The translations under genes and the position numbers were made by a program. A DNA stretch of 64,000 bases. Origin: Bradyrhizobium macuxiense (GTDB taxonomy: Bacteria > Pseudomonadota > Alphaproteobacteria > Rhizobiales > Xanthobacteraceae). The DNA is taken from assembly GCF_001542415.1 (NCBI RefSeq), contig NZ_LNCU01000040.1:59676-123675 (forward strand), given 5' to 3'. Below the pieces are notes generated by a model. The model was not told the origin of the DNA. It saw nothing but the letters and a program-made list of their open reading frames with translations, and ran no database searches. Shown here piece by piece: positions 1 to 64,000 of the stretch. The first letter of the stretch is position 1. The number at the start of each line of letters is the position of its first letter.

Positions 1-1
1 G

Positions 2-652
2 AGCGAATTCTCCATCAAGCTCGGCACCAACGAGCTGATGAACAGCCGTCTCTCCGGCTCGGAAGCCGCGCTCGCGACGCTTGCCGCGAAAAGGATCGAA
101 AAGGCTGCCAAGCCGCATGTGCTCATTGGCGGCCTCGGCATGGGCTTTACGTTGCGCGCCGCGCTCGGTGTGCTCGGGAGCAAGGCAACGATCGTGGTGG
201 CCGAGCTGGTGCCGCAGGTTGTCGCCTGGGCGCGGGGGCCGATGGCGGAGCTGTTTGGCGATAGCCTCAACGATCGGCGCGTCAGCATCCAGGAGGCCGA
301 CGTCGCGAGGCTGATCGAGCGACAGCCGCTCACCTTCGATGCGATCCTGCTCGATGTCGACAACGGACCGGAAGGCCTCACCCGCAAGGCCAATGACGCG
401 CTGTACGACGTGTCCGGACTGAGAGTTGCACGGTCCGCGCTGCGACCAGGCGGCGTGCTCGCGGTCTGGTCATCAGGGCCGAATGCGAAGTTCACGAGGT
501 CGCTTCGTCAGGCCGGGTTTGCCGTCAACGAAGTGGCCGTCCGCGCCACCGGCAGAGGTGGTGGCGCACGACACGTCATCTGGATCGCGACGAATGAGCC
601 TACGCAGCTTTCGCCGTCGCCCGATGCGCGTGCGCGTCGATCGCGTCGATGA
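2..652 (+). CDS. Spermidine synthase-like methyltransferase (5' partial)
   Basis: The reading frame is open from the window edge, so the true start lies outside; an internal ATG at 38 is probably not the start because the residues before it (EFSIKLGTNEL) look like family sequence. The Rossmann motif IGGLGMGFTLRAAL and acidic motif LLDVDNGPEGL match the SAM/decarboxy-SAM fold of spermidine synthase-like proteins. Family knowledge suggests an aminopropyl- or methyltransferase; the substrate cannot be told. The 3' end overlaps the convergent hydrolase gene by about 53 bp, which is unusual but both frames look real. Confidence 0.75.
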   Translation, partial: SEFSIKLGTNELMNSRLSGSEAALATLAAKRIEKAAKPHVLIGGLGMGFTLRAALGVLGSKATIVVAELVPQVVAWARGPMAELFGDSLNDRRVSIQEADVARLIERQPLTFDAILLDVDNGPEGLTRKANDALYDVSGLRVARSALRPGGVLAVWSSGPNAKFTRSLRQAGFAVNEVAVRATGRGGGARHVIWIATNEPTQLSPSPDARARRSRR

Positions 653-1526
653 TCTGTGGCCACATTGGGATCGGCAATGCGTGTCCCATGCCCTCGATCA
701 TCAGGAGCTTTGCGCCGGGGATCGAGGCCGCGGTGTCCTTGCCGCCCTCGGGGCGCACCAGCGGGTCGACCGTGCCGTGGATGACCAGTGTCGGCGCCTT
801 GACGCTGCGCAAGCGCTCCTTGCGGCTGCCGGACGCCAGCACCGCGCGGAGCTGGCGTCCAACGCCGGCCGGATTGAGCCCGCGCGCGTAGGTGCGTTCC
901 GCGCGTGAACGGTCGAGCGCTTCGTCCTCCGGGAACGAGCCGTTGCGCAGCACCTTCCAGGTCTGTGCGAACCGCGCGAAATATTCCTCCTTGGTCGCCG
1001 GCGGCGGCGCCATCAGCACCGCGCCTGCCTCTCGGCTCGGCCCCGGCACCTTGGGATTGCCCGTGGTCGACATGATCGAGGTCAGCGAGAGCACGCGCTC
1101 CGGAAACGTGATCGCGATCTCCTGTGCGATCATGCCGCCCATCGATGCCCCGACCACGTGCGCTTTCCTGATACCGAGTGCGTCCATCAGCCCGATCGCG
1201 TCTCGCGCCATGTCGATCAGTCGGTAGGGCGCCGCGACGGGGATCCTCAGGAAACGCAGCTTGAGCAGCTCGAGCGCCGTCAGCCGCTTGCCGCCGCTCA
1301 TATGCGAGGATTTGCCGATGTCGCGGTTGTCGAACCGGATCACGCGAAAGCCGCGCGCGGCGAGCTGCCGGCAGAACTCGTCGTCCCAGTGGATCATCTG
1401 GGCGCCGAGGCCCATGATCAGCAGCAACGGTTCAGCATCCGCATCACCGAAGATCTCGTAGCAGATGTCGATGCCATTGGCGCGGACGATCTGCGGCGGC
1501 TGATGGGCAAGCGAGGTCACGGGCAT
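600..1526 (-). CDS. Alpha/beta hydrolase
   Basis: A 308-residue single-domain alpha/beta hydrolase. The oxyanion region LLIMGLGAQ, the nucleophile elbow GASMGG and the C-terminal GMGHALP histidine complete the expected triad. The order and length fit the homoserine acetyltransferase/epoxide-hydrolase-like Abhydrolase_1 family, including haloperoxidase-type members; the substrate is unknown. A purine-rich CAGGGG stands just before the ATG. It is transcribed away from the PHA genes and is not obviously part of that module. Confidence 0.85.
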   Translation of the reverse strand: MPVTSLAHQPPQIVRANGIDICYEIFGDADAEPLLLIMGLGAQMIHWDDEFCRQLAARGFRVIRFDNRDIGKSSHMSGGKRLTALELLKLRFLRIPVAAPYRLIDMARDAIGLMDALGIRKAHVVGASMGGMIAQEIAITFPERVLSLTSIMSTTGNPKVPGPSREAGAVLMAPPPATKEEYFARFAQTWKVLRNGSFPEDEALDRSRAERTYARGLNPAGVGRQLRAVLASGSRKERLRSVKAPTLVIHGTVDPLVRPEGGKDTAASIPGAKLLMIEGMGHALPIPMWPQIIDAIDAHAHRATAKAA

Positions 1527-1613
1527 CCCCTGTTGGTATCGCGGTCAGGAACCTCTATGCCATGGTTTGACGCAGCGCAGAAGGCCTTCAACGCCGCGGC
1601 TCGCGCCGTGCTG

Positions 1614-1642
1614 TTGACCGATCAGCGACAACAGTGTCGTAT
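1614..1642 (+). promoter_or_regulatory. Weak sigma70-like promoter candidate before PHA synthase genes
   Basis: TTGACC (1614-1619) and TCGTAT (1637-1642) are separated by 17 bp, and CGACA-N4-TGTCG (1626-1639) lies between them. The -35 is good and the -10 is poor. It is the only plausible promoter in the 170-bp gap before the synthase pair. Confidence 0.3.
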
Positions 1643-1698
1643 GGCACAAACAAGTCGAAGCGCGGCAAGCGCTCGGAATTGGTGAGGAGGAGCGCCGC

Positions 1699-2082
1699 AT
1701 GGCCGACAAGGGCAACGACCCTGCCGTGATCTGGCAGACGATGATTGGCGAGATGGAGAAGGGGTTCAACTCCTTCGGCAACCAGTTGATGACCTCGCCG
1801 GAATTTTCCAAGGTGATGAACCAGGCCGGCGGCGTCGCGGCTGGCGCGCAGAAGCAGCTTGGCGAGCTGATGGAGAAATATCTGCTCGCGATGAACCTGC
1901 CGAGCCGCGCCCAGCTCGTCGGCATGGCCGAACGCCTGCAGTCGATCGAGGGGCAGCTCAACGAGATCAAGACGCTGCTGCAGCAGGTGCACCACAACTC
2001 GCTCGCGCCGGATGACGGCCACGGCGCAACGCCACGGCCGCCACGCACCAAGCAGCCGCCGTCGGAGGGAGAGCCAAAATGA
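1699..2082 (+). CDS. phaE: Class III/IV PHA synthase small subunit (PhaE/PhaR-like)
   Basis: A 127-residue helical protein with no enzymatic motif. It begins with a WQTMIGEMEKGF segment and contains a coiled-coil-prone stretch (AERLQSIEGQLNEIKTLLQQ, about residues 76-95) and a Pro/Lys-rich tail. Its stop overlaps the phaC start (ATGA), so the two are translationally coupled. Class III and IV PHA synthases need a helical partner (PhaE or PhaR) encoded next to phaC, which is the basis for the name. It is much shorter than the classical Allochromatium PhaE. A good RBS (GAGGAG) precedes the ATG. Confidence 0.7.
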   Translation: MADKGNDPAVIWQTMIGEMEKGFNSFGNQLMTSPEFSKVMNQAGGVAAGAQKQLGELMEKYLLAMNLPSRAQLVGMAERLQSIEGQLNEIKTLLQQVHHNSLAPDDGHGATPRPPRTKQPPSEGEPK

Positions 2083-3161
2083 ATGCTCCCACCGGGTTTG
2101 ATTTCGCCTCGATCTCGGAACGGGTGCAATCCGAAGTGCAGCGCGCGATCCAGCGCAGCATCAAGGGCGTCGAATATTTCTCGACCTCCGGGCCCTCGCT
2201 CGGCGAGACGCCGAAGGATGTGTTGTATTCGCGCGGCACCATGAACCTCTATCACTACCGGCCGCAGGCGAGCGAAGTCTATCGCGTGCCGGTCCTGATC
2301 GTGATGGCGACCACCAACCGCGGCTACATCCTCGATCTGGTGCCGGGGCAGAGCTTCATCGAATTCCTGCTCAAGCGCGGCTACGACGTCTACATGCTGG
2401 ACTGGACCGCGCCGAAGCCGGAAGAGAAATCGCTGCGGATGGAGGACTACGTCCTGGACTTCATCCCGGACTCTGTTCGCCGCGTGCAGCAGGATTCCGG
2501 CGAGAAGGATATCTCGGTCATCGGCTATTGCTTCGGCGGCGTGCTATCGTTGCTCTACGGCTCGATCTTCAACGATGGGCCGATGAAGAACCTGATCTGC
2601 TTCACCACGCCGATCGACTTCCACGAGATGAAGTTGTTCTCGAACTTCGCCGACCGCCGCTATTTCGACGTCGACCGCCTGATCGAGAGCACCGGCAACA
2701 TGCCGCCGGAACTGATCCTGCAATCGTTCGACATGTTGCGGCCGGCCGCGCGTGTCGTCGGCCAGATCCAGCTCTGGGACAACATCTGGAACGACGAGTT
2801 CGTGAAGTCCTACCGGATGTTCGATCGCTGGGCGACCGATACGCTACCGCTCGCGGGCGAATATTTCCGCACCATCACCAAGGACCTGATGTGGGACAAC
2901 AAGCTCTACAACGACACCATGACGGTCGGCGGCCGCGAGGCGAAGCTTGCCGACATCAAGGTGCCGATCCTGCACGCGGTCGCCGAGCACGATCACATCG
3001 TGCCTTATGATGCGGCGAAGCACCTGATCACCAAGATCGGCTCCGAGGACAAGGAGGAGGTGATGCTGAAAGGCGGTCACGTCTCGCTCGTCGCCGGCGC
3101 CAATGCAATCAAGCGGCTGTGGCCGAAACTGGACTCCTGGTTGGGCAAGAGATCGACATGA
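2079..3161 (+). CDS. phaC: Class III poly(3-hydroxyalkanoate) synthase catalytic subunit PhaC
   Basis: The enzyme polymerises (R)-3-hydroxyacyl-CoA into intracellular polyester granules. At 360 residues it has class III length (class I enzymes are near 580). The lipase-box-like motif GYCFGG places the nucleophile at Cys151; Asp305 (AEHDHIVP) and His334 (GGHVSL) complete the triad. It is coupled by ATGA overlaps to the small subunit upstream and the acetyltransferase downstream. A phasin gene follows within 1 kb, supporting granule biology. Confidence 0.92.
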   Translation: MNAPTGFDFASISERVQSEVQRAIQRSIKGVEYFSTSGPSLGETPKDVLYSRGTMNLYHYRPQASEVYRVPVLIVMATTNRGYILDLVPGQSFIEFLLKRGYDVYMLDWTAPKPEEKSLRMEDYVLDFIPDSVRRVQQDSGEKDISVIGYCFGGVLSLLYGSIFNDGPMKNLICFTTPIDFHEMKLFSNFADRRYFDVDRLIESTGNMPPELILQSFDMLRPAARVVGQIQLWDNIWNDEFVKSYRMFDRWATDTLPLAGEYFRTITKDLMWDNKLYNDTMTVGGREAKLADIKVPILHAVAEHDHIVPYDAAKHLITKIGSEDKEEVMLKGGHVSLVAGANAIKRLWPKLDSWLGKRST

Positions 3162-3748
3162 CCGAACAACGTTCCTATCCGCGCCACGTCAAGACCGAGG
3201 CCGGTCACATCGAATTCCGGCTGATGACGCGCAGCGACGAGGCCGCGGTGCTGGCCTTCGCGCAGAAGCTGCCGACGCATGACCTCCTGTTCCTGCCGCG
3301 CAACATCAGCCAGCCCAAGGTGCTGTCGGCCTGGATCAACGAGATCGAGCGTGGCGACATCACGAGCCTGCTCGCGATCAAGGACGGTAAGGTGGTCGGC
3401 TGCGGCACGCTGGTGCGCGATCCGCATTCGTGGTCACCGCACGTCGGCGAGATCCGGATGGTGGTGTCGCTCGAGGTGCGCGGGCAGGGTGTCGGCCGGG
3501 CGCTTTCGCAGGAAACCTTTGCCATCGCACTGGGAGCGGGGCTCGAGAAGTTCTCGGTGCAGATGACGGTCGACCAGCGGGCGGCGATCGCGCTGTTCGA
3601 AAGCCTCGGCTTCAAGGCGGAGGCCCTGCTGCGCGACCATGTCCGCGATGTCGAAGGCAAGACCCATGACATCGTGGTGCTCGGGCACAATGTGGCGCAG
3701 GTTCGGGCGCAGATGGAGGCCTACGGGCTGCCAGGCGCAGTTCAGTAG
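3158..3748 (+). CDS. GNAT family N-acetyltransferase
   Basis: The start chosen is the ATG at 3158, which overlaps the phaC stop as ATGA, giving 196 residues; the longer frame from 3119 lies inside phaC. The GNAT acetyl-CoA loop is visible as VRGQGVGRAL after the EIRMVVSLEV strand, and the C-terminal half has the usual ALFESLGF segment. The acceptor substrate is unknown. Coupling to phaC suggests co-expression with PHA synthesis, but no direct role in it is known to me. Confidence 0.85.
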   Translation: MTEQRSYPRHVKTEAGHIEFRLMTRSDEAAVLAFAQKLPTHDLLFLPRNISQPKVLSAWINEIERGDITSLLAIKDGKVVGCGTLVRDPHSWSPHVGEIRMVVSLEVRGQGVGRALSQETFAIALGAGLEKFSVQMTVDQRAAIALFESLGFKAEALLRDHVRDVEGKTHDIVVLGHNVAQVRAQMEAYGLPGAVQ

Positions 3749-3828
3749 TATTTTAATACCGCTAATTGTCTAATCCGCAGGCAATCAGCCCGCTCCTTAT
3801 GCTCTTCACCGGTTCGTGATATCGCGCT

Positions 3829-3844
3829 GCAACATTAATGTTGC
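3829..3844. promoter_or_regulatory. 16-bp perfect palindrome upstream of phasin; PhaR operator candidate
   Basis: GCAACATTAATGTTGC is a perfect 16-bp palindrome about 90 bp before the phasin ATG, followed by further TGC/GCA trinucleotides. PHA regulators of the PhaR/AniA type bind TGC-rich dyads before phasin genes, so a repressor site is a reasonable inference. No phaR gene lies in this window. Confidence 0.45.
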
Positions 3845-3936
3845 GGTGCATCATTCGCTGTGGCACAACAGCATTGCCCCGGGCCATTCCGGACGGGGTG
3901 AGCCCATAGCTCAAAAATGAGGATGGAGAGACCCCA

Positions 3937-4413
3937 ATGACCACCGAGACCAATTCCGTGCTGAACAGCGTCAAGGAAGCTTTCGCGCCCGTCACCGAGG
4001 CGTTCACCAAGCTCCAGAACCTGGAAGTGCCGGAAGCCGCCCGTGAGTTCGTGAAGAAGCAGGCTGAGACCGCCAAGGTGCGCGCCGCCGACCTGCACGC
4101 CGGTTCTGAGAAGGTGACCGCCGTGATCGAGTCCGCTGTCGCCGGTTCGGTGACCGAAGCCGCCAAGATCAGCCGCAACATCCAGCAGGCGATCTATCAG
4201 GATGCCGAGGCGTTCTTCTCGGGCATCGACAAGCTCGCGTCCGCGAAGTCGCTGAGCGAAGCTGCCCAGATCCAGTCGGAGTTGGCCCGTGCGAGCGGCG
4301 AAGTGTTCGTCTCGCGGGCGAAGGCCACGACCGAATATCTCGGCAAGCTCGTCGCCGACGGTGCCAAGACCGCGCAGGACAACTTCGCCAAGGTCTACGG
4401 CAAGACCGCCTGA
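3937..4413 (+). CDS. phaP: Phasin (PHA granule-associated protein)
   Basis: A 158-residue Ala/Lys/Glu-rich helical protein of the Phasin_2 type, with no cysteine and a regular amphipathic pattern. The mid region (AREFVKKQAETAKVRAADLH, about residues 44-63) is typical of rhizobial phasins. Phasins coat PHA granules and control their size and number. The RBS (GGAGAG) is good. It stands as its own unit between a palindrome upstream and a strong terminator downstream, which fits a highly and separately regulated gene. Confidence 0.92.
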   Translation: MTTETNSVLNSVKEAFAPVTEAFTKLQNLEVPEAAREFVKKQAETAKVRAADLHAGSEKVTAVIESAVAGSVTEAAKISRNIQQAIYQDAEAFFSGIDKLASAKSLSEAAQIQSELARASGEVFVSRAKATTEYLGKLVADGAKTAQDNFAKVYGKTA

Positions 4414-4443
4414 TCGCACTTGCACTGAACAACTGCCCTTTTC

Positions 4444-4475
4444 GAAGGCCCGCCGTTTCGCGGGCCTTCTTTTTT
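4444..4475 (+). terminator. Rho-independent terminator of the phasin gene
   Basis: A perfect 10-bp GC-rich stem (4444-4453 with 4460-4469, loop CGTTTC) is followed directly by six T residues. This is the best intrinsic terminator in the window. Confidence 0.93.
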
Positions 4476-4510
4476 GCCGACGCTTCTCATACATCGGTGA
4501 CGTCGCGCCG

Positions 4511-4534
4511 ATTGCTTCGCTTCGTTCGCAATGA
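4511..4534. repeat. Half copy of the 'attgcttcgc' intergenic repeat
   Basis: One arm of the repeat family seen complete at 14811, 50844 and 54326 (ATTGCTTCGCTTCG then TTCGCAATGA). The partner arm is missing, so this copy is truncated. Confidence 0.6.
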
Positions 4535-4574
4535 AGGCTAGTGTGCGGCCAGTGCGAGAGCTTCCTCGATCCCC

Positions 4575-5858
4575 ATGACCCTTCCTGCCGCCCTCATTGC
4601 GACACCCGTCGATGCCGAACGCGCCGCCGAGCTGCGGCGGGTGAAGTGGCTGGCGACCGGTGTACTGGCGGCAACCCTCATCATCTTCGTCGTCTCGAAG
4701 GCGCTGCTGCCGATGCATCCCGTGTTCGGCTTCATCGCTGCATTTGCCGAGGCCGCGACCATCGGCGGACTGGCCGACTGGTATGCCGTCGTCGCCCTGT
4801 TCAAGCGGCCGCTGGGGCTGCCGATCCCGCACACCGCGATCATCCAGAGCAATCAGGAGCGCATCGCCGAGAAGCTCGGCGAGTTCATCGAGAACAACTT
4901 TCTGGAATCCGGCCCGGTCGAGGCCAAGCTGCGCGAGATCGATTTCGGCAGCTTCATTGCCGACTGGCTGCGCGACCGCAAACGATCCGAGGATCTCGCC
5001 CGCTTCGTGCTGCGGATGCTGCCCGAAGCGTTTGCGGCGACGGAGAGCTCGGGCTTGATGCAGTTCATCAGCCGCCGCATCACGACGCAGGTGCTCTCGA
5101 TTGACCTCGCGCCGCTTGCGGCCGGCGCGCTGCGCGGCTTCGTGCAGGAGGGCAAGCATGGCGGCCTGCTCGACGATATCCTGCGCGTGCTGCACCAGAC
5201 GCTGACGCAGAAAGAGACCATGGCGGTGATCCGCGACAAGGTGCGCGCGGAGATGCCGACGCTGTTGAGACTCTATCGTGCCGACAAGTTCGTGGTGAAC
5301 CGGATCATCGCCTCGGCCACGAAATTCTTCGAGGAGGTACGCAACGATCCGCAGCATCCGTTCCGCGGTGAGTTCGACCGCATGCTGCTGTCTTTCGTCG
5401 ACCGGCTCGGCAGCGACAAGGCATTCGCCGATCGCATCGACGGGCTCAAGCGCGATCTGATGGCGCGGCCGGAGCTCGCCAATCTCGGGCGCACCATCTG
5501 GGCCAACGTCAAGGATTTCATCGAGCGCAGCGCTTCGGGCGAGTCGCAGGTGCTGCAGCATCAGCTGGCACGAATGTTCGTCGAGGCGGGCGACGCGCTC
5601 GACGGCGATGCCGACCTGCGCGGCGAAATCAACCAGGGCCTGGTCGCGATCCTGCGCACGGTCGTCGCCGAGCAGAAGAGCGGCGTTTCGAGCTTCATCG
5701 CCGACCAGATGAAGAGCTGGGACATGGAGCAATTGATCTCGTTGATCGAGGTCAATGTCGGCAAGGATCTGCAATACATCCGCTTCAACGGCTCGCTGAT
5801 CGGCGGGCTTGCCGGTCTCGCGCTTTACACGCTCGAATATGTGCTGCGGTTGCTGTGA
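4575..5858 (+). CDS. DUF445 domain-containing membrane protein
   Basis: A 427-residue protein with two hydrophobic segments near the N terminus (about residues 27-45 and 50-75, containing ADWYAVVALFKRPLGLPIPHT) and a hydrophobic C-terminal segment (SLIGGLAGLALYTLEYVL). The motif GGLADWYAVVALF with the following IPHTAII is diagnostic for DUF445 (YjiN-type) proteins, whose function is not established. The long middle region is helical and charged. It has its own 5' gap after the phasin terminator. Confidence 0.85.
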   Translation: MTLPAALIATPVDAERAAELRRVKWLATGVLAATLIIFVVSKALLPMHPVFGFIAAFAEAATIGGLADWYAVVALFKRPLGLPIPHTAIIQSNQERIAEKLGEFIENNFLESGPVEAKLREIDFGSFIADWLRDRKRSEDLARFVLRMLPEAFAATESSGLMQFISRRITTQVLSIDLAPLAAGALRGFVQEGKHGGLLDDILRVLHQTLTQKETMAVIRDKVRAEMPTLLRLYRADKFVVNRIIASATKFFEEVRNDPQHPFRGEFDRMLLSFVDRLGSDKAFADRIDGLKRDLMARPELANLGRTIWANVKDFIERSASGESQVLQHQLARMFVEAGDALDGDADLRGEINQGLVAILRTVVAEQKSGVSSFIADQMKSWDMEQLISLIEVNVGKDLQYIRFNGSLIGGLAGLALYTLEYVLRLL

Positions 5859-6061
5859 CCGATTTGGCACGGAAGCCGTTTTAGTTGTGGCAAGTGTGAT
5901 CTGCTCCGCTTGCAGGAAAGTGATCAGTTCCCTAGCTTTTCAAGGTTGATTGTTGCGTTGCGGAACGATTCCGCCGGGTTTGCGTCAGTCCTATTGACCC
6001 ATCCTGTTGATCGTCACCGGCCGCCCGAGATGTCAGGGGCCGCGCTGGAAGAGGAGTTGAA

Positions 6062-6832
6062 ATGCCCGTTGCCGCGCAGACGCTACGCCCGCCGTCCAGG
6101 ACGCTGATGTTTCTGGAAGGCCGCGCCATCCATGAGCTCGGTGCCTTCCTCGGTGCTTTGCCGCTGTTGAGCCTCGCCCCGCGCGGTGACGGACATCCGG
6201 TGCTGGTGCTGCCCGGCCTGATCGCGTCGGATGTTTCAACCCGTCCTCTGCGTCACTTCCTCAGGAGCAAGGGCTACGCCGTCAGCGGTTGGCGGCAGGG
6301 CCGCAACCTTGGGCTTCGCGACGGCGTGCAGAATGCGATGATCGATCTGCTGCAGGAAATGAACGATGAGCACGGCCGCAAGGTCTCGCTGGTCGGCTGG
6401 AGCCTCGGCGGCCTCTATGCGCGTCAACTCGCCAAGATGATGCCGGAGCGGGTGCGTCAGGTAATCACGCTTGGCAGCCCGTTCGCGGCGGGTCCGAAGG
6501 CGACCAACGCCTGGCGGGTCTATGAGATGGCCAGCGGCCGTCGCGCCGACGAAGAGGATGCCCGCTTCGGCGGCTCGCTCGCTGGTGCGCCCCCCGTGCC
6601 GACCACCGCGATCTTCAGCCGCACCGACGGCGTCTGCGCTTGGCAGGGCTGCCGCGAGCAGGCGTCCGCGATGTCCGAGAGCATCGAGGTCGAGAGCAGC
6701 CATTGCGGCATGGGCCATCATCCGGCGGTGGTCTACGCGGTTGCCGATCGTCTCGGACAGAACGAAGGCGAATGGGCGCCGTTCGATCGGGGCGGCTGGC
6801 GCAGCATCGTCTATCCGGATCCCAATCGGTAG
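6062..6832 (+). CDS. Lipase-like alpha/beta hydrolase
   Basis: A 256-residue protein with the strand-turn motif VLVLPGLIASD and the nucleophile elbow GWSLGG (residues about 118-123). The later ITLGSPFAAGPKATNAW segment is characteristic of PGAP1/lipase-like hydrolases that recognise esters, and a late histidine (MGHHPAVV) fits the triad. There is no signal peptide, so it is probably cytoplasmic. GGAAGAGGAG gives a strong RBS. The natural substrate is unknown. Confidence 0.82.
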   Translation: MPVAAQTLRPPSRTLMFLEGRAIHELGAFLGALPLLSLAPRGDGHPVLVLPGLIASDVSTRPLRHFLRSKGYAVSGWRQGRNLGLRDGVQNAMIDLLQEMNDEHGRKVSLVGWSLGGLYARQLAKMMPERVRQVITLGSPFAAGPKATNAWRVYEMASGRRADEEDARFGGSLAGAPPVPTTAIFSRTDGVCAWQGCREQASAMSESIEVESSHCGMGHHPAVVYAVADRLGQNEGEWAPFDRGGWRSIVYPDPNR

Positions 6833-6842
6833 AACTTGTCGG

Positions 6843-7021
6843 TCCCTCTTCACCTCGCCCCGCGTGCGGGGAGAGGTCGGATTGCATCGTAGATGCAATC
6901 CGGGTGAGGGGGATTCTCCGCAGACTCATACCCATCCAATTCGCCGAGGCAGCCCCTCACCCAACCCTCTAAGAGCGAGCTTCGCTCGTCTCGACCCCCC
7001 GCAAGAGCGCGGTGAGGGAGC
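6843..7021. repeat. Intergenic palindromic repeat cluster (cacctcgcccc type)
   Basis: A perfect 10-bp dyad (6879-6888 with 6892-6901) sits between CACCTCGCCCC and GGGTGAGGGG arms. A second partial arm pair follows (CCCCTCACCCAACCCTC and GCGGTGAGGGAG). Such mosaics are common between genes in Bradyrhizobium and may act as transcript 3' ends. No coding frame is credible here. Confidence 0.7.
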
Positions 7022-7076
7022 AGAGGCGTCGTCTCGCGCATTGTCGTGAATCGACAAACGCGCTATGCGTTGAGGC

Positions 7077-7946
7077 ATGCCACCGCCGCTTGCCCGCATC
7101 GTCGACCAATTGAAGCGCGAGCCGTCGCGCACCGGCTCGATCATCATCACCGTGTTCGGCGACGCCATCGTGCCGCGCGGCGCCTCGGTGTGGCTCGGCA
7201 CGTTGCTCGAGTTTTTCAAGTCGCTCGACATCGACGGCAACGTGGTGCGCACCGCGATGTCGCGGCTCGCCGCCGACGGCTGGCTCGAACGCAGCAAGGT
7301 CGGACGCAACAGCTTCTATCGGCTGAACGCAAAGGGCCGGCAGACCTTCGATACCGCGACCAAACACATCTACGATCCGCCGCCGTCGGACTGGACCGGC
7401 CGCTTCGAATTGCTGTTGATCGGCAATGTCGAGGATCGCGATGCCTCGCGCGAGGCGCTGAAGAACTCCGGCTTCGGCAGTCCGCTGCCCGGCGTGTGGG
7501 TCGCACCGTCGGGCGTGCCGATTCCCGATGAGGCCGCGCATGCGATCCGCCTCGAAGTCTCCGCGGAAGACGACAGTGGGCGGCGGCTGCTCAGCGAGAG
7601 CTGGCCGCTCGACCGCACCGCGGACGCCTATCTGAAGTTCATGAAGACGTTCGAGCCGTTGCACGGCTGGATCGTTCGTGGCGAACCGCTGGCCGACGCC
7701 GACGCCTTCACCGCGCGGATTCTTCTGATCCACCACTACCGTCGTGTGGTGCTGCGCGATCCCCTGTTGCCGGCGCCGCTCTTGCCGAAGGACTGGCCGG
7801 GCAGGGCCGCGCGAAAGCTCTGCGGTGAGATCTATCGAGGCGTGCTTTCGCAGTCCGAACAATGGCTTGACGATCACGCATCCAACGAGGACGGCCCGCT
7901 TTCGAAGCCCAATGGAGCGGTCGGCCGGCGCTTCGAGGGGACGTAA
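7077..7946 (+). CDS. paaX: PaaX family transcriptional repressor
   Basis: A 289-residue PaaX-type regulator. The N-terminal winged helix (SIIITVFGDAI, then VRTAMSRLAADGWLER and GRNSFYRL) and the C-terminal domain with the DxxFTARILLIHHYRR region match the family. PaaX represses paa genes until phenylacetyl-CoA binds. It lies directly upstream of paaA on the same strand with a 75-bp AT-rich gap that holds a promoter and two direct repeats, so control of the downstream operon is a strong inference. Confidence 0.9.
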   Translation: MPPPLARIVDQLKREPSRTGSIIITVFGDAIVPRGASVWLGTLLEFFKSLDIDGNVVRTAMSRLAADGWLERSKVGRNSFYRLNAKGRQTFDTATKHIYDPPPSDWTGRFELLLIGNVEDRDASREALKNSGFGSPLPGVWVAPSGVPIPDEAAHAIRLEVSAEDDSGRRLLSESWPLDRTADAYLKFMKTFEPLHGWIVRGEPLADADAFTARILLIHHYRRVVLRDPLLPAPLLPKDWPGRAARKLCGEIYRGVLSQSEQWLDDHASNEDGPLSKPNGAVGRRFEGT

Positions 7947-7947
7947 A

Positions 7948-7992
7948 TATGTTACAAAAACTTCTTGCATTATGAAATTTATGTTATATATT
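7948..7992 (+). promoter_or_regulatory. paaA promoter with paired direct repeats (PaaX operator candidate)
   Basis: TTGCAT (7965-7970) and TATATT (7987-7992) with 16-bp spacing form a sigma70-like promoter in an AT-rich island. The direct repeats TATGTTACA (7948-7956) and TATGTTATA (7980-7988) are 32 bp apart, three helical turns. One flanks the -35 and the other overlaps the -10, as expected for repression. Assignment to PaaX is an inference from proximity. Confidence 0.6.
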
Positions 7993-8021
7993 GGCCCCAA
8001 TAACACCCCGGGAGGTCGGCC

Positions 8022-9014
8022 ATGTATACGCAGGCGCTCAACACGTCCGACGGCGACGATCGCGCGGTCGAGGATGCCGCCCGAGCCGCGGAGTTTCAGG
8101 CACGTATCGATCAGGACGAGCGGATCGAGCCGAACGACTGGATGCCGGCCGCCTATCGCAAGACGCTGACCCGGCAGATTTCCCAACACGCCCATTCCGA
8201 AATCGTCGGCATGCTGCCGGAAGGCAACTGGATCACGCGCGCGCCGAGCCTGCGCCGCAAGGCCGCGCTGCTCGCCAAGGTGCAGGACGAGTGCGGCCAC
8301 GGTCTCTATCTTTATGCCGCCGCCGAGACACTCGGCACATCGCGCGAAGAACTGGTCGATGCGATGCTGGCGGGGAAGGCGAAATATTCCTCGATCTTCA
8401 ACTATCCGACGCTGACCTGGGCCGATATCGGCACCATCGGCTGGCTGGTCGACGGCGCGGCGATCATGAACCAGATCCCGCTGTGCCGCTGCTCCTACGG
8501 TCCCTATGCGCGCGCGATGATCCGCGTCTGCAAGGAGGAGTCGTTCCACCAGCGCCAGGGCTTCGAGATCATGGTGACGCTGTGCCGCGGCACGGCGGAG
8601 CAGAAGGCGATGGCCCAGAACGCGCTGGATCGCTGGTGGTGGCCGGTGCTGATGATGTTCGGCCCGCCGGACCAGGCGAGCCAGCACGGCGACACCTCGA
8701 CCAGGTGGAAGATCAAGCGCTTCTCCAACGACGAGCTGCGCCAGAAATTCGTCGATGCCACCGTGCCGCAGGCGCAGTTCCTGGGTCTGACCATTCCCGA
8801 TCCCGGCATGAAGCAGAACGAAAACGGCAACTGGGAATACAGCCCGATCGACTGGGAAGAGTTCAAGCAGGTGCTGGCCGGCAATGGTCCCTGCAACCGC
8901 GATCGGCTCGCGGCGCGCCGCAAGGCGCATGAGGAGGGCGCCTGGGTGCGCGAGGCCGCGATGGCCTATGCCGAGAAGCGCAAGAGCCGCCAGCTCGCGC
9001 AAGCCGCCGAATAA
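8022..9014 (+). CDS. paaA: 1,2-phenylacetyl-CoA epoxidase, catalytic subunit PaaA
   Basis: A 330-residue bacterial di-iron monooxygenase subunit that epoxidises the ring of phenylacetyl-CoA. Metal-binding residues are visible in the [11 protein letters not shown] motif and in [12 protein letters not shown] (two ExxH-type sites). It starts at an ATG behind a strong GGGAGG RBS. It heads the paaABCDE operon with the PaaX-type gene immediately upstream. Confidence 0.96.
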
Positions 9015-9027
9015 GGGAACGCAGCCG

Positions 9028-9315
9028 ATGGCCACGCCGAACACGCCGCTCTGGGAAGTCTTCATCCGCAGCCGCAACGGGCTCGCGCACAAGCATGTCG
9101 GCTCGTTGCATGCGACGGATGCCACGTTGGCGCTGCAGGCCGCGCGCGACATCTACACCCGCCGCGGCGAGGGCCTCTCGATCTGGGTGGTGCCGTCGAA
9201 TGCGATCACCGCGTCCGATCCGTCCGAGAAGGGCATGATGTTCGAGCCGGCGGAGTCGAAGATCTACCGCCATCCGACGTTTTACGACGTACCCGACGAA
9301 GTCGGGCATATGTGA
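9028..9315 (+). CDS. paaB: 1,2-phenylacetyl-CoA epoxidase subunit PaaB
   Basis: Starts at the ATG at 9028, 13 bp after paaA, giving 95 residues, the usual PaaB size. The opening LWEVFIRSRNGLAHKHVGSLHA is strongly conserved in PaaB, a small structural subunit of the PaaABCE complex. A longer upstream frame from 8884 lies inside paaA and is rejected. A 147-bp gap with a palindromic repeat separates it from paaC. Confidence 0.95.
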   Translation: MATPNTPLWEVFIRSRNGLAHKHVGSLHATDATLALQAARDIYTRRGEGLSIWVVPSNAITASDPSEKGMMFEPAESKIYRHPTFYDVPDEVGHM

Positions 9316-9324
9316 TCTCTCTCC

Positions 9325-9428
9325 CCTCATGGTGAGGAGCGCGGAACGCGCGTCTCGAACCATGAGGCCCGTGCACAGTGATCGTGGCCCATCCTTCGAG
9401 ACGCGCCTTCGGCGCTCCTCAGGTTGAG
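9325..9428. repeat. Intergenic inverted repeat inside the paa operon
   Basis: Imperfect dyad: an arm with GGTGAGGAGCGCGGAACGCGCG then TCTCGAACCATGAGG pairs with CATCCTTCGAGACGCGCCTTCGG then CGCTCCTCAGGTTGAGG. The repeat separates paaB from paaC, so any transcript through the operon would carry this long hairpin. Confidence 0.7.
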
Positions 9429-9462
9429 GTCTGAGCAAGTGGATCCAGGTAGGAAAAGCAGA

Positions 9463-10239
9463 ATGGCAGCCGCCAACATTGTGGTTTCCGAAACGCCGCT
9501 GGTGCTCTACGCGCTGCGCCGCGGCGACGATGCCTTGATCCTCGGCCACCGGCTCTCCGAATGGTGCGGCCATGCGCCGGCGATGGAAGAGGACATGGCG
9601 CTCGCCAATATGGGGCTTGACCTGCTCGGCCAGGCTCGCGAGCTCTACGCCTACGCTGCCAAGGTCGAAGGCAAGGACAATGACGAGGACAAGTTCGCCT
9701 ATCTGCGTCATGTCCGACAGTACCGCAATCTGCTGCTGGTAGAGCAGCCGAACGGCGACTTCGCCCGTACCATGGTGCGGCAGTTCTTCTATGCGGCGTT
9801 TGCCGATCTCTACTGGCGCGCGATGATGGCATCGGCGGATCCGACGCTGGCTGCGATCGCGGCAAAGTCGGAGAAGGAGAGTGCTTACCACCTGCGGCAT
9901 ACGTCAGAATGGATCGTCCGTCTCGGCGACGGTACCGAGGAAAGCCATCGTCGTGCTCAAACCGCGATCGACGATCTCTGGGCCTTTACCGGCGAGATGT
10001 TTGCCGTCGACGGCAGCGAGCGCGGCCTGATCGACGCCGGCATCGCGACCGATCCGGCGGTGCTGCAGCCGCGCTGGCTGAAAACCGTCACGGGCGTGGT
10101 CAACGAGGCGACACTGTCGCTGCCGACAAGCAGCTGGATGCAGCAGGGCGGCCGCAGCGGCCGGCACAGCGAGCATCTCGGCCATCTCCTCAGCGAGTTG
10201 CAGTCGTTGCAACGAACCTTTCCGGGGGCGACATGGTGA
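9463..10239 (+). CDS. paaC: 1,2-phenylacetyl-CoA epoxidase subunit PaaC
   Basis: The ATG at 9463 is preferred over 9424 because AGGAAA lies a suitable distance before it and the frame between belongs to the repeat. The product has 258 residues. The helical di-iron-like fold is marked by LGHRLSEWCGHAP, EEDMALANMGLDLLGQARELY and ESAYHLRHTSEWIVRLGDGT, all typical of PaaC, the non-catalytic partner of PaaA. It overlaps paaD by 7 bp. Confidence 0.94.
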   Translation: MAAANIVVSETPLVLYALRRGDDALILGHRLSEWCGHAPAMEEDMALANMGLDLLGQARELYAYAAKVEGKDNDEDKFAYLRHVRQYRNLLLVEQPNGDFARTMVRQFFYAAFADLYWRAMMASADPTLAAIAAKSEKESAYHLRHTSEWIVRLGDGTEESHRRAQTAIDDLWAFTGEMFAVDGSERGLIDAGIATDPAVLQPRWLKTVTGVVNEATLSLPTSSWMQQGGRSGRHSEHLGHLLSELQSLQRTFPGATW

Positions 10240-10736
10240 CATCAGCGATCAGCGACGCCGACCTGCGCCAGCGTGCCTGGGCTGCGGCGGCGCAGGTGGT
10301 CGATCCCGAAATCCCAGTGCTGACCATCGCCGATCTCGGCGTGCTGCGGAATGTCGCAGTCCACGACGGGCATGTCGAGGTCGCGATTACGCCGACCTAT
10401 TCCGGCTGCCCCGCGATGAACATGATCGCGCTTGAAATCGCGGTCGCGCTGGAACGCGAAGGCATTCAACGACCCAGGGTGCGGACCGTGCTGTCGCCGG
10501 CCTGGACCACCGACTGGATGAGCGAGGACGGTCGCCGCAAGCTCAAGGAGTACGGCATCGCGCCGCCGCTGCCGGGCTCCTCGCGCCGCGCGCTGTTCGG
10601 CGAGCAGATGGTCGCGTGCCCGCAATGCGGCTCCACTGAGACCGAACTGCTGTCCGAGTTTGGCTCGACCTCCTGCAAGGCGTTGTGGCGTTGCAAGAGC
10701 TGCCGCGAACCCTTCGATTACTTCAAGTGTCATTGA
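10233..10736 (+). CDS. paaD: Phenylacetate degradation Fe-S assembly protein PaaD
   Basis: A 167-residue protein with an N-terminal MIP18/DUF59 domain (VDPEIPVLTIADLGVLR and the TYSGCPAM motif) and a C-terminal zinc-ribbon-like region with four cysteines (CPQC and CKSC). PaaD is thought to help mature the epoxidase Fe-S or di-iron centres. The start at 10233 overlaps the end of paaC; a GTG at 10236 is an alternative. A 2-bp gap to paaE suggests coupled translation. Confidence 0.92.
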   Translation: MVTSAISDADLRQRAWAAAAQVVDPEIPVLTIADLGVLRNVAVHDGHVEVAITPTYSGCPAMNMIALEIAVALEREGIQRPRVRTVLSPAWTTDWMSEDGRRKLKEYGIAPPLPGSSRRALFGEQMVACPQCGSTETELLSEFGSTSCKALWRCKSCREPFDYFKCH

Positions 10737-10738
10737 TC

Positions 10739-11815
10739 ATGTCGACTCCGCGCTTTCACCGTCTGGCCGTCAACGACCTGCGCCGCGAGGCGTCCGATGC
10801 CGTCTCCATGACGTTTGCGATCCCCGAAGAACTCCGCAGCGACTATGGTTTCACGCCCGGCCAGTACCTGACGCTGCGCACCACGATGGACGGCGAGGAG
10901 GTCCGCCGCTCCTATTCGATCTGCTCGGGGCCCGATGATGGCGAGCTGCGCATTGCGGTGAAGAAGGTCGATGGTGGCGCGTTCTCGAGCTGGGCGGCGC
11001 ACGATTTGAAGGCCGGCGACGAGCTCGATGTGATGACGCCGACCGGGCGCTTCGGCATCGCGCATGCACCCGAGCAGGCGCGGACCTATGCCGGCTTTGC
11101 CGCCGGCAGCGGCATCACGCCGATCCTCTCGATCATCAAGGGCGTGCTGGCGCGGGAGCCGGACAGCCGGTTCTTCCTGTTCTACGGCAACCGCTCGACC
11201 GAGGGCATGTTGTTCCGCGAGGAGCTGGAGGAGCTGAAGGACCGCTTCATGCAGCGGCTATCGGTGTTCCACGTCATCTCGGGCGAGGAGCAGGACATTC
11301 CGATCCTGCATGGTCGGCTCGACGGCGAGAAGGTGCGGGTGCTGCTGCGCTCGCTGGTGCCGGCTGAGAGCATCGATCACGTCTTCATCTGCGGTCCAGC
11401 CGGGATGAGCGAGGCGATCGAGGTGGCTTGCCGCAATATCGGGATCACCGACGAACGTATCCATGTCGAGCGCTTCGTCTCGGAATTCGGCGGCAAACCG
11501 CGGCCGAAGATCGTTGTTCCTGCCGGCGCACCGCCGAAGGCGACGGCGAGCCTGATCATCGACGGCAAGCGACGTGAGGTGCCCGTGGCCGACGGCGAGT
11601 CGATCCTCGACGCCGCGCTGCGCGCCGGCATGGACCTGCCGTTCGCCTGCAAGGGCGGCATGTGCTCGACCTGCCGCGCCAAGCTGGTCGAGGGTGATGC
11701 CGCGATGGATCTGAATTATTCGCTCGAGCCGTGGGAGCTGAAGGCGGGGTTCATCCTCACCTGCCAGGCCAAGCCGTGCTCCGAGAAGGTCGTGGTCGAT
11801 TACGACCACGTTTAG
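10739..11815 (+). CDS. paaE: 1,2-phenylacetyl-CoA epoxidase reductase PaaE
   Basis: A 358-residue two-module reductase. The N-terminal FAD-binding region (RRSYSICSG) and NAD(P)-binding domain (FAAGSGITPILSIIKG) lead to a C-terminal plant-type [2Fe-2S] ferredoxin domain with CKGGMCSTC and a distal cysteine. It passes NADPH electrons to the PaaA di-iron site. The ATG at 10739 sits 2 bp after paaD; the frame upstream of it is inside paaD. Confidence 0.94.
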   Translation: MSTPRFHRLAVNDLRREASDAVSMTFAIPEELRSDYGFTPGQYLTLRTTMDGEEVRRSYSICSGPDDGELRIAVKKVDGGAFSSWAAHDLKAGDELDVMTPTGRFGIAHAPEQARTYAGFAAGSGITPILSIIKGVLAREPDSRFFLFYGNRSTEGMLFREELEELKDRFMQRLSVFHVISGEEQDIPILHGRLDGEKVRVLLRSLVPAESIDHVFICGPAGMSEAIEVACRNIGITDERIHVERFVSEFGGKPRPKIVVPAGAPPKATASLIIDGKRREVPVADGESILDAALRAGMDLPFACKGGMCSTCRAKLVEGDAAMDLNYSLEPWELKAGFILTCQAKPCSEKVVVDYDHV

Positions 11816-11817
11816 CT

Positions 11818-11857
11818 GTCATTCCGGGGTCGATGCTGCGCATCGCCCTGGAATGAC
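11818..11857. repeat. Intergenic palindrome 'gtcattccgggg...ggaatgac'
   Basis: An inverted repeat with GTCATTCC and GGAATGAC ends enclosing GATGCTGCGCATC. It follows the paaE stop by 2 bp and may serve as a transcript 3' structure. A longer member of the family is at 47380-47460. Confidence 0.7.
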
Positions 11858-11946
11858 GGAAGTAGCGTTGACGCAGTCGGCGTGGCGCTCAAGACTGATG
11901 CCGACAAGAGGCTCGTCGTAACGGGCTCGATGACAGGGAGTTCGAT

Positions 11947-12402
11947 GTGAACGTCAAGGCCACGCTATCGCCCGAAGACATTGCCCGTGCTTGCGCGGAG
12001 GCGATGTGGAAGGAGGACGACGCCAGCAAGGGGCTCGGCATGGAGATCGTCGAGATCAAGCCGGGGCTCGCGGTGATGGCGATGACGGTGCAGCCGCACA
12101 TGGTCAACGGCCAGCGCATCTGCCATGGCGGCTTCATCTTCACGCTGGCCGATTCCGCCTTCGCGTTTGCCTGCAACAGCCACAATGAGCGCGTCGTGGC
12201 AGCGCAGGGCAATATCACCTTCATCCGGCCCGGTAAACTCGGTGACCGCCTGGTCGCCACCGCGCGCGAGATTTCGCGCAGCGCCCGTTCGGGAATCTAC
12301 GATGTACGCGTGACAGCAGGCGACACCGTGATCGCCGAATTTCGCGGCCACTCGCGGGTGATCTCGGGCACATGGTTGCCGGAGACGGACAGCACGACAT
12401 AA
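11947..12402 (+). CDS. paaI: PaaI hotdog-fold thioesterase
   Basis: A 151-residue hotdog protein with NGQRICHGGFIFTLADSAFAFACNSH, the hallmark region of PaaI that carries the catalytic aspartate, and a C-terminal RSGIYDVRVT strand. It hydrolyses ring-hydroxylated phenylacetyl-CoA and is believed to rescue CoA from dead-end intermediates. The start is an ATG behind GACAGGGAG. It precedes paaK by 23 bp. Confidence 0.93.
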   Translation: MNVKATLSPEDIARACAEAMWKEDDASKGLGMEIVEIKPGLAVMAMTVQPHMVNGQRICHGGFIFTLADSAFAFACNSHNERVVAAQGNITFIRPGKLGDRLVATAREISRSARSGIYDVRVTAGDTVIAEFRGHSRVISGTWLPETDSTT

Positions 12403-12425
12403 CGATCGATCTCGAGGGACTTGCG

Positions 12426-13757
12426 ATGGTTACGGCAAAGCAGAAGGTGAAGGAGGGCGGCTATCGCTCCGAGCTCGACGAGGCCGAACGCGCTTCGCGG
12501 GACGAGATCAGGGCGCTGCAGACCACACGGCTCGCCTGGTCGCTCAAGCATGCCTACGACAATGTCGCGCACTACAGGAAAGCGTTCGACGCGGCCGGGG
12601 TGCATCCGTCGGATTTCAAAGAGCTCTCGGACCTTGCTAAGTTCCCGTTCACGGTGAAGACGGATCTGCGCGACAACTACCCCTTCAATATGTTCGCCGT
12701 GCCGCGCGAGAAGCTGGTGCGGGTCCACGCTTCGTCCGGCACGACAGGCAAGCCGATCGTGGTCGGCTACACCAGGGGTGACATCGATGTCTGGTCGGAT
12801 GTGATGGCGCGCTCGATCCGCGCCGCCGGTGGCCGTACCGGAATGCTGATGCACAACGCCTATGGTTACGGTCTGTTCACCGGTGGCCTCGGCGCGCATT
12901 ACGGCGCCGAGCGACTCGGTTGCACGGTGATCCCGATCTCCGGCGGCATGACCGAGCGGCAGGTGCAGCTCATCAACGACTTCAAGCCCGACATCATCAC
13001 GGTGACGCCGAGCTACATGCTGGCGATCCTCGACGAGTTTAAGAAGCAGGGACTCGACCCGCGCAAATCGTCGCTGAAATTCGGCATCTTCGGTGCGGAG
13101 CCCTGGACCAACGCAATGCGCATCGAGATCGAGCAGGCCTTCGATATGGACGCCACCGACATCTACGGGCTCTCCGAGGTGATCGGCCCCGGCGTCGCGC
13201 AGGAATGCGTGGAGACGAAGGACGGTCTGCACATCTGGGAAGATCATTTCTATCCGGAGGTGATCGACCCTGCGACGGGCAAGGTGCTGCCCGATGGCGA
13301 GAAGGGCGAGCTGGTGTTCACCTCGCTGACCAAGGAAGGCTTTCCGATTATCCGCTACCGCACCCGCGACCTGACGCGGCTGCTGCCGGGCACCGCGCGA
13401 CCCGGCATGCGGCGGATGGAGAAGGTCACCGGCCGCTCCGACGACATGATCATCCTGCGCGGCGTCAACGTGTTCCCGACCCAGATCGAGGAGGTCCTGC
13501 TGGCGACCGACTGGTGCGGCGGCCATTTCATCATCGAGTTGACACGCGAGGGGCGGATGGACGAGATGACCGTGCTTGCCGAAGCCCGCCCCGAGAGCTG
13601 GGACGGCAACGGCCTGATCGTGCACGCCGAGAAGGTCTCCAACTTCATCAAGAACACGATCGGCATCACCACCCGCGTCCGCGCCGTTGCCCCCGAGACC
13701 CTGGAACGTTCGCTCGGCAAGGCAAAACGTGTTTACGACAAGCGGCCGAAAGGGTAA
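12426..13757 (+). CDS. paaK: Phenylacetate-CoA ligase
   Basis: Activates phenylacetate to phenylacetyl-CoA with ATP, the entry step of the pathway. The ATG at 12426 follows GAGGGA, giving 443 residues, close to normal PaaK length. Motifs: the AMP-binding P-loop HASSGTTGKPIVVGYT, the YGLSEVIGPGVAQEC region, and GRSDDMIILRGVNVFPTQIE. A longer frame from 12372 overlaps paaI and is less likely. Confidence 0.95.
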   Translation: MVTAKQKVKEGGYRSELDEAERASRDEIRALQTTRLAWSLKHAYDNVAHYRKAFDAAGVHPSDFKELSDLAKFPFTVKTDLRDNYPFNMFAVPREKLVRVHASSGTTGKPIVVGYTRGDIDVWSDVMARSIRAAGGRTGMLMHNAYGYGLFTGGLGAHYGAERLGCTVIPISGGMTERQVQLINDFKPDIITVTPSYMLAILDEFKKQGLDPRKSSLKFGIFGAEPWTNAMRIEIEQAFDMDATDIYGLSEVIGPGVAQECVETKDGLHIWEDHFYPEVIDPATGKVLPDGEKGELVFTSLTKEGFPIIRYRTRDLTRLLPGTARPGMRRMEKVTGRSDDMIILRGVNVFPTQIEEVLLATDWCGGHFIIELTREGRMDEMTVLAEARPESWDGNGLIVHAEKVSNFIKNTIGITTRVRAVAPETLERSLGKAKRVYDKRPKG

Positions 13758-13758
13758 C

Positions 13759-13781
13759 TCCTGCTTTGAAATAGAGCAGGA
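13759..13781 (+). other. Hairpin overlapping the RBS of the MDR oxidoreductase gene
   Basis: TCCTGCT (13759-13765) pairs with AGCAGGA (13775-13781) after paaK. The AGGA of the second arm is the likely RBS of the gene starting at 13791, so the stem could limit its translation. There is no T-tract. The effect is an inference. Confidence 0.35.
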
Positions 13782-13790
13782 CTGCCCTCG

Positions 13791-14804
13791 ATGCCGGTTT
13801 CCCCTGAGCCTGACGCCCTCTCGGTAGACGCGCGCTGCGTGCGGCTTCTGGCCAAGGCGGAGAACGCGGCGGCGATTGCGCCGGTGGTCGAGACGCACGC
13901 GCTGTCGCGCGGCGCTGCCGACGTCCTGATCGAGGTCAAAGCGGCCGCCGTCAATCCGTCCGACGTCAAGGCGGCGACTGGGCTGATGCCCTATGCCGTG
14001 TTCCCGCGTACCTCCGGGCGTGATTATGCCGGCGTCGTGGTTGACGGCCCGTCGGGCTGGATCGGGCGCGAGGTATTCGGCTCGTCCGGCGACCTCGGCA
14101 TCCGCCGCGACGGCACCCACGCCACCCATCTGGTGGTCGAGGCCGATGCGGTCGTGGAGAGGCCGGCCGGCATCTCGTGGGAGGAAGCGGCCGGGATCGG
14201 CGTGCCCTTCGTCACCGCGATGGAAGGCCTGCGCCGCGCCGGGTTGCCGCAGAAGGGCGAGACCGTGCTCGTCATGGGCGTCAACGGCAAAGTCGGCCAG
14301 GCTGCGGTGCAGATCGCGAGCTGGCACGGTGCACGGGTCATCGGCGTCGTGCGCAAGAACGAGCCCTATGCCGGCCATACCAATTCACCGGTCGAGGTGA
14401 TCGATGCTTCGACAACCGACATTGCGGAGCAGGTGCGCGCGCTGACCGGCGGCAAGGGCGCCGACATCGTCTACAATACGGTCGGCGATCCCTATTTCCA
14501 GGCCGCGCATGAGTCGCTGGCGTTGCGCGGCCGACAGATCCTGATCGCCGCGGTCGATCGCATCGTTCAGTTCAACATCCTGGAATTCTACCGCGGCCAG
14601 CACACCTATGTCGGCATCGATACGCTTGCACTGTCATCGATTGCGAGCGGGGCGGTGCTGCGTGAGCTAGCACCCGGTTTCGCGAGCGGGCATCTGAAGC
14701 CGTTTCCGATCGAGCCAGGCGCGGTCTATCCGCTGGAGCAGGCGAGGGCGGCGTTTCTCGCGGTCGCCGGCTCGTCGCGCGACCGCGTGATTCTGAGACC
14801 GTAA
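13791..14804 (+). CDS. MDR/zinc-type quinone oxidoreductase family protein
   Basis: A 337-residue medium-chain dehydrogenase/reductase. The GroES-like N-terminal domain has AAAVNPSDVKAATG, the NADPH-binding domain has VLVMGVNGKVGQAAVQIA, and structural-zinc cysteines are absent. This points to the quinone oxidoreductase/enoyl reductase branch. It follows paaK by 33 bp on the same strand and may be co-transcribed, but a role in phenylacetate catabolism is not established. Confidence 0.82.
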   Translation: MPVSPEPDALSVDARCVRLLAKAENAAAIAPVVETHALSRGAADVLIEVKAAAVNPSDVKAATGLMPYAVFPRTSGRDYAGVVVDGPSGWIGREVFGSSGDLGIRRDGTHATHLVVEADAVVERPAGISWEEAAGIGVPFVTAMEGLRRAGLPQKGETVLVMGVNGKVGQAAVQIASWHGARVIGVVRKNEPYAGHTNSPVEVIDASTTDIAEQVRALTGGKGADIVYNTVGDPYFQAAHESLALRGRQILIAAVDRIVQFNILEFYRGQHTYVGIDTLALSSIASGAVLRELAPGFASGHLKPFPIEPGAVYPLEQARAAFLAVAGSSRDRVILRP

Positions 14805-14810
14805 TTCACC

Positions 14811-14893
14811 GTCATTGCGAGGAGCGAAGCGACGAAGCAATCCATTCTCTCCCGCCGCGGTGACATGGATTGCTTCGCTGCGCTCGCAATGAC
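14811..14893. repeat. Intergenic repeat 'gtcattgcgaggagcgaagcg...cgcaatgac'
   Basis: A dyad of GTCATTGCGAGGAGCGAAGC and GCTTCGCTGCGCTCGCAATGAC with GCAATCCATT and ATGGATTGC nested inside. Related copies lie at 50844-50937 and 54326-54440, with a half copy at 4511-4534. All four sit in gene gaps. Confidence 0.85.
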
Positions 14894-14913
14894 GAAACAA
14901 CCGAAGGATTTGC

Positions 14914-15969
14914 ATGGACCCGACCACCATTGTCATCCTCTCCGCCCTGATCATCGGCCTGATCTATGGTTCGGTCGGCCTCGTCAGCGGCTTCTGCATG
15001 ATGAGCAGCCTGCGCGGTTGGTGGGCGCAAGGTGACGGGCGGCTCGTCCGCACTTATGCGCTGGCGATGGGCGTCGCAATCGCGGCTTCGCAGCTGCTCG
15101 TGACCGCGGGCCTCGTCGATCTCGGCAAGTCGATCTACTTGCAGCCGTCGTTCTCGGCACCAGTGATGTTCGTCGGCGGCCTCTTGTTCGGCTACGGCAT
15201 GGTGCTGTCGAACGGCTGCGGTTCGCGCGCGCTGGTGCTGCTCGGCCGCGGCAATCTCCGTTCCTTCGTGGTCGTGATCGTGCTTGGCATCTTCGCCGAG
15301 ATGACGCTGAAAGGGCTGATCGCGCCGGCGCGGATCGCGATGGTGCAGGTATCGCAGCTAACGCTCACGACCAATTCGGTGCCCGCAGTGCTCGCGAGCT
15401 TCGGCCTCGGCGCCCCGCAGGCGCGGATGATTGCCGCCTCGGTGCTTGCCGCCGCGCTGATCATCTTCGCGTTCGCGCATGCCCCGTTCCGGAGATCGCT
15501 CGGTCAGATCGTTGCCGGCCTGATCGTCGGCGGCCTCGTTGCTGCCGGCTGGTACGCCACCGGCCACCTCGGCGCCGATGATTTCAACCCGACGCCGGTA
15601 ACCTCGCTCACCTTCATCGCGCCGATTGCCGACGCCCTGCAATATATGATGCTGTCGACCGGATCGACGCTGAATTTCGGCATCGTCACCGTGTTCGGCG
15701 TGTTCGCCGGCAGCTTGCTCACGGCGCTCGTCACCGGGCGGTTCCATTTGGAGGGCTATCAGTCGCCGCAGCATATGCTGCGTTCGGCAAGTGGCGGCGC
15801 GCTGATGGGAATTGGCGGCGTGATGGCGTTCGGATGCTCGGTCGGGCAGGGACTGACGGGGCTGTCGACGCTGTCGCTGTCGTCTCTTGTCGCGATCGCC
15901 GGCATCTTGCTCGGCACTGGCGCGGGTCTGCGCGGCGCGCTCCGGGTGAGGCCGTTGGCGACGGCTTGA
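14914..15969 (+). CDS. YeeE/YedE family sulfur-compound transporter
   Basis: A 351-residue polytopic inner-membrane protein with about nine or ten hydrophobic segments. The conserved cysteine motifs SNGCGSRALVLLGRGNLRS and AFGCSVGQGLTGLSTLS are the signature of the YeeE/YedE family, which includes thiosulfate transporter TsuA. The cargo here is probably a sulfur compound, but the specific ion is not determinable. The RBS GAAGGA is suitably spaced. It converges with the EamA transporter gene, 2 bp apart. Confidence 0.88.
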   Translation: MDPTTIVILSALIIGLIYGSVGLVSGFCMMSSLRGWWAQGDGRLVRTYALAMGVAIAASQLLVTAGLVDLGKSIYLQPSFSAPVMFVGGLLFGYGMVLSNGCGSRALVLLGRGNLRSFVVVIVLGIFAEMTLKGLIAPARIAMVQVSQLTLTTNSVPAVLASFGLGAPQARMIAASVLAAALIIFAFAHAPFRRSLGQIVAGLIVGGLVAAGWYATGHLGADDFNPTPVTSLTFIAPIADALQYMMLSTGSTLNFGIVTVFGVFAGSLLTALVTGRFHLEGYQSPQHMLRSASGGALMGIGGVMAFGCSVGQGLTGLSTLSLSSLVAIAGILLGTGAGLRGALRVRPLATA

Positions 15970-15971
15970 CC

Positions 15972-16898
15972 TCAAGCGCGCGACGGCGCGTCGGCAACCG
16001 TGCTCAGCGCGATCCCTCCGACGATCAGGGCCGCCGCGAGCGCCAGCGAGAGATCGACCGGTTCGCCAAGCAGAAGCGCTGCGCTGCCGATGCCGATGAT
16101 GGGCGTCGCGGTCGTGCCCAGCGACGTCGTCAGCGCCGGCAGGCTCTTGTTGACCATCGACATCGCCCAGTAGGCCAGCGCGGTGCCGATGAATCCGGAA
16201 TAGAGGAACAGCAGCGCAAGGTGAGGCGACCACGTCATGCGGGGGGCGCCTTCCGATGCCAGCGACATCGCGCTCAGCACAATGGTCGCGACCAGCACCT
16301 GCCATAGCAGGAGCTGCAGCGGCGTCGCGATCCAGCGATGCGACCGGATGTAGATGATGTTCGCGGCCCAGCTGATCGCAGCCAGGATGATCATGCCGGC
16401 ACCGACGATCACGTGCAGATTGGTCCAGTCGAGCGAGGCGGGGTTGAGGATCACGCAAAGGCCCAGCAAGCCGGCAGCGACGCCGACGAGCTTGAGCACG
16501 CCGAGCCGTTCCGTTCCGGCGATGCCGGCGGCGAGTGCGACCCACAACGGAGTGGTGTAGCCCAGCACGATCCCCTTGCTCGCCGGGAGATAACGCAGGC
16601 CGGCGGCGACCAATGTCGAGAACAGCGTCATGTGCAGGAGCGCCACGCTCAGCACGACCGGGACGTCGGCCATCCTTGGAACGATCAGGTTGCCGGTTGC
16701 GCGCAGGATCACGAGCAGGCCGATCAGTGCGATCCAGCTCCGGATCGCCGCGGTCCACAGCGGCGGGACCTCCGCTACCAGCGATTTGGTCACCGACCAG
16801 TTGATGCCCCAGCCCAGCACCACGATGATGAACAGGATGGCGGCTTTGGCGGGCGCGAGTGATTGGTTCACGGCAGTGTCCTTGCAGGCGGGAGACAT
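15972..16898 (-). CDS. DMT superfamily (EamA) transporter
   Basis: A 308-residue membrane protein with ten hydrophobic segments in two EamA repeats (GWGINWSVTKSL in the first, SAALLLGEPVDLSLALAAALIVGG near the end). Members export amino acids and other metabolites. It is divergent from a MocR-type regulator and its upstream region carries that regulator's likely operator, so it is probably the regulated target. A GTG start ten codons further in is an alternative. Confidence 0.88.
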   Translation of the reverse strand: MSPACKDTAVNQSLAPAKAAILFIIVVLGWGINWSVTKSLVAEVPPLWTAAIRSWIALIGLLVILRATGNLIVPRMADVPVVLSVALLHMTLFSTLVAAGLRYLPASKGIVLGYTTPLWVALAAGIAGTERLGVLKLVGVAAGLLGLCVILNPASLDWTNLHVIVGAGMIILAAISWAANIIYIRSHRWIATPLQLLLWQVLVATIVLSAMSLASEGAPRMTWSPHLALLFLYSGFIGTALAYWAMSMVNKSLPALTTSLGTTATPIIGIGSAALLLGEPVDLSLALAAALIVGGIALSTVADAPSRA

Positions 16899-16913
16899 CC
16901 TGAATAGGATCTG

Positions 16914-16960
16914 TCTGGCTCTCTCGAAAGAGCCAGATTTTAGAGAGTTAGGGAGCCAGA
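16914..16960. promoter_or_regulatory. Three-copy operator candidate for the MocR regulator
   Basis: TCTGGCTCT (16914-16922) and AGAGCCAGA (16929-16937) form a 9-bp inverted repeat, and a third copy in direct orientation, GGAGCCAGA (16952-16960), ends next to the TTG start of the regulator. MocR/PdxR proteins often bind sets of direct and inverted repeats between divergent genes. The position suggests control of the exporter and autoregulation. Confidence 0.7.
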
Positions 16961-18418
16961 TTGATCCTCGCTGAACTGATCACGCTGAAGCGGTCGGATG
17001 AGGCCGGGCTGGCGGAACAGCTGACGCATCAGCTTCGCGAGCTGATTTCGGCGGGCAGCATCAGGCGTGGTGCCGCGCTTCCGTCGAGCCGCCAACTTGC
17101 GGCCGAGCTCGACGTATCGCGAAATACGGTCACGCATGCCTATGAGCAGCTCGCGGCCGAAGGCTATCTGCACGTCGCCGAACGGCGGCGCCCGGTCGTG
17201 ACCGATGATATCGAGGAGCGGTTTGCCAAAGCCGCGCCGGTGCCGAAGCGTGATGCCGCGCGCAAGCCGCTGCTGTCACCCTGGGCCCTGAGGCTCCAGG
17301 ATGTCGACTGGCCGCTGTCGTATCAGGCGGATTTTCGGCCGCTTCGCCCGGGGCTCGCGGATGCGCGCGAATTTCCACATGAGATCTGGGCGCGCTGTCT
17401 GCGCCGCAGCGCGCTACGCCGCCGCTTCAACGAGCAGACAGTCGTCAACCGGCAAAGCCTGCGGGATGCATTGCGCGGCTATCTTGAGGTCAACCGAGGC
17501 GTGCGCGCCGAGGCGGAGCAGGTCCTGATCCTGCCGACGGCGCAGGCGGCGCTGACGCTGATTGCGGCGACCGCGATCGTGCCAGGCGATGCGGTCTGGA
17601 CGGAGGATCCCGGATATCCCGGTGCGGCTGCGGCGTTCCGCGCGGCCGGCGCGGATGTCCTCGGTATTCGGTTGGACGAATGGGGCATGATGCGCATGCG
17701 TGAGGCGCGGGCACCAAAGCTGATCTTCACGACGCCCTCGCACCAACATCCGACGGGGCGGGTGATGCCGGTGGCACGCCGTAGCGAACTCCTTGCGGCT
17801 GCCGAGCCCGGCAAGACCTGGATCGTCGAGGACGACTATGACGGCGAGTTTCACTACGACAGCCGTCCGATGCCGGCACTACAGGGGCTCGATCGGGAAG
17901 GGCGCGTGCTCTATGTCGGCACCTTCGCCAAGGCGATGACTGCTGACATTCGCTTCGGCTATCTCGTCGTGCCGTCCGCGCTGGCGCGGACGATGGAGAT
18001 CGCGCAGCGGCATCTCGGGCTGATCGCGTCCGTGCACATCCAAGAGGCGCTGTCCGACTTCATGGCCGACGGGCATTTTCTGGCGCATATCAGGCGCATG
18101 CGGCGCATCTATCGGTCGCGCCGGGATCATCTTGCGGCAGGGCTCACGCGTCACCTGGGCGACGTCCTTGCGGCGGAGATCCCGCCGGGCGGCATGCAAC
18201 TGATTGCCCGCTTCAGGGACCGCGCAGCAGATAGCGACGCCGTGGCGCGGCTGGTCGCCGCAGGCGTTGAGGTGCGTGCGTTGTCCAGCCTCGCGGTGGA
18301 ACGGCCGCGCGACAGCGGTCTCTTGCTCGGCTTCGCGGCCTGGCGTGAGAATGAGATCGGCGCCGCGGTCCGGATCATGGCCAACTGCCTGGCCGGCAAG
18401 CGCGCGGCTCGTGGGTAG
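16961..18418 (+). CDS. MocR/PdxR-type GntR regulator with aminotransferase domain
   Basis: A 485-residue fusion. The N-terminal GntR winged helix (LPSSRQLAAELDVSRNTVTHAYEQL, about residues 46-70) is joined to a class I aminotransferase-like domain that binds PLP. The region VEDDYDGEFHYDSRPMPALQG and the lysine in YVGTFAKAMTADIRFGY are the expected PLP contacts. The start is a TTG, supported by GGGA upstream and by absence of an ATG before the DNA-binding helices. Such regulators sense vitamin B6 or amino compounds; the divergent EamA exporter fits the latter. Confidence 0.9.
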   Translation: MILAELITLKRSDEAGLAEQLTHQLRELISAGSIRRGAALPSSRQLAAELDVSRNTVTHAYEQLAAEGYLHVAERRRPVVTDDIEERFAKAAPVPKRDAARKPLLSPWALRLQDVDWPLSYQADFRPLRPGLADAREFPHEIWARCLRRSALRRRFNEQTVVNRQSLRDALRGYLEVNRGVRAEAEQVLILPTAQAALTLIAATAIVPGDAVWTEDPGYPGAAAAFRAAGADVLGIRLDEWGMMRMREARAPKLIFTTPSHQHPTGRVMPVARRSELLAAAEPGKTWIVEDDYDGEFHYDSRPMPALQGLDREGRVLYVGTFAKAMTADIRFGYLVVPSALARTMEIAQRHLGLIASVHIQEALSDFMADGHFLAHIRRMRRIYRSRRDHLAAGLTRHLGDVLAAEIPPGGMQLIARFRDRAADSDAVARLVAAGVEVRALSSLAVERPRDSGLLLGFAAWRENEIGAAVRIMANCLAGKRAARG

Positions 18419-18631
18419 ACGGCAAGGTGGACTGCACGATTTCGGAATATTGGAAATATCTCGCTGAGTTGCCCGACGTGTCAAGCTGCGTTTTCAAACG
18501 CCGGCGGCTGCCGGCTACTTTGCATGGGGTTGTTTTCGATATTTTGAGCTCGCCTCTGCGACGGCCGGCAAGCGGGCGAGGGGGCAGCCGACATGCTGCT
18601 ACGGCTCGGCCCATCTCGCTGCGTTGCAGGC
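18419..18631. other. Non-coding gap with a repeat-like element
   Basis: No credible gene. Segments such as GAGTTGCCCGACGTGTCAA and TGCATGGGGTTGTTTTCGAT look like a repeat I associate with Bradyrhizobium gene gaps, from memory only. The AT-rich part near 18440-18470 has no clear promoter. Confidence 0.35.
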
Positions 18632-19855
18632 TTACTCCGTGGCCTTGGTGATGATCCGGATCTCCGACGTCAGCGTTTTGTGCACCGGGCATTTGTCGGC
18701 GATTTCCATCAGCCGCTTGCGCTGGTCGGCGTCGAGCTCGCCCTCGATCCTGATGACGCGGTCGATCTGGTCGAGCATGCCGTCGCGTGTCTCGCACTCC
18801 TCGCAATCCTTGGCGTAGATCTTGCTGTGCGTGAGCGTCACGGTGACGCGGTCAAGCCGCAGCGATTTGCGGTCGGCATACATGCGCATGGTCATCGACG
18901 TGCAGGCGCCGAGCCCGGCCAATACAAAATCATAGGGGCCGGGACCTGAGTCCTGGCCGCCGACGGCCGCCGGCTCGTCGGCCAGCATCCGGTGCGGACC
19001 TGTGGTGACGGTCTGCTGGAACTTGCTGGCACGGGTCTCCTGCACCACGACGTTGCGTGGCGCGCTGCCCGCGTCGGCTGCCAGCTGCGGCGCCGCGAGG
19101 TCGACGTAGCGCTCGGCCCACGCGCCGATGAGGTCGGCGACATAGGCCGCATCCTGCGTCCCGGTCAGGAGGTGATCGGAGCCCGCAAGCGATACGAAGC
19201 TTTTCGGATGCCTGGCCGCGACGAAGATATGTGTCGCGCTGTCGATGCCGACGGTATCGTCCGTCGGCGAGTGCATGACCAGCAGGGCCTTGTGCAGCTT
19301 GGTGACCTGCGCCATCAGGTTCTGCTCGGCGACATCATCGAGGAATTCCCGCTTGATGCGGAAGGGACGGCCGGCGAGCGACACCTCGACCTCGCCCTGC
19401 GCGCGAATGTCGTCGACCTTGTCCTTGAACAGATGCGTGACATGGGCGGGGTCGGACGGCGCGGCGATGGTGACGACGGCTTTCGCCTCGGCAATCTGCC
19501 CGGCCGCCGCGAGGATTGCCGCGCCGCCAAGACTGTGGCCGATCAGGATCGCGGGTGCCGCGCGTGTCTCGCGCAGATGGTCGGCGGCGCGGACGAGATC
19601 GGCGACATTCGACGAGAACGTCGAATTGGCGAAATCGCCTTCGCTGGAGCCAAGTCCCGTGAAGTCGAACCGCAGGGTTGCGATGCCCTTGGCCGTAAGC
19701 GCGACCGCGATGCGCTTTGCGGCAAGCACGTCCTTGCCGCAGGTGAAGCAATGCGCGAACAGCGCGTAGGCCCTGATCGGACCGTCGGGGCTATCAAGGG
19801 TCGCGGCGAGCTGATGGCCGCCCACACCGGTGAATTGAAAGCGTTCGTGCGGCAC
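18632..19855 (-). CDS. Alpha/beta hydrolase fused to an OsmC-family domain
   Basis: A 407-residue two-domain protein. Residues about 1-255 form a hydrolase with the nucleophile elbow GHSLGG and late SDHLL histidine. Residues about 270-405 form an OsmC domain with the two redox cysteines in LGACTSMTM and DKCPVHKTL. OsmC proteins reduce organic peroxides. This fusion is a known arrangement of unknown substrate. It is the last gene of a likely operon with the sulfite-oxidase-like gene and MFS transporter. Confidence 0.9.
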   Translation of the reverse strand: MPHERFQFTGVGGHQLAATLDSPDGPIRAYALFAHCFTCGKDVLAAKRIAVALTAKGIATLRFDFTGLGSSEGDFANSTFSSNVADLVRAADHLRETRAAPAILIGHSLGGAAILAAAGQIAEAKAVVTIAAPSDPAHVTHLFKDKVDDIRAQGEVEVSLAGRPFRIKREFLDDVAEQNLMAQVTKLHKALLVMHSPTDDTVGIDSATHIFVAARHPKSFVSLAGSDHLLTGTQDAAYVADLIGAWAERYVDLAAPQLAADAGSAPRNVVVQETRASKFQQTVTTGPHRMLADEPAAVGGQDSGPGPYDFVLAGLGACTSMTMRMYADRKSLRLDRVTVTLTHSKIYAKDCEECETRDGMLDQIDRVIRIEGELDADQRKRLMEIADKCPVHKTLTSEIRIITKATE

Positions 19856-19882
19856 GGGCTGGCTCCATCATTGTCGTCGGGA

Positions 19883-20548
19883 TCAATCACCAGAATAGCG
19901 CTGTTCGGCCCAAGGATCACCGCGGTTGTGATAGCCGCGCACCTCCCAATAGCCCGGCGCGTCCTCGGTCAGGAATTCGATGCGCTGCAGCCACTTGGCG
20001 CTCTTCCAGAAATACAGATGCGGCACCACGAGCCGCACTGGACCGCCGTGTTCTTGCTCCAGCGGTTGACCGGACCAGCGATGGGCCAGCAGCGCGTCCT
20101 CGGCGGCGAAGTCTTCCAGCGGCAGGTTTGTCGTGTAGCCGTCATGCGAATGCAGCACCACGAAGCGCGCGTCCTCGCGAGGCTGGCAGGCAGCGAGCAG
20201 GTCACGCGTGGCAAGGCCTTCCCACTGGTTGTCGTAACGCGACCATGTCGTGACGCAATGGATGTCGGACACGAATTGCGTCTGCGGTTGCGCCAGAAAC
20301 TGCTCCCACGTCCAATAGATCGGCTGCTCGACCGCGCCGTAGACGTCGAGCCGCCAGCGGGCCTGCGAGATGTTGGGCATCAGGCCGAGGTCGAGCACCG
20401 GCCAATCCCGCGTCAGATGCTGGCCCGGGGGCAGGCGTTGCTCGTCGGGCCTGGCGACTTTACCGGTCAGGAATTTGCCTTCACGCGCCCAGCGCTGCTT
20501 ACTGCGCGTCAGCTTGCTCTCAGCGGGCGGATCGGTGTCGTCGGTCAT
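19883..20548 (-). CDS. Sulfite oxidase-like molybdopterin oxidoreductase
   Basis: A 221-residue cytoplasmic protein of the oxidoreductase molybdopterin-binding family. DIHCVTTWSRYDNQWEG carries the cysteine expected to bind molybdenum, and GGPVRLVVPHLYFWKSAKW and WEVRGYHNRGDPW are family hallmarks. There is no Tat signal or dimerisation domain, so it is the short YuiH-like type, whose substrate is unknown. It lies between the MFS transporter (11-bp gap) and the OsmC fusion (27-bp gap) on the same strand. Confidence 0.88.
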   Translation of the reverse strand: MTDDTDPPAESKLTRSKQRWAREGKFLTGKVARPDEQRLPPGQHLTRDWPVLDLGLMPNISQARWRLDVYGAVEQPIYWTWEQFLAQPQTQFVSDIHCVTTWSRYDNQWEGLATRDLLAACQPREDARFVVLHSHDGYTTNLPLEDFAAEDALLAHRWSGQPLEQEHGGPVRLVVPHLYFWKSAKWLQRIEFLTEDAPGYWEVRGYHNRGDPWAEQRYSGD

Positions 20549-20559
20549 CAGCTACGCCG

Positions 20560-21882
20560 TCACTCGTGGCGATGCATCGCGGAGTCATGCTTGGTGTCGC
20601 GCATCGTCGCATAGATCAGGAGCGAGAGGAAGATCATGCCGCTGAGGTAGTAGTAGAACCAATCCTCGTGCCCGATGCTCTTGAAATAGAGTGCAACGGC
20701 CGGCGCTGTGCCTCCGAATATCGACACCGTGATCGCGTAGGGCAGGCCGACGCCGAGTGCGCGCACATTGGTCGGGAACAGCTCGGCCTTCACGATCGCG
20801 TTGATCGAGGTGTAGCCGGCGACAAAGATCCAGGCGCCGCAGATCAGGAGAAAGGCGGTGAAGGGCGATCTGGTCTCCTTCAATGCGGTCAGGATCGGGA
20901 CAGTTGCCAGCGTGCCGGCGACACCGAAGAAGATCAGGAGCGGCTTGCGGCCGACGCGATCGGAGATCGCACCATAGATCGGCTGCAGGATGGTCGCGAA
21001 GATCAGCGAACCGAAGATCACGATGGTGGTCTGGTCTTCGGTCAATCCGACGGACAGCTTCACGAAGGTCTGCATGTAGGTGGTGAAGGTGTAGAACGCC
21101 GCGGTGCCGCCAGCGGTAAGCCCGACCACCAGCAGCAGCTCGCGGGGATAGTTCAGCAATCCAACGATCGAACCGGTCGGCTTGGAGACTTTCTTGGCTT
21201 CAATGAAAGCCTCGGTCTCGTGCAGGCTGCGGCGCATCACGGCCGCGGTGATCGCGAGCATGGCGCCGATCACGAATGGAATCCGCCAGCCCCAGGCCTT
21301 GAGCTCTTCCGGTGTCAGGAACACCTTTTGCAGAAGCAACAACACGATGATCGCGGTGAGCTGGCCGCCGATCAGCGTGACGTATTGAAAGCTGGAATAG
21401 AAGCCGCGATGCTTGGCATCGGCGACCTCGCTGAGATAGGTGGCGCTTGCGCCGTACTCGCCGCCCAAGCTTAGGCCTTCGATGACGCGTGCCACCGCCA
21501 GAATCGCGGGCGCGGCAAAACCGATGGTGGCGTAGGTCGGCGTCGCCGCGATGATCAGCGAGCCGAAGCACATGCAAACCACCGAGGCCGTCAGCGACAA
21601 TCGCCGGCCGTAGCGGTCGGCGATGAAACCGAACAGCCAGCCGCCGAGCGGGCGCATCAGGAAGGTGGCGGCGAACAGCACGGCCGCATTGAGCTGCTGC
21701 ACCACCGGATCGCTGTGGGGAAAGAACGCGGGCGCGAAATAGAGCGCAAACGCGGTGTAGGCGTAGAAATCGTACCACTCGACGAGATTGCCGACCGAGC
21801 CGATGAAGATGGCCTTCACGCGCCGCTCGACATCGTGGACGTCGAGGTGGTCGCTCGTGGGCTGAGCGGTTTGATCGGGCAT
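20560..21882 (-). CDS. MFS transporter, metabolite:H+ symporter type
   Basis: A 440-residue twelve-helix transporter. GNLVEWYDFYAYTAFALYFAPAFFP near the N terminus, the loop RPLGGWLFGFIADRYGRR and ISDRVGRKP mark the KgtP/ShiA/ProP (MHS) family of organic acid or osmolyte symporters. The ATG at 21882 is preferred over a TTG at 21924 because GGGAGG precedes it. Substrate not determinable. It heads the operon with the molybdoenzyme. Confidence 0.88.
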   Translation of the reverse strand: MPDQTAQPTSDHLDVHDVERRVKAIFIGSVGNLVEWYDFYAYTAFALYFAPAFFPHSDPVVQQLNAAVLFAATFLMRPLGGWLFGFIADRYGRRLSLTASVVCMCFGSLIIAATPTYATIGFAAPAILAVARVIEGLSLGGEYGASATYLSEVADAKHRGFYSSFQYVTLIGGQLTAIIVLLLLQKVFLTPEELKAWGWRIPFVIGAMLAITAAVMRRSLHETEAFIEAKKVSKPTGSIVGLLNYPRELLLVVGLTAGGTAAFYTFTTYMQTFVKLSVGLTEDQTTIVIFGSLIFATILQPIYGAISDRVGRKPLLIFFGVAGTLATVPILTALKETRSPFTAFLLICGAWIFVAGYTSINAIVKAELFPTNVRALGVGLPYAITVSIFGGTAPAVALYFKSIGHEDWFYYYLSGMIFLSLLIYATMRDTKHDSAMHRHE

Positions 21883-21968
21883 AGCGCGGCCTCCCGGACT
21901 CTTCAGTTCGATTCCGGGAGCCAAGCTAGCGCATTTCTTGCGCGCGATCTAATCGGTCGCTGATTACC

Positions 21969-23195
21969 TCAGGCGTTCTTGCCGAACAGCAATGGCAGCT
22001 GACGCGGGCCGCGGACCGTGCCTTCCGACCATGTCACCTTGCCTGCCGGGTCAAGGCGGAAATCCGGGATCCGCTTCAGCCATTCCTCGATCGCGACAGT
22101 CATTTCCATTCGAGCCAAATTGGAGCCAACGCAGCGGTGGATGCCGAGGCCGAAGGCGGCGTGGCGGTTCTCCTTGCGGTCGATCACCACCTTGTCCGCG
22201 TCGGGGAACATCGCGGGATCGCGATTGGCTGCCGGAAACGACAGCAGCACCATGTTGCCCGATTTCACCGGGCAGCCGCTGATGGTGGTTTCCTTCATCA
22301 CCTCGCGCGCCATCGTTACCGGCGAATAGGCGCGGAGGAATTCCTCGATCGCGGTCGGGATCAGTCCGGGCTCCGCAATCAGGCGCTCGCGATCGACCGG
22401 TGTCTTGGCCAGGTGCCAGAGCGAGGAGCCGATTGCGCTCCAGGTGGTGTCGATGCCGGCGATCAGGAGCAGCCGTACCGAGCCCAATACGTGCTCGTCG
22501 GAGAGCGGCTGGCCGCCGGGGCCCTTCGCCCGCATCAACTGCGAGATCAGGTCGTCGCCCGGCTGCTGCTTGCGTTGCTCGAGATGGGCCGTGAAGTAGC
22601 CGGTCATCTCGCGGATGCCGTTCATTAGTTCATTCTCGTCCTTGATGCCGAGCTCGAGGATCTGGTGAATCCACTTGATGAAGAGGTCGCCGTCCTTTTC
22701 GGGAATGCCGAGCATATGGGCGATCGCGCGCACCGGGATGTGCTTGGTGTAGCACGCCGCAGCGTCGCACCGGCCGTCATTGATGAACTCGTCGATCAGC
22801 TCGTTGCAGATCGCGCGCACCCGCGGCTCGAGCTTCTTCATCGCGTCGGGCGTGAAGGGCGGCAGCAGCACCTGCTTGGCAGGCTTGTGCTCCGGCGGGT
22901 CAGAGGTGATCGGCGGCGCGCGGGCGCCGATCTCGGGGCGGACGTCGCGCACGATCACGCGGCGCGAGGAGAAGTGCTCGGTATCGTAGGCGATCTCCTT
23001 CACCGCCTGATAGGTGGTCGGCATGTAGCAGCCGAGGAAGCGCTCGGTGTGCACGACGGGAGAAGCGGCGCGTAGCTCTTCCCAGATCGGAAACGGATCT
23101 TCGGTCCAGACCGGATCGGTGTGGTCGAAGTCGTTGACCCAGTCGGTGACCGGAGGATGTTCGGGCAGATAACTGGCGGACGGGGAATCGGACAT
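21969..23195 (-). CDS. Cytochrome P450
   Basis: A 408-residue soluble bacterial P450. The oxygen-binding helix AGIDTTWS and heme loop FGLGIHRCVGSNLAR with its cysteine thiolate are clear. The ATG at 23195 follows GAAGGAAAC; the longer frame from 23321 runs into the ferredoxin leader and is rejected. A [3Fe-4S] ferredoxin gene lies immediately upstream in the same direction. No ferredoxin reductase is nearby, so electrons must come from elsewhere. Confidence 0.93.
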   Translation of the reverse strand: MSDSPSASYLPEHPPVTDWVNDFDHTDPVWTEDPFPIWEELRAASPVVHTERFLGCYMPTTYQAVKEIAYDTEHFSSRRVIVRDVRPEIGARAPPITSDPPEHKPAKQVLLPPFTPDAMKKLEPRVRAICNELIDEFINDGRCDAAACYTKHIPVRAIAHMLGIPEKDGDLFIKWIHQILELGIKDENELMNGIREMTGYFTAHLEQRKQQPGDDLISQLMRAKGPGGQPLSDEHVLGSVRLLLIAGIDTTWSAIGSSLWHLAKTPVDRERLIAEPGLIPTAIEEFLRAYSPVTMAREVMKETTISGCPVKSGNMVLLSFPAANRDPAMFPDADKVVIDRKENRHAAFGLGIHRCVGSNLARMEMTVAIEEWLKRIPDFRLDPAGKVTWSEGTVRGPRQLPLLFGKNA

Positions 23196-23266
23196 CGGTT
23201 CGTTTCCTTCTCGTTCGTTCAAACGTTGGTCGGTTCTATGGAATGTAGCGCGCCTTTCGGTCGCGG

Positions 23267-23473
23267 CTATTCCTCGGTGACCTCGATCGCGATCTCCGGA
23301 CAGTTGGTCTGTGCGAGCCACGCCTTGTCCTCGAGCCCGGCCGGAACGGATCCATCGCCAACTTCATGGGCGTTGCCGTATTCGTCGAGCTCGAACAGTT
23401 CGGGGGCGAGTGATTTGCAGCGCGCGTGCCCTTGGCATTTATCCTGGTCGACGCGAATCTTCAGCTTGGACAT
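23267..23473 (-). CDS. [3Fe-4S]-type ferredoxin, P450 partner
   Basis: A 68-residue ferredoxin with Cys13, Cys19 and Cys58 and a histidine (His16) where a fourth cluster cysteine would be (CxxHxxC...CP). This pattern marks the ferredoxins that donate electrons to class I bacterial P450s and usually hold a [3Fe-4S] cluster. It is the first gene of the ferredoxin-P450 pair. Confidence 0.92.
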   Translation of the reverse strand: MSKLKIRVDQDKCQGHARCKSLAPELFELDEYGNAHEVGDGSVPAGLEDKAWLAQTNCPEIAIEVTEE

Positions 23474-23530
23474 GCAAGCGCTCTCCCTCGGCTCTCGCGC
23501 GCAATGGGCGCGCTGGGTTCCTCATTTTTC

Positions 23531-23542
23531 AACTTGCAAGTT
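23531..23542. promoter_or_regulatory. 12-bp palindrome in the ferredoxin-P450 leader
   Basis: AACTTGCAAGTT is a perfect palindrome about 40 bp downstream of the -10 of the minus-strand promoter at 23583-23611. A TetR- or MarR-type operator is plausible; no such regulator gene is adjacent. Confidence 0.4.
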
Positions 23543-23582
23543 TGTCTTGCTTGGGCAGTTCGGCTCCGCCAAGTTATAGTCT

Positions 23583-23611
23583 ATTACATTATTGATCCGC
23601 TCGCGCGTCAA
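23583..23611 (-). promoter_or_regulatory. Sigma70-like promoter for the ferredoxin-P450 operon
   Basis: Read on the minus strand, TTGACG (23611-23606) and TGTAAT (23588-23583) are 17 bp apart, five of six matches in the -35 and four of six in the -10. The position, about 110 bp before the ferredoxin ATG, suits the operon. Confidence 0.55.
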
Positions 23612-23912
23612 GCGAAAATTCGGCCAACGGGCAATCGTGATGATACTTCCCGGCTTCTGGTTGCAGTGCATGAGGACGTCCGGGTTGAACGTTCGCCCGC
23701 CGACGCAAGTGGTGTCGGTCCGGACCGCCGCAGAGATAAGCCGAACCGTTCTCGCATCCATGGGATCAAACGCAGGCATTTTCCTGCGGCGTTCGGCCAA
23801 TTCGATGGAGATAGAATAACGTCACATAAGCGATATAAAAATGCCGCGGTCGCGATGAGGCGCGACGTGATCCCTTACGCAGCCGGGCAGAAAGGCAAGA
23901 GTCTTGCGCAGA

Positions 23913-25016
23913 TCAGCGTCCTCGCTGCTGTCCCCATTCGCGCACGAGGTGCTGCGCTTCGGTGATCTCACGCGACGTCATTCGTGTTGCCACGAGGTCG
24001 CGCGCGCGTTCGGCACTGCGGCGGCCTTCGTTAGCCTTGTATGACAAGACAGCGAGGCTGAGCCATTTATACGCCTGGAGATCGTCTTGAGGCACGCCGC
24101 GGCCGAGTGCGTAGGCGACGCCGAGACTGAGCCGGGCGTGCGGGATGCCGCTCTCGGCAGCGCGTCGATACCATTCGGCGGCTACCGCGAAATCCTGCGC
24201 CACGCCTTGTCCGGTTTCATACATCTGGCCGAGATTGTATTGCGACGTGCCGTCACCTTCATCGGCCAGGCGACGCCAGAGTCGGATTGCGCTCGCATAG
24301 TCGCTCCGGCTCGCGGCCAGGTAGGCCGCGGCGAAGCGTTGATCGGTCCGGGGCGGGTGCGGCGATCCAGCGGTGTCTCCTGCAGGCGGCAGATCGAGGC
24401 TTGCAATCTGCCGATCGACCGAGGGCGGCGAGGGGGACGGCCGAGGCCGTCCAATCATGATCGCTCCCATCGAGCGCAGATCGTCGGGCGTCAGCCATGC
24501 GATGCTCTGAGCTGGCGTGACCACGATTTGCCCGATGATGCGCGGCGGCACGCCATATGCACTGACGATCCTCGCCATGGAGATCGTTGCCGCCTCGGTC
24601 TGCGCGGTCTCATGGCCCAATTTGTCGGATACGCCGTGGACGCCGATCGCGGCTTCATAGCCTGCGAACTTCTCGATCCCGGCGGCGAATATGATGAAGC
24701 ATGCCGATGCGCAGTGTGCGCCTCCCGCGACGACCGTCGGGAGTTTCGCCCGGCGGATCAAATCGGCGAACTTGACCGCCTCCACAAGGCTCCCACCCGG
24801 TGAATCGAGGCGCACCGCCGACACGAGCCGACCGTTTTCATTGGCGGTGCGGAGCAACGCCTCCATCGCTTCGGTATCACCTTCTGCGACGTCGCCGCTG
24901 AGCTCGATGATGGTCGCGTCATCCTTCGATGTCACGCTGGAGAGTTCGGCGGCAGTCCCGGCCGCGCTTGCGACGACTGCACCCAGAAGGCCCAACATGG
25001 ATGTCCGTATCGACAT
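23913..25016 (-). CDS. Periplasmic ClpP-like protein with Sel1 repeats
   Basis: A 367-residue exported protein. A signal peptide (MSIRTSMLGLLGAVVASAAG) precedes a ClpP/crotonase-like domain (about residues 25-180) with LDSPGGSLVEAVKFADLIR and GGAHCASACFIIFAAG, where the serine of ASACF is the likely nucleophile. A Pro/Ser-rich linker follows, then Sel1 repeats (YNLGQMYETGQGVAQDFAVA and LGVAYALGRGVPQDD). The start at 25016 is preferred over 25124, which lies in gspD. It follows gspD by 22 bp and is probably co-transcribed. Confidence 0.85.
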   Translation of the reverse strand: MSIRTSMLGLLGAVVASAAGTAAELSSVTSKDDATIIELSGDVAEGDTEAMEALLRTANENGRLVSAVRLDSPGGSLVEAVKFADLIRRAKLPTVVAGGAHCASACFIIFAAGIEKFAGYEAAIGVHGVSDKLGHETAQTEAATISMARIVSAYGVPPRIIGQIVVTPAQSIAWLTPDDLRSMGAIMIGRPRPSPSPPSVDRQIASLDLPPAGDTAGSPHPPRTDQRFAAAYLAASRSDYASAIRLWRRLADEGDGTSQYNLGQMYETGQGVAQDFAVAAEWYRRAAESGIPHARLSLGVAYALGRGVPQDDLQAYKWLSLAVLSYKANEGRRSAERARDLVATRMTSREITEAQHLVREWGQQRGR

Positions 25017-25038
25017 CTTCGGCTTCGCGACCTTTCTA

Positions 25039-27429
25039 TCAGTTCTGCTTCGAATGTGGCGGGGGCGCAGGCGGAGGCTCCGGCGGCCGATTGAAGGCGG
25101 AAGGCGTGCGGTGCATCGTATCAAGGCGTGCCCTGAATTCCTCGGCCACTACCTGAGCATCGAGGCTGTTGCGGACGAGTTTCGTCGTGACGAAGACGAT
25201 GATCTCGGAGCGGGTCTTGCTGTCACTCTTGTTGCTGAGCAGATCGCCCAGATACTTGATCTCGGCAATCCCTGGAACTCCGGCGATGGTTCTTTCGTCG
25301 TCTTCCTTGATCAGCCCACCAAGCAGCACTGTCTGTCCGCTCGTCGTGTTGATCGTCGAGTGGATGCGCCGTTGCGAGATCGTCGGGGTCAAATTCTGGC
25401 TGCTGGCTCCACCTGGATTGACGACGTTGGAGATCTCCTGCTCGATCTCGAGTTCGATCGATCCGTTCGGATGAACGTGCGGCAGCACCTTCAGGATGAT
25501 TCCGGTGTTGTGCATCGTGATCGTGTTCACCACGGTGTTCGACGAGGACAGCACGGTGGCGCTGCCGGTCGAAATCGGAACCTGGTCGCCGACCTCGAGA
25601 ATCGCCGGCTGGTTGTCGGAAACCGACAGCGAAGGCGCCGAGAGCACCTTGACGGTCGTCAAGGTGGAGAGCGCACTCAGGATCAGCTTGGGGTTCGCTT
25701 CGGATCCGAGCAGCATATTGAATCCGGGCAGTACGCGCGACAGCAGGGCGGTTTGCGCCGTCGACTGCGCGGCATTGAACAGCCCGACCGACCCCTTGTC
25801 GCCGTAGGCGCCGCCGGTGGCGGCGGCGCTCGTGAGGTAGGCCTGCACGCCATACTGCAACTGGTCCGTCAGCGTCACTTCGGCGACCATCGCATCAACC
25901 GCGACCTGCAGCCGCGGGCGATCGATCGCCGCCAGCGCGCGCTCGATCACGACGTAGTCGTCCTGGTTGGAATAGACCATGATTGAGTTGGTGGATGTAT
26001 CGGCCGTGATCCGGACGTTCTGGAACACGCCGCGCGGCATGGCCCCGGGTCCCGCGCCGCCAAGGTTCGACGACGCATCCTGGTCGTCGTCCTTCGAAAA
26101 GCCGGCTTGCGTTGCGCCGCCGCGATTTGTCGCCGAGCCTGAGTTGTCAGTGCCGCCCTGCTGGGTTGTCGATCCCTGGCTGTTGTTATTGCTGCTGAGC
26201 GTGCCGCTGCCGAGTGAATCCAGGCGCGACGTCGCCGCGCCTTGTCCGGGTGCGGTTGTGCTCTGGCCGTCGGAGCCGCCGCCTTGCTGCGAGGAGCGGC
26301 CGACGAACATCTCGTTGAGCAGGCGGGCGATGCTGCGCGCATTGCCGAAGCGCAAACTGTAGACCCGCACCGTGGTGCCGCTGGGGTCGGAACGGTCCAG
26401 CCGGCTGACCCACTGGGTGGCGCGCTCCAGCATCTTGCTGTTCTTGCTCACGGCCAGCACCGCATTCATGCGCGTCACCGGCTGGAACTTGATCACACCC
26501 TGTCCTTGGCCGCCGTCAGCGGTGTCGAACACACGCTCGAGCTCGCGGATGATCGTGTCGGGGGATGTCGATTTCAGAGGATAGAGCCCGACAGATTGGT
26601 TGCGCAGCCATTCGACGTCGAGGTTTTCGATGACCCCAAGCGCGGCCTGGCGCTCCGAGGCGGTACCTTGGATAAGAAGGACATTCCGCGCCTGATCGAC
26701 CCGAACCGAGCCGGGCCGCGACAGGAAGCTCTCAGCAGTCTTTGCGATCGCCGCGGCCGAGGTGTAGCGCAGTGGAACGATCGAGACGCCAAACCCGGGC
26801 TCGCCGGCGCCGAAAGTGGCGGCCCCGACTCCGGCCGCCTCAGGGAGCGGTACGATCTTGACCAGGTTGCCCTCACGGAGCACCGCGGCATTCGACATGC
26901 GCAGCACGTTCTCGAATATCGGCAGCACATCCTTGCGCTGGATGGGGCGCGCCGACGCAAGCGTCACGTTCCCCTGGACGCGCGAGTCAATCACGTAATT
27001 CAGTCCGAGGCTGTCGCCGAGCAGTGATTTTGCAACCGTCTGAATATCGGCGTTGTCGAAATTCATCTCGATGCCGTCGCCCGTCGTCGCCACGCCGTCT
27101 TCCGTCGTTGCGACGTGCACTTCGGTCCCGGGCTTGTCGGGCGATGCGGGGGCCGTGGTGCCATCATCTTGCGCGGCGCCTGGGAACACCAGGGGCCGTT
27201 GTGATCGGCCGGGCGCGGTCTGGCCTGTGAGTTGACCGCCGTTCGCGTTCGTCCAGTGCGCGCGCAGATCCGCATCGCGGATCGGATCGATGACCAGATC
27301 GCGGCCAGGCAGATCTGCGCTCTTCTCGACCCAGCAACCGCCCAGCAGGCTGCCCATCAAGAGACACAAGCCCACCTTGGCGGCGAATGCCGCCGGGCGT
27401 GAGCGACGAGACCAGCCGATACACTCCAC
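25039..27429 (-). CDS. gspD: Type II secretion secretin GspD, lipoprotein form
   Basis: A 796-residue outer-membrane secretin. The N terminus has a lipobox (LLGGC, Cys32). An N0 domain (about residues 118-190) is followed by N1-N3 repeats, a low-complexity Ser/Gly/Gln insert (about 376-456) and the secretin core, including VKVLSAPSLSVSDNQPA and VLLGGLIKEDD. The tail is proline-rich. The GTG start is supported by GGGAGA upstream. A lipidated secretin recalls HxcQ, which reaches the outer membrane without a pilotin; no pilotin gene was seen here. Confidence 0.93.
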   Translation of the reverse strand: MECIGWSRRSRPAAFAAKVGLCLLMGSLLGGCWVEKSADLPGRDLVIDPIRDADLRAHWTNANGGQLTGQTAPGRSQRPLVFPGAAQDDGTTAPASPDKPGTEVHVATTEDGVATTGDGIEMNFDNADIQTVAKSLLGDSLGLNYVIDSRVQGNVTLASARPIQRKDVLPIFENVLRMSNAAVLREGNLVKIVPLPEAAGVGAATFGAGEPGFGVSIVPLRYTSAAAIAKTAESFLSRPGSVRVDQARNVLLIQGTASERQAALGVIENLDVEWLRNQSVGLYPLKSTSPDTIIRELERVFDTADGGQGQGVIKFQPVTRMNAVLAVSKNSKMLERATQWVSRLDRSDPSGTTVRVYSLRFGNARSIARLLNEMFVGRSSQQGGGSDGQSTTAPGQGAATSRLDSLGSGTLSSNNNSQGSTTQQGGTDNSGSATNRGGATQAGFSKDDDQDASSNLGGAGPGAMPRGVFQNVRITADTSTNSIMVYSNQDDYVVIERALAAIDRPRLQVAVDAMVAEVTLTDQLQYGVQAYLTSAAATGGAYGDKGSVGLFNAAQSTAQTALLSRVLPGFNMLLGSEANPKLILSALSTLTTVKVLSAPSLSVSDNQPAILEVGDQVPISTGSATVLSSSNTVVNTITMHNTGIILKVLPHVHPNGSIELEIEQEISNVVNPGGASSQNLTPTISQRRIHSTINTTSGQTVLLGGLIKEDDERTIAGVPGIAEIKYLGDLLSNKSDSKTRSEIIVFVTTKLVRNSLDAQVVAEEFRARLDTMHRTPSAFNRPPEPPPAPPPHSKQN

Positions 27430-27474
27430 TACAATTCTCCCTGCGACGCGCCGGTGATGCCGGCAGGCCTTTCG

Positions 27475-29595
27475 TCAATGCTGATCGTTTGCTGCTTTCC
27501 AAGGACGACCGGTGCGACCGATGCTGCTCCCGGCAAGGTCTTCGACCTGTCTGACCAACGCGTCGGCGCGATCGATCAGAACGCGGGCGTAGGCCGGATC
27601 AATCGGTCGGTGTGCGAAAGCCGCGCCATCGAGCAGCGCCTTGGTCTCTCGGACGAGGGGGGCGCGGGCGGCAATCACCGCACCGATCGCGTCGAGATAG
27701 CGCGCATAATCGGTGTCGGTGCTCTTGATGGCCTGGGTGGAGAACGCGAGGCTGTTGCGCCCGAGCTGCCCGAGCGGATCATTCAGCTCCCTGTAGGCAT
27801 ACGCCAGAGCAATGAACGCGTCGCGGCCGCGCTGCAGCTCCGGAGCCAGCGCGCCGGGCTCCACCGCCTCCGCCAGCACTACGCCATCGTGCACGTAGCT
27901 GTCGGTCAGGCCGACAAGGGCAAGCATGGTTGGCCGCAGATCGGTGTGACCGGAGACGATCTCCATGTTGAGTCCGAGATGTGCGACACCGGGACCGGCC
28001 ATCCCGAACCAGGCGTTGTCGGAGATTTGCGGAACGTTGCCGTCGGTCCGCGCATATTTTGGATTCTGCTCGACGCAGGGAGCCGATGCGCTGCAGTCCG
28101 CCTGGCTCGTGACGGTCTCGTTGAAATAGTTGGGGTCGCCAAACATGATGAAGTTCGCCGAGCGCGCCGAACTTCCGGTGATCATGTGCAGGAGCTGCAT
28201 CTCTGCACGATCTGCGAAGAATGCAGCCAAATTGTCGTTCTTGTTGGTGATTGGATTGAGCACGATGAGCTTGCTGACGTCCTGCTCGAGCGTGCGCGTC
28301 AGCGGATCGGTCGCAAGCGGGTTGTCGCGGATATAGAACGACGGTGCGCTGCCGAAATGAATATCAAACGCGGTTACGTTGCGGCGCTGGGTGACGAGCA
28401 GACGATTGATCGCGGTGTCGATCTCGCCGATCTGCGGATAGGCGCAAGGTAGCGCTACGCCGTCGCAATCCGGCGGGGTCGGCGGCCCGCTGGCGAAATG
28501 GTCGTTCTCCGCGGCAACGATGATGAAGAGGGTGTTGGCCTTGTTGATCCCGTCAGCGGCAAGCCGGTCGATGAAGAGCTTGAAGGCGGTATCGAAGGCC
28601 GAGAGGCCGGCCTGGGAAGCCGGCTCGCCAGGGCCGGACGCGCGTTCCGAGCGAGGATCGCTGATGTCGCCGATCGATACGTAGACGACCGGCACCCCTG
28701 CTTCGAGCATCGTTGCAGCGTAGCTGAGCGACTGCGCGGCGCCGAGCTCGAATACGTTCTGTGAACCCGCATTGTCGGCGGTGTTCAGGACGTTGCCGCC
28801 GAGGTCCTTGATCGGACCGCCCGGCGAGATTACGGGTTGGACGTGACGATTGCCGAACAGGGCGCTGAATCCGGAATAGCCTCCGGGCTCGTCGGGCAGA
28901 ATGTCGGGGCGCGTTTCGGCATTGGCGCAAAGGCTGCTTGCGCGCGCGCAATGGATCGCGATCCCCAGCAGATCCGCCTTGGCCCTGGCGGGATCGCTTG
29001 CTGCCTCCGATGCCTCGGGCGAACTCGGGCCGAACACGTTCACAACATCGGGCGCGAGGTTTTGGAGCTCGAGATTGGCGGTCGCAAGGGCGCCGACGTC
29101 GCAGCCTGCGCGCGTAAATGGCACCCAAGGGGCAGACACCGTCTTGCCGGTGTCGGCCAGCATCAGCGGCTTGCCGTCACCGCCGGTCGTGGTCCAATAG
29201 GCGCGCGAGTTTGCAAAGCCAATGCTGCCGTCCCCGCGGAAGTAACCGTAGCTGTCCGCCACGGGTACACCGGTGCGATCGCCATAGAGGCCGGTCAGGA
29301 TGGTCAAAGCGGCGGCGGCTTTCTGCACGAGCGGCACGCGATGGTTGCCGCCAACGGTTCCGTCACGCGCAAAAAAGTCGAGCAGGTGAGGCATCTGCTC
29401 GAGATCCGACGGGACGTTTGGATTTTCGCGCCGCAAATGCGCGTAACCGAGCTGAATTTGAACCACATGCTTGGTGGCGCCGTCGCGGGAACGCAATGCG
29501 CACGCGGTAGCGGCAGCCCGCGTGGACCCCAGAGCCAGGAACACGACGCCAAGCAGCGGCGGCACGACGCCGACAATGAAGCAACGCGAACGCAT
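27475..29595 (-). CDS. Secreted alkaline-phosphatase-superfamily protein
   Basis: About 706 residues with a signal peptide ending near TRAAATACA. The N-terminal NHRVPLVQKAAAALTILTGLYGDRTGVPV, the middle VAAENDHFASG and the late SGHTDLRPTMLALVGL resemble the metal and nucleophile regions of alkaline phosphatase/phosphodiesterase folds. The usual first metal ligand and the Ser/Thr nucleophile are not obvious. A GTG at 29625 is an alternative start; the ATG at 29595 gives a cleaner signal peptide. It lies between gspD and gspC and may be a type II substrate. Confidence 0.65.
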   Translation of the reverse strand: MRSRCFIVGVVPPLLGVVFLALGSTRAAATACALRSRDGATKHVVQIQLGYAHLRRENPNVPSDLEQMPHLLDFFARDGTVGGNHRVPLVQKAAAALTILTGLYGDRTGVPVADSYGYFRGDGSIGFANSRAYWTTTGGDGKPLMLADTGKTVSAPWVPFTRAGCDVGALATANLELQNLAPDVVNVFGPSSPEASEAASDPARAKADLLGIAIHCARASSLCANAETRPDILPDEPGGYSGFSALFGNRHVQPVISPGGPIKDLGGNVLNTADNAGSQNVFELGAAQSLSYAATMLEAGVPVVYVSIGDISDPRSERASGPGEPASQAGLSAFDTAFKLFIDRLAADGINKANTLFIIVAAENDHFASGPPTPPDCDGVALPCAYPQIGEIDTAINRLLVTQRRNVTAFDIHFGSAPSFYIRDNPLATDPLTRTLEQDVSKLIVLNPITNKNDNLAAFFADRAEMQLLHMITGSSARSANFIMFGDPNYFNETVTSQADCSASAPCVEQNPKYARTDGNVPQISDNAWFGMAGPGVAHLGLNMEIVSGHTDLRPTMLALVGLTDSYVHDGVVLAEAVEPGALAPELQRGRDAFIALAYAYRELNDPLGQLGRNSLAFSTQAIKSTDTDYARYLDAIGAVIAARAPLVRETKALLDGAAFAHRPIDPAYARVLIDRADALVRQVEDLAGSSIGRTGRPWKAANDQH

Positions 29596-29850
29596 GAAGC
29601 CACGTCGGTGTTGATCGTGATGCACAATCTCAGGGATGGGACGGTGTCTTAAACCATCCTAATGTGCACGGCGTCGATGACGGTGATATGGCGGCAGCGC
29701 CTGACGTCGCGCATGACGCGAATGTCGAGAGACGATTCATCGTCACAGAACTGACGTAAAACAATTTGCCGACCCAACTCTCCATGATGGCTTGCAATGT
29801 GCGATCTTGTCGCGCAGGTTGTTGGTCTGGAAAGAGCAAGGAGAGGCGGC

Positions 29851-30411
29851 GTGGGTGCTTGGCGGTGCTGTTCGCTAGGGGCAGTCCTGTGCCTATATTC
29901 GTCCTTGGCGTGCGCGGCGGACCCGGCTCAGAACGGCAATGCTATCGCCAATGCTGGCTCAATCCAGGATGCCGCAATCAAGGTTGCTCCGATCAAGGAT
30001 GCTCCAGTCACCCCGCTGGAGCTTGAGCCGCTTGATCAGCTATCTGCGACCACGAACCGCCCGCTGTTCTCGCCGGCTCGACGGCCGCCGCCGAAGCCGG
30101 CAGTAGCCGTCGTCAGCCCTCCGGCGCCGCCCGCCCCGCCTTCTCCGCCGCCCAGCGTGGTCGTCCTCGGCATCGTCAGCGAGGACGGCGATGGGCGTGC
30201 CGCCATTCGCTCTCGCGACAAGGACAAGGTCACGCGTGTGCGTATCGGTGATGATGTCAGCGGCTGGAAGGTTGATCGGATCGAACCGCGCCGGCTGGTT
30301 CTGACGCAGGGCGAGCGTTCGGTTGATTTTTCGATGTTCAGTACGGCGGCGAAGGCCCGGAAAGCAGCAGAGCCTGTTGTGGCCGAGCGACATCCCCGGC
30401 AGGTCCATTAG
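29851..30411 (+). CDS. gspC: Type II secretion GspC/GspN-like protein
   Basis: The GTG at 29851 is chosen because AGGAG stands 7 bp before it and it gives a clean export signal (MGAWRCC then LGAVLCLYSSLACA); the ATG at 29797 has no RBS. The 186-residue product has TTNRPLFSPARRPPP, then a Pro-rich linker, then a GspC homology-region-like domain (VVVLGIVSEDGDGRAAIR to ERSVDF). GspC links the inner-membrane platform to the secretin. There is no PDZ domain, so this is a short form. Confidence 0.72.
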   Translation: MGAWRCCSLGAVLCLYSSLACAADPAQNGNAIANAGSIQDAAIKVAPIKDAPVTPLELEPLDQLSATTNRPLFSPARRPPPKPAVAVVSPPAPPAPPSPPPSVVVLGIVSEDGDGRAAIRSRDKDKVTRVRIGDDVSGWKVDRIEPRRLVLTQGERSVDFSMFSTAAKARKAAEPVVAERHPRQVH

Positions 30412-30920
30412 AGACATTAGGGATCTGTCTCTGGGCTGCGAGGCCGTAGATAATAGCGACATATCAGCTGGTTCCAATAATAAAGCACAAGACCGTCCGC
30501 CAGCGGTCAATCGTCAAGCGTCTCGCAGGCTGGTCACGTAGAGAAACTTCATTCGCGCGTCATCTAACTTCCGTAGAAGATCGAATTGAAGCGGCACGAG
30601 GCTTAATGCCGCAGCCCGGATGTTTGGCATCAGCGGGCGAACCGTTCAGGTCGAGCTCAAGCAGGCGCTGATGCATCGAGCAATACGCATCGGCCGCGAA
30701 GTCAGCTCACCAACGGCCGCGCGTCGGCGTCTTCGTTCGATCGTGCAACGGAATGGCGTTCGTCAGGCGCTTCTGTCGGAGCAGGTGACATCTGCGGTCG
30801 ATTGCGGGCTGTTGTCTGCCGATGAGCGGTTGTCGTGATATGCGGATAACGTTTACACGGACCGCGCAGCGGCGGGTCAGAGCGAGCATCGGCAGCGCTC
30901 CGCCGGATTTTGATCTGGCG
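30412..30920. other. 509-bp gap between gspC and gspO
   Basis: It contains the possible sigma-factor remnant at 30590-30838. The rest shows scattered stops in all frames and base use unlike the flanking genes. It may be debris from an earlier insertion or deletion. Confidence 0.5.
30590..30838 (+). pseudogene. Remnant of an ECF sigma factor C-terminal region
   Basis: Translated from just after an in-frame stop at 30587, the frame reads RMFGISGRTVQVELKQAL then HRAIRIGR, which resembles region 4.2 of FecI-type sigma factors (helix-turn-helix GIS-x-RTV-x-x-x-L-x-x-AL). The region 2 and upstream region 4 parts are missing. The rest (up to SADERLS) is not recognisable. It is either decayed or a chance match; no intact sigma gene is nearby. 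Confidence 0.4.
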
Positions 30921-31514
30921 TCAACCGCGCAGCAGCCGCGTCGAATAGTAGGTGAGCCAGAGGGCTGGGCACAGAAATGCGCCGAGCGGAATCCTCGCGG
31001 TCCTTTCGATGGGTTCGCCGCGCCAGCGCGCAATGAGCACCGCGATCAGCGCCGCGCTGGTCGCCAGCGTGAGGCAGATCGGCACGACATCGAGCGGCAG
31101 CCAGGCGCCGATGGCGGCGGCGAGCTTGACGTCGCCGAGCCCGATTCCTTCGCGGTGCCGCAGCCGCGCGTACGCCCAGCGCACGAGCCAGAGCCCCCCA
31201 CCAACGAGCAATGCGCCCGCGGCCGCGATGGCGAAGCTGGCCAGGGGATCGAAGGGATCGAGCGCGCTTGCTGCGACAAGTCCGGACAATGCGGCGCCGC
31301 CGGTCACGATATCCGGAAGCAGGAAGATTCGCATATCGACGTCGGCGCCGGCGATCATCAACGCTCCCAGCACGGTCGATGCCGCAGCGTCCGGCCACGG
31401 CAGCGTGGCTGCGGAGACCAACCCGACGGCAGCAGATCCGAAAATCAGCACGACGAGGTTCGGACGGAGGTTTTCGTCCGTTGCGGCGGGATCGGCATTC
31501 TGGTCGATCGACAT
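30921..31514 (-). CDS. gspO: Prepilin peptidase GspO (A24, minimal form)
   Basis: A 197-residue polytopic aspartyl protease that cleaves the leader of type II pseudopilins. The two catalytic motifs are DVDMRIFLLPD and GLGDVKLA. The N-terminal cytoplasmic methyltransferase domain of classical PilD/GspO, with its four cysteines, is absent, so this protein probably only cleaves. The ATG at 31514 follows a GAGG RBS and is preferred to an upstream start at 31607. It is divergent from gspE. Confidence 0.88.
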   Translation of the reverse strand: MSIDQNADPAATDENLRPNLVVLIFGSAAVGLVSAATLPWPDAAASTVLGALMIAGADVDMRIFLLPDIVTGGAALSGLVAASALDPFDPLASFAIAAAGALLVGGGLWLVRWAYARLRHREGIGLGDVKLAAAIGAWLPLDVVPICLTLATSAALIAVLIARWRGEPIERTARIPLGAFLCPALWLTYYSTRLLRG

Positions 31515-31621
31515 CGTCGCCTCGCTCGGCGTTGCGTGAAACGTGGTGCCATCGCGCGCGGTCCGCGCGCTGACCTGAGAACCAACATAGCGGTGCGAAA
31601 GATACAAGCGGAAGACAGCGC

Positions 31622-33298
31622 ATGCTACCGACTGATTTCATAGGCCATCTCGCCAGCAGGGGCGTGCTGCCTGACGGTCAGAGCGCGGATATTGCGCTCG
31701 CCGCACGCGCCGGCGATGGCTGGTCCGGCAATATCGATTGGGGCGCAGTGACGAAACTGACGCCCACCGCTCTCGCCGACGAACTGGCGGCATTTTACAG
31801 CTGCAGCCGTGTCCAGCGTGACGACCTGGTCGGAGGGCGCTTTGCCGGCGCCGAGATGTCAACGCGTTTCCTGCGGGAGTGCCGGCTGTTTCCCTACGAA
31901 AATCCGGCCGGCACGCTCAAGCTTGCGATCGCGGCCCCGATCGACAAGGAGACCCTGCGGGCGATCGAACTCGCGCTGCGTCAGCCGATCGCGCTGACAG
32001 TGACCACCAGCGACGACCTCGAGGCCGCACTGTCGGTGACGCTCAAGGCCGATCAGCACGATGCCGCGCCGGAGGCGGCCGCCAGTCCGCGCGAGGACGA
32101 TCTTGATAATTTGCGCGACCTCGCGCGGGGCGCACCGGTGGTTCGCGCGCTGGACGACATGCTGCGGCTCGCGGTCGAGCAGCGTGCAACCGACCTGCAC
32201 ATCGAGCCGGACGGCAGCATGCTTCAGGTCAGGCTGCGCGTCGACGGCATGCTGAAGACCATTCCGTCGCTGCCGGTGAGCATGGCCAAGGGCATTCTGT
32301 CGCGCCTCAAGATCATGGCCGGCTTGAACATCACCGAGCGGCGCCTGCCGCAAGATGGACGGGCGCGCATCACTGTCAGCGGTGCCGAGATCGACCTGCG
32401 CGTCGCCACGGCGCCCTCGATGCACGGCGAGAGCGCGGTCGTGCGACTGTTGCGCAAGGGGGCCGGTCTCGTGGCTCTCGACCAGATCGGTCTTGGCGCG
32501 CGAGACGAGGGCATCCTGCGCAAGACGCTTCAGGCGCCATTCGGGATGGTGATCGTGACCGGCCCGACCGGATCGGGCAAGACCACCACGCTGGCTGCGT
32601 CGCTCGCTGTCATCAACGAGCCAACCCGCAAGATCCTGACCGTTGAGGATCCGGTCGAGTACCAGATTCAGGGCATCACGCAGACCCAGGTGCATCCGGG
32701 CATCGGGCTCACCTTCGCGTCCGCCTTGCGCTCGTTCCTGCGGCACGATCCTGACGTTATCATGGTCGGCGAGATGCGCGACGCTGAGACGGCGCATATC
32801 GGCGTCCATGCCGCGCTGACCGGGCATCTCGTGCTCACGACCTTGCACACCAACACGGCGGCGGGCGCGATCACGCGATTGGTCGACATGGGGATCGAGA
32901 GCTTCCTGCTGGCCTCGTGCGCGCGGGCGATCGTCGGCCAGCGGCTGGTGCGCATCCTGTGCGACCATTGCAAGGAATCCTACCGCTTGACGGCCACGGA
33001 TATTGCCGCCGACGAGCGCTACGCGGCGCTCGGTGTTCACGTTGGCGAGACCATGTGCCGGCCCAAGGGCTGCGAATGGTGCGGCTTCTCGGGATTCCGA
33101 GGCCGTAAGGGCGTGTTCGAGGTCATGGAGATCGGCCCGGAGCTGCGACGGGCGATCGGTCCGAAAACCGATGCGAATGATCTCGAGGCCATCGCCAGAC
33201 GCGAGGGCATGACCACCATGACCGAGGACGGAGTTGCCAAGCTGCGGGCAGGGCAGACGACGCTGGAAGAGGTCTTTCGCCTCACCATGAGCCTGTGA
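31622..33298 (+). CDS. gspE: Type II secretion ATPase GspE
   Basis: A 558-residue cytoplasmic ATPase that powers pseudopilus assembly. Residues about 1-150 form the GspE N-terminal domain; the ATPase core has Walker A GPTGSGKTTT, the Asp box LTVEDPVEYQI, Walker B HDPDVIMVGEMRDAETA and a His box around LTTLHTNTA. Near the C terminus CDHC and CKGCEWCGFSGF-like spacing give the four zinc cysteines of GspE. It begins the gspEFGHIJKLM operon. Confidence 0.96.
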   Translation: MLPTDFIGHLASRGVLPDGQSADIALAARAGDGWSGNIDWGAVTKLTPTALADELAAFYSCSRVQRDDLVGGRFAGAEMSTRFLRECRLFPYENPAGTLKLAIAAPIDKETLRAIELALRQPIALTVTTSDDLEAALSVTLKADQHDAAPEAAASPREDDLDNLRDLARGAPVVRALDDMLRLAVEQRATDLHIEPDGSMLQVRLRVDGMLKTIPSLPVSMAKGILSRLKIMAGLNITERRLPQDGRARITVSGAEIDLRVATAPSMHGESAVVRLLRKGAGLVALDQIGLGARDEGILRKTLQAPFGMVIVTGPTGSGKTTTLAASLAVINEPTRKILTVEDPVEYQIQGITQTQVHPGIGLTFASALRSFLRHDPDVIMVGEMRDAETAHIGVHAALTGHLVLTTLHTNTAAGAITRLVDMGIESFLLASCARAIVGQRLVRILCDHCKESYRLTATDIAADERYAALGVHVGETMCRPKGCEWCGFSGFRGRKGVFEVMEIGPELRRAIGPKTDANDLEAIARREGMTTMTEDGVAKLRAGQTTLEEVFRLTMSL

Positions 33299-33305
33299 GG
33301 GACGG

Positions 33306-34511
33306 ATGCCGCACTATCGCTACAGCGCAATGACCAAGACCGGCGAGGTCGTGCTCGGCGACGCCGATGCGCCCTCGCGCGAGGAGGTCTTGCGGCGCAT
33401 CGAGTATCTCGGGCACCTGCCGATCGAGATGGAGGTCATCGCAGACCAGGCGTTGCGCGCGAGCCTGCTTGGTCGCGGATTGCCGAACCCTCGCGAGCTG
33501 ACGATCTTCTTGCGTCTGCTTGCGTTGCTGCTGCGCTCGGGATTGACGCTCGAGACCGCCCTGCAAACCCTCGAGGATGATCCCAATAAGGCGGTTGCGC
33601 GTTTTGCCGGCGGACTTCGTTCGTCGATTTCGGCGGGCGACGGCTTCGCCGAGACGCTGGAGCGCTATCCTTCGATCATCGAGCCGATCTATATCGCGAT
33701 GGTGCGCGCGGGCGAGATGTCCGGCAAGCTCGAAACGGTGCTGCGGGCGATCGTCGAAGACCGGGCACGACGGGAGCAGCTCTCGCAACGGATCGTCGCG
33801 GCAATCCGATACCCGATGTTTTTGGTCGGATCGGCCGTCCTCATTTTGTTTTTCTTCCTGCTCGCCGTGGTGCCGCAATTCGAACCCGTGTTCAGGGAGC
33901 TGGGCGGCCGGCTGAATTCCGGCGCGGCGTTCGTGCTTGCGGCGTCGACCGGGTTGCGTGCCCATCTCGATCTGTTCATGTGCATCTGCCTGGCCGCCAT
34001 TCTGATCGGCTGGCTGGTGTTGCGGCAACCGACCACCCGGGCGGCGCTGCTGGGGATGGTGGCAACGATTCCCGGCGTGTCCGGGCCGATGCGTGACCGG
34101 CGCACCGCCCGGTTCGTCGGCACGCTCGGCCTGCTGGTCGAGAACGGCGTGGCGCTGCCGGCGTCGCTGAAGATCCTGCGCGACGTCATGACGGAGCCTC
34201 GATATGCCGCCGCGGTCGAGCAGGTGCATGAGCAGGTGCGCAACGGCCGCCGCTTCATCGACGCGCTGGCCGAGAGCGACCTGGTGCCGCCGCTGGCCGT
34301 CCGCATGCTCGGGGTCGGCGACGCCACCGGCGACCTGTCGGCGATCGCGCGACACGCGGCCCAATATTACGAGGAACGGCTCGGCATTGGACTCGATCGG
34401 CTGATGGGCGCGATCGGACCGGTGACGATCATCCTGGTCAGTGTCGGTATCGGCGCGCTCGTCGTATCGATCATGAGTGCCCTACTAAGCATAACGGAGC
34501 TCGCACTATGA
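33306..34511 (+). CDS. gspF: Type II secretion inner-membrane protein GspF
   Basis: A 401-residue platform protein with two T2SSF domains, each a helical bundle followed by membrane segments. The first has LLALLLRSGLTLETALQTL and the YPMFLVGSAVLILFFFLLAVVPQFEPVF membrane region; the second has LGLLVENGVALPASLKILRD. It follows gspE by 7 bp and overlaps gspG by ATGA. Confidence 0.95.
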   Translation: MPHYRYSAMTKTGEVVLGDADAPSREEVLRRIEYLGHLPIEMEVIADQALRASLLGRGLPNPRELTIFLRLLALLLRSGLTLETALQTLEDDPNKAVARFAGGLRSSISAGDGFAETLERYPSIIEPIYIAMVRAGEMSGKLETVLRAIVEDRARREQLSQRIVAAIRYPMFLVGSAVLILFFFLLAVVPQFEPVFRELGGRLNSGAAFVLAASTGLRAHLDLFMCICLAAILIGWLVLRQPTTRAALLGMVATIPGVSGPMRDRRTARFVGTLGLLVENGVALPASLKILRDVMTEPRYAAAVEQVHEQVRNGRRFIDALAESDLVPPLAVRMLGVGDATGDLSAIARHAAQYYEERLGIGLDRLMGAIGPVTIILVSVGIGALVVSIMSALLSITELAL

Positions 34512-34978
34512 ATGAGTTGCTTCAAGGATGCCGTCCGGTTCGTGCTCGCGCCGTTCATCTCCGCGGCAGCCCCGGGTTTACGCTGGTCGAAATGCTGGTG
34601 GTGCTCACCATCATCGGCCTCATCATGGGCCTCATCGGCCCGCGGGTGCTGGGCTATCTGTCGGAGTCCAAGGTCAAGACCGCGAAGCTGCAGATCGAAA
34701 GCCTCAGCTCGTCGCTGGACCTGTTCTATCTCGACGCCGGACGCTACCCGTCGAGCTCGGAGGGGCTGCAGTCGCTCGTTGCGCGCCCGAGCGGCGTCGA
34801 AGTCTGGAACGGTCCCTATGTGAAGGGAGGACGTATTCCGCTCGATCCCTGGGGCCACCCTTACCAATACCGTGCGCCTGTCGATCACTCGCCGCCCTAC
34901 GAGATCGTGTCCTTGGGCTCTGATGGAAATGAAGGCGGATCGGGTAACGCGGCCGATGTCACAAGCATCGCGCACTGA
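34508..34978 (+). CDS. gspG: Major pseudopilin GspG
   Basis: A 156-residue class III signal protein. The prepilin cleavage site is PG|FTLVEMLVVLTIIGLIMGLIG with Glu at +5 of the mature protein. The C-terminal part has YPSSSEGLQSLV and a calcium-loop-like PLDPWGHPYQYR, both typical of GspG. The leader before the cleavage site is long (about 22 residues). Overlaps gspF and gspH. Confidence 0.95.
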   Translation: MNELLQGCRPVRARAVHLRGSPGFTLVEMLVVLTIIGLIMGLIGPRVLGYLSESKVKTAKLQIESLSSSLDLFYLDAGRYPSSSEGLQSLVARPSGVEVWNGPYVKGGRIPLDPWGHPYQYRAPVDHSPPYEIVSLGSDGNEGGSGNAADVTSIAH

Positions 34979-35408
34979 TCCCAGATCGGGCTTCACCCTG
35001 ATCGAAGTCATGGCGGTGATGACGATCATTGCCATGCTGGCTTCGCTTGCGGTGGCGTTCATTCCGGGCACTGGCCGGGCGGATATTAAAGTCCTGACGC
35101 TACGGACGGCCGCGTTGCTTCGCCGCGAGCGGCTCGGAGCGATCTTGACGGGGCACAGTCGCCGGATCGCGCTCGATGTCGGAGAGCGGGCGCTGGTCGG
35201 GGACGGCGGCGAGGTTCTTCCCATTCCGCGCGACGTCGTCCTCGATGTCGTCGGCGTGGACGAGCGGTGGTCCGGACGACAGGCCGTCGTTCGCTTCGAA
35301 CCCGATGGCGCGTCGACCGGTGCAAAGCTGAGGTTTTCGCGGGAAGGAGCCGACTATGAGGTCAACGTCAATTGGTACACCGGCCGCGTTGCGATCGATC
35401 CGCCGTGA
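34956..35408 (+). CDS. gspH: Minor pseudopilin GspH
   Basis: A 150-residue minor pseudopilin with the leader MSQASRTDPRSG|FTLIEVMAVMTIIAMLASLAV and Glu at +5. The mature region is short with few cysteines, as in GspH. The ATG at 34956 lies inside the 3' end of gspG (23-bp overlap); an earlier in-frame start at 34872 would give a longer leader and is unlikely. Confidence 0.88.
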   Translation: MSQASRTDPRSGFTLIEVMAVMTIIAMLASLAVAFIPGTGRADIKVLTLRTAALLRRERLGAILTGHSRRIALDVGERALVGDGGEVLPIPRDVVLDVVGVDERWSGRQAVVRFEPDGASTGAKLRFSREGADYEVNVNWYTGRVAIDPP

Positions 35409-35859
35409 CGTTGTCATCAGTCGTGCAGGCTTTACCTTGATCGAGGCGCTGGTCGCCATGGCTCTGCTCCTGGCGTTCGTATCGGTGCTGGTGCCCCACA
35501 TGTTTCAGGCGCGTCGCATCGCTGTGAATGCGCAGCAGCGCGTTGCCGCGCAGGGATTTCTGCGTGGGCTTCTGGACGCCCCCCTTGATCGTCTGGCGCT
35601 GCGGAAGGGGCCTCGCGAAGGCGAAACCGACGGCTTGCAATGGTCGGTCGAGGCCGAGCCGATGTTCGTCGACGCGATGCTGCCGGCGGATGGTCCGGAA
35701 CCGTCAGTCCTGAAAGCGGCTGCCAAGGACCCCGTACCCAAGAAGAATCCCGCACCCAAACGCCCACACTGGACGGCGTTCCGGGTGATCGCGAAAGTGT
35801 CGTGGGGACCTGGGCAGATGGTCACCGCCGAGACGGTGCGGCTTGGAGTCGGGGGATGA
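35356..35859 (+). CDS. gspI: Minor pseudopilin GspI
   Basis: A 167-residue protein with a prepilin leader ending SRAG|FTLIEALVAMALLLAFVSVLVP. The ATG at 35356 is supported by AAGGAG just upstream and gives a 53-bp overlap with gspH. A Pro/Lys-rich stretch (KDPVPKKNPAPKRP, about residues 128-141) is unusual for GspI. It ends with ATGA into gspJ. Confidence 0.88.
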   Translation: MRSTSIGTPAALRSIRRDVVISRAGFTLIEALVAMALLLAFVSVLVPHMFQARRIAVNAQQRVAAQGFLRGLLDAPLDRLALRKGPREGETDGLQWSVEAEPMFVDAMLPADGPEPSVLKAAAKDPVPKKNPAPKRPHWTAFRVIAKVSWGPGQMVTAETVRLGVGG

Positions 35860-36626
35860 CCACGACCGCCGCACCGGTCCGTCGCTCGCGCGCAGGCTCC
35901 AGAGCTGACCTGGCAGGCTTCACCCTGATCGAGGTGCTGGCCGCGCTGGCGATTTCCTCGGTCGTGATCGTTGCCACGGCCGCCTTCCTTCACGACGTCG
36001 CGCTCAACTTCGATCGTGGAACGCAGGTGGTGGGCAATGCGGAACATATGCTGCTCGCCGTCGACCGCCTCTCGGCCGATTTTGGATCGGCTCGTCCGGT
36101 GCCGCAGGCAGGTGAGGCAACCAAGGTGGCGTTCGTGGGCGCGCCCACCATGGTCAAGTTCGTCGCGGCAGGTGGGGTCGCCGCCGGACCGCAAGGGGAA
36201 GAGCTGGTCAGCCTGACGGTCGAGCAAACGGACCGCGCGAGCCGACTGATCAGGCGCCGCGCCGCCTGGCGCGGACCGCTCACACGATTCGACGGCGTCC
36301 CCCTTGGCGACAAGGTCGACTTGATCGAAGGACGGGTCGACATTGCCTTCGCATTCGGTCGTGTGGCTCCGAATGGCGCGGTCACGTGGAGCGAGACCTG
36401 GACGGCGCAACCGCGGCTGCCGGGCCTTGTGCGGCTGACGGTTCGCGACCGCGCCAGCGGCGCGGAACTGATACCCGGTGCGCAGTTCGTGCTCCGCGCC
36501 GACGCGCCGGCCGATTGCGCGGGCAACGCAGCGTGTCAGAGCGGCGGCAAGCCAAACGAGCCGGCGAAAGATGAGCAGGCACAGGACGCGCCGACCAAGG
36601 ACGCGCCGACGGGAGAACGGCGATGA
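35856..36626 (+). CDS. gspJ: Minor pseudopilin GspJ
   Basis: A 256-residue minor pseudopilin with cleavage at LAG|FTLIEVLAALAISSVVIVATAAF. Residues about 210-220 (PGLVRLTV) match the late GspJ strand. The C terminus is a charged, repetitive tail (KDEQAQDAPTKDAPTGERR) not typical of the family. The upstream frame from 35640 lies in gspI and is rejected. It is coupled to gspI and gspK by ATGA overlaps. Confidence 0.9.
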   Translation: MTTTAAPVRRSRAGSRADLAGFTLIEVLAALAISSVVIVATAAFLHDVALNFDRGTQVVGNAEHMLLAVDRLSADFGSARPVPQAGEATKVAFVGAPTMVKFVAAGGVAAGPQGEELVSLTVEQTDRASRLIRRRAAWRGPLTRFDGVPLGDKVDLIEGRVDIAFAFGRVAPNGAVTWSETWTAQPRLPGLVRLTVRDRASGAELIPGAQFVLRADAPADCAGNAACQSGGKPNEPAKDEQAQDAPTKDAPTGERR

Positions 36627-37636
36627 GCCGCAACGACACCCGACGAGGCATGGTTCTGTTCAACGTGCTGTGGGCGATCGCGTTTTGTGCGGCGCTGGCG
36701 ATGGCGACGTCGACGACTTTTCGCAGCCTCACTGGAATCATCGTGATTGATCGCGACCGTGTGCAGGCCGACGGCCTCTTGACTGCCGGCCTCGAGGTCG
36801 CTGCCGGCATTGCCGGAGACATGCCGAATACGCCGATTACCGATCGCAGCACCGTCGTCACCTTGTCGACCGGGTCGGTCAGTATCCGTCTGGGTGACGA
36901 GAGCGGCCGCGTCGACATCGGCAAGGCGCCCGTCGAGCTGCTTGCCTCGCTGCTCCGTTATGTCGGCGCCGACGACGGCGACGCTGACGTCATTGCCAAG
37001 AGGATTGTCGATCGGCGGGGCCCGGAGCAGAAGGCCAAGCCGAATGACCCGGCGAAACAGCAGCCCGCGGCAGGGAACAGCGATGCCCAGAAGGCGGCAA
37101 CAACGCCGCAAGGGAACGCACCGCAAGCTAATGCACCCCAAGCGAACACTGATCCGTCCAAGGATCCGTCCAAGGCAGCGCCCGTGCACCCTGCGCCGTT
37201 TACCGACATACGGCAGCTCGCCGGCATACAAGGAATGCGGCCGGAATGGATTTCCGCCTTGGCGCCGCTGATCACCGTTTACGGGAGCGATACCGTCAAC
37301 CCGCTTGCGGCACCGGTCGCGGTCATCAGGGCGCTGCCGTTTGTCGATGAGGCGCGGCTGGACACCTTCCTCAACATGCGGGGGGCGCTGGTGGACCCCG
37401 AGCGGCTCGCTTTCGCGCTCGGCCCGGCACAGAAATATCTCAAGGTTCAGGAGCGCCAGGTCGTCTCTGTGGACCTCGTGGCCAGCACCCACGACGGATA
37501 CACCGCCGCAGCCAAGGCCTTCATCATGCTGCTGTCAGACAGCAAGCAGCCGTATCAGGTTCTCGCCTGGAATCCCGCCTCGACCTCCGAGCAGGCCGTC
37601 GCCGACAACAATCGGGATCGCGCCGATGCGTATTGA
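36623..37636 (+). CDS. gspK: Minor pseudopilin GspK
   Basis: A 337-residue tip pseudopilin. The leader MSRNDTRRG|MVLFNVLWAIAFCAALAMA lacks Glu at +5, as expected for GspK, which caps the tip. The helical domain has SGRVDIGKAPVELLASLLR and TDIRQLAGIQGM. About residues 132-191 are a low-complexity Pro/Lys/Gln/Asn insert with internal short repeats, much longer than usual. It overlaps gspL by 11 bp. Confidence 0.9.
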   Translation: MSRNDTRRGMVLFNVLWAIAFCAALAMATSTTFRSLTGIIVIDRDRVQADGLLTAGLEVAAGIAGDMPNTPITDRSTVVTLSTGSVSIRLGDESGRVDIGKAPVELLASLLRYVGADDGDADVIAKRIVDRRGPEQKAKPNDPAKQQPAAGNSDAQKAATTPQGNAPQANAPQANTDPSKDPSKAAPVHPAPFTDIRQLAGIQGMRPEWISALAPLITVYGSDTVNPLAAPVAVIRALPFVDEARLDTFLNMRGALVDPERLAFALGPAQKYLKVQERQVVSVDLVASTHDGYTAAAKAFIMLLSDSKQPYQVLAWNPASTSEQAVADNNRDRADAY

Positions 37637-38681
37637 CAGGATTTTCGTCCGAGGGCTCGACATTCTGGCCGCCATGCTGATCGGCTGGCGCGAGGGACGT
37701 CCCGCCCGGCACTGGCTGAAGATCGCGCAGCGGCGCGATCAGTTGGTCGTTCAGCAGATGCGGGGACAGGAAGTCGTCTCGTTCGATGCCCTTGCCAGCG
37801 GCGCAGCGCTTCCGCCCGAGATTGCCCGCGTCGCGCAAAAATCCTTCACGGTGGTGGAGCTGTCGGCTGACGATATCATCTCGCGTCGCATGGACGTTCC
37901 GGCCCAGGCCCGAGACCTGTTGCCCGGCATCGTGCGCAATCAGATCGAGCGGCTTTCGCCCTGGCGCGTGAACCAGGCCGTCTATGGCTTCGACGCGCGC
38001 GATCGCGGAGATACGGCCGGACTCGATGTGCGGGTGCTGATCACCTCGCGCGCCGTACTCGATGAGGCGAGCCAGCGCGCCGGTGCGTTAGGGCTGAGGG
38101 TCGACCGCGTCGTGGCCGGCGAGGGCCTGGCCGATGTCGCCGCGCCTGTCACGATGTGGTCCCGGGCCGCGGATGCATCCGACCAGAGCTTGTCGCGGGC
38201 GCGCAAAATGATCGCGGGCTTCGTCGCCGCCACGGTCGCGATATCCGTGGCCGTGAGCGCTTGGGCTTTCATCACGGCGTCGTCGGCGGACAGCGAGAAT
38301 GACGAGGTCGCGGCGCGCGTCGCGACGCTACAGCGGCAGCTCCAGGGCGATCTGCCTCGGGCGTCCATCGCCTCGCTGGCCCCTCCGGAGCGCGCCTGGG
38401 CCCTCAAGGAAACGTCGCCTGTCGCGGTGGTCGTCATTGAGGCGCTCTCGCGTTCGCTTCCGGACACGTCATATCTGACGGAGTTGCATCTCGAGCGCGC
38501 GACGCTGCGCATCGTCGGTCTGGCCAACGATGCGCCGTCGCTGATTGCTCCCCTGGAGCAGTCGGGACACCTCAAGGACGTGCACTTCTTCGCCCCGACA
38601 ACGCGTGATTCCGACGGCGCGCGCTTTCTGTTCCACATCGAGGCCCGCGTCGAGCCGCATCTGAAGATCGGCGCAAACTGA
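37626..38681 (+). CDS. gspL: Type II secretion protein GspL
   Basis: A 351-residue bitopic protein: a cytoplasmic domain (about residues 1-190) that would contact GspE, one membrane helix (about 200-220, IAGFVAATVAISVAVSAWAFI) and a periplasmic PilN-like ferredoxin-fold domain with SYLTELHLERATLRIVGLA. It starts inside the gspK 3' end; earlier in-frame starts lie wholly inside gspK. Confidence 0.87.
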   Translation: MRIDRIFVRGLDILAAMLIGWREGRPARHWLKIAQRRDQLVVQQMRGQEVVSFDALASGAALPPEIARVAQKSFTVVELSADDIISRRMDVPAQARDLLPGIVRNQIERLSPWRVNQAVYGFDARDRGDTAGLDVRVLITSRAVLDEASQRAGALGLRVDRVVAGEGLADVAAPVTMWSRAADASDQSLSRARKMIAGFVAATVAISVAVSAWAFITASSADSENDEVAARVATLQRQLQGDLPRASIASLAPPERAWALKETSPVAVVVIEALSRSLPDTSYLTELHLERATLRIVGLANDAPSLIAPLEQSGHLKDVHFFAPTTRDSDGARFLFHIEARVEPHLKIGAN

Positions 38682-39229
38682 TGAATCTCAACCGGGAGCA
38701 AGCGTTCGCGATTGGAGGCCTCGGTGCCCTCCTGATCATCTGCATGTTTGCAGTCGTCTGGACGTTGCAGCTGCGCGGCGAGGCGTTGGCGAACCTCGCA
38801 GAACGCCACGACGAGCTGCAGAGCCTCGAGAGGCATATGCGATCGACGACCAATCCGCATCGGCAGTTGAGAAACCTGGCAGCGCCAGCGCAGGCATTCC
38901 TGGATGCGCCAACAAGCGGGCTCGCTACGGCCCGGTTCCAGGCCTATCTATCGCAACTGATCGCCGATCAGCACGCCGTCCTTGTCTCATCCGGAGTGCC
39001 GTCAGCCGACCGTGACGACAAGAGCGACGCGATCAAGCTCCAGGTCGCGCTGAATGCCACGCTTCCCGCCCTGCAAGGGCTGCTTTATCGGCTCGAAAGC
39101 GGCGCGCCCTATGTGCTTGTCGAGGGACTATCGATGCAACCCAGCAGCTCCGGCGAGCGCACGACCGCAAATCCAACTCTGAGGGTCAATCTGACGCTGC
39201 AGGCCTTCTGGCATCACGGGACGATCTGA
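38681..39229 (+). CDS. gspM: Type II secretion protein GspM
   Basis: A 182-residue protein with an N-terminal membrane helix (FAIGGLGALLIICMFAVVWTL), a coiled-coil stretch (ALANLAERHDELQSLERHM) and a C-terminal domain with GLLYRLESGAPYVLVEGLSMQ, a GspM/PilO-like pattern. It overlaps the gspL stop by one base and is the last gene of the operon. Confidence 0.87.
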   Translation: MNLNREQAFAIGGLGALLIICMFAVVWTLQLRGEALANLAERHDELQSLERHMRSTTNPHRQLRNLAAPAQAFLDAPTSGLATARFQAYLSQLIADQHAVLVSSGVPSADRDDKSDAIKLQVALNATLPALQGLLYRLESGAPYVLVEGLSMQPSSSGERTTANPTLRVNLTLQAFWHHGTI

Positions 39230-39895
39230 GCAGCCGCCGGAGCTGGTTTCAGGCTGACCTGCCAGTCAACGTCTCGCTCGCTGGAGTACGTGTCCATCTG
39301 GCCGCGGAAATAGGCGATGGTCTTCTCAAGCCCGCTCTTGAGATCAATCCTCGGCGCCCAATCGAGCACCGTATGAGCTTGCGAGATATCCGGCTTGCGC
39401 TGGCGCGGGTCATCGGATGGCAGCGGCCTGAATGTCAGGCCGCTCCGTGAGCGTGTCAGCGTAGTCACCTCTTCAGCCAGCTCGCGGATTGTGAATTCGC
39501 GGGGGGCCGATATTGATCGGGCCGGTGAACTCGTCCGGTGTGTTCATCGCCCGGATCATGGATTCGATGAGATCGTCCACATAGCAGAAGCTGCGGGTCT
39601 GGCTGCCGTCGCCGTAGAGCGTGATGTCTTCACCCTTGAGCGCCTGGACGATGAAGTTCGAGACGACGCGGCCGTCGTTCGGGTGCATGCGGGGCCCATA
39701 GGTGTTGAAGATCCGGACCACCTTGATCCGCACGCCGTGCTGTCGCCGGTAATCGAAGAACAGGGTCTCGGCGCAGCGTTTGCCCTCGTCGTAGCACGAA
39801 CGCAGGCCGATCGGATTTACGCGGCCCCAATAATCCTCGGTCTGCGGATGTATTTCGGGGTCGCCATAAACCTCCGACGTCGATAGCCAAACCGA
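39214..39895 (-). pseudogene. Broken UDP-glucuronate decarboxylase-like epimerase
   Basis: The C-terminal two thirds of an extended SDR (UDP-xylose synthase/dTDP-glucose dehydratase type): [19 protein letters not shown], the YDEGK active-site motif and [16 protein letters not shown]. Two lesions are visible. The N-terminal NAD-binding domain is missing beyond about 39890, and a G6 run at 39501-39506 shifts the frame so that the ending (VTTLTRSRSGLTFRPLP onward) continues in another frame; removing one G restores [14 protein letters not shown]. The 3' end overlaps gspM. Confidence 0.88.
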
Positions 39896-39956
39896 TATGC
39901 GTTGCTCTCCGTCACCGGAGGCAAATCGATGCACAGCCTTTGATGGGATCAACCGG

Positions 39957-40340
39957 TTACCAGGTCCACGATCGTCGCCCCGCGGACACGTAGCCGGCGA
40001 CATTGGAGCAATCGCCGCTCTGCGAACCAAACACCGTCCACTGGGAAACGCGCCAGACCTCGCTTCGGCGCAGAGCTGCACCGGCGGCCACGCAGACGTT
40101 CCAGGGAGCAACCACGAATTCGACGTCGTAACAGCCGGGGGCGATGTGCGACACCGTGAAGAGCCGCGACGGGGGGAGCGATCCCGTGAGCTGATCGGGT
40201 CCCCAATCCTTCGCTCCGCACGGCGAAATGTAGAGGTGCTCGAGCGGGACGTGCGACCCGTTGATGATGGTGAATTCGGCAGCGTCCGCGGCAAACGAAC
40301 TCATCGCTATCATCGCCGCTATGATGAACGTTCGATACAT
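39957..40340 (-). CDS. Small secreted protein of unknown function
   Basis: A 127-residue protein with a signal peptide ([21 protein letters not shown]) and a beta-rich domain ([20 protein letters not shown], then [13 protein letters not shown]) with four cysteines. It resembles a group of secreted proteins I recall from Bradyrhizobium with no known function. Its 3' end lies within 70 bp of the truncated epimerase break, so its C terminus could also be altered. Confidence 0.6.
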
Positions 40341-40740
40341 GACGCCGAGTACGTGTTTTCACGCGCTTCCGATCATCGGCAAGACTAGCATTCGTACCAT
40401 TGCAGATTTGTGGCGCTTCCACGTTGTTGACCCGGGCGCTCGGAATTATTGCGATCCGTCGCATCGGCATACGCGTTACGCTCGGCCCGCACGCCATCGA
40501 TACGCCCCAGCTGCCTGGCGATCACGTCGGGGCCATGTCGTCTGGCGCGTGCAGTCCAGCAATGTCGATTGATAGGAATATATTCCCTTATTTGTGTGGT
40601 GTTTTGGCAGGCCCACGGTCTGGTCTCGCACTTGATTTACGGATTTTGTAATCGACGTTGGACCGGTTGAAGTGGAGGCCCGAGAGTGCTGGTATGCTAC
40701 TGTCAGTCCTTGATTAACCCACCAGTGATTTATTTCCGCG
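40341..40740. other. 400-bp non-coding region
   Basis: No gene, RNA or clear promoter could be supported. The part from 40560 to 40740 is more AT-rich than its surroundings and may hold the promoter of the TetR gene. Confidence 0.45.
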
Positions 40741-41370
40741 ATGGGACAAATCGTTCGTAAGCCGTTCAAGACCTACCACCATGGCGATCTGCGCGACGCC
40801 CTGATCCAGGCTGCCTTGCAGGAGATCGAGCTCGGTGGGCCGGAGGCGATCAGCATCAAGGCGTTGGCCAGGCAGCTCGGCGTCTCGCAGCCTGCGCCGT
40901 ACCGGCATTTTGCCGACCGCGACGCGCTGCTCCAGGCGGTGACGGCGGAGGCGTTCCGGCAGTTCAACGTGATCATGCGCGAGGCGATCGACAAGCCGGG
41001 CAAGCAGTCGAAGCTGTCGCGCTTCGCGCAGGCGGCGCTCGCTTTCGGCCTGCAGCGTCACGGCGTCTACCGCCTGATGTTCGCATCGCGCATCATGGCC
41101 GGCGCGCCAGAGGGCAGCGAGCTGCACACCGCGGCGATGGAAACGCTGGCGCTGCTGATCGAGGCGTTCGAGGCGCCCGCCGTCGGCCTGCTGCGCGAAC
41201 GCCAGGCGCTGAAGATCTGGGCCGGGCTGCATGGCATCGTGATGCTCGCGGAGCAGGGGCTGCTCACCGGCGAGGTCGGCCAGATCAGCCGCGAGGAGTT
41301 GATGGACGAGATCGTCGAGCAGACCAAGCTTGCGCTCACCGTCGCCCTGCAGGCTGCCGAGAAGGCGTAA
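40741..41370 (+). CDS. TetR family regulator with WHG domain
   Basis: A 209-residue repressor. The DNA-binding domain has ISIKALARQLGVSQPAPYRHFADRDALLQAV (about residues 37-67), and the C-terminal half has the WAGLHGIVMLAEQG segment of WHG-type TetR proteins. The ligand is unknown. It converges on the amidase gene and its target is not evident from this window. Confidence 0.88.
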   Translation: MGQIVRKPFKTYHHGDLRDALIQAALQEIELGGPEAISIKALARQLGVSQPAPYRHFADRDALLQAVTAEAFRQFNVIMREAIDKPGKQSKLSRFAQAALAFGLQRHGVYRLMFASRIMAGAPEGSELHTAAMETLALLIEAFEAPAVGLLRERQALKIWAGLHGIVMLAEQGLLTGEVGQISREELMDEIVEQTKLALTVALQAAEKA

Positions 41371-41376
41371 GCCGGC

Positions 41377-42798
41377 TTACTTCGGCGGCCGCGGATCGAT
41401 CGGCGTCGAGTCGCGTAGGCCCAGAATGTCCTCCAGCGCCTTCGCACCGGCCAGGAGCTGCGCCTCGGCGCGAGGCTTTGCCACCATCTGCAGACCGACC
41501 GGCAGGCCCGACGTGGTGAAGCCGCAGGGCAGCGATAGCGCCGGGCAGCAGGCCAGCGTGATCGCGTAGACGATGCCGAGCCATTCGACGTAGTTGTCGA
41601 ACTTCTTGCCGTCGCATTCGGCAACGTAGCGGTTCTCGACCAGGAACGGCGGCACGATGGTCGCGGGCGCCAGCAGGAGATCGTATTTGTCGAAGAAGGC
41701 AAGCGCACGCTCGGTCATCGCCACGCGCTGCGCCTCGGCGCGTTCGAGCTTTTCGACGGTGAGTTTCAGCCCTTCCTCGATGTTCCAGATCACCTCGGGC
41801 TTGAGCAGGTCGCGCTTGGAGCGCAGCAGCGCGGCCTTGCTGATCGCGAAGTCGAATGCGCGCAGCACGTGGAAGCATTCATGGGCTTCGTGTAGGTCGG
41901 GATGCGCCTCCTCGACGATCGCGCCGGCCTCGGCGAAACGCTCGGCCGCCTTGCGGGTGACGGCCTTGACCTCGGGATCGACGGGCGTGATGCCGAGATC
42001 CGGAGAATAGGCGATGCGCTTCGGCTTCTGGTTCGAGCGCGCCGCCGAGAGGAACGAGGTCGGCAGCGCGGGCAGGGACAGCGGATCGGCGGCGTGCTCG
42101 CCGCTCATTGCATCCAGCAGCAGCGCCAGGTCCTCGACGTTACGCGCCATCGGTCCCTGCACGCCCAGCGTGCGGTTGACCCCGAATTTCGGCGTGTGTG
42201 CGACGCGGCCGATGCTCGGTCGCAAGCCCACGATGCCGCAGAAGCTCGCCGGGTTGCGCAAGCTGCCGCCCATGTCGGAGCCGTGCGCGAGCCAGGCCGT
42301 GCCGGTCGCCAGCGCCACCGCGGCGCCGCCGGAGGAGCCTGCGGCCGAGCGCGACGTGTCCCAGGGATTGCGGGTCGGCCCGAACACCTCGTTGAAGGTG
42401 TTGGCGCCGGCGCCGAATTCCGGCGTGTTCGACTTGGCGTAGATCACGCCGCCATTGCTCTCGAGGTGCTCGACCAGGAGATCGGACTTCGCGGGGATGT
42501 TGTCCTTGAAGATCGGCGAGCCCTGCGTGGTCAGCACGCCCTCGACAGCGGTGAGGTCCTTGATCGGAACGGGAAGCCCGGCGAGCAGCCCGCGCTCGGC
42601 GGCGGGTTTCTGCATCAGGGCCTTGGCATGGTCGCGCGCCCGGTCGAAGCAGAGCGTTGGCAACGCATTGACCTTGCCGTCAACCTCGGCGATGCGCTGT
42701 TCCAGCACGTCGAGCAGGTCGAGCGGCGTAACGTCGCCGGCCTTCAGTTTCTCGACGACGGCGCACGCGGTTTCACGGATCAGCCCCTGGTCTGCCAC
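41377..42798 (-). CDS. Amidase signature family protein
   Basis: A 473-residue amidase. The Ser-cisSer-Lys triad is visible as PVPIKDLT (Lys), GSDMGGSLRNPAS (cis-Ser) and SAAGSSGGAAVALA (nucleophile region). The GTG at 42798 is preferred because GGAGA precedes it; the frame from 42849 adds about 17 residues not expected in the family. Substrates range from indoleacetamide to aryl amides; this one is not determined. Confidence 0.88.
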   Translation of the reverse strand: MADQGLIRETACAVVEKLKAGDVTPLDLLDVLEQRIAEVDGKVNALPTLCFDRARDHAKALMQKPAAERGLLAGLPVPIKDLTAVEGVLTTQGSPIFKDNIPAKSDLLVEHLESNGGVIYAKSNTPEFGAGANTFNEVFGPTRNPWDTSRSAAGSSGGAAVALATGTAWLAHGSDMGGSLRNPASFCGIVGLRPSIGRVAHTPKFGVNRTLGVQGPMARNVEDLALLLDAMSGEHAADPLSLPALPTSFLSAARSNQKPKRIAYSPDLGITPVDPEVKAVTRKAAERFAEAGAIVEEAHPDLHEAHECFHVLRAFDFAISKAALLRSKRDLLKPEVIWNIEEGLKLTVEKLERAEAQRVAMTERALAFFDKYDLLLAPATIVPPFLVENRYVAECDGKKFDNYVEWLGIVYAITLACCPALSLPCGFTTSGLPVGLQMVAKPRAEAQLLAGAKALEDILGLRDSTPIDPRPPK

Positions 42799-42919
42799 TT
42801 GCTTGTCTCCGTTTGTTGGAAGTCTTCTGTTCCTGCTGCTGTAGAACATTTATCGTCGTTGTGGCAATGCGCGGGACGAACCCAGCCCGTCATTGCAATG
42901 ACGGGGGAGAAAGAGGTGC

Positions 42920-43696
42920 CTAGCCCCACCCTGACGTCAGCCCGCCATCCACCGTGTAGATCACGCCTGATGTATAGCCCGCACGGTCGGACGCCAGGAA
43001 CGCCATGAGGTCGCCGATCTCGCGCGCATGCGCAGGGCGGCCGAGCGGCAGGCCTTTCTGGAATTCCTTGTAGCGGTTCTCGTCGCCGAACTGGTTCTTG
43101 GCGCGGGTCTTGAGCAGCGTGACGTGGCGATCGGTGCCGACCGGGCCGGGATTGATGCCGACCACGCGGATGTTGTCGGCCAGGCTCTTGCCGCCGAGCG
43201 CGCGGGTGAAGGACATCAGCGCCGCATTGCCGGCGCTGCCGCAGATGTAATTGGCGTCGAACTTCTCGCCGGCGGCGCCGATATCGTTGACGATGACGCC
43301 GCCACCGCGCGCTTTCATCTGGGCATAGATCGCGCGCGTGAGATTGATGTAGCCGAACACCTTCAGCTCCCAGGCGTGACGCCAGGTCGCCTCGTCGATC
43401 TTGTCGATCGAGCCGCCGGGAATATCGCCGGCATTGTTGACGAGGATGTCGATGTCTGCAGCCTCCTTGGCCAGTCGCGCCAGATCCTCTGACTTGCGCA
43501 GATCGACCACGCTGGTTGCGGCGTCGATCTGATGCGCCGACCGGAGCCGCTCCGCGAGCGCCTTGAGCTGGTCGCCGTTGCGCGCCGCCAGCAGTAGGTG
43601 GGCGCCTTCCTCGGCAAAGGCCTCGGCGGCCGCCGCGCCAATGCCCTTGGAGGCGCCGGTGATCAGGACACGCTTGCCGCGCAGATGCAGATCCAT
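42920..43696 (-). CDS. SDR family oxidoreductase
   Basis: A 258-residue classical short-chain dehydrogenase with TGASKGIGAAAAEAFAEEG (cofactor loop), VNNAGDIPGG, and C-terminal GGLTSGWG. Where the catalytic Tyr-x-x-x-Lys is expected, the sequence reads ANYICGSAGNAAL, giving Tyr without the usual Lys, so activity is uncertain or unusual. The ATG at 43696 is favoured over 43834, whose extra residues look non-coding. Confidence 0.85.
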   Translation of the reverse strand: MDLHLRGKRVLITGASKGIGAAAAEAFAEEGAHLLLAARNGDQLKALAERLRSAHQIDAATSVVDLRKSEDLARLAKEAADIDILVNNAGDIPGGSIDKIDEATWRHAWELKVFGYINLTRAIYAQMKARGGGVIVNDIGAAGEKFDANYICGSAGNAALMSFTRALGGKSLADNIRVVGINPGPVGTDRHVTLLKTRAKNQFGDENRYKEFQKGLPLGRPAHAREIGDLMAFLASDRAGYTSGVIYTVDGGLTSGWG

Positions 43697-43866
43697 GTGA
43701 ATTCTCGCTTGCTGGAGAGGAACGGGATGTCGGCGAATTCGTAAGGGCAGGGTCGCGCGGTGGTCAACACTGCACTGCAGCGTTGCGCTCGCGCGAAGTT
43801 TGGTCCATTGCAGGGCAACCAGGATAGGCGGCATTGCCGGCCGGGCAAATCACAAGGGTGTTCTCG

Positions 43867-44946
43867 ATGAGCAGCGCGAAGAAGCAGTATCGGATTGCGG
43901 TCATTCCCGGCGACGGCATCGGCAAGGAAGTGATGCCCGAGGGGCTGCGCGTCATCGAGACCGCGGCGAAAAAGCACGGTGTCGACGTGAAGTTCGACCA
44001 TTTCGACTTCGCCTCCTACGACTACTACGAGAAGCACGGCGAAATGATGCCGGCCGACTGGAAGGACAAGATAGGCAAGCATGATGCGATCTATTTCGGC
44101 GCGGTCGGCTGGCCGGCCAAGATCCCGGATCACGTCTCGCTGTGGGGCTCGCTGATCAAGTTCCGCCGCGAGTTCGACCAGTACGTCAACCTGCGCCCGG
44201 TGCGGCTGATGCCCGGCGTACCGTCGCCGCTTGCGGGCCGCAAGCCCGGCGATATCGATTTCTGGGTGGTGCGCGAGAACACGGAGGGTGAATACTCCTC
44301 GGTCGGCGGCCGCATGTTCCCGGACACCGACCGCGAATTCGTGACGCAGCAGACGGTGATGACCCGCACCGGCGTTGACCGCATCCTGAAATTCGCGTTC
44401 GATCTGGCGCAGTCGCGGCCGAAGAAGCATTTGACCTCGGCGACCAAGTCGAACGGCATCTCCATCACCATGCCCTACTGGGACGAGCGCGTGGAGGCGA
44501 TGGCCAAGAAATATCCCGGCGTGAAGTGGGACAAGTACCACATCGATATCCTGACCGCGAACTTCGTGCTGCATCCGGATTGGTTCGACGTCGTGGTCGG
44601 CTCCAATTTGTTCGGCGATATCCTCTCCGATCTCGGCCCGGCCTGCACCGGCACCATCGGCATCGCGCCGTCCGGCAATATCAATCCGGAAGGCGATTTT
44701 CCGTCAGTCTTCGAGCCGGTGCACGGCTCGGCGCCTGACATCGCAGGGCAGGGCATCGCCAACCCGATCGGCATGATCTGGTCGGGCGCGATGATGCTGG
44801 AGCATCTCGGCGAGAAGCAGGCGGCAGACGCCATCGTCGGTGCCATCGAGCGCACGCTCGGCGAACGCACGCTGCGGACGCGCGACCTCGGCGGCAATGC
44901 GGATACGACAGCATGCGGCAAGGCGGTCGCGGAGATGGTGGATTGA
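43867..44946 (+). CDS. Tartrate/D-malate dehydrogenase family protein
   Basis: A 359-residue decarboxylating dehydrogenase of the isocitrate/isopropylmalate family. IAVIPGDGIGKEVMPEGLRV, the substrate loop FRREFDQYVNLRPVRLMPGV, and NLFGDILSDLGP (metal aspartates) with EPVHGSAPDIAGQGIANPIG are clear. FWVVRENTEGEYSSVGGR is typical of tartrate dehydrogenase and DmlA/TtuC rather than LeuB. It oxidises tartrate, D-malate or similar acids with NAD. Confidence 0.9.
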   Translation: MSSAKKQYRIAVIPGDGIGKEVMPEGLRVIETAAKKHGVDVKFDHFDFASYDYYEKHGEMMPADWKDKIGKHDAIYFGAVGWPAKIPDHVSLWGSLIKFRREFDQYVNLRPVRLMPGVPSPLAGRKPGDIDFWVVRENTEGEYSSVGGRMFPDTDREFVTQQTVMTRTGVDRILKFAFDLAQSRPKKHLTSATKSNGISITMPYWDERVEAMAKKYPGVKWDKYHIDILTANFVLHPDWFDVVVGSNLFGDILSDLGPACTGTIGIAPSGNINPEGDFPSVFEPVHGSAPDIAGQGIANPIGMIWSGAMMLEHLGEKQAADAIVGAIERTLGERTLRTRDLGGNADTTACGKAVAEMVD

Positions 44947-44952
44947 TCGATC

Positions 44953-45170
44953 TTACCCTCTCCCTTGTGGGGTAGCTCGTCGCCCAACCCGTGCTGTCGT
45001 CCCTGCGAAAGCAGGGACCCATCACCACAGGATCTTGTCGTCATAGCTCGCTGTGGCCCCAGCCTTCGTGACAACGTTTAGCGGTGGTTATGGGTCCCGG
45101 CTCGCGCGGAGCCTGTCATCGGGCGGCGCTGCGCGCCGACCCGTTGGCTTGGCCGGGACGACGGCGGAGA
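44953..45170. repeat. Intergenic repeat with long inverted arms
   Basis: GGGACCCATCACCAC (45014-45028) pairs with GTGGTTATGGGTCCC (45084-45098) with one mismatch. A nested CCCTGCGAAAGCAGGG hairpin lies at 45001-45016. It sits between two convergent genes. Confidence 0.65.
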
Positions 45171-46082
45171 TTATCCCCTCGCGATCCTGCGGCAATGCTC
45201 CCATGCCGCGTGGATCAAATTCTCGCTCGCCTCGGGTGTGCGGAACGCCGAATGCGCCGACAGCGTCACGTTGGGGATCCTCGTCAGCGGGTGATCCTTC
45301 GGCAGCGGCTCGATGTTGAAGACGTCGAGGCCGGCGTGGCGGATGTGGCCCGACTTCAGCGCGTCGATCATCGCCTGCTCGTCGACGATCGCGGCGCGCG
45401 CGGTGTTCACCAGGATCACGCCCCGCTTCATCTTCGAGATTGTCTCGCGCGTGATCAGGCCGCGGGTCTCGTCGTTGAGCAGCAGATGGATCGAGACCAC
45501 GTCGCTCCGCGCCAGCACCGTGTCGAGATCGACGAACTCGACGCCGGGATAGGTCTTCGGTGACCGGTTCCAGGCGATCACCTCCATGCCGCTGCCGAGC
45601 GCGATGCGGGCGACTTCGGCTGCGATGCCGCCGAAGCCAACGAGGCCGAGCGTCTTGCCGGTGAGCTGCATGCCGTCCTCGCGCAGCCAATTGCCGGCAC
45701 GCATCTCGCGGTCCATCTGCGCGATTACGCGCGCCGACGACCACATCAGCGCGATCGCGGATTCCGCAACCGCGGTGTCGCCATAGCCCTTGATCAGGTG
45801 CACGGAGATGCCGAGCTCGGCGAGCTCCTCCGGGTTCATGTAGCTGCGCGCGCCGGTGCCGAGGAACACGACGTGCTTCAATCCGGCGCACTTTTTGGCG
45901 ACGTCGGTCGGCAGCGCAGTGTGGTCGATGATCGCGATCTCCGCGCCGTCGAGCACCGCCGGATAGTCCTCGGGCTTGATGTCGGGATTGCGGTTGATCC
46001 TCACCTTGGGATCGCCGGGCCTTTCCAGCCGCTCCGTGATCACAGCGAGCGATTCATTGGCGTCGACAAACACTCCGCGCAC
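45171..46082 (-). CDS. D-isomer-specific 2-hydroxyacid dehydrogenase
   Basis: The start chosen is a GTG at 46082 with a GGAGG 5 bp before it, giving 303 residues; the longer frame from 46172 lies in the upstream gene. The NAD-binding GFGGIAAEVARIA motif and catalytic Arg (NTARAAIVDE), Glu (DVFNIEPLP) and His (LSAHSAFRTPEA) are present. The substrate is unknown. It follows the N-carbamoyl amidohydrolase gene by 26 bp, probably in one transcript. Confidence 0.88.
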   Translation of the reverse strand: MRGVFVDANESLAVITERLERPGDPKVRINRNPDIKPEDYPAVLDGAEIAIIDHTALPTDVAKKCAGLKHVVFLGTGARSYMNPEELAELGISVHLIKGYGDTAVAESAIALMWSSARVIAQMDREMRAGNWLREDGMQLTGKTLGLVGFGGIAAEVARIALGSGMEVIAWNRSPKTYPGVEFVDLDTVLARSDVVSIHLLLNDETRGLITRETISKMKRGVILVNTARAAIVDEQAMIDALKSGHIRHAGLDVFNIEPLPKDHPLTRIPNVTLSAHSAFRTPEASENLIHAAWEHCRRIARG

Positions 46083-46108
46083 GAAAGCCTCCGTAGCTGA
46101 AGGAAGGA

Positions 46109-47359
46109 TCAGGATGCGACGCCGGCGAGCGCCAGCACCGTGTGCATCAGGACGTTTGCGCCGGCCGCGCAATCGCTCTGCGTCGCGTCCTCCAGCTCGT
46201 TGTGGCTGATGCCGTCCTTGCAGGGCACGAACACCATCGCGGCCGGCATCACGGTGTTGAGGTTGCAGGCGTCGTGGCCGGCGCCGGAGGTGATGCGTCG
46301 GTGCGGGTAGCCAAGCTGCGTCGCGGCGTTCTCGACCGCATCGACCAGTTTGGGATCGAAATGCGTCGGCGCCTTGCGCCAGACCAGATCGAGTTGTACG
46401 TCGACCTTGCGCCGTGTCGCTATCTCAGCAACCGCGGCACGCAGATCGCGGTCCAGCGCATCCATGATCGCGGCATCGGCGCTGCGGCAATCGACGGTGA
46501 AGGCGATCTCGCCGGGGATGACGTTGCGCGAGGGCGCCGCAATCACGGCCTCGCCGATGGTGCCGACCGCCTTCGGCCCATGCTTCTTTGCGATGCTTTC
46601 CATCGCCAGCACGATCTCCGACAGCGTCGCCAGCGCATCGCGGCGCAGCGGCATCGGGGTCGAGCCCGCATGGCTCTCGAAGCCGGTGATCTTGCCGTCG
46701 TACCACAGCACGCCCTGGCCGGAATCGACCACGCCGATGGTCTTGTTCTCGGCCTCCAGGATCGGGCCCTGCTCGATATGCAGCTCGACGAAGCTGGTGA
46801 ATTTCTGGCGGCCGACCGGGGCGTCGCCGCGATAACCGATCGTGTCCAGCGCCTGCGCCACCGTGATCCCCTCGGCATCCCTGCGCGACAAAATGTCGTC
46901 GGTGGTGAAATCGCCGACATAGGCCGCCGAGGCCATCATCGCCGGCGCAAACCGCGAGCCTTCCTCGTTGGTCCAGTTGCAGATGCAGATCGGCAGCTCG
47001 GTTTCGATCCCCGCATCGTTCAGCGTGCGCACCATTTCGAGCGCAGCGAGCGTGCCGAGCACGCCGTCATATTTGCCGCCGGTCGGCTGGGTGTCGAGAT
47101 GCGAGCCGACGCCGATCGGCGGCTTCGACATGTCCCTTCCTTTCCTCAACCCGAACATCGAACCGAGCGCATCGACCTGAACCTCGAGGCCGGCGTCTTC
47201 GCATGCCTTGCGGAACCAGTCGCGCACCTGCTTGTCTTCGGCGCTCAACGTCAGCCGCCGCACGCCGCCCTTCGGCGTCGCACCGAACTTCGCGGTGTCA
47301 TGGATGGTGCCCCAGAGGCGGGCGGAATCGATCTGCAGGTTGGTGGCGGCTCGGCTCAT
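46109..47359 (-). CDS. N-carbamoyl-L-amino-acid hydrolase / Zn-dependent M20 amidohydrolase
   Basis: A 416-residue M20 peptidase-family enzyme. Metal-binding residues appear in GVGSHLDTQPTGGKYDGVLG, CNWTNEEGSRFAP and SGAGHDACNLNTVMP. The subfamily includes N-carbamoyl-L-amino-acid hydrolases, allantoate amidohydrolase and beta-ureidopropionase; sequence alone does not choose between them. It is the first gene of a two-gene unit with the 2-hydroxyacid dehydrogenase. Confidence 0.88.
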   Translation of the reverse strand: MSRAATNLQIDSARLWGTIHDTAKFGATPKGGVRRLTLSAEDKQVRDWFRKACEDAGLEVQVDALGSMFGLRKGRDMSKPPIGVGSHLDTQPTGGKYDGVLGTLAALEMVRTLNDAGIETELPICICNWTNEEGSRFAPAMMASAAYVGDFTTDDILSRRDAEGITVAQALDTIGYRGDAPVGRQKFTSFVELHIEQGPILEAENKTIGVVDSGQGVLWYDGKITGFESHAGSTPMPLRRDALATLSEIVLAMESIAKKHGPKAVGTIGEAVIAAPSRNVIPGEIAFTVDCRSADAAIMDALDRDLRAAVAEIATRRKVDVQLDLVWRKAPTHFDPKLVDAVENAATQLGYPHRRITSGAGHDACNLNTVMPAAMVFVPCKDGISHNELEDATQSDCAAGANVLMHTVLALAGVAS

Positions 47360-47379
47360 GCGGTCAGTCCATTTCAGGT

Positions 47380-47460
47380 GTCATTCCGGGGCGATGCGCC
47401 AGCATCGAACCCGGAATCTCGAGATTCCGGGTTCGGCTCTTCGAGCCGCCCCGGAATGAC
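47380..47460. repeat. Intergenic repeat with a 28-bp perfect palindrome
   Basis: GTCATTCC and GGAATGAC ends enclose a perfect 28-bp palindrome (14 bp arms 47407-47420 and 47421-47434, containing GAACCCGGAATCTC). A shorter member is at 11818-11857. Confidence 0.8.
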
Positions 47461-47481
47461 AGTTCATCTCCGGCTCTCGTT

Positions 47482-48408
47482 TCAATGGCGCGCCGTTTCG
47501 ACCTCGTCAACCACGACGCGCGCTTGTGCGATCTGCTCTGCGAGATTGGCGACACGCTCGATCGCCACGGCATCGGGGGAGGCGAGCCAGCTTGCGGTGA
47601 AGGTGAGGGGCGGCAGCTTGAGGTCGGTATCGAGCAGTTGCAGGCGTCCGTCGGCAAGCTCGTTCTCGACGATCGCCGACGGGATCACGGCGATGCCGAG
47701 ACCTTCATTGGCCATGTGGATCACGGTCGCGAGCGACGTAGAGGCGTGCAGGCGGATCGGCGGCAGATCCGGCGTGTTGAACAGCGCGCGCACGGTCTCG
47801 TAGGGCTGGGTCTTGCGCGGAAAGGTGATGATCGGAAACCGCGCCAGGTCCTGCCGCGCCACCGGGCCGTCGCCGAGGCCAAGCGCCGGGCTCGCCAGGA
47901 AGCCGATCGGGTAATCGCACAGCACGCGGTTGTGCGCGCCGGAGGCCGAGACCGGCCCAAGGACGAACGCAAGTTCGATCTCCTGCGCCAGCAGCCGGGC
48001 CGTCAAATTCGGCGTGATATCGACCTCGATCTCCAGCGACAGGTTCGGATAGACCTCGTTCACGCTCTTGACCAGCCGCGGCAGCCAGGTGTGCACGATG
48101 GTCTCCGCGACGCCGAGGCGGAGCGCGCCACGCATCGCCGAACGGTCGCCGACCTCAGCCATCATCTCCGAGCGCAACCCGATCAGCTTCTCGGCGTAGA
48201 CCATCATCTGCCGTCCGCTCGGCGTGGGCGAGGCCACCCGATGGTCGCGGTTCAACAGCTTGACCCCCATCTCACGCTCGAGTTGTGCAATGCGCTGGGA
48301 AATCGCCGGCTGTGTGGTGTTGAGCCGCTGGGCGGCGCCGCGGAAGCTGCCGAGCTTGACGACCCAGAGGAAAGTTTCGATCGAGCGGAAGTCCGTCATT
48401 GGAAGCAT
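47482..48408 (-). CDS. LysR family transcriptional regulator
   Basis: A 308-residue regulator. The N-terminal helix-turn-helix is FLWVVKLGSFRGAAQRLNTTQPAISQRIAQLEREMG; the rest is a substrate-binding effector domain. The ATG at 48408 is preferred because GGAA is correctly placed; a TTG at 48429 and an ATG at 48399 are alternatives. It is divergent from the DUF1445 gene with a strong dyad between, the standard LysR arrangement. Confidence 0.92.
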   Translation of the reverse strand: MLPMTDFRSIETFLWVVKLGSFRGAAQRLNTTQPAISQRIAQLEREMGVKLLNRDHRVASPTPSGRQMMVYAEKLIGLRSEMMAEVGDRSAMRGALRLGVAETIVHTWLPRLVKSVNEVYPNLSLEIEVDITPNLTARLLAQEIELAFVLGPVSASGAHNRVLCDYPIGFLASPALGLGDGPVARQDLARFPIITFPRKTQPYETVRALFNTPDLPPIRLHASTSLATVIHMANEGLGIAVIPSAIVENELADGRLQLLDTDLKLPPLTFTASWLASPDAVAIERVANLAEQIAQARVVVDEVETARH

Positions 48409-48414
48409 TTTTCC

Positions 48415-48439
48415 AATCGATAAATCCAAATTATCGATT
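48415..48439. promoter_or_regulatory. LysR-type binding site (T-N11-A dyad)
   Basis: AATCGATAA (48415-48423), a 7-bp spacer and TTATCGATT (48431-48439) form a perfect 9-bp inverted repeat between the divergent lysR and hydro-lyase genes. It fits the T-N11-A recognition rule of LysR regulators and is close to the LysR start, so autoregulation is likely. Confidence 0.75.
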
Positions 48440-48519
48440 TTGATTAGAAAGGACGATTAGACATTATATCATGCTTGGTGTTGGCTTGTCCTTGTCGAGA
48501 TTATGGGCAGGAGGCTCCC

Positions 48520-49335
48520 ATGACTGTTTTTGCGGCAGCGCAGCGATCTCAGGGGGAGACGGTGCTTCCAAGCGTTGAGGCGCGGCGGGCCTGCCGCAAC
48601 GGCATGGCCTCGACCACCGCCGGCGTCGCCAATGGCTTCGTCCAGGGCAATCTCGCGATCCTGCCGGAGAAGCTGGCCGGCGCCTTCCACCGCTTCTGCC
48701 AGCTCAATCCCAAGCCGTGCCCGATCATCGGCATGTCCGATGTCGGCGACCCCAGCATACCGGCGCTCGGCCTCGACCTCGACATCCGGACCGACGTGCC
48801 GCGCTATCGCGTCTGGCGCGACGGCGAGGTGGCCGACGAGCCGACCGACATCATGAAATACTGGCGTGACGATCTGGTTTCCTTCGTGCTCGGCTGCTCG
48901 TTCTCGTTCGAAGAGGCGTTGATGGACGAGGGGCTGCCGATCCGTCACATCGAGCACAATGTGCGGGTGCCGATGTACCGCACCAATATCGCCTGCAGCC
49001 CGTCCGGCCCGTTCGCCGGCCCCATGGTGGTCTCAATGCGTCCGTTCAAGCCGGCACACGCAATCCGCGCGGTGCAGATTACCTCGCGCTTCCCGTCGGT
49101 GCACGGCGCGCCGGTTCACCTCGGCCATCCGCATTCGATCGGCATCAAGGACATCGCGAAGCCCGATTACGGCGATCCGGTGCCAGTCGCTGCCGACGAG
49201 ATCCCGGTGTTCTGGGCCTGCGGCGTGACGCCGCAAGCGGTGATTGCCAACGCGAGATTGCCGTTCGCGATCACGCACGCGCCTGGACTGATGCTTGTGA
49301 CCGATCTCAGGAACAAGCAGCTCGCTGTGCTCTGA
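48520..49335 (+). CDS. DUF1445 putative hydro-lyase (D-glutamate cyclase-like)
   Basis: A 271-residue protein that starts at the ATG at 48520 behind AGGAGG. Conserved stretches such as [47 protein letters not shown] and [10 protein letters not shown] identify the DUF1445/YcsI family. Known members include a D-glutamate cyclase; others are annotated as hydro-lyases. It is the first gene of the LysR-linked unit leading to an ABC transporter. Confidence 0.9.
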
Positions 49336-49424
49336 ATAGGCAATTCGTGCAATTCATTGAGGCTTTACCGCGCGCTACAAGCACTTCATCGATAAAAACG
49401 AAATGACCTAAAGGGAATTGGGAA

Positions 49425-50672
49425 ATGACGATCTCTCGCCGTAACGTATTGCTCGGTGCCACCGCCGCCGCGGCGCTCGGTCCGATGGCCGCACGCGCGC
49501 AGGCCAGCGAGGTGGCGATCGGCGTCATCTACCCGCTGTCCGGGTCCAGCGCCCAGATCGGCGTCGATGCGCAGCGCGCGTTCGAGACCGCGGCCGACAT
49601 CATCAATAAGAACTATGATTTCGCATTGCCGCTGGCCAAGGGCGAAGGTCTGCCCGGCCTCGGCGGCGCAAAGGTCAAACTCGTGTTCGCCGACCACCAG
49701 GCCGACCCGCAGAAGGGCCGCGCTGAAGCCGAGCGCCTTATCACGCAGGACAAGGTGTGCGCCGTGATCGGCACCTATCAGAGCGCGGTCGCCGTTACCG
49801 TCAGCCAGATCTGCGAGCGCTACCAGATTCCGTTCATCTCGGCCGACAACTCCTCGCCGAGCCTGCATCGCCGCGGCCTGAAGTACTATTTCCGCGCAGC
49901 CCCGCATGACGAGATGTTCTCGACCGCGATGTTCGACTTCTTCGATGCGATGAAGAAGAAGGGCCAGAAGATCAAGACGCTGTCGCTGTTCCACGAGGAC
50001 ACCATCTTCGGCACCGATTCGGCCAACTCACAGCTCAAGCTCGCCAGTGAGCGCGGCTACAAGGTCGTCGCCGACATCAAATATCGCGCGAACTCGCCGT
50101 CGCTGACCGCCGAGGTGCAGCAGCTCAAGGCCGCGAATGCCGACGTGTTGATGCCGTCGAGCTACACCACCGATGCAATCCTGCTGGTGAAGACCATGGC
50201 CGAACTCGGCTACAAGCCGAAGAACATCGTGGCGCAGGACGCCGGCTTCTCGGAAAAGGCCACCTATGACGCCGTCGGCGACAAGCTCGAGGGCGTGATC
50301 TCGCGCGGCAGCTTCTCGCTCGACCTGGCTCAGAAACGTCCGATGGTCGGTCTCATCAACGAGATGTATCGCGCCAAGTCCGGCAAGGATTTCAACGACT
50401 ATTCGTCGCGCCAGTTCATGGGCCTGATCGTGATGGCCGATGCGATCAACCGCGCCAAGTCGACCGACGGCGAGAAGATTCGCGAGGCGCTGGCCGCGAC
50501 CGACATGCCGGGCGATGTGACCATCATGCCGTGGAAGCGCGTCAAGTTCGACGAGATGGGGCAGAACAACTTCGCCGATCCGGTGCTGCTGCAGTACGCG
50601 GCGAAGAACTTCGTGACGATCTTCCCGGAACAGGCCGCCGTCTCCGAGGCGATCTGGCCGATGAACAGCTGA
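49425..50672 (+). CDS. ABC transporter substrate-binding protein, branched-chain amino acid type
   Basis: A 415-residue periplasmic binding protein with a twin-arginine-like signal (MTISRRNVLLGATAAAALGP). GVIYPLSGSSAQIGVDAQRAFE and the domain order fit the Liv/Urt-type family that binds amino acids, ureas, amides and other small molecules. The Tat-like signal suggests export folded. It is followed by the permease genes after a repeat-containing gap. Confidence 0.9.
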   Translation: MTISRRNVLLGATAAAALGPMAARAQASEVAIGVIYPLSGSSAQIGVDAQRAFETAADIINKNYDFALPLAKGEGLPGLGGAKVKLVFADHQADPQKGRAEAERLITQDKVCAVIGTYQSAVAVTVSQICERYQIPFISADNSSPSLHRRGLKYYFRAAPHDEMFSTAMFDFFDAMKKKGQKIKTLSLFHEDTIFGTDSANSQLKLASERGYKVVADIKYRANSPSLTAEVQQLKAANADVLMPSSYTTDAILLVKTMAELGYKPKNIVAQDAGFSEKATYDAVGDKLEGVISRGSFSLDLAQKRPMVGLINEMYRAKSGKDFNDYSSRQFMGLIVMADAINRAKSTDGEKIREALAATDMPGDVTIMPWKRVKFDEMGQNNFADPVLLQYAAKNFVTIFPEQAAVSEAIWPMNS

Positions 50673-50693
50673 TCGGCCGGGCGCCAGAGACTT

Positions 50694-50788
50694 CCGTTCC
50701 GATGGAATCGGAACGGAGCTCTGGATTCTTGTTTTGACGCGTTTTCTTCACGCGAACCCGTATCCAGTTCGCTCGAAAACGCTCTAGT
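50694..50788. repeat. Intergenic repeat (RIME-like)
   Basis: A 10-bp perfect hairpin (50694-50703 with 50707-50716) followed by TTTTGACGCGTTTTCTTCACG and GCTCGAAAACGCTCTAG. The segment resembles a rhizobial intergenic mosaic element as I remember it. It lies after the binding-protein gene and may reduce read-through to the permeases. Confidence 0.55.
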
Positions 50789-50843
50789 GGGGGACAGACG
50801 GCGGTGACATCCGACGACACGATTCAGAGTCTCGCATGCTCCG

Positions 50844-50937
50844 CCATTGCGAGCGAAGCGAAGCAATCCATCGCGCCACTAGAAGGAAGAATGGATTGCT
50901 TCGTCGCTTCGCTCCTCGCAATGACGGGAGCTAATCA
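50844..50937. repeat. Intergenic repeat 'ccattgcgagcgaagcg...cgcaatgacgg'
   Basis: Full copy of the family at 14811 and 54326: outer arms ATTGCGAGCGAAGC and GCTTCGCTCCTCGCAATG, inner arms GCAATCCAT and ATGGATTGC. It stands between the binding protein and the first permease gene. Confidence 0.8.
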
Positions 50938-50964
50938 CAACAGCCGGGGCATGGAGTGTCAGCG

Positions 50965-51843
50965 GTGACAGCCGAGACCATTATCCAGAGTCTGGCGAGC
51001 GGCCTGTTGATGGGGCTGCTCTACGGACTGATCGCCGCCGGGCTCGCATTGATCTTCGGATTGATGGACGTCGTGAATTTCGCGCACGGCGAGTTCCTGA
51101 TGATAGCGATGTACGCGACCTTCTTCCTGTTCGCGTACTTCGCGATCGATCCTCTGCTTGCGGCGCCGCTGGTCGCCGCGGCGCTGTTCGTGTTCGGTGC
51201 CGTGGTCTACCTTTTGGTGGTCCGCTTCGCCGTGCGCGCCAAAGCCAATGCCGGCATGGTGCAGATCTTCTCGACCTTCGGTCTGGCGATCGTGATGCGC
51301 GGCCTGGCGCAGTTCTTCTTCACGCCCGACTACCGCAGCGTCACTCACTCCTGGCTGGGCGGGAAGACGGTGTCAGTCGCCGGCATCTATCTGCCGGAGC
51401 CGCAACTGGTCGGAGCGCTGGTCTCGGTCGTCGCCTTCATTGCGCTCTATTTCTTCATCCACCGCACCGATTTCGGCCGCGCGCTCGAGGCGACGCGTGA
51501 GGACGCGGGCGCGGTGGCCCTGGTCGGCATCGACAAGAACAAGGTGTTCGCGCTGGGCTGGGGCCTTGGTGCCGCGCTGGTGGGGCTCGCCGGCGCCATC
51601 ATGGCGATCTTCTTCTACGTCTATCCTGATGTTGGCGCGTCCTTCGCGCTGATTGCCTACGTCACCGTGGCGCTCGGCGGCTTCGGCAGCGTGTTCGGCG
51701 CCTTTGCCGGCGGCATCATCGTCGGCCTGGTGGAAGCGACCACCGCGCTGATCCTGCCGCCGTCGCTGAAATCGGTCGGCATCTATGCCGTCTACCTCTT
51801 GATCGTCTTCATCCGCCCACGCGGCCTGTTCGGATCGATGTGA
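50965..51843 (+). CDS. Branched-chain-type ABC permease LivH
   Basis: About 292 residues with eight or more membrane segments. GLIAAGLALIFGLMDVVNFAHGEFLMIAMY is typical of LivH, as is the cytoplasmic loop near EATREDAGAVALVGIDKNKVFALGWGLGA. The GTG at 50965 has GGAG at a better distance than the GTG at 50956; both are possible. Overlaps livM by TGATG. Confidence 0.92.
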   Translation: MTAETIIQSLASGLLMGLLYGLIAAGLALIFGLMDVVNFAHGEFLMIAMYATFFLFAYFAIDPLLAAPLVAAALFVFGAVVYLLVVRFAVRAKANAGMVQIFSTFGLAIVMRGLAQFFFTPDYRSVTHSWLGGKTVSVAGIYLPEPQLVGALVSVVAFIALYFFIHRTDFGRALEATREDAGAVALVGIDKNKVFALGWGLGAALVGLAGAIMAIFFYVYPDVGASFALIAYVTVALGGFGSVFGAFAGGIIVGLVEATTALILPPSLKSVGIYAVYLLIVFIRPRGLFGSM

Positions 51844-52820
51844 TGGATACGCACTTCGCCCAACGCCGCAGGCGTGACCTGATCATGGCCGGTTGCCTGA
51901 CCGTGATCGCCGCACTGGTGCCGCTGTTCGTCAAGGACGTCTACGTCCAGAACATCATGGTGCTGACCCTGATGTATGCGGCGCTGTCGCAGAGCTGGAA
52001 CATCCTGTCCGGCTATTGTGGGCAGATCTCGCTCGGCCACGCGCTCTATTTTGGGCTCGGAGCCTACACCACTGCGTTGCTGTTCACCAAATTCGGTGTG
52101 CTGCCGTGGTTCGGCATGCTGGCGGGCGGCGCGATCTCCGCGGTGATCGCGATGGCGTTGGGTTATCCCTGCTTCCGCCTGCGTGGCCATTACTTCGTGA
52201 TCGCGACCATTGTGATCGCCGAGATCGCGCTGCTCTTGATCCAGAACTGGGATTGGGCCGGTGCGGCGCTCGGCATCGACATCCCTGTGCGCGGCGACAG
52301 CTGGCTGAAATTCCAGTTCACCCGTTCAAAACTGCCGTACTTCTATTTTGCGCTGGCGCTCGCCTGCATCGCCTGGCTCGTCACCTGGTGGCTGGAAGAT
52401 TCCAAATGGGGCTATTGGTGGCGCGCGGTGAAGGACAATCCCGACGCCGCCGAAAGCCTCGGCGTGGTCGTGTTCAATTCCAAGATGGGCGCGGCCGCGG
52501 TCTCCGCCTTCCTGGTCGCGGTCGGCGGCAGCTTCTACGCCCAGTTCGTCTCCTATATCGACCCTGAAAGCGTGATGGGCTTCCAGTTCTCGCTGCTGAT
52601 GGCGCTGCCCGCGGTGTTAGGGGGCATCGGCACGCTGTGGGGGCCGGTGCTCGGTGCCGTCATCCTGATCCCGCTCACCGAGCTGACGCGCTCGTTCGTC
52701 GGCGGCTCCGGGCGCGGCGTCGACCTGATCGTCTACGGCACCCTGATCGTCTTGATCTCGCTGGCGCTGCCGCGAGGGCTGGTCAGCGTGTTCTCCTTGC
52801 GCAAGGAGGCTGCGCGATGA
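51843..52820 (+). CDS. Branched-chain-type ABC permease LivM
   Basis: A 325-residue permease with about nine membrane segments; SQSWNILSGYCGQISLGHALYFGLGAY is the LivM signature, and the EAA-like loop WWRAVKDNPDAAESLGV faces the ATPases. The start is the ATG at 51843, overlapping the livH stop by one base. It ends with ATGA into the ATPase gene. Confidence 0.93.
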   Translation: MDTHFAQRRRRDLIMAGCLTVIAALVPLFVKDVYVQNIMVLTLMYAALSQSWNILSGYCGQISLGHALYFGLGAYTTALLFTKFGVLPWFGMLAGGAISAVIAMALGYPCFRLRGHYFVIATIVIAEIALLLIQNWDWAGAALGIDIPVRGDSWLKFQFTRSKLPYFYFALALACIAWLVTWWLEDSKWGYWWRAVKDNPDAAESLGVVVFNSKMGAAAVSAFLVAVGGSFYAQFVSYIDPESVMGFQFSLLMALPAVLGGIGTLWGPVLGAVILIPLTELTRSFVGGSGRGVDLIVYGTLIVLISLALPRGLVSVFSLRKEAAR

Positions 52821-53578
52821 CGGCGCCCCTTGAAACCCCGCTCCTGGAAACCCCACTCTTGGAAACCCGCGGCGTCTGGCAGCGTTTCGGCGGCCTCGTC
52901 GCCAACAGCGACGTCTCGATCTCGGTCGGCCGCGGCGAGATCGTCGGCCTGATCGGCCCGAACGGCGCCGGCAAGTCGACGCTGTTCAACCTGATCGCTG
53001 GCGTGCTGCCGCCCACTCAAGGTTCGATCATCTTCGACGGCGAGGACGTCACCACATTGGGGGCGGCCGAGCGCTGCCAGCGCGGCATCGGACGCACCTT
53101 CCAGGTGGTCAAGAGCTTCGAGACCATGACTGTGATCGACAATGTCATCGTCGGCGCGCTGATCCGCAACACCGTGATGCGGGTTGCGCGGAAAAAGGCC
53201 TACGAGGTGCTGGAGTTCTGCGGCCTTGCCGCGCGCGCCAATGTGATGGCCAGCGATCTGGTGCCGTCGGAGAAGCGGCGGCTCGAGGTTGCGCGTGCGC
53301 TGGCGACTGAGCCGAAGCTGCTGTTGCTCGACGAAGTGCTGACCGGATTGACGCCGGTCGAGGCGCAGACCGGCGTCGAACTGGTGCGCAAGGTACGTGC
53401 TGCCGGCATCACCGTGCTGATGGTCGAGCACGTCATGGAGATCGTGATGCCGCTGGTCGATCGCGCCATCGTGCTCAATCTCGGCAAGGTGCTGGTCGAA
53501 GGCAAGCCCACCGAAGTGGTTCGCAATCCTGAAGTCATTTCTGCCTATCTCGGGGATCGTCATGCTGTCGGTGCGTGA
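52817..53578 (+). CDS. Branched-chain-type ABC ATPase LivG
   Basis: A 253-residue ATPase with Walker A GPNGAGKST. Where most LivG proteins have a recognisable LSGGQ-like signature, this one reads DLVPSEKRRLEVARAL, and the Walker B region is LLLLDEVLTGLTPVE (Val-Leu-Thr where DEPxxGL is usual). The tail RNPEVISAYLG is typical. The N terminus has a short repeat (LETPLLETPLLET). It is coupled by ATGA to livM and overlaps livF by 17 bp. Confidence 0.9.
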   Translation: MTAPLETPLLETPLLETRGVWQRFGGLVANSDVSISVGRGEIVGLIGPNGAGKSTLFNLIAGVLPPTQGSIIFDGEDVTTLGAAERCQRGIGRTFQVVKSFETMTVIDNVIVGALIRNTVMRVARKKAYEVLEFCGLAARANVMASDLVPSEKRRLEVARALATEPKLLLLDEVLTGLTPVEAQTGVELVRKVRAAGITVLMVEHVMEIVMPLVDRAIVLNLGKVLVEGKPTEVVRNPEVISAYLGDRHAVGA

Positions 53579-54266
53579 AGTCACCACCGCCTATCAGGGC
53601 CTGGTTGCGATCTCCGCGGTCTCGATCGACGTCAGCAAGGGCGAGATCGTCTGCGTCGCCGGCGCCAATGGCGCGGGCAAGTCGACGCTGCTGAAGTCGA
53701 TCGCCGGCGCGGAGCGGCCGCGTTCAGGCAGCGTGACTTTTGATGGCGCCCGCATCGATGGCAAGCCGCAGCATGTCATCACCGCCGGCGGCATCGCCTT
53801 CGTGCCGGAGAATCGCCGGCTGTTTCCGCGGCTGTCGGTACGCGACAATCTCCGGCTCGGCAGCTACCTCTATCGCAGCCAAGCCAATCGCGACGAGCCG
53901 CTCGATCTCGTGTTCAAGCTGTTCCCGCGGCTCTCCGAGCGGCTGGACCAGCGCGCCGAGACACTGTCCGGCGGCGAGCAGCAGATGCTGGCGATCGGCC
54001 GCGCGCTGATGACGCGGCCGCGGCTGTTGATGCTGGACGAGCCGTCGCAGGGCATCATGCCGAAACTGGTCGACGAGATCTTCCAGGCCGTGAAACGCAT
54101 CCGCGACGCCGGCATGACCGTGCTGATCGTCGAGCAACGCATGGCCGAGTGCCTGGAGATCGCTGACCGCGCCTACATCCTGCAGACCGGCCGCGTGCTG
54201 ATGCAGGGCACGGCGGCGGAGATCAGCACCAATCCGGACGTGCGCAAGGCGTATCTGGGGCTGTAA
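53562..54266 (+). CDS. Branched-chain-type ABC ATPase LivF
   Basis: A 234-residue ATPase with Walker A GANGAGKST, a canonical LSGGEQQMLAIGRAL signature and Walker B LLMLDEPSQGI. It pairs with the LivG protein, whose signature is atypical, so one composite site may be degenerate. The last gene of the transporter operon. Confidence 0.93.
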   Translation: MLSVREVTTAYQGLVAISAVSIDVSKGEIVCVAGANGAGKSTLLKSIAGAERPRSGSVTFDGARIDGKPQHVITAGGIAFVPENRRLFPRLSVRDNLRLGSYLYRSQANRDEPLDLVFKLFPRLSERLDQRAETLSGGEQQMLAIGRALMTRPRLLMLDEPSQGIMPKLVDEIFQAVKRIRDAGMTVLIVEQRMAECLEIADRAYILQTGRVLMQGTAAEISTNPDVRKAYLGL

Positions 54267-54325
54267 TCGCCGTGAAGTTTCCGCGCCCACCACGCCACCT
54301 GAGAGGCTGTGAGTCCTTGCGGCCC

Positions 54326-54440
54326 GTCATTGCGAGGAGCTCGCGACAAGATTGCGAAGCAATTTTGCGCTGAAGCGACGAAGCAATCCATGCTTCCGCG
54401 TACGCCGCACGATGGATTGCTTCGCTTCGTTCGCAATGAC
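54326..54440. repeat. Intergenic repeat 'gtcattgcgaggagc...cgcaatgac'
   Basis: A full copy of the family at 14811 and 50844 with an extra 20-bp insertion between the outer and inner arms. It lies between livF and the small secreted protein gene on the opposite strand. Confidence 0.8.
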
Positions 54441-54503
54441 GGGGAATAGACCGTCATCCCGATCAGGACGACGTCGGTGTCCGTGGCGGGCAGTCGCCCG
54501 ACT

Positions 54504-54812
54504 TCATTGTTTGGTCTTGTCCGGATGGTCCTGGGGAACGACCTCGACCTTGGCGGCGAGGTCCGGCACGCGGCTGATGCGGTAGGTCGCGTTGTCGCAT
54601 GTGAGAACCCAAGCCTCGTTGTCGGGCTTGGAGAGCTTCTCGTCCCGTTCGGCCTTGACCGGCTTGTCGCAAGGATAGCCCTGCGCCCGCAGTTGGGTTG
54701 CCAGCATGCCTTGCAAGGTCTCTTCGGTCCGTGCGGATGATGCCGCAAGGCCGCTGGTGAACAGAACCGCGAACGCCAAGCCTGCGAACTTCATCATGAC
54801 TGTCTTCCGCAT
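54504..54812 (-). CDS. Small secreted protein of unknown function
   Basis: A 102-residue protein with a signal peptide (MMKFAGLAFAVLFTSGLAASSA) and two cysteines in the mature part (YPCDKP and LTCDNATYR), which may form one disulphide. GGAGGA stands just before the first ATG. No family is recognised. It lies 18 bp after otnC on the same strand and could be co-transcribed. Confidence 0.6.
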   Translation of the reverse strand: MRKTVMMKFAGLAFAVLFTSGLAASSARTEETLQGMLATQLRAQGYPCDKPVKAERDEKLSKPDNEAWVLTCDNATYRISRVPDLAAKVEVVPQDHPDKTKQ

Positions 54813-54830
54813 ATCCGTCCTCCGCTTGAT

Positions 54831-55487
54831 CTAGTGAGGGTGATCCGGCAGCACGAGCCCGAACGTCCTGGTCAAATCCGCCACCTGTTCGGGCGAGAGA
54901 TAGCGCGGGTTCAGCCCGCGCAGCAGCAGATAGAGTTTTGCGGTTTCCTCCAGCTCCTCGGTCGCGAACACCGCCGCTTCCAGCGTGTCGCCGGAGACGA
55001 CGGGACCGTGATTGGCGAGCAGCACGGACGAATATTTCCCGGCCAGTCCCCTGATCGCATCCGCGACGGCGGGGTCGCCGGGGCGATAGTATGGCACCAG
55101 CGCGGTCTGGCCGCATTTCATGACGTAGTAGGCCGTCATCGCCGGCAGCACGGCGCGCGGGTCGATCTCGGGCAGCATCGAGAGTGCGACCGAGTGGGTG
55201 GAGTGCAGATGCACCACGGCGCCGGCGGAAGCGCGCGTCTGGTAGAGCGCGGTGTGCAGCGGCACTTCCTTGGTCGGAGCATCGCCGGAGACCAGCCGGC
55301 CATTGCCGCCGAGCCGCGACATTTTCGCCGGATCGAGGAAGCCGAGCGAAGCGTTGGTCGGCGTCACCAGCCAGCCGCCGTCGTCGAGCCGGACGCTGAT
55401 ATTGCCCGAGGAGCCCGGCGTCAGCCCGCGCTCGAACAGCGAGCGGCCGAAGCGGCAGATATCCTCACGAAGCTTTGTTTCGCTCAT
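54831..55487 (-). CDS. otnC: 3-oxo-tetronate 4-phosphate decarboxylase OtnC
   Basis: A 218-residue class II aldolase-fold protein. The metal-binding HLHSTHS and ANHGPVVSGD motifs and the N-terminal LTPGSSGNISVRLDDG place it in the aldolase/adducin family; proximity to otnI and otnK supports OtnC. It decarboxylates 3-oxo-tetronate 4-phosphate to dihydroxyacetone phosphate. The ATG at 55487 is preferred over 55991, which lies in the ltnD gene. It is divergent from ltnD. Confidence 0.88.
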   Translation of the reverse strand: MSETKLREDICRFGRSLFERGLTPGSSGNISVRLDDGGWLVTPTNASLGFLDPAKMSRLGGNGRLVSGDAPTKEVPLHTALYQTRASAGAVVHLHSTHSVALSMLPEIDPRAVLPAMTAYYVMKCGQTALVPYYRPGDPAVADAIRGLAGKYSSVLLANHGPVVSGDTLEAAVFATEELEETAKLYLLLRGLNPRYLSPEQVADLTRTFGLVLPDHPH

Positions 55488-55557
55488 GGCGCTATCCGTT
55501 TTCCGCTTTGTCTCATGCTTTGGCAGCGCGGCCAAGCCGTGATAGGCAGGCAACAAC

Positions 55558-55601
55558 GAGCATGATCCGGAAGGGTGAAAGCCGGTTTTCCGAAAATGCT
55601 C
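55558..55601. repeat. Intergenic palindrome 'gagcatgatccgga...aatgctc'
   Basis: Inverted arms GAGCATGATCCGGAA and TTTTCCGAAAATGCTC around AGGGTGAAAGCC. It resembles a very common Bradyrhizobium intergenic repeat. It occupies most of the gap between otnC and ltnD. Confidence 0.6.
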
Positions 55602-55631
55602 AAACAACCAAGAATGTTCAGGGATCGCCGC

Positions 55632-56543
55632 ATGTCCAGTTCCGCAACACAACGCGTCGCCGTCATCGGGCTGGGGTCGATGGGATACGGCATGGCAACC
55701 TCGCTCAAGCGCGCGGGCTTCGAGTTGACCGGCTGCGACGTCTCGGCGGACGCGGTCGGACGGTTTGTCGCCGACGGCGGCAAGGGCGCGAAGACGCCGG
55801 CCGAGGCCGCCAGGGGCACCGATATCGTGGTCAGCGTCGTGGTCAATGCGGCGCAGACCGAAGCGATCCTGTTTGGCGCCGGCGGCGTGGCCGAGACGTT
55901 GCCGAAGGACGCGGTGTTCGTGTCGTCGGCGACCATGGATCCCGACATCGCACGGCGTCTCGCCAGACAGCTCGAAGCGACCGGCCGGCACTATCTCGAT
56001 GCCCCGATTTCCGGCGGTGCGCAGCGCGCGGCGCAGGGCGAACTTACCATCCTTGCCTCAGGCAGCGCGGCGGCGTTCGCGAAGGCGCGGCCGGCACTGG
56101 ATGCGATGGCGGCGAAGCTCTACGAGCTCGGCGATGCGGCGGGGCAGGGCGCCGCCTTCAAGATGATCAACCAATTGCTCGCCGGCGTGCATATCGCCGC
56201 CGCCTCCGAGGCGATCGCCTTTGCCGCCAAGCAGGGCCTCGATATCCGGAAAGTCTACGAGGTGATCACGGCTTCCGCCGGCAATTCCTGGATGTTCGAG
56301 AACCGCATGCCGCACGTGCTCGACGGCGACTACACGCCGCGCAGTGCGGTCGAGATTTTCGTCAAGGACCTCGGCATCATCCAGGACATGGCGCGTAATG
56401 CCCGCTTCCCGGTGCCGGTCTCCGCCGCGGCGCTGCAGATGTTCCTGATGACGGCGGCCGCCGGCATGGGCCGCGACGACGATGCGTCGGTGGCGCGGAT
56501 GTATGCGCAGGTCACCGGCACCAAACTGCCCGGCGAGAAATAA
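55632..56543 (+). CDS. ltnD: L-threonate dehydrogenase LtnD
   Basis: A 303-residue beta-hydroxyacid dehydrogenase. The cofactor loop GLGSMGYGMATSL, the substrate motif DAPISGGAQRAAQGELTI and the catalytic lysine in KMINQLLAGVHI are all present. It oxidises L-threonate to 2-oxo-tetronate, inferred from the neighbouring otnI, otnK and otnC. The ATG at 55632 is preferred to 55575, which lies in the repeat. Confidence 0.9.
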   Translation: MSSSATQRVAVIGLGSMGYGMATSLKRAGFELTGCDVSADAVGRFVADGGKGAKTPAEAARGTDIVVSVVVNAAQTEAILFGAGGVAETLPKDAVFVSSATMDPDIARRLARQLEATGRHYLDAPISGGAQRAAQGELTILASGSAAAFAKARPALDAMAAKLYELGDAAGQGAAFKMINQLLAGVHIAAASEAIAFAAKQGLDIRKVYEVITASAGNSWMFENRMPHVLDGDYTPRSAVEIFVKDLGIIQDMARNARFPVPVSAAALQMFLMTAAAGMGRDDDASVARMYAQVTGTKLPGEK

Positions 56544-56555
56544 GAGGACCTCCAG

Positions 56556-57338
56556 ATGCCCCGCTTTGCCGCCAATCTCTCCATGATGTTCAACGAGGTC
56601 CCGTTCCTCGACCGCTTCCAGGCGGCGGCGAAGGCGGGCTTTACCGCGGTCGAGTTCCTGTTTCCCTATGATCATCCGGCCGATGAGGTCGGCAAACGGT
56701 TGCACGGCAATGGGCTGACGCAGGCGCTGTTCAACCTGCCGCCGGGCGATTGGAACGCCGGCGAGAAGGGCTTTGCCGCGCTGCCCGATCGTTTCACCGA
56801 TCTGCAGCGGAGCCTGACCGCCGCGCTGCCCTATGCGCAGGCGACCGGAGTGAAGCGGCTGCATCTGATGGCGGGTATCGCCAACCGCAACGATCCGAAG
56901 GCAGTCGCCGCGTTTCGCAAATCCGTCGCGTACGCCGCGGAATTCTTCGCGCCGCACGGCCTTGACGTCGTGATCGAGCCGATCAACCCGCGCAACGTGC
57001 CGGGCTACTTCCTCAACGACTTCACCTTCGCCCACGACCTGATCAACGAGCTGAAGATTCCGAACCTCAAGCTGCAATTCGACATCTATCACTGCCAGAT
57101 CGTCCACGGCGACGTCACGATGCGGCTGCGCGAGATGATGCCTGTCATCGGCCACATCCAGATCGCCTCGATCCCCTCGCGCAATGAGCCCGACGGGGAG
57201 GAGCTCAATTATCCGTTCCTGTTCGGCGAACTGGACCGGCTCGGCTATGGCGGCTTCGTCGGCTGTGAGTACAATCCGCGCGGCAAGACCACGGATGGTC
57301 TCGCCTGGTTCAAGCCCTATGCGGGAGTGAAGCCGTGA
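56556..57338 (+). CDS. otnI: 2-oxo-tetronate isomerase OtnI
   Basis: A 260-residue hydroxypyruvate-isomerase-like TIM barrel. LSMMFNEVPFLDRFQAAAKAGF, VIEPINPRNVPGYFLND and LQFDIYHCQIVHGD carry the expected metal-binding Glu, Asp and His. It converts 2-oxo-tetronate to 3-oxo-tetronate. It lies 12 bp after ltnD and overlaps otnK by GTGA. Confidence 0.93.
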   Translation: MPRFAANLSMMFNEVPFLDRFQAAAKAGFTAVEFLFPYDHPADEVGKRLHGNGLTQALFNLPPGDWNAGEKGFAALPDRFTDLQRSLTAALPYAQATGVKRLHLMAGIANRNDPKAVAAFRKSVAYAAEFFAPHGLDVVIEPINPRNVPGYFLNDFTFAHDLINELKIPNLKLQFDIYHCQIVHGDVTMRLREMMPVIGHIQIASIPSRNEPDGEELNYPFLFGELDRLGYGGFVGCEYNPRGKTTDGLAWFKPYAGVKP

Positions 57339-58624
57339 CGGTCGCAGCGAAACTGTCTCTGGGCTGCATCGCCGACGACTATACCGGCGCCTCCGACCTC
57401 GCCAACACGCTGACTCGCGCCGGGCTGCGCACCGTGCAGACCATCGGCGTGCCCGCGGCCGATCTTGTGCTGCCGGAGGTCGATGCCGTCGTGGTGTCGT
57501 TGAAGAGCCGCTCGATCGAGGCCGGCCTTGCGGTGACGCGCTCGCGCGCGGCTGAGCAGTGGCTGCGCGGCCGCGGTGCGGAGCACATCCTGTTCAAGAT
57601 CTGCTCCACCTTCGATTCCACCGACGCCGGCAACATCGGTCCGGTGATGGATGCGCTGCGTGCAGATTCCGGCGATACGATCGTGCTGGTCACTCCGGCG
57701 TTCCCGGAGACCGGCCGCACCGTCTATCAGGGCAATCTGTTCGTCGGCGCGGTGCCGCTGAACGAGAGCCCGCTGAAGGACCACCCGCTCAATCCGATGC
57801 ACGATTCCAACCTGGTGCGGGTGCTGGCGCGCCAGAGCAAGACCAAGGTGGGCTTGGTCGATCTCGCGACCCTCGGCCGCGGCGTGGACGCGGTCCGCGC
57901 CAAGCTCGCCGATCTCGCGGCCAAGGGCATCGGCGCGGCCGTTGTCGACGCGGTGTTCGACCGCGACCTCGAGATTATCGGGCAGGTGGCGCTCGACCAT
58001 CGCGTCTCGGTCGGCGCCTCCGGGATCGGGCTCGGATTGGCGCGGGCGCTGGTTGCCGCGGGCAAGGTCAAACCGGATGCCGTGAACGCAATGCAGGACA
58101 TGGCGGTCGGCGGGCCGCCGGCCTGCCTCGCCGGTAGTTGTTCGCAGGCGACCTTGCAGCAGATCGCGAGCGCCGAGAAGGTGATGCCGGTGCTGCATCT
58201 CGATCCCGAAAGGGTCGTCGCTGGCAAGGACGAGGCGCAACGCGCGCTGGCCTGGGCCAAGGACCGGATCGGCGACGGCCCGATCCTGATCGCGAGCAGC
58301 GCTACTCCGGATGAGGTTGCAGCCCTGCAATCCCGTCATGGCCGCGATGCAGCCGGACACGCCATCGAGCAGGCGATGGCCGACATCGCCGACGGTCTGG
58401 TGCAGTCGGGCGTGCGCAGGCTGGTGGTGGCTGGTGGTGAAACTTCGGGCGCCGTGGTCGACCGCCTGCGCATCCCGGGATTCCTCGTCGGTGCGGAAAT
58501 CGCCGCGGGCGTTCCGGTTCTGCGCGCCGTCGGAATCAGCAGCGGCGACATGTTGCTTGCCTTGAAATCGGGCAATTTCGGCGGACCGGAATTCTTCTCG
58601 GATGCGCTCGCCTTGATGCGCTGA
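57335..58624 (+). CDS. otnK: 3-oxo-tetronate kinase OtnK
   Basis: A 429-residue DUF1537-type kinase. LGCIADDYTGASDLANTLTRAG at the N terminus and GGETSGAVVDRL near the C terminus are the family landmarks. It phosphorylates 3-oxo-tetronate at C4. The GTG start overlaps the otnI stop. It closes the ltnD-otnI-otnK operon; with OtnC the product enters glycolysis as dihydroxyacetone phosphate. Confidence 0.94.
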   Translation: MTVAAKLSLGCIADDYTGASDLANTLTRAGLRTVQTIGVPAADLVLPEVDAVVVSLKSRSIEAGLAVTRSRAAEQWLRGRGAEHILFKICSTFDSTDAGNIGPVMDALRADSGDTIVLVTPAFPETGRTVYQGNLFVGAVPLNESPLKDHPLNPMHDSNLVRVLARQSKTKVGLVDLATLGRGVDAVRAKLADLAAKGIGAAVVDAVFDRDLEIIGQVALDHRVSVGASGIGLGLARALVAAGKVKPDAVNAMQDMAVGGPPACLAGSCSQATLQQIASAEKVMPVLHLDPERVVAGKDEAQRALAWAKDRIGDGPILIASSATPDEVAALQSRHGRDAAGHAIEQAMADIADGLVQSGVRRLVVAGGETSGAVVDRLRIPGFLVGAEIAAGVPVLRAVGISSGDMLLALKSGNFGGPEFFSDALALMR

Positions 58625-58793
58625 GCGCGCCGCGCGCCTCACTTCGCGGCAACAAATTGCGACTCCGTAGTTCAACGGGGATTCAAATTAACCCAACCGA
58701 AGGACGGGCGCAGGCTTTGATGCCCGCGACGTCCCGTCGCGTCGCCGTTTGATTCCCGACCCGGACCCGCTCCCGCCAGCAAGAGACATCACG

Positions 58794-60485
58794 ATGTTTG
58801 CCAAACTCTCGATTCGCGCCAAGATCATTTCCGTCGTGGCGCTACTGCTTGTCGCGATGGCGGGCATGGGCTTGCTCGCAGTCAGGGACATGCACACGAT
58901 CAACGCCAATACGACCGACATCACGACGAACTGGCTGCCGAGCGTGCGCGTTCTCGGCGAACTGCGCGCCGGCGTCATCACCTATCGCAACGTGATCCGC
59001 GAGCACATGCTCGCCGAGACGCTTGAAGAGAAGCTGGCGGCCGAGAAGACGCTTGCCAGCGTGGTCGAAGCCAATACCAAGGCACGGGCGACCTACGAGG
59101 CGATGATCTCCTCTCCGGAGGAGCGGGCGCTCTACAACCAGTGGGCCGAAACCTGGACCAGATACAAGAAGGGCACCGAGGATGTGATGGCCCTGTCGCG
59201 CAAGGAAGCGGGCAGGCTCCCGCAGGAAGCGCATGAGCTCAACACCAAGGTCGTGAACAAGATCGGCCTCGATGCCGATGAAATCCTCCGCAAGGACATC
59301 GCGCTCAACAACGCCGGTGCTGACAAGGCGGCGAAGGATGCGGCCGACAATTACAATTCGGCCGTCATGGTGCTGGCGACCATTCTCGGCGTCGCCATCC
59401 TGATCGGCATCGGCGTCAGCTTCTATCTGGTTCGCGATGTCTCTGCCGGTATCGCGTCGATCGTCACGCCGATGCAGGCTCTGGGCCGCGGGGACCTCAC
59501 CGCGATCGTTCCCCATCAGGGCGAGAAGACCGAGGTCGGCATGATGGCCGACACCCTGCAGGTGTTCAAGGAAGCCCTGATCGCCAAGAAGGCCGCTGAC
59601 GAGGCTGCCGCGGCGGATGCCGAAGCCAAGATCGAGCGCGGCCGTCGGGTCGATGGTATCACCCGCAATTTCGAGCAGATGATCGGCGAGATCGTGCAGA
59701 CCGTATCGTCGGCCTCGACCCAGCTCGAAGCCTCCGCAGGCACGCTGTCGACGACGGCCACGCGTTCGCAGCAACTGACCACCACGGTCGCCGCGGCTTC
59801 GGAAGAAGCTTCCGCCAACGTGCAGTCGGTGGCGTCGGCGACCGAGGAGATGTCGTCGTCGGTGACGGAGATCAGCCGCCAGGTGCAGGAATCGGCACGG
59901 ATGGCCGGCGACGCCGTCGGCCAAGCGCGCACCACGAATGATCGCGTCAGCGAGCTGTCGAAGGCCGCCGCGCGCATCGGCGACGTCGTCGAGCTCATCA
60001 ACACCATCGCCGGCCAGACCAATCTGCTGGCGCTGAACGCCACCATCGAGGCGGCGCGCGCCGGCGAGGCCGGCCGCGGCTTCGCGGTCGTGGCATCCGA
60101 GGTCAAGGCGCTGGCCGAGCAGACTGCCAAGGCGACCGGCGAGATCGGCCAGCAGATTTCCGGCATTCAGGCTGCGACGCAGGAATCCGTCGGTGCAATC
60201 AAGGAGATTTCCTCGACCATCGAGCGGCTGTCCGAGATCTCCTCCACCATCGCGGCCGCCGTCGAGGAGCAGGGCGCGGCGACCCAGGAGATTTCGCGCA
60301 ACGTGCAGCAGGCGGCGCTCGGCACCCAGCAGGTCTCGGCCAATATTACCGACGTGCAGCAGGGCGCGACCGAAACCGGCTCGGCCTCGACCCAGGTGCT
60401 GTCGGCGGCGCAGTCGCTCTCCGGCGACAGCAACCGCCTCAAGCTCGAGGTCGGCAAGTTCCTCGACGCTGTCCGTGCCGCCTGA
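58794..60485 (+). CDS. Methyl-accepting chemotaxis protein with 4HB sensor
   Basis: A 563-residue receptor. One membrane helix (about residues 11-33) precedes a periplasmic four-helix-bundle sensor (about 35-187), a second membrane helix (about 190-212), a HAMP domain and a long signalling coiled coil with the tip sequence [34 protein letters not shown]. The ATG at 58794 has AAGAGA upstream; the start at 58749 is less likely. Ligand unknown. It likely follows its own promoter. Confidence 0.94.
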
Positions 60486-60501
60486 CGACGAACGCCAATC
60501 G

Positions 60502-60531
60502 GGCGAGCATCGAAGCCCTTCGATGCTCGCC
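60502..60531 (+). terminator. Likely transcription terminator after the chemoreceptor gene
   Basis: A 14-bp perfect stem (60502-60515 with 60518-60531) containing CGAGCATCGAAG, with only two unpaired bases in the loop. There is no T-tract, so it may need help or be a processing site. Confidence 0.55.
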
Positions 60532-60802
60532 TGTTGGCGCGACGGACGCGCGACGCGGGGATGGGGGCCGCTCACCACGCTTTGCAATTTCGCAGACCTG
60601 CGATGCATCAGCTTCGTAGGGCCAAAGCAGTGTCCCTGCCTTGCCGGTTTTCGGAGCAGGTCTGTCTCTTTTGAGCGCCAGCCGGCCCAGGCTGCAGGCA
60701 TTTCGGCGGGCTTGCTCACGAGCTATGCCAATGAAGTGAAGGCTGCTGGCACACCACGGGTTGGCGTTTTGCCGTCCTTCGGGTAAATCGACCCCAGTGG
60801 AA

Positions 60803-60823
60803 CGGCGCTTTTTTGAAGCGCCG
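60803..60823 (+). other. Hairpin in the RND gene leader
   Basis: CGGCGCTT (60803-60810) pairs with AAGCGCCG (60816-60823) around a TTTTG loop, 50 bp before the RND start. It lacks a T-tract after the stem, so a leader structure or a bidirectional terminator are both possible. Confidence 0.4.
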
Positions 60824-60873
60824 ATTCCTTTGCCTGGGCAGGCTTTTTCGGGAATTTCGGGAATACCCTTTCT

Positions 60874-63800
60874 ATGATCGCACTGGTCCGTATCGCGCTG
60901 AGCCGGCCATATACTTTCGTCGTGCTCGCGCTCCTGCTGCTGATCATCGGACCGCTGGCGGCGCTGCGCACGCCGACCGACATCTTTCCTGAAATTCGCA
61001 TTCCCGTGATCGGCGTGGTCTGGTCGTATACCGGCCTGCCGCCGGACCAGATGTCCGGACGTATCACCACACCGTTCCAGCGCGCGCTGACCACGACGGT
61101 CAACGACATCGAGCATATCGTCGCCAATTCCTACAACGGCGTCGGCATCATCAAGATCTTCTTCCAGCCCAACGTCGATATCCGCACGGCCAACGCGCAG
61201 GTCACCGCGATCTCGCAGACCTTGCTCAAGCAGATGCCGCCGGGCGCGACGCCGCCGCTGATCCTGAACTACAGTGCGTCGACCGTTCCGATCATCCAGC
61301 TGGCGCTGTCCGGTGACGGACTGACCGAGCAGAACCTCGCCGATATCGGCATCAACCAGCTGCGCACACCGCTGGTCACGGTGCCCGGCGCCGCGATTCC
61401 CTATCCGTTCGGCGGCAAGCAGCGCCAGGTCCAGATCGATCTCAATTCGACCGCGCTGCAGGCGCGCGGTCTGTCGGGGCAGGACGTCGCCAATGCGCTC
61501 GCCGCCCAGAACCTGATCACGCCGGTCGGCACCCAGAAGATCGGCGAGTTCGAGTACACCATCAACCTGAACAACTCGCCGCTCAAGATCGAGGAGCTCG
61601 GGGACCTGCCGATCAGGACCGTCAACGGCGCGATGGTCTACATCCGCGACGTTGCCAGCGTGCGCGACGGCAATCCGCCGCAAACCAATATCGTGCACGT
61701 CGATGGCAACCGTTCTGTGCTGATGATGGTGCTGAAGGCCGGCGCGACCTCGACGCTCGATATTATCTCCGGCATCAAGAAGAAGGTGATCGAGGTCAAG
61801 GACCAGATGCCGGATGCGCTCAAGATCGGCTTCATCGGCGACCAGTCCTTGTTCGTCCGCGGCGCGATCCAGGGCGTCGCCTTCGAAGGCGTGATCGCGG
61901 CGCTGCTCACCAGCGTGATGATCCTGCTGTTCCTGGGCAGCTGGCGCTCGACGGTTATCATCGCGGTGTCGATCCCGCTGTCGGTGCTCGGCGCCATCAT
62001 CATGCTGTCGGCGATCGGCGAGACGCTGAACATCATGACGCTCGGCGGTCTGGCGCTCGCGGTCGGTATCCTCGTCGACGACGCCACGGTGACGATCGAG
62101 AATATCAACTACCATCTCGAGCAGGGCAAGCCGGTCGAGCAGTCGATCCTCGACGGCGCCAACCAGATCGTGACGCCGGCCTTCGTCTCGCTGCTCTGTA
62201 TCTGCATCGTGTTCGTGCCGATGTTCTTCCTGACCGGCGTCGCGCGCTTCCTGTTCGTGCCGATGGCGGAAGCGGTGATGTTCGCGATGATCTGGTCGTT
62301 CGTCCTGTCGCGCACGCTGGTGCCGACCATGGCGAACTATTTGCTGCAGGCGCATGTCCATCACGAGGGCGGGCCGCCGAAGTCGCGCAATCCCTTCGTC
62401 TGGTTCCAGCGCGGCTTCGAGGCGCGGTTCGAGCGCATCCGCGGCGGCTATCATGGTTTGCTTGCGATGGCGCTCGGCCATCGCAAGGTGTTCGTGGCCT
62501 CGTTCCTCGCGGTCGTTGCCGCGTCGTTCCTGCTGGTGCCGTTCCTCGGGCGCAACTTCTTCCCGTCGGTCGATGCCGGCAACATCCTGATGCATGTCCG
62601 CACCCAGGTCGGCACCCGCGTCGAGGAGACCGCCAACCAGCTCGCCGACGTCCAGAAGGCGATCCGCAAGCTGATCCCCGGTGAAGTCGAGACCCTGACC
62701 GACAACATCGGCATGCCGATCTCCGGCATCAACATGACCTACAACAACACCGGCGTGATCGGCCCGCAGGACGGCGATATCCAGATCAAGCTGAAGGAAG
62801 GTCACAAGCCCACCGCGGAGCACGTGCGGACGCTGCGTGAGCAATTGCCACGAATGTTCCCGGGTACCAACTTCGCGTTCCTGCCGGCCGATATCGTCAG
62901 CCAGATCCTGAACTTCGGCGCGCCGGCGCCGATCGATCTGCAGATCCGCGGTGCCGATCTCGACGCCAACTTCGCCTATGCCAACAAGCTGCTCAGCAAG
63001 ATCCGCCGAATTCCCGGCATCGCCGACGCGCGCATCCAGCAGTCGCCGAACAACCCGACCTTCAACATCGATGTCGACCGCACCCGCGCGCAATATGTCG
63101 GCCTGACCGAGCGTGACGTCACCAACTCCCTGGTCGTCAATCTCGCCGGCTCGTCGCAGGTCGCGCCGACCTACTACCTCAATCGTGACAACGGCGTGTC
63201 CTATTCGATCGTGATGCAGACGCCGCAATACCAGATCGACTCGTTGAGCGCGCTGCAGACGCTGCCGATCACCGCGACCGGCAACACGCAGGCGCCGATC
63301 CTCGGCGGCATTGCCGATATCAAGCGTTCGACCTCGAGCGCGGTGGTGTCGCAATACGACATCCAGTCGCTGGTGCAGATCTACGCGACGACGCAGGGCC
63401 GCGACCTCGGCGGGGTCGCGACCGACGTGCGGAAGCTGATCGCGGATACCGCCAAGGAGGTGCCGAAGGGCTCCTCCGTGGTGCTGCTCGGCCAGGTGCA
63501 GACCATGAACTCGGCCTTCACCGGCCTGTTGTTCGGCCTGCTCGGCGCCGTCGTGCTGATCTACTTGCTGATCGTCGTGAACTTCCAGTCCTGGTCGGAT
63601 CCGTTCGTGATCATCACGGCGCTGCCCGCCGCGCTCGCCGGCATTGTCTGGATGCTGTTCACGACGCAGACGACGCTGTCGGTTCCGGCGCTGACCGGGG
63701 CCATCATGTGCATGGGCGTGGCGACCGCGAACAGCGTGCTCGTGATCAGCTTCGCCCGCGAGCGCTATGAGGAACTCGGCGACCCCGTCGCGGCTGCGCT

Positions 63801-64000
63801 GGAAGCCGGTTTCGTCCGATTCCGCCCGGTCCTGATGACGGCGCTCGCCATGATCATCGGCATGACGCCGATGGCGCTGGGGCTGGGCGAGGGCGGTGAG
63901 CAGAACGCGCCGCTCGGCCGGGCCGTGATCGGCGGCCTGATCTTCGCGACCTTCGCGACCCTGATGTTTGTTCCCGTGGTATTCAGTATGGTACACAAGA
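60874..64000 (+). CDS. RND efflux pump permease, HAE1-like (3' partial)
   Basis: At least 1042 residues; the frame has no stop to the window end. The first membrane helix (YTFVVLALLLLIIG), the large periplasmic loop, the second helix block (GVIAALLTSVMILLFLGSWRSTVIIAVSIPLSVLG) and GGLALAVGILVDDATVTIEN are typical of AcrB-type pumps; the aspartates of DDATV are proton-relay residues. A partner adaptor gene is not upstream, so it may be downstream. A long opposite-strand frame here is a shadow. Confidence 0.93.
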   Translation, partial: MIALVRIALSRPYTFVVLALLLLIIGPLAALRTPTDIFPEIRIPVIGVVWSYTGLPPDQMSGRITTPFQRALTTTVNDIEHIVANSYNGVGIIKIFFQPNVDIRTANAQVTAISQTLLKQMPPGATPPLILNYSASTVPIIQLALSGDGLTEQNLADIGINQLRTPLVTVPGAAIPYPFGGKQRQVQIDLNSTALQARGLSGQDVANALAAQNLITPVGTQKIGEFEYTINLNNSPLKIEELGDLPIRTVNGAMVYIRDVASVRDGNPPQTNIVHVDGNRSVLMMVLKAGATSTLDIISGIKKKVIEVKDQMPDALKIGFIGDQSLFVRGAIQGVAFEGVIAALLTSVMILLFLGSWRSTVIIAVSIPLSVLGAIIMLSAIGETLNIMTLGGLALAVGILVDDATVTIENINYHLEQGKPVEQSILDGANQIVTPAFVSLLCICIVFVPMFFLTGVARFLFVPMAEAVMFAMIWSFVLSRTLVPTMANYLLQAHVHHEGGPPKSRNPFVWFQRGFEARFERIRGGYHGLLAMALGHRKVFVASFLAVVAASFLLVPFLGRNFFPSVDAGNILMHVRTQVGTRVEETANQLADVQKAIRKLIPGEVETLTDNIGMPISGINMTYNNTGVIGPQDGDIQIKLKEGHKPTAEHVRTLREQLPRMFPGTNFAFLPADIVSQILNFGAPAPIDLQIRGADLDANFAYANKLLSKIRRIPGIADARIQQSPNNPTFNIDVDRTRAQYVGLTERDVTNSLVVNLAGSSQVAPTYYLNRDNGVSYSIVMQTPQYQIDSLSALQTLPITATGNTQAPILGGIADIKRSTSSAVVSQYDIQSLVQIYATTQGRDLGGVATDVRKLIADTAKEVPKGSSVVLLGQVQTMNSAFTGLLFGLLGAVVLIYLLIVVNFQSWSDPFVIITALPAALAGIVWMLFTTQTTLSVPALTGAIMCMGVATANSVLVISFARERYEELGDPVAAALEAGFVRFRPVLMTALAMIIGMTPMALGLGEGGEQNAPLGRAVIGGLIFATFATLMFVPVVFSMVHK

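What the first reader, a model, noticed from the sequence alone, without database searches (positions are those of the whole stretch)
25039..27429. Type II secretin with a lipoprotein signal and no pilotin nearby
GspD has a lipobox (LLGGC) at the expected place, which would anchor its N terminus to a membrane. Most type II secretins need a separate pilotin lipoprotein; HxcQ of Pseudomonas is a known self-piloting lipo-secretin. This looks like an independent alphaproteobacterial case. The cluster holds no pilotin-like gene.
Basis: partly seen in the sequence, partly recalled or inferred. Interest (0 to 1): 0.7.

Follow-up and report, generated by a model that had tools for sequence, protein, structure and literature searches.

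The report
Lipid-anchored secretin of an Xps-like T2SS
The outer-membrane gate of this soil bacterium's protein-export machine carries its own predicted lipid tag, and so do most of its relatives in one large branch of such machines, so it is one case of a widespread design and not an oddity.

Summary
Confirmed: window 25039-27429(-) encodes a GspD secretin with a good start (GTG behind AGGGAG) and the lipobox LLGGC (Cys32). The PulS/OutS and AspS pilotin families were not found in the genome, and no other credible small lipoprotein gene shows in the cluster. It is very probably a liposecretin.

The framing needs correction. In a 50-row tree a 100/100 split divides T2SS secretins. Branch A holds ordinary secretins and the HxcQ-like one; branch B holds the window GspD and XpsD-type secretins. 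Of 94 branch-B rows in a wider tree, 80 pass a lipobox rule and 4 more have it by eye, usually with a linker of 70-80 residues before N0 and a short C-terminal tail. So the case is independent of HxcQ, but shares its branch with XpsD, whose lipobox is already in print, and is the common state among the alphaproteobacterial T2SS secretins sampled.

This may be a swap of the secretin's own anchor for a separate pilotin. All is sequence inference; no lipidation was measured.

The parts
25039..27429 (-). gspD, 796-aa type II secretin with lipoprotein signal (Cys32), linker 33-118, N0 122-192, secretin domain 586-753, 43-aa C-terminal tail
27334..27429 (-). signal sequence and lipobox LLGGC, codons 1-32; GTG start with AGGGAG upstream
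27076..27333 (-). linker between Cys32 and N0 with conserved DADLRAHW patch and a VFPGAAQ patch (YPGTGxF-like by eye); pLDDT under 50 for residues 30-101 and 108-116
23913..25016 (-). Sel1-repeat protein with ordinary-looking signal peptide, likely ATG start at 25016 (N-terminal half ClpP-like by eye only), directly downstream of gspD; candidate helper
   Evidence: (Sel1)
27475..29595 (-). 706-aa protein with signal-like N terminus and alkaline-phosphatase-superfamily-like motifs (by eye only), directly upstream of gspD; possible substrate
   Evidence: no family; two PDB matches at E 0.23 and 0.46 only; conserved beside gspD
29797..30411 (+). gspC-like (weak GspC_delta match, 39.1 bits against cut-off 150)
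30921..31607 (-). gspO prepilin peptidase (Peptidase_A24)
31622..33298 (+). gspE ATPase
33306..34511 (+). gspF
34508..34978 (+). gspG major pseudopilin
34872..37636 (+). gspH, gspI, gspJ, gspK (four overlapping ORFs, matches below the equivalog cut-offs; true starts not fixed)
37305..38681 (+). gspL, PilN-domain type (true start not fixed)
38681..39229 (+). gspM, T2SSM_b type

Best explanation
GspD is a self-piloted liposecretin of an Xps-like T2SS. [quoted passage not shown] There the monomers assemble into the channel, while the disordered linker of about 87 residues lets N0 hang deep in the periplasm to meet GspC. No separate pilotin is needed, and the C-terminal pilotin-binding region is reduced. 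Shown here: the lipobox, its frequency across the branch, the linker length, the two missing pilotin families, LolA found and LolB not found, the branch shared with XpsD. Inferred: lipidation, outer-membrane destination, self-piloting.
For: Lipobox and start site. Of 94 branch-B rows 80 pass the strict or relaxed rule and 4 more have it by eye, against 3 of 34 branch-A rows, of which only L068 has a long linker. Cys-to-N0 distance median 74, interquartile 71-81, over the 83 rule-passing rows (80 B, 3 A). +2 Asp, the E. coli inner-membrane retention signal (recalled), in 1 of 83. C-terminal tail by a crude pattern: median 39 aa in 80 branch-B rows against 75 in 24 branch-A rows, 24 of 128 rows not scored. 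PulS/OutS and AspS families not found. LolA found, E 9.8e-41 (that model also rings over its cut-off in two archaeal controls, so it is broad); LolB not found, as a review states for Alphaproteobacteria (passage of PMC10787603). XpsD and HxcQ are described as carrying a lipoprotein signal (passage of PMC6617341); a Xanthomonas Xps system lacks a predicted pilotin (passage of PMC11981180).
Against: No biochemical datum for any member of this branch was seen here; the XpsD statement is second-hand. SignalP was not run. The trait is not perfectly stable: 15 label changes on the 128-row tree (shuffled mean 37.3) and 4 on the 50-row tree. Ten of 94 branch-B rows are not scored as lipobox: L160, L180 and L182; L062 and L142 with an ordinary signal; L161 with LTRC; L154 with its N terminus cut by the contig end; L191 on a long branch; and 2 ambiguous. 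One identical pair (L010, L110) is 75% identical to the window GspD yet lacks the lipobox region. A helper encoded next door is not excluded.
Confidence: 0.74

Rival explanations
1. GspD is lipidated, but piloting or assembly is done by a partner not recognised by sequence, for example the Sel1-repeat (TPR-like) protein encoded right after gspD, as TPR proteins serve type IV pilus secretins. The lipid anchor then only stabilises.
For: The window gene's N-terminal half has homologues near gspD in 15 window-type loci and its Sel1 half in 30 other loci, a few of them the same place (best hits), including this genome's second T2SS cluster; a B. guangxiense cluster has a SEL1-like gene two genes after gspD. 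TPR proteins PilF, PilW and TadD act on secretins, and Y4yS is proposed to (passages of PMC4311626).
Against: In the window-type relatives the printed hits cover the N-terminal half, so Sel1 repeats there were not shown. The N termini look like ordinary signal peptides (by eye), although one, L125, passes the lipobox rule. In annotated clusters of Methylosinus and Rhizobium no Sel1-annotated gene sits next to gspD (TPR genes lie one or two genes further in one of them; the plasmid gene tables are incomplete).
Confidence: 0.13
2. The lipid holds the N terminus in the inner membrane, tying the N0 ring to the assembly platform, and the barrel reaches the outer membrane by another route.
For: The linker is long enough for either membrane (inference from its length). 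LolB is not found. The GspC-like proteins here start with what looks like a cleavable signal, which would leave them without an inner-membrane anchor (by eye).
Against: HxcQ is carried to the outer membrane as a lipoprotein (passage of PMC3542185). +2 Asp is almost absent, though that rule is unproven for alphaproteobacteria.
Confidence: 0.08
3. The signal is processed by signal peptidase I, and the Cys is incidental.
For: There is no biochemistry, and SignalP was not run.
Against: Cys32 invariant in 19 of 19 picked rows while most residues around it vary; about 0.6% chance rate.
Confidence: 0.05

Closest known systems
XpsD of the Xanthomonas Xps T2SS
   Same: Same branch of the secretin tree, lipobox, 67-69 aa linker in L185 and L186, no predicted pilotin in X. 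euvesicatoria (PMC11981180 passage).
   Different: 30-33% identical by BLASTP. The window's XpsF, XpsH and XpsI matches are below the equivalog cut-offs. gspD is here transcribed apart from E-M, with gspO inside the cluster and two extra genes flanking gspD.
HxcQ of Pseudomonas aeruginosa
   Same: Works-like: lipoprotein secretin targeted without a pilotin (PMC3542185 passage); the HxcQ-like L068 has a 76-aa linker.
   Different: Different branch: L068 sits in branch A beside lipobox-less L071 (100/100); moving it to branch B is rejected.
PulD/OutD with PulS/OutS, Vibrio-type GspD with AspS
   Same: T2SS secretin with N domains and secretin domain.
   Different: Separate lipoprotein pilotin binding the C-terminal S-domain (passages); the pilotin families are not found in this genome.

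Membership tests
T2SS secretin GspD | TIGR02517 over cut-off; N0 and secretin domains; gsp cluster | tested here: met
   416.7 bits against 351.35; domains
Liposecretin (self-piloted, HxcQ definition) | Type II signal with lipobox | tested here: met
   rule-based, not SignalP
Liposecretin (self-piloted, HxcQ definition) | No pilotin | tested here: inconclusive
   PF09691 and PF16549 not found in the genome, no other small lipoprotein in the cluster; an unknown pilotin cannot be excluded
Liposecretin (self-piloted, HxcQ definition) | Lipidation and lipid-dependent outer-membrane targeting | not testable with these tools
   needs biochemistry
HxcQ group | Groups with the HxcQ-like secretin | tested here: not met
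   HxcQ-like identity of L068 itself rests on gene order
Xps-type T2SS branch (branch B) | Secretin in the same branch as XpsD | tested here: met
   100/100 split; L185 and L186 identified by XpsF and XpsH over cut-offs
Xps equivalogs proper | NCBIfam XpsF, XpsH, XpsI cut-offs | tested here: not met
   196.4, 60.4 and 25.4 bits against 650, 160 and 150

The most novel reading that the evidence does not exclude
A whole branch of T2SSs (Xps-like, including most alphaproteobacterial T2SS secretins sampled here) is ancestrally self-piloted by a lipid on the secretin itself, in alphaproteobacteria without LolB. In a lineage that includes Comamonas, that cis anchor was replaced by a trans lipoprotein, a pilotin of no known family (lipobox Cys, RA..Y..C(4-5)C..W..W, 133-157 aa) encoded right after gspD: three genomes have both, three have only the lipoprotein.
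Probability: 0.42. Interest if true: 0.68.

Novelty: new member of a known kind. Interest (0 to 1): 0.46.

Why it matters
How secretins reach the outer membrane is settled for few systems. If lipidation is the rule in this branch, a textbook step (pilotin-dependent targeting) does not apply to many T2SSs, and alphaproteobacteria, reported to lack LolB, offer a test of LolA-only delivery of a large channel. The genomes that carry both anchors, or only the lipoprotein, make a swap from cis to trans anchoring testable by gene removal.

Tried and rejected
Rejected: 'single odd alphaproteobacterial case'; 'close kin of HxcQ'. Not upheld: that lipobox loss always goes with a gained lipoprotein. L062 and L142 have an ordinary signal and no lipoprotein just downstream, and neither do L161, L191 or L154. 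The three lipobox-less rows L160, L180 and L182 are not a clade in the best tree (L213, with lipobox, is nested among them at weak support), but one clade is not rejected (p-AU 0.349), so one loss or several are both open. In one search nine of 92 branch-B rows with enough sequence showed a lipobox ORF within 900 bases downstream; five are the family discussed, and I set aside L125 (Sel1 protein), L047 (offset 620, probably spurious) and L058 (looks like a prepilin peptidase) by eye; L166 looks like a real but different lipoprotein. Two lipobox calls in branch A (L073, L079) have 23-24 aa linkers and a plausible signal-peptidase-I site and are probably false. The structure of the 706-aa neighbour failed (mean pLDDT 29.7) and was not searched. 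The GspD model is modest (58.8) and was used only for the disorder of the linker. No fold search was run. That GspC is itself a lipoprotein (SSLAC at 29797): no Cys stands at that place in most GspC-like relatives listed (by eye).

Rows dropped before the trees: of 186 ORFs with an N0 match, 178 entered selection after short or partial ones and L004, L066, L189 (duplicates), L010 and L110 (N terminus broken) were removed; 50 near-duplicates were then dropped, leaving 128. Four rows (L144, L150, L163, L175) were labelled lipo? and two (L048, L159) ambiguous by hand. L154 is labelled 'none' although its N terminus is cut by a contig end. The 50-row tree was hand-picked: 49 of the 128, plus L213. 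In one search rows without N0 or with N0 too close to the end were skipped (named in that output). The loci are the best-scoring ones that each search returned (at most 30 a search), not a random sample.

Papers: PMC3542185, PMC2996285, PMC6617341, PMC4471445, PMC4311626, PMC12802150, PMC10128026, PMC8134430, PMC11981180 and PMC10787603 were seen as passages only; all others as search listings. The HxcQ paper (Viarre 2009) is not held and is cited through others.

Full report
What is there. The window lies in an 8.72-Mb genome. Its nearest named relatives are Bradyrhizobium, and L110, of a genome of the window's own genus code, encodes the same GspD as the named B. cenepequi locus L010, so the genus is Bradyrhizobium by inference. 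The ORF at 25039-27429(-) is a complete GspD: TIGR02517 416.7 bits over a 351.35 cut-off, N0 at 122-192, secretin domain at 586-753, and kin of solved GspD channels. The start is GTG behind GCAGGGAGAATTGTA. The first 32 residues form a lipoprotein signal ending LLGGC.

Around it is a T2SS cluster: E, F, G, H, I, J, K, L (PilN type) and M (subtype b) on the plus strand, with a gspC-like ORF and gspO between (C and H-K are weak matches). gspD lies in a minus-strand row: a 706-aa protein of unknown family, then gspD, then a Sel1-repeat protein that starts 22 bases after the gspD stop. The first of these is conserved beside gspD in 14 loci of the window type (L009, L098-L109, L111; L009 and L109 probably one genome) with a partial match in L133. 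It has no Pfam or NCBIfam match and only chance-level PDB matches.

Is the lipobox more than chance? A rule (lipobox pattern, hydrophobic stretch, basic n-region, start codon at the right distance) was run on the region before N0. Strict hits: own genome 2 of 3 scored secretins; named alphaproteobacterial loci 16 of 19; genus 23 of 29; order 24 of 27; class 18 of 29; phylum top hits 2 of 30; named gammaproteobacterial loci 2 of 7. Codon-shuffled controls: 89 of 14,400 in all; in the refined run, strict 55 and relaxed 95 of 7,320. Several strict misses still carry the Cys: L100, L102, L103 and L104 have LLGGC and pass the relaxed rule, L046 and the own-genome L003 too. Cys32 is invariant in a 19-row alignment that left out L010.

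Tree. A 128-row tree has one deep split, also found with 100/100 support in a 50-row tree and in all 200 bootstrap trees. Branch A: 34 rows, 31 without lipobox. Branch B: 94 rows, 80 lipobox, 4 by eye, 8 none, 2 ambiguous. The label still changes at least 15 times on the large tree (shuffled mean 37.3) and 4 times on the small one. Two genomes whose GspF and GspH pass the XpsF and XpsH equivalog cut-offs (746 and 773 bits against 650; 249 and 225 against 160) have their lipobox secretins (L185, L186) in branch B. A cluster whose order resembles the recalled hxc order has its lipobox secretin (L068) in branch A, sister to lipobox-less L071, which comes from the same genome as L185. Forcing L068 into branch B costs 50.8 log units, p-AU 0.0013. 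So lipid anchoring probably arose at least twice; the trees are unrooted.

Anatomy of the branch. From Cys to N0 the distance is median 74 residues (interquartile 71-81; 83 rows, of which 3 are branch A and 2 of those doubtful); in many lipobox-less branch-A secretins N0 follows the signal closely. In the window the linker is predicted disordered. A loose GTGxF[IV]-like patch precedes N0 in many rows, and a similar patch stays in the Comamonas-type secretins without lipobox (RGTDKVL, RGTDRVI, by eye); many Rhizobiales rows add a DLxAR-like patch. D54 in the window's DADL is invariant in 19 of 19 and L55 nearly so. The C-terminal tail is short, median 39 against 75 residues by a crude pattern (104 of 128 rows scored), fitting a reduced pilotin-binding region.

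Delivery. LolA is found (a broad model, over its cut-off in two archaeal controls too) and LolB is not, as stated for Alphaproteobacteria in a passage of PMC10787603. Pilotin families PF09691 and PF16549 are not found.

A natural experiment outside the window. Three branch-B secretins of one 100/100 group (Comamonas odontotermitis plasmid L160; unnamed L180 and L182) have an ordinary signal and no lipobox. All three have a lipoprotein gene that starts 16-61 bases after gspD, similar to each other (to the L160 protein: L180 34%, E 5e-22; L182 26%, E 5e-9); the L160 protein has no Pfam match. L169, in the same group, carries both a lipobox secretin and this gene (32%, E 9e-13). L187, in the neighbouring group with XpsD, also carries both, but its gene is a weak match (24%, E 0.064) supported by place and by the shared Cys and Trp positions. 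A profile of these five found six genomes of 299: four are its own members, one is new and strong (G464, E 2e-32), whose gene also follows a branch-B gspD that has a lipobox, and one is weak (G469, E 3e-4) and not examined. The window's genome, one of the 299, has none at E 0.001. No branch-A row had a lipobox ORF just downstream, of 31 with enough sequence. The simplest reading is that a trans lipoprotein was gained first and the cis anchor then lost. Caution: these are few, related rows; other lipobox-less rows have no such gene; function is untested.

Literature. Liposecretins are a known kind: HxcQ (PMC3542185 passage) and, with it, XpsD (PMC6617341 passage), and the remark that many such systems need no pilotin because the secretin is a lipoprotein or uses general pathways (PMC4471445 passage). 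The 2013 secretin study grouped Pseudomonas, Xanthomonas and Legionella sequences together and set them aside (PMC3542185 passage). My searches listed no paper whose title or abstract start names an alphaproteobacterial T2SS liposecretin or a branch-wide survey; the library lacks most subscription papers, and only passages were read.

Verdict. The interest lies in the branch-wide pattern and in the lineage that may have swapped the anchor.

Noticed in passing
L160:12200-12634, L193 about 7927-8328 (-), L194 about 8444-8818 (-), L203:8297-8713 (-), L201:11229-11642, L213 about 4726-5085 (-): Small lipoproteins (paired Cys, no Pfam match for the L160 member) encoded right after branch-B gspD; candidate new pilotin family, present with or without a lipobox on the secretin.
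   Followed up: partly
L166, 18 bases after its gspD: A 188-aa lipoprotein-like ORF (LSAC) of a different sequence follows another branch-B gspD that itself has a lipobox.
   Followed up: no
window 27475-29595: 706-aa protein conserved beside gspD in 14 window-type loci, no family; motifs look like the alkaline phosphatase superfamily by eye. Possible T2SS substrate (Hxc exports a phosphatase, recalled).
   Followed up: partly
window 23913-25016: Sel1 repeats behind a domain that looks ClpP-like by eye; in other clusters the two halves match separate genes near gspD.
   Followed up: partly
window 29797-30411 and GspC-like ORFs of L009, L162: GspC-like proteins seem to start with a cleavable signal and not a membrane anchor (by eye), which would be unusual for the protein that links the two membranes.
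   Followed up: no
L205:8748-10967 (own genome C39); L161: A 739-aa secretin with LLTGC in a cluster that looks like a T3SS (by eye) falls in T2SS branch B on a long branch with a B. japonicum plasmid secretin near annotated T3SS genes.
   Followed up: partly
L206 (own genome C130): Second T2SS of the genome, also branch B, secretin lipobox LSAC, with a gspO-like ORF and a Sel1-repeat gene nearby.
   Followed up: partly
L010:10001-12193 and L110: GspD 75% identical to the window's but with the signal and lipobox region replaced by unrelated sequence; perhaps a damaged copy.
   Followed up: no
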